This document shows positions 1 through 38,817 of a stretch of 38,817 nucleotides of DNA, in pieces. The DNA comes from Opitutaceae bacterium. GTDB taxonomy: Bacteria; Verrucomicrobiota; Verrucomicrobiia; Opitutales; Opitutaceae. Positions within the stretch are counted from its first letter, which is position 1; every line of letters starts with the position of its first letter. Under the pieces are notes generated by a model. That model had not been told where the DNA came from, made no database searches, and was given only the letters and a program-made list of their open reading frames with translations. The stretch lies in NCBI GenBank assembly GCA_003164715.1, contig PLTZ01000086.1:1-38817 (forward strand). The letters are read 5' to 3'. The translations under genes and the position numbers were made by a program.

Positions 1-1
1 G

Positions 2-916
2 CTCGAGCAATTCACTACCGCTGGGTTAATTTCGGAGGTCGCCAGCATTTTCGACAACATTGCCCGCGAAAAGGGCCTCGCATTCGACGTCGATCCCGGG
101 CCGGCCGCCAACCTCGTGCTGTGCGGGGACAAGACCCACAGCAAGCGGATACTGATAAACTACCTTAGCAACGCCCTGAAATTCACCGTTAGGGGCGGTG
201 TTGCGTTGCGTGCAAGGGTGGTGCTGCAGGCCGAAGGCCTCTGCCGCCTGCGGTTTGAGGTGATCGACACCGGGCCCGGCATCAGCGAGGAGCTCAAGGA
301 TAGGCTTTTCTCGAAGTTTGTTCGGGAAAGCTCCCGTTCCGAGAACGATAGCACTCCGGGTGCGGGGCTTGGGCTTGCATTGTGCAAGGAGCTTGCTGAG
401 TTCTCCGGCGGCTCGGTGGGTTTTGAGACCAAACGCGATGAGGGCTCAACCTTCTGGGTCGAGTTGCCCTACATCACCGCACAGGGGCCGTTGCAGCCGG
501 AAGGGGCGATATCGGATTCCCGTCCCGACTTTAGCGACATGAAAGTCTGCGTTGTCGATGATGATCCGATGCAATTGGAGGCCATGGCTTCGGCATTTGG
601 GGAATTCGGAGTGGTGCCGGTAACCACAAGAACGTCGGCAGAGGCGCTCGAATTGCTTGCGGCAAACGCGTTCAATATCGTGGTTGTGGATTACCAGCTT
701 GGGCTGGATTCGGGCATGTTGCTGCCGTCCAAGTTAGCGGCGCTGGACTTGCCGGCGAACAGGACCCAACCCTGTCTCCACATGGTGACTGCATTGTGGG
801 ACGAGGGCCTAGCCCAAAAGGCGTTTGAATCGGGCTTCCAAGGTTGCCACAGGAAACCCGTCAGCATGGTTGCCCTGTTTCAGATTCTCCAATCCGCGAG
901 GCAAGCGCGGCGATAG
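2..916 (+). CDS. Hybrid sensor histidine kinase, C-terminal part (HATPase + receiver)
   Basis: The reading frame is open to the left edge, so the N-terminal sensor and the phospho-accepting His domain lie outside the window. What remains begins with the end of the dimerisation region. It continues into a HATPase_c domain with an N-box (NYLSNALKFT), a G1 box (DTGPGI) and a G2 box (GAGLGLAL). A receiver domain follows, with an acidic pocket (VVDDD), a phospho-acceptor Asp in VVVDYQL, a conserved Thr (MVTA) and Lys (RKP). The protein ends just after the receiver, so it is a hybrid kinase that needs a separate Hpt or regulator partner, which is not visible here. It would act in the cytoplasm or at the inner membrane; the signal is unknown. 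Base composition is less GC-rich than the neighbouring secretion genes. The stop is TAG at 914-916. Confidence 0.93.
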   Translation, partial: LEQFTTAGLISEVASIFDNIAREKGLAFDVDPGPAANLVLCGDKTHSKRILINYLSNALKFTVRGGVALRARVVLQAEGLCRLRFEVIDTGPGISEELKDRLFSKFVRESSRSENDSTPGAGLGLALCKELAEFSGGSVGFETKRDEGSTFWVELPYITAQGPLQPEGAISDSRPDFSDMKVCVVDDDPMQLEAMASAFGEFGVVPVTTRTSAEALELLAANAFNIVVVDYQLGLDSGMLLPSKLAALDLPANRTQPCLHMVTALWDEGLAQKAFESGFQGCHRKPVSMVALFQILQSARQARR

Positions 917-1224
917 TCTGACTCTGTCGACACGGAACGTCGGAGGTTCCATTAGGGACGAGGAGCTTGGGGACGACACCCGACCTCCGGGAAAACGAGG
1001 TCGTCTCGATTCAGGGGAAACGGGACATCCGCGCAGAACATGCGGCGTTGTTGTGCGCAACGGTGCGTGAGGGCACCCCCGCCCGCGTCACGGCTTGCGC
1101 TCAGAAGCGTGCGCTTTGACAGCATGCGAGTCCACACAGCCGCGGGTCTAAAGGGCTGCCCTCAGGGAAGTTTCCATGGGGAGGTGCAGCCCCTTGAACG
1201 CCGGGGCCGCACGGCGAAACGCCT
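917..1224. other. Gene-free intergenic region with convergent 3' ends
   Basis: About 308 bases lie between the stop of the + strand kinase and the stop of the - strand ApbE gene. I see no credible gene here. Frames that stay open are shadows without domain signals or ribosome sites. The region holds two short inverted repeats (934-950 and 981-1003), annotated separately, and a GGGCTGCCC-like palindrome near 1154-1163. Confidence 0.6.
981..1003. terminator. Hairpin downstream of the hybrid kinase, possible terminator
   Basis: A perfect 7-bp inverted repeat, CGACCTC / GAGGTCG, encloses a 9-base loop, 65 bases after the kinase stop codon. A weaker 5-bp stem (GGAAC/GTTCC, 934-950) lies just upstream. 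No clear T-tract follows, so a Rho-independent role is uncertain. It could instead be an interspersed palindromic repeat. Confidence 0.3.
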
Positions 1225-2217
1225 TCAGGTCGAGGCGACGAAGTTGAAGAAGCCCCGCGTCTGGGCCCGCTCGCTGCCGGTGAGAATGATCCCCTCGGCC
1301 CCGGGGCAGGAGCGGATGAGTTCAAGACCCTGCTCGACCCCGGCAATGAAGGCCGACACCGAGAGCATCCCGGCCTGGAGGCACGTGTCCGCAATCACGG
1401 TCGCCTGCGTGCAGCCGTTGGCGACCGGCCAGCCCGTCCGGGGATTGATGATGCGGCCATGGCGCCGGCCCTCGAGCGCGGACGGGCGCAGGTCGTTTCC
1501 CGAGGAGGCGACCGCGTTGCCGGTTAACCCCACGCTGCCTAAGGTCTCGTCCGGGTTCCCTGGGTCCTCGAGCCCGATCCGCCAAACGGCCCCTCCGGGA
1601 GGGGCCCCGGTCGCGCGCAGGTCGCGTCCGAAGCCGACGAGCGAGTCCAGGATCCCGTGGTCCTTCGCGATCAGGGACACGAGGTCGACCGCGTACTCCC
1701 TGCCGAACCCACCGAAGTCGAGCGCCATCCCCTCCTGCGGCAGGAACACCCGGCCCGGCTCCCGCTTGACCTTGGTCCAGCCGACGAGGCTAAGCGCCGC
1801 CGCGATCGCCTCGGGAGTCGGGATCGCCGGGGGATCTGCCTTCCCGTCCCAGATGCGGATGAGCGGCAGCGCGGACGGGTCAAGGATCCCGCGCGTCATG
1901 AAGTGGAGGGTGTCGCACATCGAGAGGAGCCCCTCGGTCTCCGCGTCGACCGGGACCCATTCCCTGCCCGCCGCTTCGTTGATCTTGCTGACGACGCTCC
2001 CGGGCTGGAAGCGCGAGAACTTGGCCTCGAAGGCGTGCACCCACCCTTGCGCGGCGGCCTCGAACCGCTTCGCCTGGTCGTTTCCGGCGGGCGCGGTGTA
2101 CTGCACCTCGCACTGGGTCGCCATCGCGCGGAACGCGAGGCGCCTTAAGGGGAGGTCCGCCCCGCGGCGGGTCGGCACCGCGTCGGGCGCCCGCTCCTGC
2201 CTTGAGACGATGGCCAT
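1225..2217 (-). CDS. apbE: FAD:protein FMN transferase (ApbE family)
   Basis: ApbE proteins use FAD to attach FMN covalently to Thr or Ser of redox proteins such as RnfG/NqrC or flavin-dependent reductases, usually outside the cytoplasm. The 330-residue product has family motifs in order: a MATQ-type N-terminal strand, the metal/FAD-binding segment ALDFGGFGREYAVD, GRDLRATG, the SSGND strand, GRIINPRTGWPV and a C-terminal AD..LQAG helix. The length is typical. I see no strong signal peptide or lipobox. The start lies 45 bases after the GspM-like stop on the same strand, so it is probably the last gene of the pseudopilin operon. A flavin transferase in that position is unusual, and its target is not encoded nearby. 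The family call is firm; the substrate is unknown. Confidence 0.92.
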   Translation of the reverse strand: MAIVSRQERAPDAVPTRRGADLPLRRLAFRAMATQCEVQYTAPAGNDQAKRFEAAAQGWVHAFEAKFSRFQPGSVVSKINEAAGREWVPVDAETEGLLSMCDTLHFMTRGILDPSALPLIRIWDGKADPPAIPTPEAIAAALSLVGWTKVKREPGRVFLPQEGMALDFGGFGREYAVDLVSLIAKDHGILDSLVGFGRDLRATGAPPGGAVWRIGLEDPGNPDETLGSVGLTGNAVASSGNDLRPSALEGRRHGRIINPRTGWPVANGCTQATVIADTCLQAGMLSVSAFIAGVEQGLELIRSCPGAEGIILTGSERAQTRGFFNFVAST

Positions 2218-2262
2218 GGGGGGCCGGGTGGCTCTAGCGTGACCGGGGGTGCGCCGGCCGCG

Positions 2263-2802
2263 TCATTTCTGCGAAATCTCGACCGACGAGATCTGGAAAT
2301 TCGCGTTCAGGAGCGCCGGGTTCGCCCGGTCGACCTGCATGGAGTACTGCTCGATCCCGATGTAAGGGGAGCGCTTCGAGAGCTCGAGGTAGAACTGCTT
2401 GAGCGTCGCCCAGTCGACCTTGGTCACGTTAAACTGCAGCGTGTGCACCGAGAGCTGGCCGCTGCTCGCGTCCTTCGTCTCGCCGCTGGTCGTGCTTTTA
2501 AGCCCCGTCTCCGCGGCGATCGCCGAGACCTCGGCCAGGAGCCTCGTGGCGTCAAGGGTCTTGACCGCGTCGAGCCGGCTCGCCGAGGCACGGGCCTGGG
2601 CCTCGATCGACGCCCTGTTGGAGAGCCAGAGCTGCTGGTCGTTCAGGCCGGACGTGGTCGCGCGGACCTCGCGGACGAACCGGCCGGTGCGCCCCGAGAT
2701 GCTGGAGAGCCACACGGCGGCCACCATGACGACGAACCCCGTGAGGAGGACCTTCTCCCTGAGGAGGCGGGCGAGGAAGAAGGCGCGCAGCGTGCGGATC
2801 AT
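2263..2802 (-). CDS. GspM/PilO-like type II secretion assembly protein
   Basis: The 179-residue protein has one N-terminal membrane segment (about residues 15-35), a coiled-coil linker and a small alpha/beta periplasmic domain. This is the GspM/PilO plan for the inner-membrane platform of type II secretion or type IV pilus systems. Sequence signal for either family is weak, so the call rests on topology, size and position after the GspL-like gene. The start overlaps the GspL-like stop by four bases (ATGA, 2799-2802), implying translational coupling. Confidence 0.65.
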   Translation of the reverse strand: MIRTLRAFFLARLLREKVLLTGFVVMVAAVWLSSISGRTGRFVREVRATTSGLNDQQLWLSNRASIEAQARASASRLDAVKTLDATRLLAEVSAIAAETGLKSTTSGETKDASSGQLSVHTLQFNVTKVDWATLKQFYLELSKRSPYIGIEQYSMQVDRANPALLNANFQISSVEISQK

Positions 2803-3950
2803 GATGCGGCGGGCTGGAGCGCCCCGGTCTTGAAGGTGATGACAAGCGTGAAGGTCACGACGTTGTCGCGGGCGCGCTGGTCCCGGATCTCGACCCGGTC
2901 GACGCTCGGCAGCTTCTCGAGCGCCGTCTTGTAACCGGCGATCTCGCCCGCGTTGTTGGTCTGCGCCTCGATCTGAATCGTGTTCTGCGCGGGGGTCGTC
3001 GCCCGCAGGAACTGGATCGCGGGCGGGTTCTTCGGCATGGCGACCTCCGGCGAGGCAGCCGAGATCATCTCGAGCGGCAGGAGGCGCTTGGTGGAGAGTT
3101 CATCGATCCGCCCCGCCAGGTCCTGCTCCTCCATGATGTGGGAGACGGTCGGCTTCTGGGCAGCGACCTTCGCGATCCGCGTCTTCTGCCAGAGCCCGGC
3201 GCCGAAGAGCGCCACCTCCCCGAGCGTCAGGAGGACGCACAGGACGACGGCCAGGGTGGCCGCGCGCCAGAGGAGCATGTCGCGCCGCCTCGCCTTCGCG
3301 AGCGCCGCCAGGTCCGCCTTGTCCCGGATGTCGAGCGCCGCCGCCACGTCCGCGGGGAGCGCCGAGCGGAGCTCCCCCACCTCGAAGAGGAGCTCGCGGT
3401 CGCTTCCCCCGGGGACGGCGGACGTGGGCGAGGGAATGTCGACCACCTTCACGGCCTCCCCGGCGGCCCTGATGAGCCTCGAGCGGGCCGCGGCGCGGGC
3501 CTCCTCGCCCCCGTCGGGCGGGAGTGCCTCGTGCAGCACGACCGCGGGCACCGGGCCCCTGTCCCAGTGGACCGCCGTCAGGCCCTCGGCCGAGGAAAGG
3601 AGAACGGTCGTGGCCGGCTTCGCCGGGTAGCCGAGGACCGCGGCGAACGCCGGCATCACGCGCTCGGCGCCCGCCCAGGCCGCCAGCTGCTCGGCCGTGA
3701 ACCTTCGCCTGTAGGACGCGTAGGCCAGGGCGCGGTCGGCCCCCGCCGGCCAGTAGTACCCGAAGTAGAGCTGGGTCAGGGGGAAGGGGGAGAGCGACTC
3801 GAGCGCCAGGCCGACCTGGGCCACGACCTCGTCCCGCGAGGCCCCGGCCGGCACCGGGATCGCGCGAGAGAAGAAGACCGCGTCCGGCACCATGGCCACC
3901 CGGGGTGCTGGCGGTCCCCCGCGCAGGAAGTCAAAGGGCGATGCGCACAT
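2799..3950 (-). CDS. GspL/PilN-like inner-membrane platform protein of the pseudopilin operon
   Basis: The 383-residue protein has an N-terminal cytoplasmic part (about 1-225), one membrane helix at about 230-250 (AATLAVVLCVLLTLGEVALF) and a periplasmic part whose last ~100 residues resemble a PilN/GspL ferredoxin-like fold. In canonical systems GspL links the secretion ATPase to the pseudopilins. The cytoplasmic part shows no clear ATPase-fold motifs of GspL/PilM, so it is divergent or reduced. The start codon follows the GspK stop by two bases. Operon position between the GspK-like and GspM-like genes supports the assignment more than sequence does. Confidence 0.68.
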   Translation of the reverse strand: MCASPFDFLRGGPPAPRVAMVPDAVFFSRAIPVPAGASRDEVVAQVGLALESLSPFPLTQLYFGYYWPAGADRALAYASYRRRFTAEQLAAWAGAERVMPAFAAVLGYPAKPATTVLLSSAEGLTAVHWDRGPVPAVVLHEALPPDGGEEARAAARSRLIRAAGEAVKVVDIPSPTSAVPGGSDRELLFEVGELRSALPADVAAALDIRDKADLAALAKARRRDMLLWRAATLAVVLCVLLTLGEVALFGAGLWQKTRIAKVAAQKPTVSHIMEEQDLAGRIDELSTKRLLPLEMISAASPEVAMPKNPPAIQFLRATTPAQNTIQIEAQTNNAGEIAGYKTALEKLPSVDRVEIRDQRARDNVVTFTLVITFKTGALQPAAS

Positions 3951-3952
3951 GG

Positions 3953-5125
3953 TCAGGAATTGGGCAGGACGGCGGGGGATGGCTGCGGGATCTCATCATC
4001 TTCCAGCATTTCAAGGATCGTAAAGGGATAATTGATGCTTTGCGAGGCGGCGGCGGCGGTCTTGGCGCTCGTGGCCGTGCTGGACGGCTGGGCCGTGTTC
4101 GTCACGGAGGTATTTGCGGGGGAGCTTGCGGACGAGGCGCTCGCGGCCGCGGTGGGGTTCGTGGCGTTCGTCATGTTGAGGGTCGCCCCGCCCTGGGGCG
4201 CCACGACCGCGGAGAGCCGGTACTGGGAGCGCCCGTCGTGGACGGTGATGTTGATCCGCAGCGCCGAGATCGTCGTCCCGAACACGTTCGCGTTGCCGCC
4301 CAGGCCCGCCACGGCGGCCAGCGTGCCCGAGTTCTGGAAGTAGTTCGCGCCCTGCTGCGCGTACTGGCCGGTGCCGGAGAGGTAGTCGCCGATGTGCTGG
4401 CGCTGGGCGTCGGTGTACTGGCCGACCGACGCCATCACGTCCTCGTTGGCCCCGTTCGCGTTCGGCTGCGAATAGTTGAAGATGGAGACGTCGTTCACGA
4501 ACCTCCAGAAGAGCCCGTTCGGCAGCCCGCTCTCGTCGAAGAACACATCCTTCGCGTAGTAGACGCCTGCCAGCTCGCCGAAGGAGCGCATCGGCCGCTC
4601 CGGCTCCGCGTACGGGATCAGGGCGTCGTCGTAGTCGGGCGTGATCGCCGTCGTGTAGACGTACCCGCTCTGCATCCACCCCTCCAGGGCGTCCGCCAGC
4701 TTCTCGGCGTCGGCGGGCGGCATCTGCCAGTAGAGGAAGAGGTTCGTCAAGGTGGTGATGTCGGCGTGGCGCAGCGGGATCTTGCCGCTCTCGTCCTGGA
4801 AGGTGACCTCGACCGTCCGGCCCTCGGAGGGCGTCCACTCGGCCCAGCCGAGCGGGTCGTTCCACCCCTCCGCGGCGCTGTGGAGCCCGCTGTCGGCCTG
4901 GCGGAAGTCCTCGAGGACCGCCAGCGTCACCTCGAGGGCCGAGAAGGCCTCCTGCCGCAGGCGCTTCGCGTCGGCCTGGCGGATCTCCACCAGGAGATCG
5001 TTTCCGGCCTTCTGGATGAAGGCGGTCAGCGCCGCGGCCGTGAACGCCATCGACACAAGGACGAGCACGATGACCGAGGAGCGCACCGCCGGGGCGCGAA
5101 GGGGGTGTGCGCCGCGTCTCACCAT
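3953..5125 (-). CDS. gspK: GspK-like minor pseudopilin
   Basis: I place the start at ATG 5125, which gives a short basic leader (MVRRGAHPLR) before the hydrophobic helix SVIVLVLVSMAFTAAALTAF. A longer reading frame upstream has no pilin leader and overlaps the previous gene. The helix lacks the Glu at +5 found in the other pseudopilins, as expected for GspK, which caps the pseudopilus. The 390-residue length and the alpha-helical middle region fit the family. The C-terminal ~70 residues are a low-complexity Ala/Ser/Thr/Asn tail, which is unusual. The gene overlaps the GspJ stop by 7 bases. Confidence 0.82.
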   Translation of the reverse strand: MVRRGAHPLRAPAVRSSVIVLVLVSMAFTAAALTAFIQKAGNDLLVEIRQADAKRLRQEAFSALEVTLAVLEDFRQADSGLHSAAEGWNDPLGWAEWTPSEGRTVEVTFQDESGKIPLRHADITTLTNLFLYWQMPPADAEKLADALEGWMQSGYVYTTAITPDYDDALIPYAEPERPMRSFGELAGVYYAKDVFFDESGLPNGLFWRFVNDVSIFNYSQPNANGANEDVMASVGQYTDAQRQHIGDYLSGTGQYAQQGANYFQNSGTLAAVAGLGGNANVFGTTISALRINITVHDGRSQYRLSAVVAPQGGATLNMTNATNPTAAASASSASSPANTSVTNTAQPSSTATSAKTAAAASQSINYPFTILEMLEDDEIPQPSPAVLPNS

Positions 5126-5763
5126 GGGTTGGGCAGCCCCTGCGCGACCGCGGGCACGATGACCAGGGCCTCGCGCGTCAGCTTCTCGTAGGCGAACTTC
5201 AGGCGCAGGCGCTGCGGCGGGACGGGGTTTCCGGAGCTGTCGGTGCGGATCGCCGTCTCGGTCGTCCACTTGTTGAAGTCCGTGTCAAAGTAGTCGTACG
5301 AGAGGTCCGTCACGAAGGGCGACACCAGCGTCTCGCGCGGCGGGTCGTCGTTGAAGTGGTTCTCGAGGTCCGAGTGCCAGAGCATGAAGAGGCCCTTGTC
5401 CCGCCTCACCTGGAGCGAGCAGAAGACCTCGGGAAGCGGGCTCTCGGGCCAGGAGAGGATCCGGTTTCCGGAGAGCTCCATGTAGGTCACCAGGTTGTCC
5501 TGGGAGGCGCCCGTCGGGGTTATCTTCTGGACGCCGACCGGCGTCGCGTTGACCGCGGCCGCGGGCGGCAGCGTCGCCCGGATCATCTCGCGCTGCAGGA
5601 AGCGGGTCACGGCGCGCACGTGCTGGTCGAAGAGCCGCACGTCGGCGTTCTTCCCCCAGAGCTCGCTCATCGAGAAGATGAACGTGTTGAGCCCCACGAG
5701 GACCAGGCCCACGAGGGCCATGGCCAGGACCACCTCGATCAGCGTGAAGCCGCGCCGCGTCAT
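5119..5763 (-). CDS. gspJ: GspJ-like minor pseudopilin (prepilin leader)
   Basis: ATG 5763 gives MTRRGFTLIEVVLAMALVGL, a type IV prepilin leader with cleavage after Gly5 and Glu at +5. The 214-residue product then has a largely beta C-terminal domain, the right size for GspJ, the tip pseudopilin that binds GspI and GspK. The start overlaps the GspI stop by four bases (ATGA, 5760-5763). The order I-J-K matches canonical type II secretion operons, which is how the J assignment was chosen. Confidence 0.85.
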   Translation of the reverse strand: MTRRGFTLIEVVLAMALVGLVLVGLNTFIFSMSELWGKNADVRLFDQHVRAVTRFLQREMIRATLPPAAAVNATPVGVQKITPTGASQDNLVTYMELSGNRILSWPESPLPEVFCSLQVRRDKGLFMLWHSDLENHFNDDPPRETLVSPFVTDLSYDYFDTDFNKWTTETAIRTDSSGNPVPPQRLRLKFAYEKLTREALVIVPAVAQGLPNPW

Positions 5764-6212
5764 TTGGGGAGCTTGCCCTGCGCCTGCGCGATCCGGGTCG
5801 CGGCGTTCGCCCGGAGCGTGCTGTGGGCCGCCGGGTCGGACCACGTCGGGCGAAGCAGCATGAAGGTCTCGACGGTCGTGCGCGGCTGGCCGGCCGACGG
5901 CTCCGAGACGACGCAGGTGAAGGTCACGGTGAACAGGTCGGTCGTGTTCGCGGGCTCGATCTCGGCCGTCCACCTGACGTGGCGGTCGTTGTCGTCGAAC
6001 TCCGAGCCCGCCCCGGCCTGGGTCAGGTCGGACTGCGCGAGGAGTTGCGACCTCGCGAAGTAGACGTCGTCGTCGTTGGCGTTCGAGCGCTGCGCGGCCT
6101 CGTAGCTGTTGAGCACGTTCAGGTACGCCCCGCCGAGCACCACGGCCGTGAGGGTGAAGATGAGGAGGGCCGCCAGGACCTCGAGCAGCGTGAAGCCCCT
6201 AGAACGTCGCAT
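5760..6212 (-). CDS. gspI: GspI-like minor pseudopilin
   Basis: The 150-residue protein starts MRRSRGFTLLEVLAALLIFT. This is a prepilin leader for GspO/PilD-type peptidase processing after Gly6, with Glu at +5. The remainder is a short beta-rich domain typical in size for GspI, which nucleates the pseudopilus tip complex. Its start overlaps the preceding GspH-like gene by 14 bases, and its stop overlaps the GspJ start. Assignment among minor pseudopilins depends on gene order. Confidence 0.83.
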   Translation of the reverse strand: MRRSRGFTLLEVLAALLIFTLTAVVLGGAYLNVLNSYEAAQRSNANDDDVYFARSQLLAQSDLTQAGAGSEFDDNDRHVRWTAEIEPANTTDLFTVTFTCVVSEPSAGQPRTTVETFMLLRPTWSDPAAHSTLRANAATRIAQAQGKLPK

Positions 6213-6720
6213 CGGATGGGGTGAGCATGGGCGCGCAGGTCCACGGGTCCACCGCGAGCAGATGCGCGCCGGCCGCGGTGCGCACCTGCGCCCGGAACGG
6301 CGTGCAGGTCCCGTCGTTGTAGAAGGTTGCCGCGGCGAGCGGCTGGGTCTCGACCAGCGTCCCGCCGATCAAGCTCGAGGAGCTCGAGTCCGACTGCACC
6401 GGGTGGAAGTCGACCACGAGGTCCTCGGGCCCGGAGAGCGGCAGCGCCACCTTCGAGGAGCCGTCGTACAGGTAGAAGCCCCGCGTCCTCGGGTCCTTGG
6501 TCTCGACCGTGAGGAGGACGCTCTTGCGCTCCTCGAGCGCCTCCTTGCGCGCCGCGGCGCACGCGGCCCAGAACTGCTCGTCCGGCGAGAGGCCCTTGTC
6601 GGCGAAGAGCGCGTTGGAGGCGCCTACGAAGATCCAGCTGAGGAGCCCGAAGAGCGCGATCGCCAGCAGGACCTCGATGAGCGTGAAGCCGCCGCGCTCA
6701 CCAGTTTCCGATGTCGTCAT
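6199..6720 (-). CDS. gspH: GspH-like minor pseudopilin
   Basis: ATG 6720 gives MTTSETGERGGFTLIEVLLA, with prepilin cleavage after the second Gly of the GG pair and Glu at +5. The product is 173 residues. A Ser run near the middle (DSSSSSL) sits in a likely loop. A longer upstream frame would read through the GspG gene and is rejected. The start lies inside the end of gspG (23-base overlap), so translation is probably coupled. GspH links the major pseudopilin shaft to the tip complex. Confidence 0.83.
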   Translation of the reverse strand: MTTSETGERGGFTLIEVLLAIALFGLLSWIFVGASNALFADKGLSPDEQFWAACAAARKEALEERKSVLLTVETKDPRTRGFYLYDGSSKVALPLSGPEDLVVDFHPVQSDSSSSSLIGGTLVETQPLAAATFYNDGTCTPFRAQVRTAAGAHLLAVDPWTCAPMLTPSDATF

Positions 6721-7153
6721 CCGTTCCGTCCGTCTTGTCGGGTCCCTTCGACCAGATGTCGTAGCTGTCCTTGTTGTGGACGCCGGGATAGCGGTACTGG
6801 TAGGGCTCGCCCCACGGGTCAAGGAGCGGCATCTTGGTCCCCTCGGCGAGGTACGGCCCCCGCCAGCGGTCGGCGTGGTTCGCGGGGGACACCATGAGCG
6901 CCTGGAGCCCCTCGTCCGTCGTGGGGTAGCCGCCCATGTGGAGGCGGTAGGTGACGAGCGGGGTCTTGATGCTCTGGGTGACAAAGAGCTTGGCGATGTC
7001 GACCTGGGAGCCCCCGAAGAGCTTGCCCACGTTGGCGATCGTGAGCCCGGCGAGGAACGTGATGATCGCGATGACGACCAGGATCTCGATGAGGGTAAAG
7101 CCGCGGCGCTTGGAGTCTTGGGTGATGCGCATGACCTGCATAGGATTGGACAT
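6698..7153 (-). CDS. gspG: GspG, major pseudopilin of type II secretion
   Basis: This is the best-conserved gene of the operon. It has the leader RRGFTLIEILVVIAII with a following hydrophobic helix, then the GspG signature GGYPTTDEGLQAL and a C-terminal calcium-binding loop (DPWGEPYQYRYPG and GPDKTDGTDDDIGNW). The 151-residue length is standard. GspG forms the shaft of the pseudopilus that pushes folded proteins through the outer-membrane secretin. Three in-frame ATGs (7153, 7141, 7132) precede the leader; I list the first. It is the first gsp gene of the run, and the MFS gene stop lies 56 bases upstream. Confidence 0.95.
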   Translation of the reverse strand: MSNPMQVMRITQDSKRRGFTLIEILVVIAIITFLAGLTIANVGKLFGGSQVDIAKLFVTQSIKTPLVTYRLHMGGYPTTDEGLQALMVSPANHADRWRGPYLAEGTKMPLLDPWGEPYQYRYPGVHNKDSYDIWSKGPDKTDGTDDDIGNW

Positions 7154-7209
7154 AGGGCCGGCAATGTCGAGACGCTCGCGGGTGCCATGGGTTTCATCCG
7201 GGGCGCCGG

Positions 7210-8655
7210 CTAGGGGCCTCCCTCCCGGTCGCGCCGGTCGGTGAAGACATAGTTCACGAGGAAACTAAGACCCAGCACGCCGCCCAAGGTTCGAATATTC
7301 CGCATGGCGCCCACGACCCGGGAGAAGGGGCTGGCGGCGGGCTCCCGGACCCGAAGGAGCAGGAAGGCCCCCGCCAGGGCCACTATCGGCTGGACCATGA
7401 AGCACATGTGATAGACCCGAAGCGGGCTTCCCCACCCCGCCGGGGCGTTCGAGAGGACCCAACCGCCGAGGACGGGGGCGATCGCGGCGACAAGGGACCC
7501 GACGGCCAGGTTGAAGCCGATCGCGAGCTTCTTCGCGGCGGAGGGGATGAGGCGCAGGAGGATCGTGAACTGCCCGAGGACAAACCCCGCGCTCGTCGCC
7601 CCGATCCAGGTCCAGAGCCCGTAGAGGACCGCCCGGTTGCCTGGGTTAATGAAGCACCAGAGGAACATGGAGAGCTGCCAGAGGATGAGCGAGAACACCA
7701 TGACCGACTTGTTGCCGTAGCGGTCGAGGAGGCGGCCCCACGCGGGAAGCGACAGGGCGCCGCCGACCTGGGAGAGCGCCGTCACGACCCCGACGTCGAG
7801 CGCCGAGAACCCCACCCCGTCGAACATGAAGATGGTGTAGAAGGGGCCGAAGCAGTTGGCGGCGAAGCTCCAGACGGCGCCGAAGAGGACGAAGGCGAGG
7901 AAGGAGCCCGAGGCGCGGATGACGGCGATCTGGCCCGAAAGCGACTCGCGGGCCGGGGGCGGCGGGCGGTGCGGGACGGTCGGGCTCAGCCACTGCCACC
8001 TGAGCGAGAAGATCCTTAGGAACGCCGAGCCGAAGATGACGGCCTGGAACGCCGCGACCGAGTAGTCCCACCTCGAGAGCACCCAGCCCGAGGCCATGAG
8101 GAAACAGACGGTCGAGAGCTGGAGAATCTGGTTTCGCCTGCCGAAGAACTTCCCGCGGATCCGGGCCGGGACCCATTCCTCGATCCAGGTGCTCCACGAG
8201 ACGCCCGCCACGGCGCCAAAGCAGCTTGAAATGAAGAACCAGGCGACGATCCAGAGGCCCGCCTGCGCGGGGGAGGCCCGGGGGATCCACGGCATCATGA
8301 ACCCGAGGGCCACCCAGCTGGCGAGGTGGAGGATCTCGGCGGCGAGCATCACCGCCTTGGGGGGGTTCCACCTGAGAAGGAACGGCGAGGCGAAGAGCTG
8401 CAGGAAGTTGCCGACGAAGGGAAGCGAGCCCAGGATCCCGATCAAGGTCGCCGGCAGCGGGAAGGCCTTGGTGACCAGGGCCGAGAGCGCCATGCTCCCG
8501 GGCAGCGCCATCGTGACGATCGGCATGGCGACAATCCCCTCGCTCGTGCAGTACCTTAGGCAGAGCCGCAGGTCCGCGCGCCTGCGCAGCATCGCCTCCC
8601 GCCCCGGGGCGTCTTGGGGGGCGGCGGGTTGCGTGGTCATGGGCGGGGAGGGCAT
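7210..8655 (-). CDS. MFS-family transporter, substrate unknown
   Basis: The 481-residue protein has about twelve hydrophobic segments and a major-facilitator loop motif (ARIRGKFFGRRNQ) between helices. A second, related loop (GRLLDRYGNKS) sits near the middle. N- and C-termini are charged and cytoplasmic. The alternative start ATG 8640 (MTTQPAAP) is equally possible; neither has a strong ribosome site. It may be co-transcribed with the pseudopilin genes 56 bases downstream, but no functional link is evident. Substrate cannot be read from the sequence; sugars or oligosaccharides would suit the hydrolase-rich context. Confidence 0.85.
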   Translation of the reverse strand: MPSPPMTTQPAAPQDAPGREAMLRRRADLRLCLRYCTSEGIVAMPIVTMALPGSMALSALVTKAFPLPATLIGILGSLPFVGNFLQLFASPFLLRWNPPKAVMLAAEILHLASWVALGFMMPWIPRASPAQAGLWIVAWFFISSCFGAVAGVSWSTWIEEWVPARIRGKFFGRRNQILQLSTVCFLMASGWVLSRWDYSVAAFQAVIFGSAFLRIFSLRWQWLSPTVPHRPPPPARESLSGQIAVIRASGSFLAFVLFGAVWSFAANCFGPFYTIFMFDGVGFSALDVGVVTALSQVGGALSLPAWGRLLDRYGNKSVMVFSLILWQLSMFLWCFINPGNRAVLYGLWTWIGATSAGFVLGQFTILLRLIPSAAKKLAIGFNLAVGSLVAAIAPVLGGWVLSNAPAGWGSPLRVYHMCFMVQPIVALAGAFLLLRVREPAASPFSRVVGAMRNIRTLGGVLGLSFLVNYVFTDRRDREGGP

Positions 8656-8679
8656 TCAAGCACATCGCGCAGCGGCGCT

Positions 8680-8864
8680 TCCACTGCAAACTGGGCGGGG
8701 CACCCTCGCCCATCGCGCGCGCGGGGAAGCGCGGGGAAGACACCGTGAACCAGGCGCTGTCTGAGTTTCTCAGGCATCGGGAGCAGCGCGGCATTGCGAG
8801 CCTGTTTGGCACCGTCGAGTTTTCGCCCGACTTCGATCACAAGAAACTGAGGGCCAACCGGTGA
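8680..8864 (+). pseudogene. VapB-type antitoxin, N-terminally disrupted remnant
   Basis: The frame ending at TGA 8862-8864 encodes a typical VapB C-terminus: GKRGEDTVNQALSEFLRHRE followed by a toxin-binding tail (GTVEFSPDFDHKKLRANR). The expected N-terminal DNA-binding strand ('MRTTLxIDDxLL') is missing. The upstream in-frame sequence is unrelated, and the only nearby start is GTG 8745, which would give 39 residues. The stop overlaps the toxin GTG start by four bases, the usual VapBC arrangement. The toxin-binding part may still be made, while autoregulation through DNA binding is probably lost. The left boundary is approximate. Confidence 0.6.
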
Positions 8865-9274
8865 GAATGTTGCCGGACACGCCGATCTGGTCGGCCGCGT
8901 TCAGGCGAGGCGAGGATGTCGCCGGATCCTACCGCCAGGAATTGTTGAGACTGGTTAACCAGGGCCTTGTCGAAATCATTGGCCCGATACGGCAGGAATT
9001 GCTTTCAGGCATTCGTGAACGCTCAAGATTCGAGGCCGTTCGGGATCGTTTGCGCCTGTTCCCCGATCTCGAAATCGCCACGGGTGACTATGAGGAAGCT
9101 GCCGGGTATTATGACCAATGCCGGTCGGTGGGCATCCAGGGCCCATTCACCGATTTCGTCATCTGCGCCGTTTCAGTTCGATACGACCTTTCAATCTTCA
9201 CTGACGACAATGACTTCGTCGGATACAGGAAGGTTCTCCCGATTCGGCTCTACCCTTTTGAGAAAAGAGGCTGA
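8861..9274 (+). CDS. vapC: VapC-type PIN-domain toxin ribonuclease
   Basis: The 137-residue PIN domain would act as a metal-dependent endoribonuclease in the cytoplasm. The acidic quartet is present: Asp6 (LPDTPIW), Glu46 (RQELLSG), Asp98 (FTDFVICA) and Asp115/116 (FTDDNDF). The GTG start overlaps the antitoxin stop (GTGA). Its composition is more AT-rich than the neighbouring blocks, which suggests acquisition. All catalytic residues are intact although the partner antitoxin looks truncated. Confidence 0.9.
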   Translation: MRMLPDTPIWSAAFRRGEDVAGSYRQELLRLVNQGLVEIIGPIRQELLSGIRERSRFEAVRDRLRLFPDLEIATGDYEEAAGYYDQCRSVGIQGPFTDFVICAVSVRYDLSIFTDDNDFVGYRKVLPIRLYPFEKRG

Positions 9275-9379
9275 CCCGCGACCGAAGCCGAGGCCTGCCT
9301 CGGGCGCGTTGTCAACATCGGGACTACTTCGCGACAGGCTTCGCGCGGGTTATGACAACCGTTTTATGGAGGACATGGT

Positions 9380-9408
9380 TTGCGCAGGGCGTCGGGTATT
9401 GATATGCT
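9380..9408 (+). promoter_or_regulatory. Weak sigma70-like promoter candidate upstream of acetate kinase
   Basis: TTGCGC (9380-9385) and TATGCT (9403-9408) are separated by 17 bases, about 50-60 bases before the acetate kinase start. Three of six and four of six positions match the consensus, so the call is tentative. The vapC-ackA gap (9275-9459) is otherwise without a gene. Confidence 0.25.
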
Positions 9409-9471
9409 CACGTCCGTTTCAATTCGAATGACCCTTTCTCCAGATTCGAGCCAAGTCCGGTGGACGCGCAA

Positions 9472-10659
9472 ATGACGAATCACCTCCTCATCGCCAACGG
9501 GGGATCGTCGAGCATCAAGTTCGCCCTCTTCGAGGCCGGCGAGCCGCTGAAACGATGCCTCGATGGGAAGATCGACCGGATCGGGTTTCCCGACACGATC
9601 CTGACCTTCAAGGACTTGGCGAAGAACGAGAATGGAAGCCACCCCATTTCGGCTTCCGATCACCGGTCAGCTGCGGAGATCCTGATTGATTGGCTAACCG
9701 AGCGGGGCGCCTTGGCGTCGATCACGGCCGTGGGACACCGCGTGGTCCATGGGATGAGCCACACCCAGCCGGAGATCGTCACCCAGGAGCTCCTGGCCGA
9801 GCTGCACCGGCTCAGGCCCTACGATCCGGACCACCTGCCCCGCGAGATCGAACTCATTGAGGCGATTCGTCGGCGCCATCCCGATCTCAAGCAGGTGGCC
9901 TGCTTCGACACGGCGTTTCATCACACCATGCCGCGGGTGGCCAAGATTCTTGCGATTCCACGGCGTTTCGACGCGAAGGGAGTCCAGCGGTATGGGTTCC
10001 ACGGCCTGTCCTACGCGTACCTGATGGAGGAGCTTGGGAAGGTGGCGGGTGCGAAGGCGGCCGAGGCACGCGTGATCCTGGCCCACCTGGGCAACGGAGC
10101 CAGCCTGGCGGCAGTCGCTGGCGGAAAGAGCATCGACACGAGCATGGGGTTCACGCCCACGGCAGGCGTGCCCATGAGCACGCGCTCGGGCGATCTTGAC
10201 CCGGGCCTGGCTCCGTATCTTGCACGAGTTGAACAAATTAGTCCCAAGCAGTTCTATGCGATGGTGAATCACGAGTCGGGCCTCCTCGGAGTCTCGGAAA
10301 CCAGCCCCGACATGCGGGACCTGCTGCTGCGGGAGGCAACCGACATCCGGGCGTCGGAAGCCGTGGAGCTGTTCTGTTACCAGGTTAAGAAGTGGGTGGG
10401 CGCATATGCCGCGGCGCTCGGCGGCTTGGACACGCTCATCTTTGCCGCCGGCATAGGCGAAAACTGCCCGTCCGTCCGGGCGCGCATATGCAAGGGGCTG
10501 GACTTCCTTGGCATCGGGTTGGACGAGTCCCTGAACGCAAAGAATGCCCCCGTGATATCCACGGCAGGCAGCCGCGTTACGGTCCGGGTCATTCGCACGG
10601 ACGAGGAGCTCATGATCGCGCGATCGGTTTGGCGCATCCTCGCTGCCGCGCCGTCTTGA
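9472..10659 (+). CDS. ackA: Acetate kinase
   Basis: This enzyme interconverts acetate + ATP and acetyl phosphate + ADP in the cytoplasm. I chose ATG 9472 (MTNHLLIANGGSSSIKF), since family members begin directly at this strand; GTG 9460 is in frame and possible. Conserved elements are the phosphate-1 loop NGGSSSIKF, GHRVVHG, the catalytic-region FDTAFH, YGFHGLSY, HLGNGASL, MSTRSGDLDPG, GIGEN and the C-terminal DEELMIAR. At 396 residues it is full length. No phosphotransacetylase or phosphoketolase gene is adjacent, so its partner must lie elsewhere. Confidence 0.95.
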   Translation: MTNHLLIANGGSSSIKFALFEAGEPLKRCLDGKIDRIGFPDTILTFKDLAKNENGSHPISASDHRSAAEILIDWLTERGALASITAVGHRVVHGMSHTQPEIVTQELLAELHRLRPYDPDHLPREIELIEAIRRRHPDLKQVACFDTAFHHTMPRVAKILAIPRRFDAKGVQRYGFHGLSYAYLMEELGKVAGAKAAEARVILAHLGNGASLAAVAGGKSIDTSMGFTPTAGVPMSTRSGDLDPGLAPYLARVEQISPKQFYAMVNHESGLLGVSETSPDMRDLLLREATDIRASEAVELFCYQVKKWVGAYAAALGGLDTLIFAAGIGENCPSVRARICKGLDFLGIGLDESLNAKNAPVISTAGSRVTVRVIRTDEELMIARSVWRILAAAPS

Positions 10660-10778
10660 ACGGGGGAATCTGACCGCGAAAGGAAAGACTCCGGCTGCGG
10701 AAACACCCGAAGGAAGGGAGGCCTGCCGAGCGCGCCGCCAGCCGCGTGCCGGTCGGCCAAATCCGAGGGTCAGCCAAT

Positions 10779-10795
10779 CCCCGGAAGAGCCGGGG
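10779..10795. terminator. GC hairpin between convergent ackA and GH27 genes
   Basis: CCCCGG (10779-10784) and CCGGGG (10790-10795) form a perfect 6-bp stem with a 5-base loop, followed by an A/T-rich stretch (ACAAATTCAAATTA). It lies between two converging genes and could terminate either. The adjoining GGGGACAAATTCAAATT resembles short sequences that accompany REP-associated transposases, so it may be a repeat remnant; this resemblance is from memory and unverified. The gap 10660-10825 otherwise shows no gene. Confidence 0.35.
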
Positions 10796-10825
10796 ACAAA
10801 TTCAAATTAGGGCGCTTCCGCCCCG

Positions 10826-12361
10826 TCACTTGACAGCCAGCATCACGACCCCGTGCGCGGGCACGGCGGCGCCAAAGCCGTCGGCCGCGGGAGCCACGTC
10901 GCTGTGCCGCCAAAGGTCGCGCACGACCGCCGGCCTCGCGATCCTTCCGGCCTGCGCCCACGTGAACGAGCCCGTCGCCTCCTCGTCGTTGCGGTTGAAG
11001 AGCCCGATGGCCAGGCCCCCGCCCTGAAGCGGCTTCGTCCAGACCTCGACGCCGTCCTTGGCGAGGAGGCGGGTCGCCTCGCGGCCCAGGGGATCCTGGT
11101 CGACGGCGATCACCTCGCGGTTCGTCAGGATGCCGCGGGTGTCGGCCGACATGGTGCGCAGGTCGTTGCCCGCCATGAGGGGGGCGGCCAGCATGCACCA
11201 GAGGCTGAAGTGCGTCTGGTATTCGGTGACGGTCATGCCCCCGTTACCGACCTCGAGCATGTCCGGGTCGTTCCAGTGGCCCGGGCCCGCGTAAGGGGCC
11301 AGGCGCCCCTGGTTGAAGCCAATGGTGGACATGGACTTCCAGTTGTCAGCGATGTCGCCGGTGGTGCGCCAGAGGTTGCCGCCGACGCCGGGCCCCCACG
11401 TCCAGACGTCCTCCATGCCGTACTGGCACAGGCTGAAGACGATCGCGCGCCCCGAGCGTTCGAGGGCGTCGCCCATCTTCTGGTAGACCGGCCGCATCTG
11501 CGCGCTCGGGTAGATGCGCCCGGCGCTGCACCAGTCGTACTTGAGGTAGTCGATTCCCCAGGCGGCGTAGGTGCGCGCGTCCTGCTCCTCGTGCCCGTAG
11601 CTCCCCTCGTAGCCCCCGCAGGTCGCGGGGCCGGGCGACGAGTAGATCCCGAGCTTAAGCCCCTTCGCGTGCACGTAGTCCGCAAGGGCCTTCATGTCCG
11701 GGAATTTCTTGTTCGGGACGATGTTGCCCTGGGCGTCGCGCCCCGCCTCCCAGGTGTCGTCGATATTCACGCAGACGTAGCCCGCGTCCTTCATGCCGGA
11801 GCTCACCATCGCGTCGGCCGCCTCGCGCACGATCCGGTCGTCGACCCTCTCGGCAAAGTGGTTCCAGCTGTTCCAGCCCATGGGCGGCGTCCGCGCCAGG
11901 CCGTTGTCGGCCAGGTCGCGCACCGGCTGCAGCGGCAGCGCCTGCGGGGCGCGCATCTCCTCGGCCGACACGGGAACGGCCACCGCCTCGTCCCTGCCGC
12001 CGCCGTCATAGCTGATGACGACGTGCAGGTTCGGCCCCTCGGGCCGCACGCGGAAATTCCAACCCCAGTCGATCTTGAAGGCGACGTCGTCGCCCTCCCT
12101 GCGGACGTCGCGGATCTGGATCTCGCCGGAGCCGTTCGGGGAGACGGTCCCGGAGACCCGGCCGCCGTCCTCGTGGAGCACGAGGAAGGTGTGGAGCGTG
12201 ACGCCCGAGGGTTTCGGGACATCCATCCTCCAGGAGCCGTTGAGGCCTGCGCCCTGCGCCGCAAATGCCGGAAGGGCGAGGAGAAGAGAGAGCGCGACGG
12301 CTCGCGCAGCAAACGCCGAGGGCAGGCGCGGATGGGTTCCTGGGGTTCGTTGGAGGTGCAT
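10826..12361 (-). CDS. Secreted alpha-galactosidase, glycoside hydrolase family 27
   Basis: The 511-residue protein has a signal peptide (about 1-36, hydrophobic ALSLLLALPAFAA). A beta-sandwich domain follows (about 37-125; NGSWRMDVPKP), then the GH27 barrel opening with RTPPMGWNSWNHF. The nucleophile is Asp276 in YLKYDWC, and the likely acid/base is Asp336 in RTTGDI. Other family marks are NIDDTWE, GIYSSPG, HWNDPDMLEVG, LMAGNDLR and AVDQDPLG. A C-terminal beta domain ends at VMLAVK. It would remove terminal alpha-galactose (or a related sugar) from plant or algal glycans in the periplasm or outside. Specificity within GH27 cannot be read from sequence alone. Confidence 0.94.
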   Translation of the reverse strand: MHLQRTPGTHPRLPSAFAARAVALSLLLALPAFAAQGAGLNGSWRMDVPKPSGVTLHTFLVLHEDGGRVSGTVSPNGSGEIQIRDVRREGDDVAFKIDWGWNFRVRPEGPNLHVVISYDGGGRDEAVAVPVSAEEMRAPQALPLQPVRDLADNGLARTPPMGWNSWNHFAERVDDRIVREAADAMVSSGMKDAGYVCVNIDDTWEAGRDAQGNIVPNKKFPDMKALADYVHAKGLKLGIYSSPGPATCGGYEGSYGHEEQDARTYAAWGIDYLKYDWCSAGRIYPSAQMRPVYQKMGDALERSGRAIVFSLCQYGMEDVWTWGPGVGGNLWRTTGDIADNWKSMSTIGFNQGRLAPYAGPGHWNDPDMLEVGNGGMTVTEYQTHFSLWCMLAAPLMAGNDLRTMSADTRGILTNREVIAVDQDPLGREATRLLAKDGVEVWTKPLQGGGLAIGLFNRNDEEATGSFTWAQAGRIARPAVVRDLWRHSDVAPAADGFGAAVPAHGVVMLAVK

Positions 12362-12484
12362 AGGTTGGGGGAAAAGCCCGAAAAAGGGGCGCGGCTCCTG
12401 CCCTCGGCCCCATGATGCTGGAGCATGCGGCCGGGCATTTCAAGAGGATCGGGCCCGTGAAGCCGCGCGCCAAACCTGCTCTAG

Positions 12485-12760
12485 TCAGCGCCGTGGCCCA
12501 TTGGCCTGCACCTCGGTGTTCTCCTTCACCGCCGCGATCACCTCGCTCATCTCCTCCTTGATCTCGTTGACCTGCGGATGGACCTCCTTGATGAGGTCGT
12601 GCTCGATCCGGGAGAGCTTCTCAATGCGTTTGCCCTGCTCGCCGAGCTTGTCGAGGAGATGATTCTGCTTCGCCGAGATTTGGTACATCCACACGAAACA
12701 CACGCCCCAGCACATGGTGCCAAGGACCGCCATCGAGAAGGCCAGGGTGCTTCTGTCCAT
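12485..12760 (-). CDS. Small membrane protein with coiled coil, function unknown
   Basis: The 91-residue protein has one N-terminal membrane helix (about 6-25, LAFSMAVLGTMCWGVCFVWM). A charged helix of about 55 residues with heptad spacing (LLDKLGEQGKRIEKLSRIEH) follows, predicting an inner-membrane anchor with a coiled-coil tail. I do not recognise a named family. It lies 11 bases after the acyl carrier protein gene on the same strand, so the two may be co-transcribed. The 123-base gap downstream, before the alpha-galactosidase gene, shows no gene. Confidence 0.7.
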   Translation of the reverse strand: MDRSTLAFSMAVLGTMCWGVCFVWMYQISAKQNHLLDKLGEQGKRIEKLSRIEHDLIKEVHPQVNEIKEEMSEVIAAVKENTEVQANGPRR

Positions 12761-12771
12761 CGGTGGCCACG

Positions 12772-13140
12772 CTAGGCGAGGACCCTTGGGGCAAGGGGGC
12801 TGGATACGAGGGGGGCGCGCCCGGCCTCCGGAACCCGCGCGGCCAGCCTCCGGACCAGAATGAAGTCGGCAAGGTCGGAAATGCTGCCGCGGGCGATGCG
12901 CGACTCCTCATTGCGGCGCATCGCGATTCCGAACGTCTCCTCGATGCAGAGGGCGAGTTCGAGCAGATCACAGGAGTCGAGGTCAAGGCTGCCGCCGACG
13001 AGCGGCGCGTCGTCTGCAATGCCGTCCGGCATCAGGACATCGAGCCTGAACATGTCGGCCACAAGGTGCTTCAGCTGCGAAAGGAGCCGGACGCGATCAT
13101 GCCTTCGATATCTCACGGCCCTAGCATATCGTGGGATCAC
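12772..13140 (-). CDS. Acyl carrier protein-like
   Basis: The protein carries an ACP fold from about residue 16 to 100. The phosphopantetheine-attachment Ser56 lies in SLDLDSCDLLEL, followed by a LCIEETFGI helix and a closing SISDLADFI helix. The DSL motif of housekeeping AcpP is DSC here. The C-terminal ~20 residues are an extension. GTG 13116 is a plausible alternative start that would give a more usual N-terminus. No synthase, ligase or phosphopantetheinyl transferase is adjacent, so the acyl group it carries is unknown. A specialised lipid or secondary-metabolite role is more likely than bulk fatty-acid synthesis, by inference. Confidence 0.82.
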   Translation of the reverse strand: MIPRYARAVRYRRHDRVRLLSQLKHLVADMFRLDVLMPDGIADDAPLVGGSLDLDSCDLLELALCIEETFGIAMRRNEESRIARGSISDLADFILVRRLAARVPEAGRAPLVSSPLAPRVLA

Positions 13141-13160
13141 TCAGGCTGCCATGGGGTGTA

Positions 13161-13181
13161 GCCCCCCGCCGCCGGGGGGGC
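13161..13181. terminator. Strong GC hairpin between MCE gene and ACP gene
   Basis: GCCCCCC and GGGGGGC form a perfect 7-bp stem around a 7-base loop. The hairpin lies 21 bases past the stop of the MCE-domain gene on the - strand and 21 bases before the ACP start. There is no T-tract, so it is an attenuating or weak terminator candidate. Confidence 0.35.
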
Positions 13182-13201
13182 GCGACCGGAGCCGCTTCCG
13201 C

Positions 13202-14128
13202 TTAGGGCTTGATGAGTTCGTCCAGGATTCCGCCCTTGGGCTGCGATTCATCGGCCGTGTCGGGCGAACGGATGGGGATCTTAGGGGACCACTTGAGCCA
13301 GTCGGGGTTGGGCTCGGAGGCGAGGGCAAACTGGGCGCCGGCCGGCGCCGCGGGGGCGACGGCGCCCACGTCGGGCGTGGCAAAGGCGATGCCTCCGGTC
13401 ACCAGGGACTCGAGGGAGGTGTCCTTGAGCTCGGCCCCCCCGAAGAGGCTCACCTTGAAGGAGAAGCCGCCGGTGTTCCAGAACCGTGTGCTCGTGCGCA
13501 CGAGGTCGCCGTAGGGGGCGTCCACGTGGACGCGGATGAGCACCGACGTCGAATCGCGGGAGAGCCGGCTCGCCTCCACCTTCCCGACCTTGAACTCCCG
13601 GTAGAACACCGGGGCGCCCGAGGTGAGCGAGCCCAGCCGGTCGGTCCGCAGGATGAAGGCCCGGCCCTCGTCGGTGACCTCCGGGACCGGCGCCTTGTCG
13701 AGGCCCGTGAAGTGCGCGGCGGGCGGTCCGCCGCCCGGCAGCACGTTGATGCGCACGCCGGTGACGAGCGTGTCGAGCCCCTTCACCCCGGAGAAGCTGA
13801 TCTCCGGGTGCACGATCCAGAAATGCGCGCCCGCCCTGGCGAGCGACTCCGCGCTTCGGGTCAGGCGCAGGCGGATGCTCACGCCGGCAAGCCCCGGGCG
13901 CAGCTCCACGGCCTCCACGGTCCCGGCCGACACCCCCTTGTATTCGAGCACGGTCCTCCCGGCCTCGACGCCCGAGCCGTCGGCGAAGTCGATCGTGATC
14001 GCCTTTCCGCGGTCGCGCAGCTCGCGGAATCCCATCCAGCCCCCGATCGCGATCGCGACTATCGGGACCACCCAGATGAGCGGAAACGCGCGGGCGCGGG
14101 AGACCCTTGGCGAGGGGGCGGAGGTCAT
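13202..14128 (-). CDS. MCE-domain (PqiB/MlaD-like) lipid-transport protein
   Basis: ATG 14128 yields a 308-residue protein with a single N-terminal membrane helix (about 15-34, FPLIWVVPIVAIAIGGWMGF) and a periplasmic part. MCE repeat 1 begins at about residue 41 (AITIDFADGSGVEAGRTVLEYKG). A second repeat follows (LRTDRLGSLTSGAPVFYRE). MCE proteins form hexameric rings that pass lipids between membranes; PqiB stacks three MCE repeats, so this is a shorter version. The start overlaps the PqiA C-half stop (ATGA). No PqiC lipoprotein follows; the operon ends in a hairpin. A longer upstream frame is a shadow of the PqiA gene. Confidence 0.88.
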   Translation of the reverse strand: MTSAPSPRVSRARAFPLIWVVPIVAIAIGGWMGFRELRDRGKAITIDFADGSGVEAGRTVLEYKGVSAGTVEAVELRPGLAGVSIRLRLTRSAESLARAGAHFWIVHPEISFSGVKGLDTLVTGVRINVLPGGGPPAAHFTGLDKAPVPEVTDEGRAFILRTDRLGSLTSGAPVFYREFKVGKVEASRLSRDSTSVLIRVHVDAPYGDLVRTSTRFWNTGGFSFKVSLFGGAELKDTSLESLVTGGIAFATPDVGAVAPAAPAGAQFALASEPNPDWLKWSPKIPIRSPDTADESQPKGGILDELIKP

Positions 14129-14649
14129 GGCTGGGACTCCGTGTCGGCGGCCCAGAGGACGCGCGGATCGAACGCCTGGGTTGCAAGCACGGTCAGCACC
14201 ACCGCCGCCGCGAACGCGACAATGCCGCTTCGGGGGGTCACGGTCGAGAACTCGCCGAACTGCACGAGCCCCGTGAGGAACGCCGCAAGGAACACGTCGA
14301 GCATCGACCAGCGCCCGATGAAGTCGAGGGCCGCGTAGACCCGCGTCAGGCGCCGCGACTGCCCGGGGTCGCCGCGGCGCGCCCCGAGGAGCAGCAGGCA
14401 GAGCCCCGCGATCTTGAGCACCGGGATCAGGATGCTCGCCGTGAAGACGACGAGCGCGATCGCCCATAGGCCCTGCTTCCAAAGCTCCACGCAGCCGGAG
14501 AAGATCGTGTCGCTGCGGTCGCTGCCCGAGCTCTCGGTGCTTAGGACCGGAAGCAGGTTGGCCGGCACGAGCATCGCGGCGGCCGCGAGCGCCAGCGCGG
14601 CCGCGGTCGAGTTGCTCCTGAGCCCGAGGCGCGCGACGGGGCGGCTCAT
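14125..14649 (-). CDS. PqiA-like integral membrane protein, second half
   Basis: The 174-residue protein has about four membrane segments and the PqiA signature PANLLPVLSTE near residue 29. Others in the family carry PqiA as one ~420-residue protein with two homologous halves; here the halves are separate genes. This half has no zinc-ribbon cysteines. The start overlaps the first-half stop by four bases (14646-14649), and the stop overlaps the MCE gene start, so the three genes are one coupled operon. PqiA is thought to handle lipids in the inner membrane for PqiB. Confidence 0.86.
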   Translation of the reverse strand: MSRPVARLGLRSNSTAAALALAAAAMLVPANLLPVLSTESSGSDRSDTIFSGCVELWKQGLWAIALVVFTASILIPVLKIAGLCLLLLGARRGDPGQSRRLTRVYAALDFIGRWSMLDVFLAAFLTGLVQFGEFSTVTPRSGIVAFAAAVVLTVLATQAFDPRVLWAADTESQP

Positions 14650-15266
14650 GGCTTTGTCGCGGCGCCGGATCCGCCAGCGGGGGCGCTCGAGTCGAAGTCG
14701 AAGCTGCGCTCCGCGATCAGGAGCGAGAGCGCCATCGCGCAGTAGCACCAGAACCCGGGGCCAAGCCGGACGTCGACCACGCTCCCGAGCTTCATGAGGG
14801 CGACCAGGACCGCCAGCACCTGCACCTCGGGAATGGCCCAGTGCCCGAGGGCGTGGGCGAACCGGACAAGGGGCCGCAGGTCCGCCTTCGGCCAGCCGAG
14901 ACGGGCCTGGGCATGCACGGCCGCCAGCGTGGCGAGGAGCGCCAGGGGAATCAGGCCGCCGCAGAGAAGGACAAGGACCGCCAGGGACCGCATCCCGCCG
15001 CCCCACAGGCTCGCCACCCCGGTGAAGAGGCTGCTCAGGCGCTCGGCCCCGAGCTTTCCGGCGCTGACAAACGTGAGCAGCGAGGCGGGCAGCGCGAGGA
15101 TGAGCCCCGTGAGGGAGAAGACGAGCGCCGTGTCGGGCCCCAGCCGAGAGCCCTGCGCCAGGACGGTGTCGCAGCGCACGCAGAGCGCCCTCTCGCCGGG
15201 CTCAAGGACGACGGCCCGGTATTCGGCTCCGCACAGGCGGCAGGTGAGGCTTGGGGTTTCGCCCAT
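14646..15266 (-). CDS. PqiA-like integral membrane protein, first half with zinc ribbon
   Basis: Starting at ATG 15266, the 206-residue product opens with a zinc ribbon (Cys9/Cys12 and Cys29/Cys32, CRLC and CVRC) and then four membrane segments. This matches the N-terminal half of PqiA. The counterpart of the PANLLP motif is degenerate (ALPASLLTF). It begins 28 bases after the stop of the large Ig-repeat gene and may be part of the same transcript. It overlaps the second-half gene by ATGA. Confidence 0.86.
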   Translation of the reverse strand: MGETPSLTCRLCGAEYRAVVLEPGERALCVRCDTVLAQGSRLGPDTALVFSLTGLILALPASLLTFVSAGKLGAERLSSLFTGVASLWGGGMRSLAVLVLLCGGLIPLALLATLAAVHAQARLGWPKADLRPLVRFAHALGHWAIPEVQVLAVLVALMKLGSVVDVRLGPGFWCYCAMALSLLIAERSFDFDSSAPAGGSGAATKP

Positions 15267-15294
15267 CAGCAGAAAAAGGCGCCGCGCGACCCGC

Positions 15295-18270
15295 TCACGG
15301 CATGTCGTACATCTCGAGGAGTGCGACGCCGGTCGACCCATTGGCGCCGCTCACCTCCGCCGTGTAGGCGCCGGGGGGAAGCGTCACCAGGACGGCCGCG
15401 TCCGCCGAGGTCGTGGGAAGCGCGAACGCCGAGACGGCGTCGAACGCCGCCTGGAGCGCGGCGGTCCCGCCCCAGCCGCTGTTGGAGGCCACCACGTTCT
15501 GGTTCGTGTCGGAGACGGAGAGCTGCGGCGCCGCCAGGGCCCCGGCCACCCCGAATGAGGTCAGCGTCGGGCCCACGCCGCGGATGAGGATCGTGCGGGG
15601 CGCGGTTCCGGTGATCACAAATCCCACGGTCAGGACACTCGCCCCGGTGCCGGAGTAACCGCGCGCCGACACGTTGATGAAGCTCGTCGTGGGGGCCGCG
15701 GAGGTGTCGGTGTCATAGGCCTCCAGGAGCACGAGCCCCGTCCCCCCGTTCGCGCCGTTGACCTGCGCGGTGTATGCGCCCGGCAGAAGGGGCGCCACGA
15801 CGGCCGAGTCGAGCGAGCCCGCGGGGAGCGCGAAGGCGCCGACCTGCGCGAAGATCGCGGAGAGTGCGGACGAGCCGCCCCAGTTGTCGTTGGACGCCAC
15901 CGTGGCGTCGGTCGAGGTGGAGAGGACGAGCTGCGGGTCGGCGAGGAGGCCCGTGAGGCCGAATTGGGAGAGCGTGGGGCCGACCGCACGGACGAGCGCG
16001 TTCTCAGCGCCCGTCCCGCCGACCACGAGCCCGACGATGAGCGTCTGGCTCCCTGCGCCGCTAAAGCCGCGCACCGACACGTTTGTGAGCTGGCTCGGCA
16101 CGGCCACCGGGTTGACCGTCAGAAGCACCGGCACCGAGATCGTGGCCGAGAACCCGTTCTCCACCTCGACGTCGTAGGTCCCGGCGTCCGAGGCGTGCAC
16201 GTCGTAGATGGTGAACGACGGCCCCGTGGCCCCGGCGACAGGGGCCTGGTTCCTGCGCCACTGGTACGCGACGGTGGCGTCAGCCGTCACCGCCACCGTG
16301 AAGGTCGCGGAGCCGCCCTGCGTCGTCGAGACGGGCGCCGGCTGGAGGACGATCGCCACGACGACCGGCGGGCCGCCGGCCGGCGTCACGGAGAGGGTGA
16401 CGCTCGAGCTCGTCACCGATCCCGCGGGGTCGGTGATCACGACCGAGTAGGTTCCCGAGTCGGAGAGCGCCGCGCGTGGGAACGTGAGGTCCTGGCCCGT
16501 CGCCCCAGGGATGACGGCGCCGTTCTTCGACCACTGGAAGGTGAGCGGGGGGGAACCGACGACGCCCACCAGCAGCGTTGCCGTGCCTCCGGCGTTCACT
16601 GTGGTCGGGCTCGGCTGGTACTGGAAGATGGGCGCGAAGGCGGTCTCGGACACGAGGAGCACGGCGCCCATGCTCGTCACGGACCCGGCGGCGTTCGTGA
16701 CGACGGCCGAATAGGTGCCGGCGTCCGTCCCCTGGACGCTCGCAAGCGTGAGCGTCTGCGCCGTGGCGCCCGCGATCGGCGCCCCGTTCAGGAGCCATTG
16801 GACGCTGATCGGCCCGGTGCCGGAGACCCCGACCGTGAAGCTCGCGGCGGAGCCGACGGTGGCCGTGCTCTTGTAGGGCTGCGACGTGATGGCCGGGGGC
16901 ACCACGATCGAGAGGATCGTGAGGCTCGCGGGCGCCGAGACGATCGTGCCGACCGCATTGGTCACGGTGACCGTGTAGGAGCCCGCGTCGCTCACCTTGA
17001 CGCTCGCAATCTGGAGCGTCGGGGAGCTTGCGCCGGAGATGGGGGTGTTGCCGAGCGACCACTGGTAGCTCAGCACCCCGGAGCCCACCGCCGACACCGA
17101 GAACTGCGCCGTGGAGCCCACGGTGGTCGACAGCGCAAGCGGCGGGAAGACGATCAGCGGCGCGGTCGGTCCGGAGCCGCCCGAGACCGGGTCGGTCACG
17201 GTGAGGGTGATGGCCATGGACGGGCCGGTGCCCAGCGAATTGACGGCGCTCGCGGTCAGCGTGTAGGTGCCCTCCGTGGTCGGCGAACCGGTGACGGCCC
17301 CGCTATCGGTGTTCACCGAGAGCCCGGCCGGCAGCCCCGTCAGGGTGTAGCTCAGCGGGTTGTTGCTCGCCGTGAGCGCGTAGGAGAAGGCGCTCCCGGC
17401 CGGCACCGTCGCGACCGCCGCGCTCGTGATGGAGGAGAAGTTCCCGATCGTCAGGATCAGGTTCAGGGGAAGGCTGCTCCCGTAGGTGTTGGAGGCGAGG
17501 ATCGGGACGATCGCGACCTCGGCGCCTGTCGGCGTTCCGCTGATCACGCCTGTTGAGGTGTCGATCGAGAGGCCCGCGGGAAGGTTAGCGGCCGAGAAGA
17601 GCGTCGGGCTGTTCGTCGCGGTGATCGTGAAGCTGAAGGGGGAGCCGACCGGGCTCGCGTACAGGAGCCCGCTCGTGATCTGGGGGATGGGCCCCGCGGA
17701 GCTGATCTTGAACATGAGGACGAGGATCGCCCCCTGGCCGCTGGCGTTATTCGCGCTTATCGAGGTGAAGTAGAGGCCCGCGGTCGTCGGCACGCCGCTG
17801 ATCTCGGCGCCCGAGGACGTGAGTCCCGGCGGCAGCTGGGCGATGTTGTAGCTCGTGGGGCCGTCGGACGCCTCGATCGTGTAGGCGAACGGGATCCCGA
17901 CCGTCCCGACGGGGCCGCCCCCGCTCGTGATGGTCGGCGTCCCCGGCGCGGGATCCACCGTGATCTGGTAAGGGAAGGGGCTCGTCGAGGTCCCGAGCGA
18001 GAGGTAAAGGGTGCCCTTGTACAGGCCGACGGCGTCCGTCACGCCGCTGATGACGCCGGACGAGGTGCCCATGGACAGCCCCGGCGGCAGCCCGTCCGCT
18101 GTGTAGGTCGTTCCCGCGGGCTGGGGCGGGTTGGTGACGATCGCGAACGCGTAGGCCTGACCCTCCGTCGGGTCCGGGAGGATGGTCTGCGCGCGGCCCT
18201 CGGTGGCGACGCCCAGGAAGGCGAGCGCGAGCGTGGCGAGGCGGAACAGGGGGGAGGAGTGTCGTTTCAT
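15295..18270 (-). CDS. Large secreted Ig-repeat surface protein with duplicated C-terminal domain
   Basis: The 991-residue protein begins with a signal peptide (about 1-27, ATLALAFLGVATEGRAQ). Four putative-Ig/cadherin-like repeats follow, marked by LPPGLS..SGVISG motifs. Then come four immunoglobulin I-set-like repeats, each with a YQW core and DAGTY/DSGTY strands. The last ~250 residues hold two copies of a domain with the pattern NVSxRG...VGPTL..FG...L and a GAYTA(Q/E)V strand. The same domain type ends the NHL protein next door. There is no LPXTG, PEP-CTERM or porin-type (type IX) tail. A surface adhesion or scaffold role is inferred from architecture. Confidence 0.88.
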   Translation of the reverse strand: MKRHSSPLFRLATLALAFLGVATEGRAQTILPDPTEGQAYAFAIVTNPPQPAGTTYTADGLPPGLSMGTSSGVISGVTDAVGLYKGTLYLSLGTSTSPFPYQITVDPAPGTPTITSGGGPVGTVGIPFAYTIEASDGPTSYNIAQLPPGLTSSGAEISGVPTTAGLYFTSISANNASGQGAILVLMFKISSAGPIPQITSGLLYASPVGSPFSFTITATNSPTLFSAANLPAGLSIDTSTGVISGTPTGAEVAIVPILASNTYGSSLPLNLILTIGNFSSITSAAVATVPAGSAFSYALTASNNPLSYTLTGLPAGLSVNTDSGAVTGSPTTEGTYTLTASAVNSLGTGPSMAITLTVTDPVSGGSGPTAPLIVFPPLALSTTVGSTAQFSVSAVGSGVLSYQWSLGNTPISGASSPTLQIASVKVSDAGSYTVTVTNAVGTIVSAPASLTILSIVVPPAITSQPYKSTATVGSAASFTVGVSGTGPISVQWLLNGAPIAGATAQTLTLASVQGTDAGTYSAVVTNAAGSVTSMGAVLLVSETAFAPIFQYQPSPTTVNAGGTATLLVGVVGSPPLTFQWSKNGAVIPGATGQDLTFPRAALSDSGTYSVVITDPAGSVTSSSVTLSVTPAGGPPVVVAIVLQPAPVSTTQGGSATFTVAVTADATVAYQWRRNQAPVAGATGPSFTIYDVHASDAGTYDVEVENGFSATISVPVLLTVNPVAVPSQLTNVSVRGFSGAGSQTLIVGLVVGGTGAENALVRAVGPTLSQFGLTGLLADPQLVLSTSTDATVASNDNWGGSSALSAIFAQVGAFALPAGSLDSAVVAPLLPGAYTAQVNGANGGTGLVLLEAYDTDTSAAPTTSFINVSARGYSGTGASVLTVGFVITGTAPRTILIRGVGPTLTSFGVAGALAAPQLSVSDTNQNVVASNSGWGGTAALQAAFDAVSAFALPTTSADAAVLVTLPPGAYTAEVSGANGSTGVALLEMYDMP

Positions 18271-18374
18271 GGGGACCGTGGGTTGGGCCCGGCGCCCGGT
18301 TGCAGGCGATGGGCGCGAGGAAATGGACGGATGGGTTCTGTCTGGAATTTATAGCGCGGCCTGCTTCGCCGATA

Positions 18375-18396
18375 TGGGGCACTCCCCTACTTTGCC
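18375..18396 (-). promoter_or_regulatory. Candidate operator upstream of the Ig-repeat gene (copy 1 of a 22-bp element)
   Basis: Read on the - strand, AAGTAGG (18392-18386), six bases, then CCCC (18379-18376), about 105 bases before the Ig-repeat start. It matches the element upstream of the NHL gene at 18 of 22 positions and the one before the Wzc-Wza gene at 17 of 22. A TATAAA box lies nearer the start (around 18350). The 18271-18478 gap otherwise contains no gene. Confidence 0.5.
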
Positions 18397-18478
18397 GCGT
18401 CCCGTGACCGGCGGCGTCCGCCCCCGGTGCCGGCCGCGGTAACTTCGGGCTCCCTGGTCCATGGGATGCATCCCTGTT

Positions 18479-21400
18479 TCAGGGCACCTCGTAGACCTCG
18501 GCCAGGCCGACTCCCGACGTGGCGCCCACCCCGGAGATCTGCATCGTGTAGGCGCCCGGCTGCAGGCTGACGACGAGCGCGCTGTCGGCGCTGCCGGCGG
18601 TGAGCGCGAACGCCCCGACCGACGCCGCGATGCTCGCGATCTGCGCCGGGGTCGGGCTCGTGTTCGTGCCCCAGCCCGTGTTGGTGCCGATTGTGCTGCC
18701 GGTCGCCTGGACCGTTACCGTGAGGCTCGGCTGCGCGAGCGCCCCTGAGACCCCGAAGGCCGTCAGCGCGGGGCCATCGGCGCGGACCAGGAGCTGCTCG
18801 ACGCCCGTGCCTCCGATCACGAAGCCCGGGATAAGGATGTTGCCGCCGGTGCCCACCTGGGCCCGGGTCGCGATGTTCACGAGCCGCGCCGTCCCGGTGT
18901 ACGACACCTCGTAGATCTCGGCCAGGCCGACTCCCGTCGTGCCGCCGACCCCCGAGACCTGCACCGTGTAGGCTCCAGGCTGCAACGTCACGATGACCGC
19001 GCAGTCCGCACTCCCGCTCGCAAGCGCGAAGGCGCCCACCTGGGCCGCGACGCTTGCAATCTGCGCCGGGGTCGGGCTCGTGTTCGTGCCCCAGCCCGTG
19101 TTCGTGGCCAGCGTGGCTCCCGTCGCCTGGGCGGTCAGCTCGAGGCTCGGCTGCGCGAGCGCTCCCGCGACCCCGAACGCCGTCAAGGCGGGCCCGTCGG
19201 CCCGGATGAGGAGGGTCTCGGTGCCGCTGCCCCCAATCACAAAGCCGGGGATCATGATGTTTCCGCCGGTCTCGACCTCGCCGCGCGTCGCGATGTTGAT
19301 GAGCCGGGCGGCCCCCGACGACCCGCCCCCGATCGAGGCCGACACCGTGAGCGTGGCCGTGCCGCTCACGTTCGTGCCCGCGGCGTTTGCGAGCTGCACC
19401 CGGAAGAGGTCGCCGCTCAGCGAGACCGCCGGGTCCGTGACTGTGAGCGCGGCGGTCGTCGAGCCGCTGAAGGTTGAACTGTCGCTTAGGTTGCTCCACG
19501 TCGCTCCCGCGTCCGCCGACGTCTGCCACTGGTAGGTCACGGGGGAGCCCGATACGGTGACGGAGAAGCTGGCGTTCTGGCCCGACGTGACCGACTGGCT
19601 CTGCACCGTAATGCCGCCCGGCGGCGCGGCGACGACCATGCCCTCCATGATTGCCTGGTTGTCGCCGTCGGCGACATAGAGCGTCCCCGAGCCGTCCACC
19701 GCGATGCCCTGCGGATAGTAGAAGCGGCACCACGAGTTGTTCGTGCCATTGAGTGTCGCGACCGAGCCGCCCGGGGTGATCTCGCGCACCGCGCGGTTGT
19801 AGGTGTCGGCGACGAAGACATCGCCCGAGCCGTCGAGCGCAAGGGCGTACGGCTGGTTGAACCGCGCGACGGCGCCGATACCGTCCGAGAAGCCGAGGGC
19901 GCCGGCCGTGCCGGCGACGGTGGAGACCGTGCCCGAGGCGTCGATCTTGCGGATGGTCGCGTTGAAGAAGTCCGAGACGAAGACGTTGCCCGAGCCGTCG
20001 ACCGCCACGGCGTACGGCCCGTTGAAGCGGGCGGACCCGCCGGCGCCGTCGCCGCTGCCGGTCTGGCCGGCCACGCCGGCCAGGGTCGTGACCTGGCCGC
20101 CCGGCGTGATCTTGCGTACGGTGTCGTTTCGGGTGTCCGCCACGTAGACATTGCCCGCAGCGTCCACGGCGACGCCCTCGGGCGTGTTGAACTGCGCCGC
20201 ACCGCCCAGGCCGTCGGAACTGCCGGTGGAGCCCGCCGTCCCGGCCAAGGTGGTCACCGCGCCACCGGGCGCAATCTTCCGGATGGTGGAGTTGCCGGAA
20301 TCCGCGACGTAGACATTGCCGGCGCCGTCCACGGCCACGCCTGCGGGGCTACTAAAGCGCGCGGCGCCGCCCGAGCCGTCGGCGCTTCCGGCGGGAAACC
20401 CGCCGGAGCCGGCAAGCGTCGTCACCACGCCGCCCGTGGTCACCTCGCGGATCGTGTTGTTGTTCGAGTCGGAGACGAAGAGGTGCCCGGAGCCGTCGAT
20501 CGCGATCCCGTAGGGGTACGCGAAGAGCGCCTGGCTGCCCGTGCCGTCGGCGTCGCCCTTCACCCCGGCTCTGCCCGCGAGCGTCGTCACGGCGCCCGGG
20601 GTGTTCATCGCCCGGATCGTGTGGTTGCCCGTGTCGGCGACGTAGATGACGCCGGAGCCGGTCGACGCGATGCCGCCCGGATAGAAGAAGTTCGCCGCCG
20701 CCCCTGTGCCGTCGGTGCTGCCGCCGACTCTCGGAAACCCCGCGAGCGTCGACACGCTTCCCCCGGGCGAGATCTCCCGCACGGTCTGGCTGGAGGTGTC
20801 GGCTACGTAGACAAAGCCCGCGCCGTCGACCGCCACCGCCGAAGGGTGGTCGAAGCGGGCCTCGCTACCCTGGCCGTCCAGGGTCCCCGAACTGCCCGTG
20901 CTGCCCGCCAGGGTCGATACCGAGCCCCCCGGCGTGACCTTGCGGATCGCGCTGTTGTCCAGGTCCGCGACGTAGACGGTGCCGGCCCCGTCCACGGCGA
21001 TGCCCGCCGGATAGTAGAAGCGCGCGGCGCCCCCGGCGCCGTCCGAGCCGCCCGTCTGCCCCGCGGCCCCGGCCAGCGTCGTCACGACGCCGGCGGTGAT
21101 CCTGCGGATCGTGCTGTTGTTCGTATCGCTCACGTAGACGTTGCCCGTCGCGTCGACCGCGATTCCCTCCGGCCCATTGAAGAGCGCGGCGACACCGGTG
21201 CCGTCCGTGCTGCCGGCGATTCCCACCGTACTCCCCGCCAGGGTGCTCACGCTGCCGCCCGAAATCTTCCTGATGTTGTTATTGCCGCTGTCCGCAACAT
21301 AGATGTTGCCCGCGGCGTCGACGGCGACCGCATAGGGGTACAGGAACAGGGCGCCGGAGGTGGCCGGGCCGTCTCTGCTTCCCGCCAGGCCGGAGGTGCC

Positions 21401-21709
21401 CGCGAAGGTCGTCACGACGCCGCCCGCCGTCACGATGCGCACGGTGTGGTCGCCCCCGTCCGCAACATAGATGTTGCCCGCGCCGTCCACGGCGACGCCC
21501 GTGGGATTCATGAACCGGGCGTTGGTCCCGGTCCCGTCGGTGTGGTCGAGCGCGCTCGCGTCCCCCGCAAGGAGCGAGAATTCGTAGATGGACGCATGGG
21601 CCGGGGCCCCGGCCAGGTGCACCGCGACAGCGGCCGCAATGATGCAGCCGACGCGGCGCGCGCTTGCCGAGGATGCGGCGGTTTTCGTAATCGAGCGGTT
21701 TTTGGTCAT
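18479..21709 (-). CDS. Large secreted NHL-propeller protein with Ig-like and duplicated C-terminal domains
   Basis: ATG 21709 is my choice; ATG 21721 is in frame. After a signal peptide (hydrophobic IIAAAVAVHLAGAPAHA), about eleven NHL repeats each carry a version of FNxPxGVAVDGAGNVYVAD and TVRKITPGG, giving one or two beta-propellers over about 600 residues. An Ig-like domain follows (VTYQW..SADAGATW). Two near-identical 140-residue C-terminal domains end the protein (ARL(I/V)NIATR, LL(I/V)RADGPALTAFG, QPGAYT). NHL propellers bind proteins, RNA or glycans. No catalytic motif is seen. A cell-surface or matrix role is inferred. Confidence 0.88.
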   Translation of the reverse strand: MTKNRSITKTAASSASARRVGCIIAAAVAVHLAGAPAHASIYEFSLLAGDASALDHTDGTGTNARFMNPTGVAVDGAGNIYVADGGDHTVRIVTAGGVVTTFAGTSGLAGSRDGPATSGALFLYPYAVAVDAAGNIYVADSGNNNIRKISGGSVSTLAGSTVGIAGSTDGTGVAALFNGPEGIAVDATGNVYVSDTNNSTIRRITAGVVTTLAGAAGQTGGSDGAGGAARFYYPAGIAVDGAGTVYVADLDNSAIRKVTPGGSVSTLAGSTGSSGTLDGQGSEARFDHPSAVAVDGAGFVYVADTSSQTVREISPGGSVSTLAGFPRVGGSTDGTGAAANFFYPGGIASTGSGVIYVADTGNHTIRAMNTPGAVTTLAGRAGVKGDADGTGSQALFAYPYGIAIDGSGHLFVSDSNNNTIREVTTGGVVTTLAGSGGFPAGSADGSGGAARFSSPAGVAVDGAGNVYVADSGNSTIRKIAPGGAVTTLAGTAGSTGSSDGLGGAAQFNTPEGVAVDAAGNVYVADTRNDTVRKITPGGQVTTLAGVAGQTGSGDGAGGSARFNGPYAVAVDGSGNVFVSDFFNATIRKIDASGTVSTVAGTAGALGFSDGIGAVARFNQPYALALDGSGDVFVADTYNRAVREITPGGSVATLNGTNNSWCRFYYPQGIAVDGSGTLYVADGDNQAIMEGMVVAAPPGGITVQSQSVTSGQNASFSVTVSGSPVTYQWQTSADAGATWSNLSDSSTFSGSTTAALTVTDPAVSLSGDLFRVQLANAAGTNVSGTATLTVSASIGGGSSGAARLINIATRGEVETGGNIMIPGFVIGGSGTETLLIRADGPALTAFGVAGALAQPSLELTAQATGATLATNTGWGTNTSPTPAQIASVAAQVGAFALASGSADCAVIVTLQPGAYTVQVSGVGGTTGVGLAEIYEVSYTGTARLVNIATRAQVGTGGNILIPGFVIGGTGVEQLLVRADGPALTAFGVSGALAQPSLTVTVQATGSTIGTNTGWGTNTSPTPAQIASIAASVGAFALTAGSADSALVVSLQPGAYTMQISGVGATSGVGLAEVYEVP
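18486..19325 (-). repeat. Tandem 420-bp direct repeat encoding the duplicated C-terminal domain
   Basis: Two copies with a 420-base period (140 codons) encode the C-terminal domain pair of the NHL protein. Matching anchors are ACCTCGTAGA at 18486 and 18906 and the GGGGTCGGGCTCGTGTTCGT blocks near 18649 and 19069. The high DNA identity implies a recent duplication or gene conversion. Confidence 0.8.
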
Positions 21710-21761
21710 AGCTTGTCCCATGGGTTAACCGCTTAGAGGCCCCGCACCCGCCCCCGGTTGC

Positions 21762-21783
21762 TGGGGTCCTGCCCTACTTGGCC
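21762..21783 (-). promoter_or_regulatory. Candidate operator upstream of the NHL gene (copy 2 of the 22-bp element)
   Basis: On the - strand, AAGTAGG (21779-21773), six bases, then CCCC (21766-21763), about 40-55 bases before the NHL start. It is 18 of 22 identical to the copy before the Ig-repeat gene. The position suits a regulator site close to a promoter. Confidence 0.5.
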
Positions 21784-21797
21784 CGGGGTCCCGCAGC

Positions 21798-23450
21798 CTA
21801 TGCCGGGATGGCGGGCTCAAGCCCGGCCCCGTGCCCGTGGGTGATCCTGCCGTAGTCCAGCTTGATCAGGCGGTCTGCGCGGTCGAAGTAGCGGTCATCG
21901 TGCGTGATCACGAGGACCGCCTTGCCGAGCGAGCGCAGCTCCGGAAGGAGCTGGGAGTAGAAGACCTCCTTGAACAGCGGGTCCTGGTCGCTCGCCCACT
22001 CGTCGAACAGGTAGAACGGCCGGTCCTCGATGTACGCGCACAGGAGCGCCAGGCGCTTGCGCTGCCCCTGAGAGAGCAGCGTCGTCGAGAACACGCCGTC
22101 CCTGATCGACACCTTGTGGTTCAGGTGCAGGCGCTCGAGGTATTCCCGGGCGCGCCGGTCGCCGTCCGCGCCGGTGGCCCCGACGATCCGGTCGAAGAGG
22201 AAGTAGTCCGAGAACACCGTGGAGAAGCACTGGCGGTAGTCGTCGCGGTTCTTGTCACCGATCACGACGCCGTTCAGCCGGATCTCGCCGCCCGCGGGCG
22301 GGTACAGGCCGGTGATCACCTTGGCGAGCGTCGACTTCCCGCTGCCGTTGCCGCCGATAAGGAACACGAGCTCGCCCGGCCCCATCGCCAGGTCGATCGG
22401 CCCCAGCATGAAGCTGTCGTCTTCCCGCTCCCGGTGGTAGCTGTGCATCACCTGGACGAGCTCCAGGGATTCAAAGGGCACCGACGCGAACCGGCCCGGC
22501 GACGGGGCTCCATTGTCCTCCGGGAGCGCCGAAAGCGCCAGCCCGAGCTCCTCCACCTTCCGCAGCGAGACGTTCGCCCGGCTGAACACCGAGAGGCTTC
22601 CGAGAAGGCCCGCCAGCGGCCCCATCAGGTAGAGCGTGGCGATCACGTATCCGGTCATCGCCTGCTGGCTCACGGCCTCGATGCGGGGCAAGAGGAAGAG
22701 GATGAGGCCGATCAGGCCCAGAAAGAGCATCTGATTCCAGTTCTGGGCGAGGATGAAGCGAAGCTCGGCCGCGACGCTGTGCCTCTGGCACACGGCGGCG
22801 GCCCTCGCGACGTCCTCCCTGAGGAAGGACTCGCGGCGGGCGCGGTGCAGCTTGAGCTCCTTGATCCCCTCCGTCAGCGAGCGGAAGTGCTGGAAAAGTC
22901 GGTCCTGGCCATCGCGTGCCGCGACCAGGTGGCTGAAGCCGCTGCGGATCAGCAGGCGGTAGGTGACGGCGCCCACGACCCCGAAGATGAACATCCCGAG
23001 GAAGACCGGGAACGAGAGCCATGCAAGGTACACGGCGCCGCCGAGGAGCACGGCCGAGTTGAAGGCGAAGATCGGGATGCTGAGCGTCGCCTGCGTGATC
23101 TCGAGGATGTCCTCGGTCAAGGCGACCATGAGTTTCGGCGCGCCGAGTTCCTCGATCTGGCGAAGGGGCACCGAGAGGATCTTTGCCACGAGGTCGAGGC
23201 GCAGGCGCGCCGTGGTCGCCTGGGAGAAATGCGCGAGCGTCACCTGCGCGAGCGCGTTCGTCAGAAACCGGCCGACGCCGAGGGCGCAGAAGGCGACGAC
23301 CAGCGTCGCGCCGAGGCTCCCGTGGCGGTTCATGGCGAGCGTGATCAGCGCAAGGAGCCCCGTGCTGAACGCGCCGCTAAGGAGCGCCGCGAGCGACGTC
23401 CACACGACCATCGCAGGCGAGTAGCGGACTAGGAATCGCAGGAGCGTCAT
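21798..23450 (-). CDS. Cyclic-peptide-type ABC exporter (SyrD/PvdE/YojI-like)
   Basis: The 550-residue protein fuses six membrane helices (about 1-290) to one ATPase domain. The ATPase has Walker A GGNGSGKST, the signature LSQGQRKRLALL, Walker B FYLFDEWASDQDP and a switch His (VITHDD). The FDEWA-D-QDP form of Walker B and the LSxGQxKRLAL signature are typical of the cyclic peptide export subfamily, which moves microcin or siderophore precursors across the inner membrane as a homodimer. No peptide synthetase or precursor gene is visible nearby. The start faces the exopolysaccharide locus across a 144-base divergent gap. Confidence 0.9.
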   Translation of the reverse strand: MTLLRFLVRYSPAMVVWTSLAALLSGAFSTGLLALITLAMNRHGSLGATLVVAFCALGVGRFLTNALAQVTLAHFSQATTARLRLDLVAKILSVPLRQIEELGAPKLMVALTEDILEITQATLSIPIFAFNSAVLLGGAVYLAWLSFPVFLGMFIFGVVGAVTYRLLIRSGFSHLVAARDGQDRLFQHFRSLTEGIKELKLHRARRESFLREDVARAAAVCQRHSVAAELRFILAQNWNQMLFLGLIGLILFLLPRIEAVSQQAMTGYVIATLYLMGPLAGLLGSLSVFSRANVSLRKVEELGLALSALPEDNGAPSPGRFASVPFESLELVQVMHSYHREREDDSFMLGPIDLAMGPGELVFLIGGNGSGKSTLAKVITGLYPPAGGEIRLNGVVIGDKNRDDYRQCFSTVFSDYFLFDRIVGATGADGDRRAREYLERLHLNHKVSIRDGVFSTTLLSQGQRKRLALLCAYIEDRPFYLFDEWASDQDPLFKEVFYSQLLPELRSLGKAVLVITHDDRYFDRADRLIKLDYGRITHGHGAGLEPAIPA

Positions 23451-23492
23451 GGATGCGCATCAAAATAGCCGCCCGCGGGTGCGCGCGGATAG

Positions 23493-23506
23493 GGGGTGTC
23501 CACCCC
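23493..23506. promoter_or_regulatory. Dyad-symmetric operator candidate in the divergent intergenic region
   Basis: GGGGTG (23493-23498) and CACCCC (23501-23506) form a perfect 6-bp inverted repeat with a 2-base spacer, in the gap between the divergent ABC exporter and WecG-type genes. The flanking TAGGGG resembles the TAGG...CCCC arrangement of the 22-bp element elsewhere, with different spacing. The gap 23451-23594 holds no gene. Confidence 0.35.
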
Positions 23507-23594
23507 AGCCCGGGGGCCCTTTGGGCGGCCCGCCCAGACCAAATTGGGTCCTTGACCCCATCTCCCGCCTGCGCCCCGCGCGGTCCAAGGGAAG

Positions 23595-24419
23595 GTGTCG
23601 CTCACTGTCCAACTGCCGGCGTTCCCGACCAAGCTCGAGGAGCTGATCGCCATCCTGGGCGTCCCTTTCCACGCGCTGACGCTCGAGGGCGCGGTCGACC
23701 GCGTCGCGGCGATGGTGGGCGACGGCGGTGCGCACTACGTCGTGACGCCCAACGTCGACTTTCTCGTGAAAGCGCAGCGCGACCCGGACCTGCGGCGGAT
23801 CCTCGTCTGCGCGGACCTGGTCCTCTGCGACGGCAAGCCCATCGTCTGGGCCTCGCACTGGCTCGGCGGGAGCCTTCCCGCCCGCGTGGCCGGGTCCGAC
23901 CTGATCCCGAGTCTCCTCGAGAGGGCCGCCGCCCTCGGCTGGCGGGTCTTCCTGCTCGGCGGAAGCCCCGACGTGGCGGCCGAGGCCGTCAGCCGGATCG
24001 CCGCCGCGTACCCCGCGCTCCCGGCGGTCGCGCATTATTCGCCGCCCTTCCGGCCGCTCGGCGAGGGGGACGATGCCGAGATCGCCGCCCGCGTGCGCGC
24101 CACCAGGCCGGATGTCATGCTCGTCTGCTTCGGCTGCCCGAAGCAGGAGAAGTGGATGTCCCTTCACTGCAAGGAACTGGGCGTGCCGGTCATGATTGGG
24201 GCGGGCGCGACCATCGACTTCCTCGCCGATCGGATGGCGCGGGCCCCCGCCTGGATGCAAAGGAGCGGCACCGAGTGGCTCTTCCGGCTCCTCCAGGAGC
24301 CCCGGCGGCTCGCCCGCCGCTACGCCGACGACCTGATCCACTTCTTTCCCGCGGTGATGCTCCAGCGCTGGCGCCAGCGCCGCGCGGGCGCGGGGGCGCG
24401 GCCCAAGGGGCGGCCATGA
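23595..24419 (+). CDS. WecG/TagA/CpsF-family glycosyltransferase
   Basis: This GT26 enzyme of 274 residues would add an N-acetylmannosaminuronate, N-acetylmannosamine or glucose-type sugar to a lipid-linked acceptor, an early step of exopolysaccharide assembly at the inner-membrane face. Family features are TPNVDFLVKAQRDP, ADLVLCDGKPIVW, GSDLIPSLLE, FLLGG and the FGCPKQEKWM motif, followed by a basic C-terminal tail that docks to the membrane. GTG 23595 is the start. The stop overlaps the GT4 gene start (ATGA). Confidence 0.93.
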   Translation: MSLTVQLPAFPTKLEELIAILGVPFHALTLEGAVDRVAAMVGDGGAHYVVTPNVDFLVKAQRDPDLRRILVCADLVLCDGKPIVWASHWLGGSLPARVAGSDLIPSLLERAAALGWRVFLLGGSPDVAAEAVSRIAAAYPALPAVAHYSPPFRPLGEGDDAEIAARVRATRPDVMLVCFGCPKQEKWMSLHCKELGVPVMIGAGATIDFLADRMARAPAWMQRSGTEWLFRLLQEPRRLARRYADDLIHFFPAVMLQRWRQRRAGAGARPKGRP

Positions 24420-25705
24420 GAATCGCGCTCTCGACCTCCGTCATGCAGCGCGGCCGCTCCGGCGTGGGGCAGTATGTCCTCGCCTTGGTGCGCGCGCTCC
24501 TCCCTGCGGCTGGGGAGCACGAGTTCACGCTCTTCGTCCTCGAGGAGGACCTGCCGCTCCTTCAGTTTGCCGCAGGCCCGATGCGGCTCGTGGCCGTGCC
24601 CGAGCGGCACCGTCCGCCGGTCCGGGACATCCTCTGGCACCAGGCGGAGCTTCCGCGCCTCCTTGGGCGCCTGGGAGCCGACGTCCTGCACGTCCCGAGC
24701 TACCGGCGGATGCTCTGGGCGAGGCCCTGCGCCCTGGTCGCGACAATCCACGACCTGGCGCCGTTCCACATGGCGGGGAAGTACGACGCGGCGCGGATGT
24801 TCTACTGCCGGGTTGTCGCCCGCCGGCTCGCGGGGCGCCAGGACCGGATCATCGCCGTCAGCGCCGACACCGCGCGCGACGTCGGATCCCTCTTCCGCGT
24901 GCCGGCAACCCGGATGACCGTGATCCCCAACGGCCTCGACCACGCCCAGTTCCACCCCGGGCCGCAGGCCCTCGCCCGCGGGGCCGTGTGCGCGCGGCGC
25001 GGAATCACGGGCCCCTTCTTCCTCTACGTCGCCCGCCTCGAGCAACCGGCGAAGAACCACGCCCGGCTGATCGACGCCTTCAGCCGGTTCAAGGCCGCGA
25101 CCGGCTCAACGTGGCGGCTCGTCCTGGCCGGCGGCGACTGGCACGGCTCGGAAACCATCCGCGAGCGGGTCCGCGCCTCGCCCTTCGCCCGCGAGATCGA
25201 CCTTCTCGGCTTCGTGCCGCAGGAGGAGCTCCCGCAGTGGTACCGCGCGGCCGACTGCTTCGTCTTCCCGTCGCTCTACGAGGGCTTCGGGATGCCGCCC
25301 GTTGAGGCCATGGCGTGCGCCTGCCCGGTCCTCTCGTCCCGGGCCGGGGCCCTTGCGCAGACCGTGGGGGACGCCGCCGGACTTCTGGAACCCCTTGATG
25401 TGGGCCAGATCCAGGCGCAGCTGACCCGGGCCGCCGCCGATCCCTCCTGGCGCGACCAGCTGCGAACGGCGGGCCTCTTGCGCGCGTGGCAATTCACCTG
25501 GGAGGCGACGGCAAGGGCCACGCTGGGGGTCTACCTGCGGGCCGGCGCCCGCGAGGCGCTCCCCGATGCGGTGCGCCCCCCGTGGGGTGTTGACCCGCAT
25601 CAAGATAAGGTTCCGACCCACTCGTCGGCGCACGGGGCCAGGGCTACACTCGACCCAACCTGGGGCGGCACGCCGTCCCATTTCCACCGTGATCGAACAA
25701 CTTGA
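24416..25705 (+). CDS. Family 4 glycosyltransferase of the exopolysaccharide locus
   Basis: ATG 24416 gives a 429-residue GT-B enzyme. The N-terminal Rossmann half has a GxGQY-type glycine turn (SGVGQYVLALVRALL). The C-terminal half has RLEQPAKNH and the EX7E motif in YEGFGMPPVEAMACACPVL, which binds the sugar nucleotide. It would transfer a sugar, retaining configuration, onto the growing repeat unit in the cytoplasm. The last ~45 residues are Pro/His/Arg-rich and lie beyond the usual end of the fold; they overlap the start of the next gene by 17 bases. A read-through tail is possible. Confidence 0.92.
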   Translation: MRIALSTSVMQRGRSGVGQYVLALVRALLPAAGEHEFTLFVLEEDLPLLQFAAGPMRLVAVPERHRPPVRDILWHQAELPRLLGRLGADVLHVPSYRRMLWARPCALVATIHDLAPFHMAGKYDAARMFYCRVVARRLAGRQDRIIAVSADTARDVGSLFRVPATRMTVIPNGLDHAQFHPGPQALARGAVCARRGITGPFFLYVARLEQPAKNHARLIDAFSRFKAATGSTWRLVLAGGDWHGSETIRERVRASPFAREIDLLGFVPQEELPQWYRAADCFVFPSLYEGFGMPPVEAMACACPVLSSRAGALAQTVGDAAGLLEPLDVGQIQAQLTRAAADPSWRDQLRTAGLLRAWQFTWEATARATLGVYLRAGAREALPDAVRPPWGVDPHQDKVPTHSSAHGARATLDPTWGGTPSHFHRDRTT

Positions 25706-26513
25706 AAGGGACGGATCGGCGCCGAGGCCCGCGGCCGACGAGCTCGTACGGCAGAACGCCGCGCTCGAGCGCCGCGTCGCACGCCAGGCCGAGGAGCTGG
25801 CCGGCGCCCGGGAGGAGATGGACACCCTCGCCCAGTCGATGTCCCACGACCTGCGGTCGCCGCTCCAAGTGATCGGCGGGTTCGTGGAGCTGCTGACGAG
25901 GGACTCGGGCAAGGTCCTGGGCGGGAAAAGCCGGCACTACCTGGAGCGGATCTCGACCGCCGCCGCCCAGATGGGGCACATGATCGACGAGGTCGTCGCG
26001 CTTTCCCGGACGGGCCTCGCCGAGATGCACCCCGCGCCAACCGACCTTGCGTTGCTCGTGAAGAGGGTGGTCCACGAGCTCGACGCCGGGAAGGGCGACC
26101 GGCGGGTCATCTGGCTCATCGGGCGCCTGCCGACCGTCCAGGCCGACGCGGCGCTCCTTCGCCAGGCGATTACGAGCCTCGTGTCCAACGCCCTCCACTT
26201 TACGCGGGCCCGCGAGGTCGCGCGCATCCACATCGGTGTGCAGCCCGGCGACGGCGAGCTCGTGTTCTTCGTCCGCGACAACGGCGCCAGCTTCGACATG
26301 AGGCACCGCCGGATGCTGTTCGACCCGGTCCCGCGGCAGCCCTCCTCCCCCGCGCCGAGGGGGGGAGCGATCCGGCTGGCGCACGTCCAACGGATCATCC
26401 AGCGCCACGGCGGCCGCCTGTGGGCGGAGGCCGTGCCCGACGGCGGCGCCACGTTCTATTTCTCCCTGCCCGGCGAGCTGCCGGAACTCCCATGCACCCC
26501 CACGCCGCAATGA
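25689..26513 (+). CDS. Soluble sensor histidine kinase (HisKA + HATPase)
   Basis: GTG 25689 is chosen because sequence upstream of it has no domain character. The 274-residue protein starts with a coiled coil, then the HisKA box SMSHDLRSPL with His53. The ATPase domain has N-box SLVSNALHFT, a G1-like VRDNGASFDM and a degenerate G2 (RGGAIRLAHV). It resembles the kinase end of bacteriophytochromes. There is no membrane segment or sensor domain, so the signal must come through a partner. The next gene overlaps by ATGA (26510-26513). Confidence 0.88.
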   Translation: MIEQLERDGSAPRPAADELVRQNAALERRVARQAEELAGAREEMDTLAQSMSHDLRSPLQVIGGFVELLTRDSGKVLGGKSRHYLERISTAAAQMGHMIDEVVALSRTGLAEMHPAPTDLALLVKRVVHELDAGKGDRRVIWLIGRLPTVQADAALLRQAITSLVSNALHFTRAREVARIHIGVQPGDGELVFFVRDNGASFDMRHRRMLFDPVPRQPSSPAPRGGAIRLAHVQRIIQRHGGRLWAEAVPDGGATFYFSLPGELPELPCTPTPQ

Positions 26514-27694
26514 AGCCGGTGAAGCGGGCGGCGGCGCTGGACGCGTTTGTCGCGGGGCGGCGCTCCCGCCTTCCCGCGAAGGGCCCGGCGCCGCTGGCGG
26601 TGGCGCCGCTCCACATCGTCCTCGTCGAGGACAGCGAGCCCGACGCCGAGCTGATCCAGCAGACGCTGCTGGACTCTGGCCTCAACTTCTCGCTCGCGAT
26701 CGTCGAGTCCGGCGAGGCGTTCGAGGCCGAGCTCAACCACCAGCAGCCCGGCATCATCCTGTCGGACTATTTCCTGCCGGCCTTCGACGGCAGCGCGGCC
26801 CTGGAGATCGCCAAGCAACTCGCCCCCGGCGTCCCCTTCATTTTCGTCACGGGCGTCCTCGGCGAGGAGCTCGTGATCGAGATGCTGAAGCAGGGCGCCA
26901 CCGACTACGTCCTGAAGACCCGGCTCGCCCGCCTCGCGAGCGCGGTCAACCGCGCGCTGCGGGAGACCGCGCAGAGGCGCGAGAACCAGAAGGCCCAGGA
27001 GCGGCTGCGGCGCTCCCACGACCAGCTGCGGGCCTTGACCGGCCACCTGCGGTTCGTCCGGGAGGAGGAGCGCACGCGCATCGCCCGCGAGGTCCACGAC
27101 GAGCTCGGGCAGGCGCTCACCGGCTTGAAGCTCGATCTCTCATTGCTCTCCGGCAAGACCGTCGGCCAGCGGGCGGTGCAGCGCAAGATCAAGGCCATGG
27201 CGGCTCGCGTCGATGACACGATCCTCACGGTGCGGCGGATCGCCACCGAGCTGCGGCCCGGCGTGCTCGACAACCTCGGTCTCGCCGCGGCGATCGAGTG
27301 GCAGGCCGCGGAATTCCAGGAGCGCACCTCCATCCGGTGCGAGGTGCGGATCGAGGTGAAGGAGACCATCTGGGACCGGGAGTTCAACACGATGTGCTTC
27401 CGCATCTTCCAGGAGACGCTCACGAACATCGTGCGCCATGCGAAGGCGACGCGGGTCGACGTGCGCCTCGCGCAGGTCGACCACGAGCTCGTCCTGACCG
27501 TGCGCGACAACGGCCGCGGCATCTCCGAGCAGGAGGTGGTCCACGCCCGCTCGATCGGGCTCATTGGGATGAGGGAGCGCGTGGCCCAGGTGGGCGGGCA
27601 GGTGTTCTTCTTCGGGCTGCCGGACCGGGGCACCACGGTCACCATGCGGGTGCCGATGCCCGAGGCCTCGGCGGGGGAAGGGGGCGCCCCATGA
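26510..27694 (+). CDS. Receiver-HisKA_3 hybrid histidine kinase
   Basis: From ATG 26510 the protein has 394 residues. An N-terminal receiver has Glu40/Asp41, phospho-Asp86 (ILSDYFLP) and Lys136. A coiled coil leads into a NarX-type HisKA_3 domain with phospho-His196 in REVHDELGQALTGL, and then a HATPase_c domain (VRDNGRGI; IGLIGMRERV). The receiver in front suggests phosphorylation by the preceding kinase controls this one, which then phosphorylates the NarL-type regulator encoded next. No membrane segment is present. Both flanking genes overlap by ATGA, so the three are one translational unit. Confidence 0.92.
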   Translation: MKPVKRAAALDAFVAGRRSRLPAKGPAPLAVAPLHIVLVEDSEPDAELIQQTLLDSGLNFSLAIVESGEAFEAELNHQQPGIILSDYFLPAFDGSAALEIAKQLAPGVPFIFVTGVLGEELVIEMLKQGATDYVLKTRLARLASAVNRALRETAQRRENQKAQERLRRSHDQLRALTGHLRFVREEERTRIAREVHDELGQALTGLKLDLSLLSGKTVGQRAVQRKIKAMAARVDDTILTVRRIATELRPGVLDNLGLAAAIEWQAAEFQERTSIRCEVRIEVKETIWDREFNTMCFRIFQETLTNIVRHAKATRVDVRLAQVDHELVLTVRDNGRGISEQEVVHARSIGLIGMRERVAQVGGQVFFFGLPDRGTTVTMRVPMPEASAGEGGAP

Positions 27695-28359
27695 GGATCC
27701 TGATCGCGGATGACCATGCCGTCGTGCGCCATGGCATGAAGCAGATCCTCGCGGCGGCTTTCAAGCGCTCGGTGTTCGGCGAGGCGGCCAACTCCCAGGA
27801 GGCGCTCGAGCGCGTCTGGAAGGAGCCGTGGGACGTGGTGATCCTCGACCTGACGATGCCGGGGCGCAGCGGCCTCGAGGTCCTCAAGGAGATCAAGCGG
27901 GCGCGACCGAAGCTGCCGGTCCTCATCCTGAGCATGCACCCGGAGGACCAGTTCGCCGTCCGCCTGCTCAAGGCGGGGGCGTCCGGATACATGACCAAGG
28001 AAAGCGCGCCCGAGGAGCTCGTGGGCGCGGTCAACAAGGCCGTCGCCGGCGGCCGCTACGTGAGCGCCGCCCTCGCCGACAAGCTGGCGTCGATGATCGT
28101 GCACGACGTGCAGGCCGCCCCTCACGAGAACCTGTCCGACCGCGAGTTCCTGATCCTGCGGCTCATCGCCTCGGGCAAGCCCGTGGGCGCGATCGCGCGC
28201 GAGCTCTCGCTCAGCGTCAAGACCGTGAGCACCTACCGCGCGCGGCTCCTTGAGAAGATGGGGATGTCCAACAACTCGGAGCTCGTACACTACGCGTTCC
28301 AGAACCAGCTCGTGGAGCGCCGCTCCGTGGACATGGGTCCGGCCCCCGGCGCAAAGTAG
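27691..28359 (+). CDS. NarL/FixJ-family response regulator
   Basis: The 222-residue protein has a receiver with Asp7/Asp8, phospho-Asp53 (VVILDLTMPG) and Lys103 (MTKES). A LuxR-type helix-turn-helix follows (LSDREFLILRLIASG; IARELSLSVKTVSTYRARLLEKMG). Phosphorylation would let it dimerise and bind DNA. It overlaps the REC-kinase gene by ATGA. By position its targets are probably the exopolysaccharide export genes that start 76 bases downstream, and perhaps the secreted proteins sharing the 22-bp element; both are inferences. Confidence 0.94.
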   Translation: MRILIADDHAVVRHGMKQILAAAFKRSVFGEAANSQEALERVWKEPWDVVILDLTMPGRSGLEVLKEIKRARPKLPVLILSMHPEDQFAVRLLKAGASGYMTKESAPEELVGAVNKAVAGGRYVSAALADKLASMIVHDVQAAPHENLSDREFLILRLIASGKPVGAIARELSLSVKTVSTYRARLLEKMGMSNNSELVHYAFQNQLVERRSVDMGPAPGAK

Positions 28360-28371
28360 GCAAATGCCCCG
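28350..28371 (+). promoter_or_regulatory. Candidate operator upstream of the Wzc-Wza gene (copy 3 of the 22-bp element)
   Basis: AAGTAGG (28354-28360), six bases, then CCCC (28367-28370), 65 bases before the Wzc-Wza start and overlapping the stop codon of the response regulator. It matches the Ig-gene copy at 17 of 22 positions and the NHL copy at 14 of 22. Overlap with coding sequence makes this the weakest of the three copies. Confidence 0.35.
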
Positions 28372-28435
28372 CCCCCTTTCGTGGAGCCCTTCGGATCCCG
28401 CCGCGTCCAAACACTCTACGGCCCCTAACGCACCG

Positions 28436-31285
28436 ATGCACACTATGAACCAATCCCACGGCAGGGAATTCCTGCCCTCCCCCTTCGGCGCATGGGCCGT
28501 CCTTGACATCGTGGCGCGCCGCTGGCGCTGGATCGCGGCATGGACCGTGATCATCGCGGCCCTAGGCGCCGTCCTCGCCAGCATCGTGTGGAGCCGCTCC
28601 TTCACCTCCACGGCGCAGCTCATCCGCTACGAGCCCTCCAGCGTCGAGGACGCGTACCACCCCAGGGCCCTGGCCGCGCCGAGCCTGGTCGTGATGCTGC
28701 AGGCGCCGGGCCTCCTGGAGGAGGTCGGTTCCCACTTAAGTCCACCCCTGTCCGCAAAGGAGCTCTCGGAGCACCTCGAGGTCACGCTCGACAGAAACAA
28801 CGACGTCGTGACCGTCGCCGCGTCCGGTAACACCGCCGCCGCGGCCATGGACACCGTGAACCGCTACTGCGCGGCGGCCATCGCCTACACCCAGACGCTC
28901 CAGAGGGAGGAGGCGGTCGACGTCGGCGACAACCTGAACCGCCAGCTGGCGCAGGTCGAAGTCGAGATCGCGGCCACGCGCCGGGCGATCCCGGCCGCGA
29001 GTGAGGCGAACGTGGCCTCCCTTGTCTCCAGCTCGGACGCGGCCGCGGAGTCCACGGACGGCCTCACGCAGCGAATCGAGGCCGCCCGCGAGCAGCTGGA
29101 CGACCTTCTGGTCCGCTACACCGACGCCCATCCCCTCGTGCGCGAGCAGCGCGCGAGGCTCGCCGCCCTCAACGCGGACCAGCGCCAGACCTCGTCCCCG
29201 CCCGCGGGGACCGCGCCGCCCCGCTCCCGGATGGCGCCCGCGCCGGCCCTCTCCGCCCAGTCCTACGGCAGGGTCACGCCGGAGGAGGTCGCCATGAGCG
29301 AGCGGGTCCGCGCGCTCGAGACCAACCGCGCGCTCCTGATCGAGCGCCAGAGGGCGATCCAGCCGTTCCGCGACAATCCCCCGGGATACTTCCGCGTCCT
29401 CCTGTCGGCCGCGGTGAACCCGACAAGGCTGCAGCGCTACCGGCTCCAGATCGCTTTCTTCGCGTGCCTTGGCGCGGTCCTCGGCCTTTTCGGCTCGGCC
29501 GCCCAGGTCCTGCTGGGGGAATTCCTGGACAACCGGATCAAGACCCGCACCGACGTGCGGCGCGTCACCGGGCTTCCCCTCCTCTCGACCCTCGGCGACC
29601 TGAGGCTCATGTCGCCCGCCGACCAGGAACAGTGGGCGTTCCGCGCCTGGACCTCGCTCCAGGGACGGCTCAACACCCTGAACGGCGACGGCATGATCTG
29701 CGGCGTCACCTCGGCCAGCGCCGGCGACGGGCGGTCCACATGGATTGGCCTCCTGGCGCGCGCCGCCCACAGCTGCGGATTCCGCGTGCTGACGATCGTC
29801 GCGCAGCCGGCGCAGGAGGCCCCGGCGCTGCCCGCAGGCTCCGGGACGCGGGAGCTGCCATCCGCCTCGACTGAAGACTCACGGCGGCGGGCCGCGATGA
29901 TGGAGGGCGACCTGTCGGCGCCCGGACACGTGGTCACGAGGCTGACAAGCGAGGAATGCCCGCCGGTCGTGAGCATCCCGCTGCCCGGCTGGATATGGAA
30001 CCTCGAGCGCCGCAAGGAGTGGCGCTCGGCCCTCGAGGCCTGGGGGGCCGTCCACCATGTCGTGATCCTTGTCGACCTGCCCCCCGCCCTCGTGGCCGAG
30101 TCGGTGCTGCTCGCGAAGACGCTCCCGAACCTGGCCTGGCTGGTCAACGGGGACCGCACCAGCGCGGCGGAGACCTTGACCGACCTGGAGACCCTGCGCC
30201 ACGCCCGCTGCAACCTCGTGGGCGCCGTCTTCAACCGGGAGCGCGCCACGCCGCTTAGCGGCCGGTTCGGCCGCTGGCTCGGGAGTGGCGCCCTGGCGCT
30301 CTTCGCGTGCGCGCTGGCTTCGGCGCCGGACGCCCGGGGCGCGGCCGAGGCGCCCGCGGACGCGCCGAGCTCGTTCTCGGCCTACCTCCCCGCAGCGCGC
30401 GCGGCCTGGCAGGAACACCTGACCCTCGGGCCGGGCGACGTCCTCAGCCTCCACCTCTCCGGTTTCCCCGAGCTCACGCGCGAGAACGTGACGATCGGGC
30501 CCGACGGGACGATCTCCTACCTCGAGGCGCAGAACATCGCCGCCGCGGGGCTCACCGTCGACGAGCTGCGCGCCCGCCTGAACGCCGAGCTCGGCCGGTT
30601 CCGCCAGGCCCCGGAGGCCTACGTCACGCCCGTCTCCTACGGCAGCAAGAAGTACTACGTGCTGGGCACGGTCGTGCAGAAGGGCGTGTTCACCCTCGAC
30701 CGCCCGACGACGGTGATCGAGGCGGTCTCCCGCGCGCGCGGCTTTGAGACCGGGGTGTCCAACGGCGACACGGTGGACGCGGTCGACTTCTCGCGAAGCT
30801 TCCTCGCCCGGGGCGGCCGCCGCGTGCCGGTCGACTTTGAGCGCCTCTTCACGCGGGGCGACCTCACCCAGAACGCCGCCCTGGAGCCGAACGACTACCT
30901 CTACTTCCCGGCCTCGGGCTCGGGGCAGATCTACGTCCTCGGCGCCGTCGGCCTGCCGGGCCCGGTGGCCTACGACGCCAATGTGAGCGCGCTCTCGGCC
31001 ATCGTCTCGCGCGGCGGCTTCACCCCCGGCGCCTGGAAGGCCCGCGTGCTGGTGGTGCGCGGTTCCCTGGACCATCCCGTGGCCTTCAGGGTCGACATCG
31101 ACCGCGCGCTCATGGGCGACTCGCCCAACCTCGCGCTCGAGCCCGGCGACCTGGTCTATGTGTCCGACCGGCCCTGGATCCGGGCGGAGGAGCTCCTTGA
31201 CCACGCCGCCGCGGCGTTCGTGGAGTCGGCGGTCGTCACCTGGGCCGGGCTCAACGTCGGCCCGAGCATCATCCGCAAACCCTAG
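28436..31285 (+). CDS. Wzc-Wza fusion: chain-length/co-polymerase domain joined to a polysaccharide export domain
   Basis: ATG 28436 gives 949 residues; ATG 28445 is also possible. Part 1 is a Wzz-type domain with membrane helices at about 31-51 and 335-355 and a coiled-coil periplasmic loop. Part 2 (about 385-605) is a BY-kinase-like cytoplasmic domain with degenerate ATP motifs: AGDGRST replaces PGEGKST, the Walker A' Asp is absent, and VILVDLPPAL stands for Walker B. Part 3 is a hydrophobic segment (about 616-632). Part 4 (about 660-949) is a Wza-like export domain plus SLBB repeats (LGPGDVLSLHLSG; YYVLGTVVQKGVF). The frame is unbroken, and no ATG occurs near the junction. It would couple polymerisation to export across the periplasm. 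Confidence 0.85.
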   Translation: MHTMNQSHGREFLPSPFGAWAVLDIVARRWRWIAAWTVIIAALGAVLASIVWSRSFTSTAQLIRYEPSSVEDAYHPRALAAPSLVVMLQAPGLLEEVGSHLSPPLSAKELSEHLEVTLDRNNDVVTVAASGNTAAAAMDTVNRYCAAAIAYTQTLQREEAVDVGDNLNRQLAQVEVEIAATRRAIPAASEANVASLVSSSDAAAESTDGLTQRIEAAREQLDDLLVRYTDAHPLVREQRARLAALNADQRQTSSPPAGTAPPRSRMAPAPALSAQSYGRVTPEEVAMSERVRALETNRALLIERQRAIQPFRDNPPGYFRVLLSAAVNPTRLQRYRLQIAFFACLGAVLGLFGSAAQVLLGEFLDNRIKTRTDVRRVTGLPLLSTLGDLRLMSPADQEQWAFRAWTSLQGRLNTLNGDGMICGVTSASAGDGRSTWIGLLARAAHSCGFRVLTIVAQPAQEAPALPAGSGTRELPSASTEDSRRRAAMMEGDLSAPGHVVTRLTSEECPPVVSIPLPGWIWNLERRKEWRSALEAWGAVHHVVILVDLPPALVAESVLLAKTLPNLAWLVNGDRTSAAETLTDLETLRHARCNLVGAVFNRERATPLSGRFGRWLGSGALALFACALASAPDARGAAEAPADAPSSFSAYLPAARAAWQEHLTLGPGDVLSLHLSGFPELTRENVTIGPDGTISYLEAQNIAAAGLTVDELRARLNAELGRFRQAPEAYVTPVSYGSKKYYVLGTVVQKGVFTLDRPTTVIEAVSRARGFETGVSNGDTVDAVDFSRSFLARGGRRVPVDFERLFTRGDLTQNAALEPNDYLYFPASGSGQIYVLGAVGLPGPVAYDANVSALSAIVSRGGFTPGAWKARVLVVRGSLDHPVAFRVDIDRALMGDSPNLALEPGDLVYVSDRPWIRAEELLDHAAAAFVESAVVTWAGLNVGPSIIRKP

Positions 31286-31287
31286 CC

Positions 31288-32364
31288 ATGACGCATCCCC
31301 CGCGCGCGGCGCTCATCCCCCTCCTCTTCGCCGGCTTCCTCGGCTTCGCGGGCTGCGAAAGCAACCCGATGCCGGCCGCGAGGCCGGGAACCCCCGCGGC
31401 GGCCGCCGCCGACCTTCTCCCGCTGCCCGAGCAGGCGCTCGATCTGGCGATGCTCCAGCCCCCGGGGACCCCCTTCCGCCTCGGGCCCGGCGATGTCCTC
31501 GAGATCGAAGTCGCAGGGGGCGTCGCCACCCAGGCCACCGTTACGGTGGGGCCCGACGGCAGGATCTATTACGACATCCTTCCCGGCATCGACGTGTGGG
31601 GGCTCACCCTTCCCGAGGCCCGCGACCGCCTGGCGGACGCATGGGGGAGATATGTCCGTGAAAAGCCGGTCGTCACCTTGGTCCTGCGCTCGGTCGCAAG
31701 CCAGAAGATCTGGGTGCTCGGCCGCCTCAACAGCCCGGGGGTCTACGCCCTCGGGGGGCCCACCTCGCTCCTCGACGCCGTGGCCGGGGCCGGCGGCCTC
31801 GGGGTCAGCACGCAGCCGGGCGGATCGTACTCCGAGGCGGCGGACCTGTCCCGCAGCTTCCTCGTGCGGGGCGGCCACCGGGTGCCGGTCGACTTCGCGC
31901 GGCTGCTGCAGGGTGGCGACCTTTCCCAGAACGTCTACCTCCAGCCGGACGACTTCATCTTTGTGCCCTCCTACCGAAGCGCGGAGGTGCACGTCCTGGG
32001 CGCGGTGCTGCAGCCGCGCTCGGAGCGGATGGGCGGGGCGCTGACCGTGGTCCAGGCCCTCGCGCTCGCAGGAGGCACCGTGCCGGGAGCCTGCCTTCCG
32101 AACGTCGCAATACTCCGGGGCTCGCTCGCCCATCCGCAGATCGCGATCGTGGCCGTGAACCGGGTCCTTAAGGGGCAGGCACCCGACGTGCGCCTCGAGG
32201 CCGGCGATATCGTCTATGTTCCCTACACGCCCGAGCGCGTGCTCCTGCGCTATGCGAACCTGATCGTCGACACCTTTGTCCGCACGGTCGGGGTGAATGA
32301 GGGGGCGTACACGATTTCCAGCAAGGCCCAGCCCCTCACGGTCGGGGTCAACCTGACGCCGTAA
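31288..32364 (+). CDS. Wza-like polysaccharide export outer-membrane lipoprotein
   Basis: The 358-residue protein has a lipoprotein signal peptide with lipobox FAGC (Cys23). A poly-export domain follows (RLGPGDVLEIEVAGG, VGPDGRIYYDILPGID) and then SLBB domains (IWVLGRLNSPGVYALGG, VHVLGAVLQP). Such proteins multimerise to form the outer-membrane channel for exopolysaccharide. It starts two bases after the Wzc-Wza stop. Its middle region is clearly paralogous to the fused Wza part: compare DLSRSFLVRGGHRVPVDFAR with DFSRSFLARGGRRVPVDFER. The last ~60 residues may form the membrane-spanning helix. Confidence 0.92.
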   Translation: MTHPPRAALIPLLFAGFLGFAGCESNPMPAARPGTPAAAAADLLPLPEQALDLAMLQPPGTPFRLGPGDVLEIEVAGGVATQATVTVGPDGRIYYDILPGIDVWGLTLPEARDRLADAWGRYVREKPVVTLVLRSVASQKIWVLGRLNSPGVYALGGPTSLLDAVAGAGGLGVSTQPGGSYSEAADLSRSFLVRGGHRVPVDFARLLQGGDLSQNVYLQPDDFIFVPSYRSAEVHVLGAVLQPRSERMGGALTVVQALALAGGTVPGACLPNVAILRGSLAHPQIAIVAVNRVLKGQAPDVRLEAGDIVYVPYTPERVLLRYANLIVDTFVRTVGVNEGAYTISSKAQPLTVGVNLTP

Positions 32365-32410
32365 CGTCCGCGAGGCTAAGGCCCCGGCGCCCGCCGCCCG
32401 GGCAACCCCC

Positions 32411-32487
32411 TGTCAGACAAACACTGACACAGGCGCCAGCCATTATCTGACATGGGCGTGGCCAAAATTCTGACATAATAATCAGAC
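32411..32487 (+). promoter_or_regulatory. Phased CTGACA array upstream of the first GH9 gene
   Basis: CTGACA occurs at 32424, 32447 and 32470, exactly 23 bases apart with 17-base spacers. The first copy pairs with TGTCAG at 32411 (6-bp arms, 7-base spacer). The last lies in TCTGA...TCAGA (32469-32486). CTGACA also matches the sigma70 -35 box at five of six positions, with AT-rich DNA (CATAATAAT) after the last copy. The array ends 34 bases before the GH9 start. The 32365-32520 gap contains no gene. Confidence 0.6.
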
Positions 32488-32520
32488 CAACACGGCTACC
32501 GGAGCCTTCCGGGATTCGGC

Positions 32521-35500
32521 ATGATTGCGGGTCCAATGAAGAGACCCCCTTCGGCTGGAACCGTCGCCCTACCCTGTCTGCTGATCGCCCTGGCGGCGCT
32601 TAGTTTCACCAGCGCCTCCGGCGCTGCCACCCTGGACGTGGTGACCGTGGCCGCCACCGTCCCCACCGCGGCCCTTGACGGCTCGTCAACGGGCCTCATC
32701 ACGTTTTCGCGGGCTGGCGACACCAGCGCCGACCTGCTCGTCGCCTTCGCGCTCTCGGGCACGGCGGTCAAATGGGTCGACTACTACCGGCTTCCCCAGG
32801 GCGACATGCCGGTCGCGGTGACGATTCCCGCAGGCTCGTCTTCGGCTACGCTGGCGATCACGGCCAAGGGCAACACCACCGGGGCGAACCCGGAGACGGC
32901 GGTCTTCACGCTCTCGGCAAGCCCCTCCTACACCGTAGGCGCGGCCGCCACCGCCACGATCATGATCGCGCCGGCGGCCTCAGCGCTGCCGACCATCATC
33001 CTGGCCGCGACGGTTCCAACGACGGCCATCGGCGGGGCGGCGCCAGGGCTCCTCACCTTCTCGCGCACCGGCGCCACCGCCGGCAGTCTCTCCATCGCCT
33101 TCGCGCTCTCGGGCACGGCGGTCAAATGGACCGACTACTACCGGCTCCCCCAGGGCGACATGCCGGTCGCGGTGACGATTCCCGCAGGCTCCTCGTCAAC
33201 GACGCTTGCCATCACGGCCAAGGCCAACATCACCGGGGCGAACCCGGAGACGGCCGTCTTCACGCTCTCGGCAAGCCCCTCCTACATCGTAGGCGCCACC
33301 GCCACCGCCACGATCACGATTGCGGCCGCGGCCGCAGCGCTGCCGACCATCACCCTGGCCGCGACGGTTCCAACGACGGCCATCGGCGGGGCGGCGCCAG
33401 GGCTCCTCACCTTCTCGCGCACCGGCGCCACCGCCGGCAGTCTCTCCATCGCCTTCGCGCTCTCGGGCACGGCGGTCAAATGGACCGACTACTACCGGCT
33501 CCCCCAGGGCGACATGCCGGTCGCGGTGACGATTCCCGCAGGCTCCTCGTCAACGACGCTTGCCATCACGGCCAAGGCCAACACCACCGGGGCGCACCCG
33601 GAGACGGCGGTCTTCACGCTTTCGGCAAGCCCCTCCTACACAGTAGGCGCGGCCGCCACCGCCGCGATCACGATCGTTCCCAGCGGGTCCCCCGTTGGCA
33701 CCCCACCGCCCGCTGCGCCGATTGTCCCGGCGCCGAACCCGCCGGCCGGAGGCGGCAGCGAGCTTACAGGCAACGAGATGGACGACACCAACCTGATCCT
33801 GCCCGCCGTGGGCGACCATGCGCTTCGGGTGCTCACTCCGACGCTTCTCGAGCTTCGAGAGATCACCACGAAGGCGCCCGATCCCGCGCAGGCCGCCAGC
33901 TGGAACTTCGTGAACGCGAGCGGCCAGTCCACCGCGCCGTCGGCCTCCCAGTTCACCGTGACGGTCGGCGGTACGACGGTCGCGGCCACGGCCGTGGGCT
34001 TCAGGCGCCGCGTCCTCTGCGCGCCGCTCAAGACCTACGACCTTAGGATCGACAACGCCCTCTACCTGCAGCTCGCGAGCCCCGTGGCCGACGGCCAGAG
34101 GGTCGTGGTCACCGATCCGGACGGGCAGATCTGGCCGGCAACCGAGAGCTTCGCGGTCACGGCGGATCCCCTGCGCTACAGCCCGGGGATCCACGTGAAC
34201 CAGGAGGGCTACGTCCCCAGCTTTCCGAAGAAGGCCATGATCGGCTACTACCTGGGCGACATGGGCGAGATGCCCGTCGCCGCCACGGCCTTCAGCGTCA
34301 TCGACGTGGCCACGAATGCGGTCGTGTTCCAGGGCCCGCTCACGGCCCGAGAGGACGTCGGCTACCAGACGACCCCGCTGCCCTATCAGCACGTGTTCGT
34401 CGCGGACTTCAGCGGCCTCACGGCCCCCGGCGAATACCAGATCCAGGTCGAGGGCATGGGGACATCGCTGCCGTTCCTGATCAACGACGGCATAGCGATG
34501 GCCTGGGTCCGCACCTACGCCCTGGGAATGTACGAGCAGCGCAGCGGAATGGCCGTGGGCCTTCCCTACACGCGCTTCGCCCGCTCCGCCGACCATACCG
34601 CGCCAGCCTCGGTGCCCGTTCCGGACAACAGCCCCGCGTTCGCCTTCACGTGGACCTGCATCAAGAGCTACACCTCCCAGGCCACGCAGGACAGCCCCCC
34701 CATGCAGTTCCCGCAGGCGGCCCCGAACCTTACCAGCAACGAAACGTCCCTCTATCCCTTCGTCAACACGGGCACGGTTGACGTCTCGGGCGGCCATTGG
34801 GACGCCGGCGATTACAGCAAGTACACCGAGAACAGCGCCCAACTCATCCATGAGCTCATCTTCGCCGTGGACAACATACCCGGTGTCTCGACCCTGGACA
34901 ACCTGGGGATACCCGAGAGCGGCGATGGCATCCCCGACGTCCTGCAGGAGGCCAAGTGGGAGGCCGATTTCCTGGTCAAGATGCAGGATGCAGACGGCGG
35001 CTTCTACTTCCTTGTCTACCCCATCAACGAGGAATACGAGAGCTCCCTTCCCCAGAACGGGGAGGCACAGGTCGTATGGCCAAAGAACACCTCGGTGAGC
35101 GCCGCGGCAACGGCTGCCCTGGCCGAGGCAGGATCCTCGCCCGCCATGAAGCGGTACTACCCGACCCAGGCCGCCGCATATTTGGCCGCTGCGCAGAAGG
35201 GATGGGCCTTCCTCCAGGCGGCCACCGCCCGGTACGGCGCCTCCCGGTACCAGAAGCTCACTTTCTACTCCGACGACTGGCAGGACAATGACGAATTCGC
35301 ATGGGCGGCCTCGGCCCTTTATGCCGCCACCGGCACGGCAGCCTATCAGACCCAGCTCTTCGCCCTTTTCCCGAACCCCGCCGACCCCTCGACCTTTCGC
35401 TGGGGCTGGTGGTCCATGTCCGAGGGCTGGGGCAACGCCATCAGGGACTACGCCTTCGCCGCCTCGAGCGGACGGCTGCCTGCATCCGACCTCAACGCCC

Positions 35501-36828
35501 CGTACCTTGCCGCGTGCCAGGCCCAGATTGTGGCCGCGGGCAACAATGTAGTCGCGTGGGCGGCCGACAATGCGTACGGCACGCCGTTCGCCCCGGCCAC
35601 AAAGGCCGTCCTTGGAGGTGGCTGGTACTTCTCCCTGGATCAGGCATCGGACGCCGCCGTGGCCTACCTTGTGAGCCCCGAGCCTGCTTTCGTGGACGCT
35701 CTTGTAAGCGCCATGAACTATGAGGGCGGCACCAATCCGGTGAATGTCACGTACCTCACCGGCCTTGGCCTCAAGCGGCAGCGCAACACCGTCGACCAGT
35801 TCGCCGTGAACTCCCGCCGCATCCTTCCCCCCTCCGGCATTCCGCTGGGCCAGGTCACCGCCGCGTTCGAATACCTCCCGAGCTACGGATCCGAGCTGTC
35901 GGAGCTGTCCTATCCGACGGACAGCGGCTCGACCAACACCTATCCCTATTACGACCGCTGGAGCGATGCCTACAATGTGACGCAGGAGTTCATCACGGTG
36001 AACCAGGCGCGCAGCCTCATGGCCACCGCCCTTCTCGCATCCCTCACTTCCAGCTCCGGCGGCTCATGGACCGCCCCCGTGGCGACCATCACCGTGCCGA
36101 GCGCAACCGTCCCGTTGAACACGCCCCTTGCGCTCACCGTGCAGGTGCCCGGCCTCGACCTGACCGGCTCCCGCATCGTCTGGGAGGGTCGCGACCAGCA
36201 GCCCGCCTTCGGCTCCACCTTCGTCGTCACGCCGGTCAACAACGGGGACCAGTGGGTCGAGGCCGAGGTCGAGTGGCCGGACGGCCGCCGCGCGTTCGCG
36301 CAAGCCGACTTCCAGGCCAACAGCCCGCTCCAGGTCTGGATCGACGACGCCCTTCCCGCGGGCGCGACTGCGTCGTCGGACGGCGGCGACAGCTGGAACT
36401 GGGTGCCGTCCAACCCGGCGCCGAAGTCCGGAAGCCTCGCGGCGCGGACCATCCTGGCCGCCGGCCTGCACGAGATCTCGTTCACCGGCGCCACCGCGCC
36501 GATGCAGGTCTACGCGGGCGACACGCTCTTTGCCTGGGTCTACCTGGACAGCGCGAACCCGCCCTCGGAGATCCTGGTGGCCTGGAACGACGGCTCGTCC
36601 TGGGAGCACCGCGCGTACTGGGGCGCCAACACCATCACGTACGGCGCCAACGGGACCGCCGGGCGCCACTATGCGGGGGTGCTTCCCGCCACCGGGGGGT
36701 GGGTGAAGCTCTCGGTCCCCGCCGCCGCCGTGGGCCTCGCCGGCTCCGCCGTCAGCGGCATGGGTTTCTCGCTCTACAACGGGCGCGTCACCTGGGACGC
36801 GATCGGACGGTCGTCCGCAAGCCCCTGA
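32521..36828 (+). CDS. Secreted multidomain glycoside hydrolase family 9 enzyme
   Basis: The 1435-residue protein has a signal peptide (about 1-35) and three 118-residue Calx-beta-like repeats (about 40-388; PAGSSS.TLAITAKxNxTGANPE). A Pro-rich linker (about 393-413), a CelD-type N-terminal Ig domain (HVNQEGYVPSFPKKA) and the GH9 (alpha/alpha)6 barrel follow. The general base pair is Asp761/Asp764 in HWDAGDYSKY, and Glu1156 (NVTQEF) is the likely acid. An Ig-like domain (about 1180-1280) and a C-terminal beta-sandwich (about 1282-1432) that looks like a carbohydrate-binding module close the protein. GH9 enzymes cut beta-1,4-glucans and relatives. Next to an exopolysaccharide locus it could trim the cell's own polymer; substrate is inferred. 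Confidence 0.92.
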   Translation: MIAGPMKRPPSAGTVALPCLLIALAALSFTSASGAATLDVVTVAATVPTAALDGSSTGLITFSRAGDTSADLLVAFALSGTAVKWVDYYRLPQGDMPVAVTIPAGSSSATLAITAKGNTTGANPETAVFTLSASPSYTVGAAATATIMIAPAASALPTIILAATVPTTAIGGAAPGLLTFSRTGATAGSLSIAFALSGTAVKWTDYYRLPQGDMPVAVTIPAGSSSTTLAITAKANITGANPETAVFTLSASPSYIVGATATATITIAAAAAALPTITLAATVPTTAIGGAAPGLLTFSRTGATAGSLSIAFALSGTAVKWTDYYRLPQGDMPVAVTIPAGSSSTTLAITAKANTTGAHPETAVFTLSASPSYTVGAAATAAITIVPSGSPVGTPPPAAPIVPAPNPPAGGGSELTGNEMDDTNLILPAVGDHALRVLTPTLLELREITTKAPDPAQAASWNFVNASGQSTAPSASQFTVTVGGTTVAATAVGFRRRVLCAPLKTYDLRIDNALYLQLASPVADGQRVVVTDPDGQIWPATESFAVTADPLRYSPGIHVNQEGYVPSFPKKAMIGYYLGDMGEMPVAATAFSVIDVATNAVVFQGPLTAREDVGYQTTPLPYQHVFVADFSGLTAPGEYQIQVEGMGTSLPFLINDGIAMAWVRTYALGMYEQRSGMAVGLPYTRFARSADHTAPASVPVPDNSPAFAFTWTCIKSYTSQATQDSPPMQFPQAAPNLTSNETSLYPFVNTGTVDVSGGHWDAGDYSKYTENSAQLIHELIFAVDNIPGVSTLDNLGIPESGDGIPDVLQEAKWEADFLVKMQDADGGFYFLVYPINEEYESSLPQNGEAQVVWPKNTSVSAAATAALAEAGSSPAMKRYYPTQAAAYLAAAQKGWAFLQAATARYGASRYQKLTFYSDDWQDNDEFAWAASALYAATGTAAYQTQLFALFPNPADPSTFRWGWWSMSEGWGNAIRDYAFAASSGRLPASDLNAPYLAACQAQIVAAGNNVVAWAADNAYGTPFAPATKAVLGGGWYFSLDQASDAAVAYLVSPEPAFVDALVSAMNYEGGTNPVNVTYLTGLGLKRQRNTVDQFAVNSRRILPPSGIPLGQVTAAFEYLPSYGSELSELSYPTDSGSTNTYPYYDRWSDAYNVTQEFITVNQARSLMATALLASLTSSSGGSWTAPVATITVPSATVPLNTPLALTVQVPGLDLTGSRIVWEGRDQQPAFGSTFVVTPVNNGDQWVEAEVEWPDGRRAFAQADFQANSPLQVWIDDALPAGATASSDGGDSWNWVPSNPAPKSGSLAARTILAAGLHEISFTGATAPMQVYAGDTLFAWVYLDSANPPSEILVAWNDGSSWEHRAYWGANTITYGANGTAGRHYAGVLPATGGWVKLSVPAAAVGLAGSAVSGMGFSLYNGRVTWDAIGRSSASP
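32638..33690 (+). repeat. Three tandem 354-bp repeats encoding Calx-beta-like domains
   Basis: The period is 354 bases (118 codons), with units starting near 32638, 32992 and 33346. Units 2 and 3 are almost identical at the DNA level, including silent positions; unit 1 is more diverged. This indicates recent expansion and makes the region prone to copy-number change and assembly collapse. Confidence 0.88.
34189..34272 (+). repeat. 84-bp block shared with the second GH9 gene (copy 1)
   Basis: Twenty-eight codons, from Ile-His-Val-Asn-Gln to Gly-Glu-Met, match 37504-37587 with only two differences, both silent third positions, while flanking sequence is clearly diverged. This looks like localized gene conversion or strong nucleotide-level constraint. 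Confidence 0.8.
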
Positions 36829-36829
36829 T

Positions 36830-36846
36830 CCCGCAGGCGCGGGTTT
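36830..36846 (+). terminator. Small hairpin after the first GH9 gene
   Basis: CCCGC-AGGC-GCGGG followed by TTT, starting two bases past the stop. The stem is only 5 bp and the T-run three bases, so it is a weak terminator candidate. The gap 36829-37050 otherwise shows one doubtful 36-codon frame (36895-37005) without a recognisable product. Confidence 0.35.
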
Positions 36847-37050
36847 CAACCCTTACCCAAGCATACGGTTCCGAGATGCGCACCCTGTCCTAACATGGCC
36901 ATCATGCACCTACCGGACCGTATCCCCTTTGCCGCGGCTGAAGCGCCGGCGGACCGCGCCGGCCCGATTCCTCTGCTGGACTACCGCCGGGGCCAGAAGG
37001 GGTAAGCACCCCATGGCCCCGGCGTTCATCGCGGCGTAGGATAGGGCCGC

Positions 37051-38817
37051 GTGCCGAATCGCCGTCTATTCGCCTGCTGTCTTCTGTGCTTGCTTCCCCC
37101 GGCGTCCGCGCTCCGCGGGCAACTTCGAGAAGATGTCGACGCGCAGTCGCTGCGGCTGCCCGCCGTAGGGGACTCCACGCTGCGGATCCTCTCGCCGTCG
37201 ATCCTTGAGCTCACGCTCATTTCCGCGGCGGCAAAGGGGCCGCCCGAGGCTCCCTTGTTTGGGGTCACGGTCGGCGGAATCCGGGCGGAGGTCGCGGCCG
37301 TGGGGGCCAAGCGCCGCGTGGCCTACGCCCCGCTGGCGCATAGCGACCTGAGGATCGCAACCGAGTTCTACATCCGCCTCGCCCGCGCCATCGATCCCCC
37401 GGGGGCGGCGCAGAAGGTCGAGGTCAGCTCTGCCTCGGCCGGCTGGGGAAGCGCGCCCGCGGTCGCGACGGCCGCCTTCGACCCGCTGCGCACGAGCCCG
37501 GCGATCCACGTGAACCAGGAGGGCTACGTCCCCAGCTTTCCGAAGAAGGCGATGATCGGCTACTACCTGGGCGACATGGGGGAGATGGATATTCCCCCGT
37601 CCGGGTTCGCGCTCATCGACGCACGCAGCGGCAGGCCGGTCTACACTGGCAGCCTCACGCCCCGCCCGGACATCGGCTACAGGACGAGCCCGGCGCCGTA
37701 CCAGAAGGTGCTTGTTGCCGACTTCAGCGACTTCACGGTTCCCGGGCAATACCGGCTCCTCGTGCCCGGGCTCGGCGCGTCGCTTCCCTTCCTGATCGAC
37801 GACGGAATAGCGATGGCCTTCGCGCGCTCCTACGCCCTCGGCCTCTACGGCCAGCGCTGCGGGGCCGCGAGCGCCCTGCCCTACACGCGCTTCGTCCACG
37901 GCGCCTGCCACACCGCCCGGGCGCAGGTCCCCGTGCAGTCGGACGGAAGGTTTGCGTTCACCTGGGCGAGGATCGCGGACTACGCGGGCGCCGCGAACCC
38001 CGACAACCCTCCCCAGACCGCCCCGGCGCTCACCAGCGAGGCGAGCCAGCTCTATCCCTTCGTCAGGCGGGGAACGGTCGACCTCTCCGGCGGCCACCAT
38101 GACGCCGGCGACTACAGCCGCTACACGATCAACAGCGCCGAGCTGATCCACTACCTCATCTTCTCCGTGGACTCGATCCCCGGAGTCGCGAAGCTCGACA
38201 ACCTCGGGATCCCCGAGAGCGGCGACGGGACAAGCGACGTCCTAGAGGAGGCCAAGTGGGAGGCCGACTACGTCTCCAAGCTGCAGGACGGCGACGGCGG
38301 CTTCTATTTCCTGGTGTACCCAAGAGACCGCGAATACGAGTCGAACGTCACGCCCGACCACGGCGACCCCCAGGTCGTCTGGCCCAAGAACACGGCGGCG
38401 ACCGCGGCCGCCGTCGCGGCGCTTGCACAGTGCGCCTCCTCGCCGGAATTTCGGCGGCACTACCCCGGGGCCGCGGCCCGCTACCTGGACCAGGCGAGGC
38501 TCGGCTGGCGGTTCCTCACGGCGGCGATCGCCCGGTACGGAAAGGCCGGCGCCTACCAGAAGATCACGTTCTACGGCGACCGCTACACGCACGACGACGA
38601 GCTGGCCTGGGCCGCGTGCGAGCTCTACCTCGCCACGGGCGAGGCCGAGTTCCGCCAGCGGCTGCTCGAATGGTTCCCCAACCCCGCCGACCCCGCGACC
38701 TTCCGCTGGGGCTGGTGGCGCATGTCCGAGAGCTGGGGCAACGCGATCCGCAGCTACGCCTTCGCGGCCCGAAGCGGCCGGCTGCCCGCCGCCGCCCTCG
38801 ACGGCCGGTACCTGGCC
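37051..38817 (+). CDS. Secreted glycoside hydrolase family 9 enzyme, 3' end outside the window
   Basis: GTG 37051 follows a purine-rich site (AGGATAGGG, 5-13 bases upstream) and begins a signal peptide (LFACCLLCLLPPASA). The frame is open to the window end (589 codons). It lacks the Calx-beta repeats of its neighbour and starts directly with the CelD-type Ig domain (HVNQEGYVPSFPKKA). The GH9 barrel follows, with Asp351/Asp354 in HHDAGDYSRY; the catalytic Glu would lie beyond the edge. It is a tandem paralogue of the preceding enzyme, probably with a related or complementary beta-glucan specificity. Confidence 0.92.
   Translation, partial: MPNRRLFACCLLCLLPPASALRGQLREDVDAQSLRLPAVGDSTLRILSPSILELTLISAAAKGPPEAPLFGVTVGGIRAEVAAVGAKRRVAYAPLAHSDLRIATEFYIRLARAIDPPGAAQKVEVSSASAGWGSAPAVATAAFDPLRTSPAIHVNQEGYVPSFPKKAMIGYYLGDMGEMDIPPSGFALIDARSGRPVYTGSLTPRPDIGYRTSPAPYQKVLVADFSDFTVPGQYRLLVPGLGASLPFLIDDGIAMAFARSYALGLYGQRCGAASALPYTRFVHGACHTARAQVPVQSDGRFAFTWARIADYAGAANPDNPPQTAPALTSEASQLYPFVRRGTVDLSGGHHDAGDYSRYTINSAELIHYLIFSVDSIPGVAKLDNLGIPESGDGTSDVLEEAKWEADYVSKLQDGDGGFYFLVYPRDREYESNVTPDHGDPQVVWPKNTAATAAAVAALAQCASSPEFRRHYPGAAARYLDQARLGWRFLTAAIARYGKAGAYQKITFYGDRYTHDDELAWAACELYLATGEAEFRQRLLEWFPNPADPATFRWGWWRMSESWGNAIRSYAFAARSGRLPAAALDGRYLA
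37504..37587 (+). repeat. 84-bp block shared with the first GH9 gene (copy 2)
   Basis: Second copy of the block at 34189-34272, encoding the same 28 residues with two silent differences. Confidence 0.8.

Follow-up and report, generated by a model that had tools for sequence, protein, structure and literature searches.

A single reading frame joining a Wzc-like co-polymerase with a degenerate kinase to a Wza-like export protein across a signal-peptide-like segment

How many export rings belong to each co-polymerase, and whether their assembly needs cycles of phosphorylation, are open questions in capsule and exopolysaccharide export. In E. coli, Wza docks on Wzc (complex structure in PMC12881504). 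We asked what is made by a gene of an Opitutaceae bacterium that has the same domains and folds as the E. coli PCP-2a protein Wzc and the OPX protein Wza of colanic acid and capsule export, but which differs from that pair in being one gene, in having a degenerate kinase, and in being accompanied by a further OPX, so that there are two, the first of them without a lipobox. A fusion that occurs naturally at 1:1 and whose kinase is degenerate renders both questions testable and would add a bacterial polyprotein perhaps processed by the general signal peptidase. Split forms in sister lineages serve as natural controls, as does the split copy that one genome (G722) has besides its fused one.

The window, by which we mean the whole stretch of 38,817 nucleotides that was analysed, carries the fused gene, its parts and the OPX2 gene described below on its plus strand. 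A preliminary description of this DNA had proposed that one uninterrupted frame joins a Wzc-like PCP to a Wza/SLBB domain, and this PCP-OPX fusion is confirmed as genuine: an ORF check of the window found 28250-31285 to be an open frame, stop-free throughout, and the Pfam and fold matches agree with it. The true start is probably the ATG at 28445, which is preferred because the residues MN are invariant among six aligned fused proteins; together with the aligned relatives, the ORF thus defines a gene for PCP, pseudokinase and first OPX (OPX1) at 28445..31285, encoding 946 amino acids. The domain search that the same description suggested was borne out in part. With Pfam coordinates numbered on a protein starting at 28436, Poly_export (660-731) and SLBB_2 (738-823) score above cut-off, whereas Wzz (23-69) reaches 19.3 bits, under the cut-off of 25.5, and a kinase-type family is absent from the Pfam matches of the fused protein. 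Relatives at 72% and 70% identity share the identical fusion point.

The AlphaFold monomer model of the fused protein has a mean pLDDT of 76 and a pTM of 0.38, at which the relative placement of the domains is uninformative on docking. Its parts resemble Wzc and Wza, with residues 14-606 matching Wzc (VIA Z 20.9, rmsd 8.6, 415 aligned) and residues 650-941 matching Wza (VIA Z 14.8, rmsd 25.2, 278 aligned), and a shorter Wza chain superposing on residues 652-824 with an rmsd of 2.7 (VIA Z 14.8, 160 aligned); Wzc- and Wza-type fold matches were found by Foldseek too. The Wzz-like N-terminal region and transmembrane helix 1 (28502..28642) were placed from the sub-cut-off Wzz match, hydropathy and a model helix, and two membrane helices flank the Wzz-type periplasmic domain, as judged by hydropathy, model helices and the VIA alignment to Wzc. 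The hydrophobic segment said to join the two halves is present at residues 612-625 of 946, though it is weak, with a 19-residue hydropathy mean of 1.35 in this protein compared with 2.43 for helix 1 and 1.96 for helix 2; in the model the junction segment forms a helix at 603-625. The topology originally proposed, with helix 1 leading out, helix 2 in and helix 3 out, is consistent with the hydropathy and the model. OPX1 itself (30413..31282, from sequence searches, the model and VIA) comprises Poly_export, the SLBB repeats and a predicted C-terminal helix in the position of Wza domain 4. This helix (residues 912-937 of the model, 31178..31255) was placed with VIA, whose alignment to Wza extends to residue 376, and its pLDDT is modest at about 50-66.

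The kinase-like domain of the preliminary description has the fold claimed for it, but its catalytic motifs are degenerate. A BY-kinase fold at 29516..30241 is recognized weakly by sequence (phmmer to CapA/CapB, E 3.6e-4; a profile of the middle region finds CapB tyrosine kinases, E 3.3e-8) and also by structure, on comparison of the kinase region with CapAB (VIA Z 20.4, rmsd 2.8, 207 aligned). From the kinase alignment and the CapB profile, the Walker A motif reads GDGRST (29723..29740), with Arg in place of Lys, and a Walker B-like motif reads VILVDLPP (30062..30085), with Asp where most relatives have Glu; profile alignment to CapB confirmed the motif positions. Across the 64 rows of the kinase-region alignment (48 fused and 16 split or cut by contig ends), the Walker A Lys is replaced by Arg in 56 and retained in 2, and the Walker B Asp is replaced by Glu in 56 and retained in 6, the window included. 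At the three Walker A' columns, where the alignment is less sure, Asp occurs in 0, 2 and 5 of the 64 rows, and the window has IVAQ where CapB has IDGD. Nor is there a Tyr-rich tail: the stretch from the kinase end to the hydrophobic core is without Tyr in 44/46 fused rows and has one Tyr in the other two, and Tyr is absent from the tails of the closed split PCPs. Compared with Wzc-type PCP-2a proteins, then, the Tyr-rich tail, the Walker A Lys and the Walker A' Asp are missing here and the window's Walker B Asp is kept. A canonical Wzc is encoded elsewhere in the same genome (contig C45), with GEGKT, DCDLRR and IIDSPP motifs and a Tyr-rich tail.

Judged by these motifs, the "kinase" is a conserved pseudokinase, and proteins of this family may remain assembled permanently, or their assembly may be under other control. 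In E. coli, Wzc with the Walker A mutation K540M forms octamers that are stable, and its complex with Wza can be purified (PMC12881504), so a missing Walker A Lys is compatible with an assembled state. Stand-alone BY pseudokinases are described as partners in EcpK/EpsV of Myxococcus and HfsB/HfsA of Caulobacter (PMC12004946), where the BY-kinase fold likewise lacks the catalytic motifs and the Tyr tail; unlike in those pairs, the pseudokinase here shares a chain with the PCP and, when fused, with the OPX too.

Immediately downstream lies the second Wza-like protein, OPX2 (31288..32364), a predicted outer-membrane lipoprotein (Cys 23) by Pfam, lipobox and fold, which shares 41% identity with the fused OPX1 across 283 columns and whose model has the Wza fold (Z 16.2, rmsd 11.1, 255 aligned). 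The hydrophobic moment of the C-terminal helix is lower in OPX1 (0.45) than in OPX2 (0.67). The lipobox Cys 23 is invariant in 24 aligned copies, 23 of which were selected for having a lipobox. Of 115 typed loci, same-genome repeats counted, 112 have a second OPX as well as OPX1, the other three being L057, L064 and L084. Under a strict rule a lipobox is found in 70/87 second OPX proteins (3 of the 87 coming from other loci), and among the 17 that escaped it, several do have a Cys, which the rule skipped. The same rule finds a lipobox in OPX1 in 0/39 split and 2/45 fused loci; OPX1 has the Poly_export and SLBB domains of Wza-type OPX proteins and lacks their type II signal peptide and acylated Cys. 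Stacked OPX layers were proposed for Myxococcus as Model 3 of PMC9603273, which also has more than one OPX layer bridging PCP and outer membrane; the stacks there are of one OPX, whereas two distinct OPX paralogues occur here.

Both fused and split forms exist among homologues, which are therefore not always split at this point. A first search, of 95 relatives, gave six fused and three split loci, all ordered PCP, OPX1, OPX2. A scan of named genomes used two peptide patterns, one of them inside the pseudokinase, which biases it towards loci carrying this motif; it gave 49 loci, of which 43 are titled as Verrucomicrobiota or a group within it. Typing found kinase and OPX1 in a single frame in 35, a closed separate PCP frame in 7 (L081, L085, L086, L088, L089, L090 and L092) and OPX1 in its own frame with no PCP typed in 3 (L083, L087 and L091), and left 4 at contig edges without type. 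At family level, 28/252 genomes match at E 1e-60; the locus is fused and complete in 17, fused but at a contig edge in 3, split in 4, and untyped or broken in 4. The class search matched 36/384 genomes, with the locus fused in 13, split in 22 (of which 18 show a separate PCP frame and 4 have no PCP match) and without type in 1, and the phylum search matched 15/387, part of them typed. L076, L091 and L093, which are contigs assigned to other phyla, may be mis-binned.

Quick trees of 82 OPX1 domains (46 fused, 36 split), with OPX2 as outgroup, require 7 changes of the fused/split label, and a single clade of all fused rows is rejected, with a log-likelihood 160.5 lower, so fusion is recurrent. 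Counting the contig-edge L117 as split gives 46 fused and 37 split rows and 8 changes, at least 4 of them forced by starred branches. L116, whose contig begins inside the kinase end, was labelled fused by hand in these sets, and L083, L087, L091, L179, L181, L197 and L198 were labelled split though they have no upstream PCP match. Three loci within the main fused clade, L081 and the sisters L083 and L175, have split again, and in all three OPX1 carries a new signal peptide plus additional N-terminal sequence; the kinases of L081 and L175 end in a stub of the RFxRW motif (RFPRW/NFARW), and that of L088 also ends in an RFxRW-type stub, with its OPX1 outside view. The 34 typed split loci include 5 repeats; of the 29 distinct ones, 19 have the string ATGA at the PCP stop and OPX1 start, an overlap at which a small indel could join the frames.

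The junction has the layout of a signal peptide: its n-region is basic (RFxRW in most), the hydrophobic core that comes next is short, and the stretch beyond the core varies and is often rich in Ala. Split OPX1 relatives have a signal-peptide-like N-terminus at the equivalent place before the same domain. In the window the putative internal signal peptide (30263..30340) consists of an RFGRW n-region and the hydrophobic core, with a candidate cut at ARG↓AAE or, after 30346, at GAA↓EAP (the arrow marking the cut); both sites, the latter being the one given by our rule, are weaker than those of most relatives. The junction is less hydrophobic than helix 1 in 32/42 proteins. Mean 19-mer hydropathy is 1.50 for the fused junctions (46), 1.96 for helix 1 (42) and 2.19 for helix 2 (42), and the junctions also differ from the split signal peptides, whose mean is 1.79 (34). 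The tether from core to OPX spans 10-127 residues across the fused proteins, with 35 in the window and 10 in L189. We read the junction as a signal peptide that has been retained as such and is probably cut.

In the final scoring a site required a small residue at -3, Ala at -1 and a position tied to the end of the hydrophobic core; the thresholds were self-set and were altered across three scoring versions, L095 was dropped as too short, and the contig-edge L117, L206, L116 and L202 were excluded from the split set. In the fused junctions the core is followed by an AxA-type site in 42/46, compared with 30.5±2.8 after shuffling (0/1000 as high), and by AxA↓Q in 27/46, compared with 7.3±2.2 (0/1000 as high), where the scored rows are related by descent and the shuffle counts are not probabilities. 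For split OPX1 the corresponding figures are 30/36 (shuffles 19.9) and 15/36 (shuffles 2.8). As a control we scored the flank of helix 1 on the periplasmic side, where a cut is not expected; it gave an AxA-type site in 21/42 (shuffles 14.1, 11/1000 as high) and AxA↓Q in 13/42 (shuffles 2.4, 0/1000 as high). This control scored above expectation. An earlier broad-window scoring gave 33/40 for AxA-type sites (26.7±2.5 shuffled, 20/2000 as high) and 22/40 for AxA↓Q (6.6±2.1 shuffled, 0/2000 as high); a first scoring, by the best small-x-small triplet, was dropped because it often fell in Ala-rich linkers. A term search in the Bacteroidetes Q-rule paper (PMC5837995) found no mention of Verrucomicrobia.

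Since the junctions are Ala-rich, with a chance level of about 30/46, and since the helix-1 control reaches 21/42, the motif alone is no proof of a cut, and we take its enrichment as support. The recurrence of the site in otherwise unlike junction sequences speaks for cutting: under looser bounds, all 29 AxA↓Q junction windows differ in sequence, whereas the 21 such windows of the helix-1 flank comprise 20 strings, 18 of them variants of one TAxAQL-like segment. Candidate sites also occur on separate fusion branches, by the final rule in L186 (TLA↓QTV), L189 (VQA↓AES) and L079 (TCA↓ETL) and by eye in L177 (VLA↓EDS) and L074 (AWG↓AET). Another separate fusion, L096, is the poorest, with just LSA↓SSG or RTG↓ETN, and the final rule gave no site in L038, L075, L074 and L177.

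Our preferred reading, to which we assign a probability of roughly 0.6, is that the product of the gene is a polyprotein, which signal peptidase I cuts at the junction. The inner-membrane co-polymerase would consist of helices 1 and 2 together with the Wzz-type domain, and the degenerate BY-kinase fold would be located in the cytoplasm; the internal signal peptide would then re-enter the membrane and send the Wza-like OPX1 into the periplasm, with signal peptidase I most likely cutting past the hydrophobic core. The leftover signal peptide would act as a third helix, anchoring the C-terminus of the pseudokinase in the membrane, and the freed OPX1, made 1:1 and on site, would dock on the co-polymerase. 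The OPX2 lipoprotein may provide the outer-membrane ring stacked above OPX1, and assembly would be independent of phosphorylation. It counts against cutting that signal peptidase I does not usually act at a site preceded by a large cytoplasmic domain.

The preliminary description had instead envisaged a covalent mature protein that anchors a Wza-like ring, a view that loses ground because the junction corresponds to the split relatives' signal peptide and has signal peptidase I-like sites, making cleavage at least as likely. That the protein stays intact, with the junction as a true third transmembrane helix and the OPX1 ring tethered to the inner membrane at a fixed 1:1 ratio, is possible though doubtful. 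It would fit the retention of a single frame in 46 distinct fused rows (the tree and junction sets differ by one), the helix that the model places over residues 603-625, the basic residues on the cytoplasmic side of the junction (RFxRW in most) and an OPX1 without its own lipobox in 39/39 split and 43/45 fused loci, but it does not account for the match to the split relatives' signal peptide or for candidate sites on several separate fusion branches. Moreover, a 10-residue tether, of ∼35 Å at most, could hardly span to the tip of a Wzc-like tower, the total length of Wzc being 220 Å (PMC12881504). Whether the chain is cut, leaving a third anchor, or uncut, as a covalent Wzc-Wza hybrid, it is very probable that the inner-membrane and periplasmic rings of this export machine are made as one chain and that this arrangement evolved recurrently. 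Partial cutting or some other outcome seems improbable.

Very unlikely is an internal translation start that yields, besides the fusion protein, a separate OPX1 with its own signal peptide. The GTG noted earlier in NLVGAVFN does exist, in frame at 30218, and an ATG lies just past the kinase end in L039, L073 and L080, but a restart at the GTG finds no support, as its Shine-Dalgarno match is 2/6 and it is not a conserved start. The start position is not conserved among 40 fused rows, Shine-Dalgarno matches are mostly 2-4 of 6 and at most 5, and five loci (L062, L110, L111, L112 and L113) have no ATG, GTG or TTG from 24 codons before to 15 after the end of the kinase match. A sequencing or assembly error fusing two genes, which a single indel could produce given the frequent stop/start overlap (ATGA) of split relatives, has a negligible probability in view of 46 distinct fused rows from many assemblies and of pN < pS on both sides of the junction.

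The component families are known, and the covalent arrangement, its recurrence and the putative retained signal peptide appear new to us. Searches of open-licence literature, mainly of titles and abstract openings, gave no description of a natural PCP-OPX fusion, and no bacterial polyprotein cut at an internal signal peptide was found in the literature searched. The fbcH gene of Bradyrhizobium encodes a cytochrome b/c1 polyprotein that is reported to be cleaved; there, likewise, two subunits of one complex are made as one chain, in a different machine, the cut in our case being putative.

The neighbourhood fits an exopolysaccharide locus. Pfam assigns two histidine kinases and a LuxR-type regulator upstream and two GH9 enzymes downstream, and among the tested genes of the window and the rest of its contig (C11) it finds no Wzx or Wzy. 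The second GH9 gene probably continues into the next stretch of the contig, and in another genome (G018) two GH9 genes lie downstream as well.

In the OPX1 signal peptides of the Opitutia relatives, a glutamine directly follows the predicted signal-peptidase-I-type cut in 27 of the 46 fused sequences and in 15 of the 36 split ones, and this frequent post-cut Gln resembles the Q-rule of Bacteroidetes (PMC5837995). The three split loci that lie within the main fused clade (L175, L081 and L083) have an N-terminal addition of ∼150 aa together with a new signal peptide on OPX1, and in L175 and L081 an RFxRW-type stub, the remnant of the basic junction motif, is found at the kinase end. A degenerate copy of the locus (L042, on contig C31 of G002) comes from the same genus as the window; in it a PCP part is followed, after a frame change, by an OPX1 strand, and the kinase region is missing. 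The genome G722 has two copies of the locus (L167 and L178), of which one is fused and the other split.

Just 5' of the fusion gene, at 25566-28359, a pair of histidine kinases is encoded together with a response regulator of the LuxR type; these are possibly regulators of the fusion locus. Immediately 3' of OPX2, the second Wza-like protein, lies a GH9 gene with CelD_N and GH9 domains (32521-36828), in tandem with a second of the same architecture that starts at 37051 and probably extends past the window end to about position 1608 of L214. These tandem genes have in common a repeated C-terminal stretch of ∼160 aa, and G018 (L218) likewise has two GH9 genes. Elsewhere in the window, on the minus strand, the genes for a large Ig-repeat protein (15298-18270) and an NHL-repeat protein (18482-21721) adjoin an ABC transporter.
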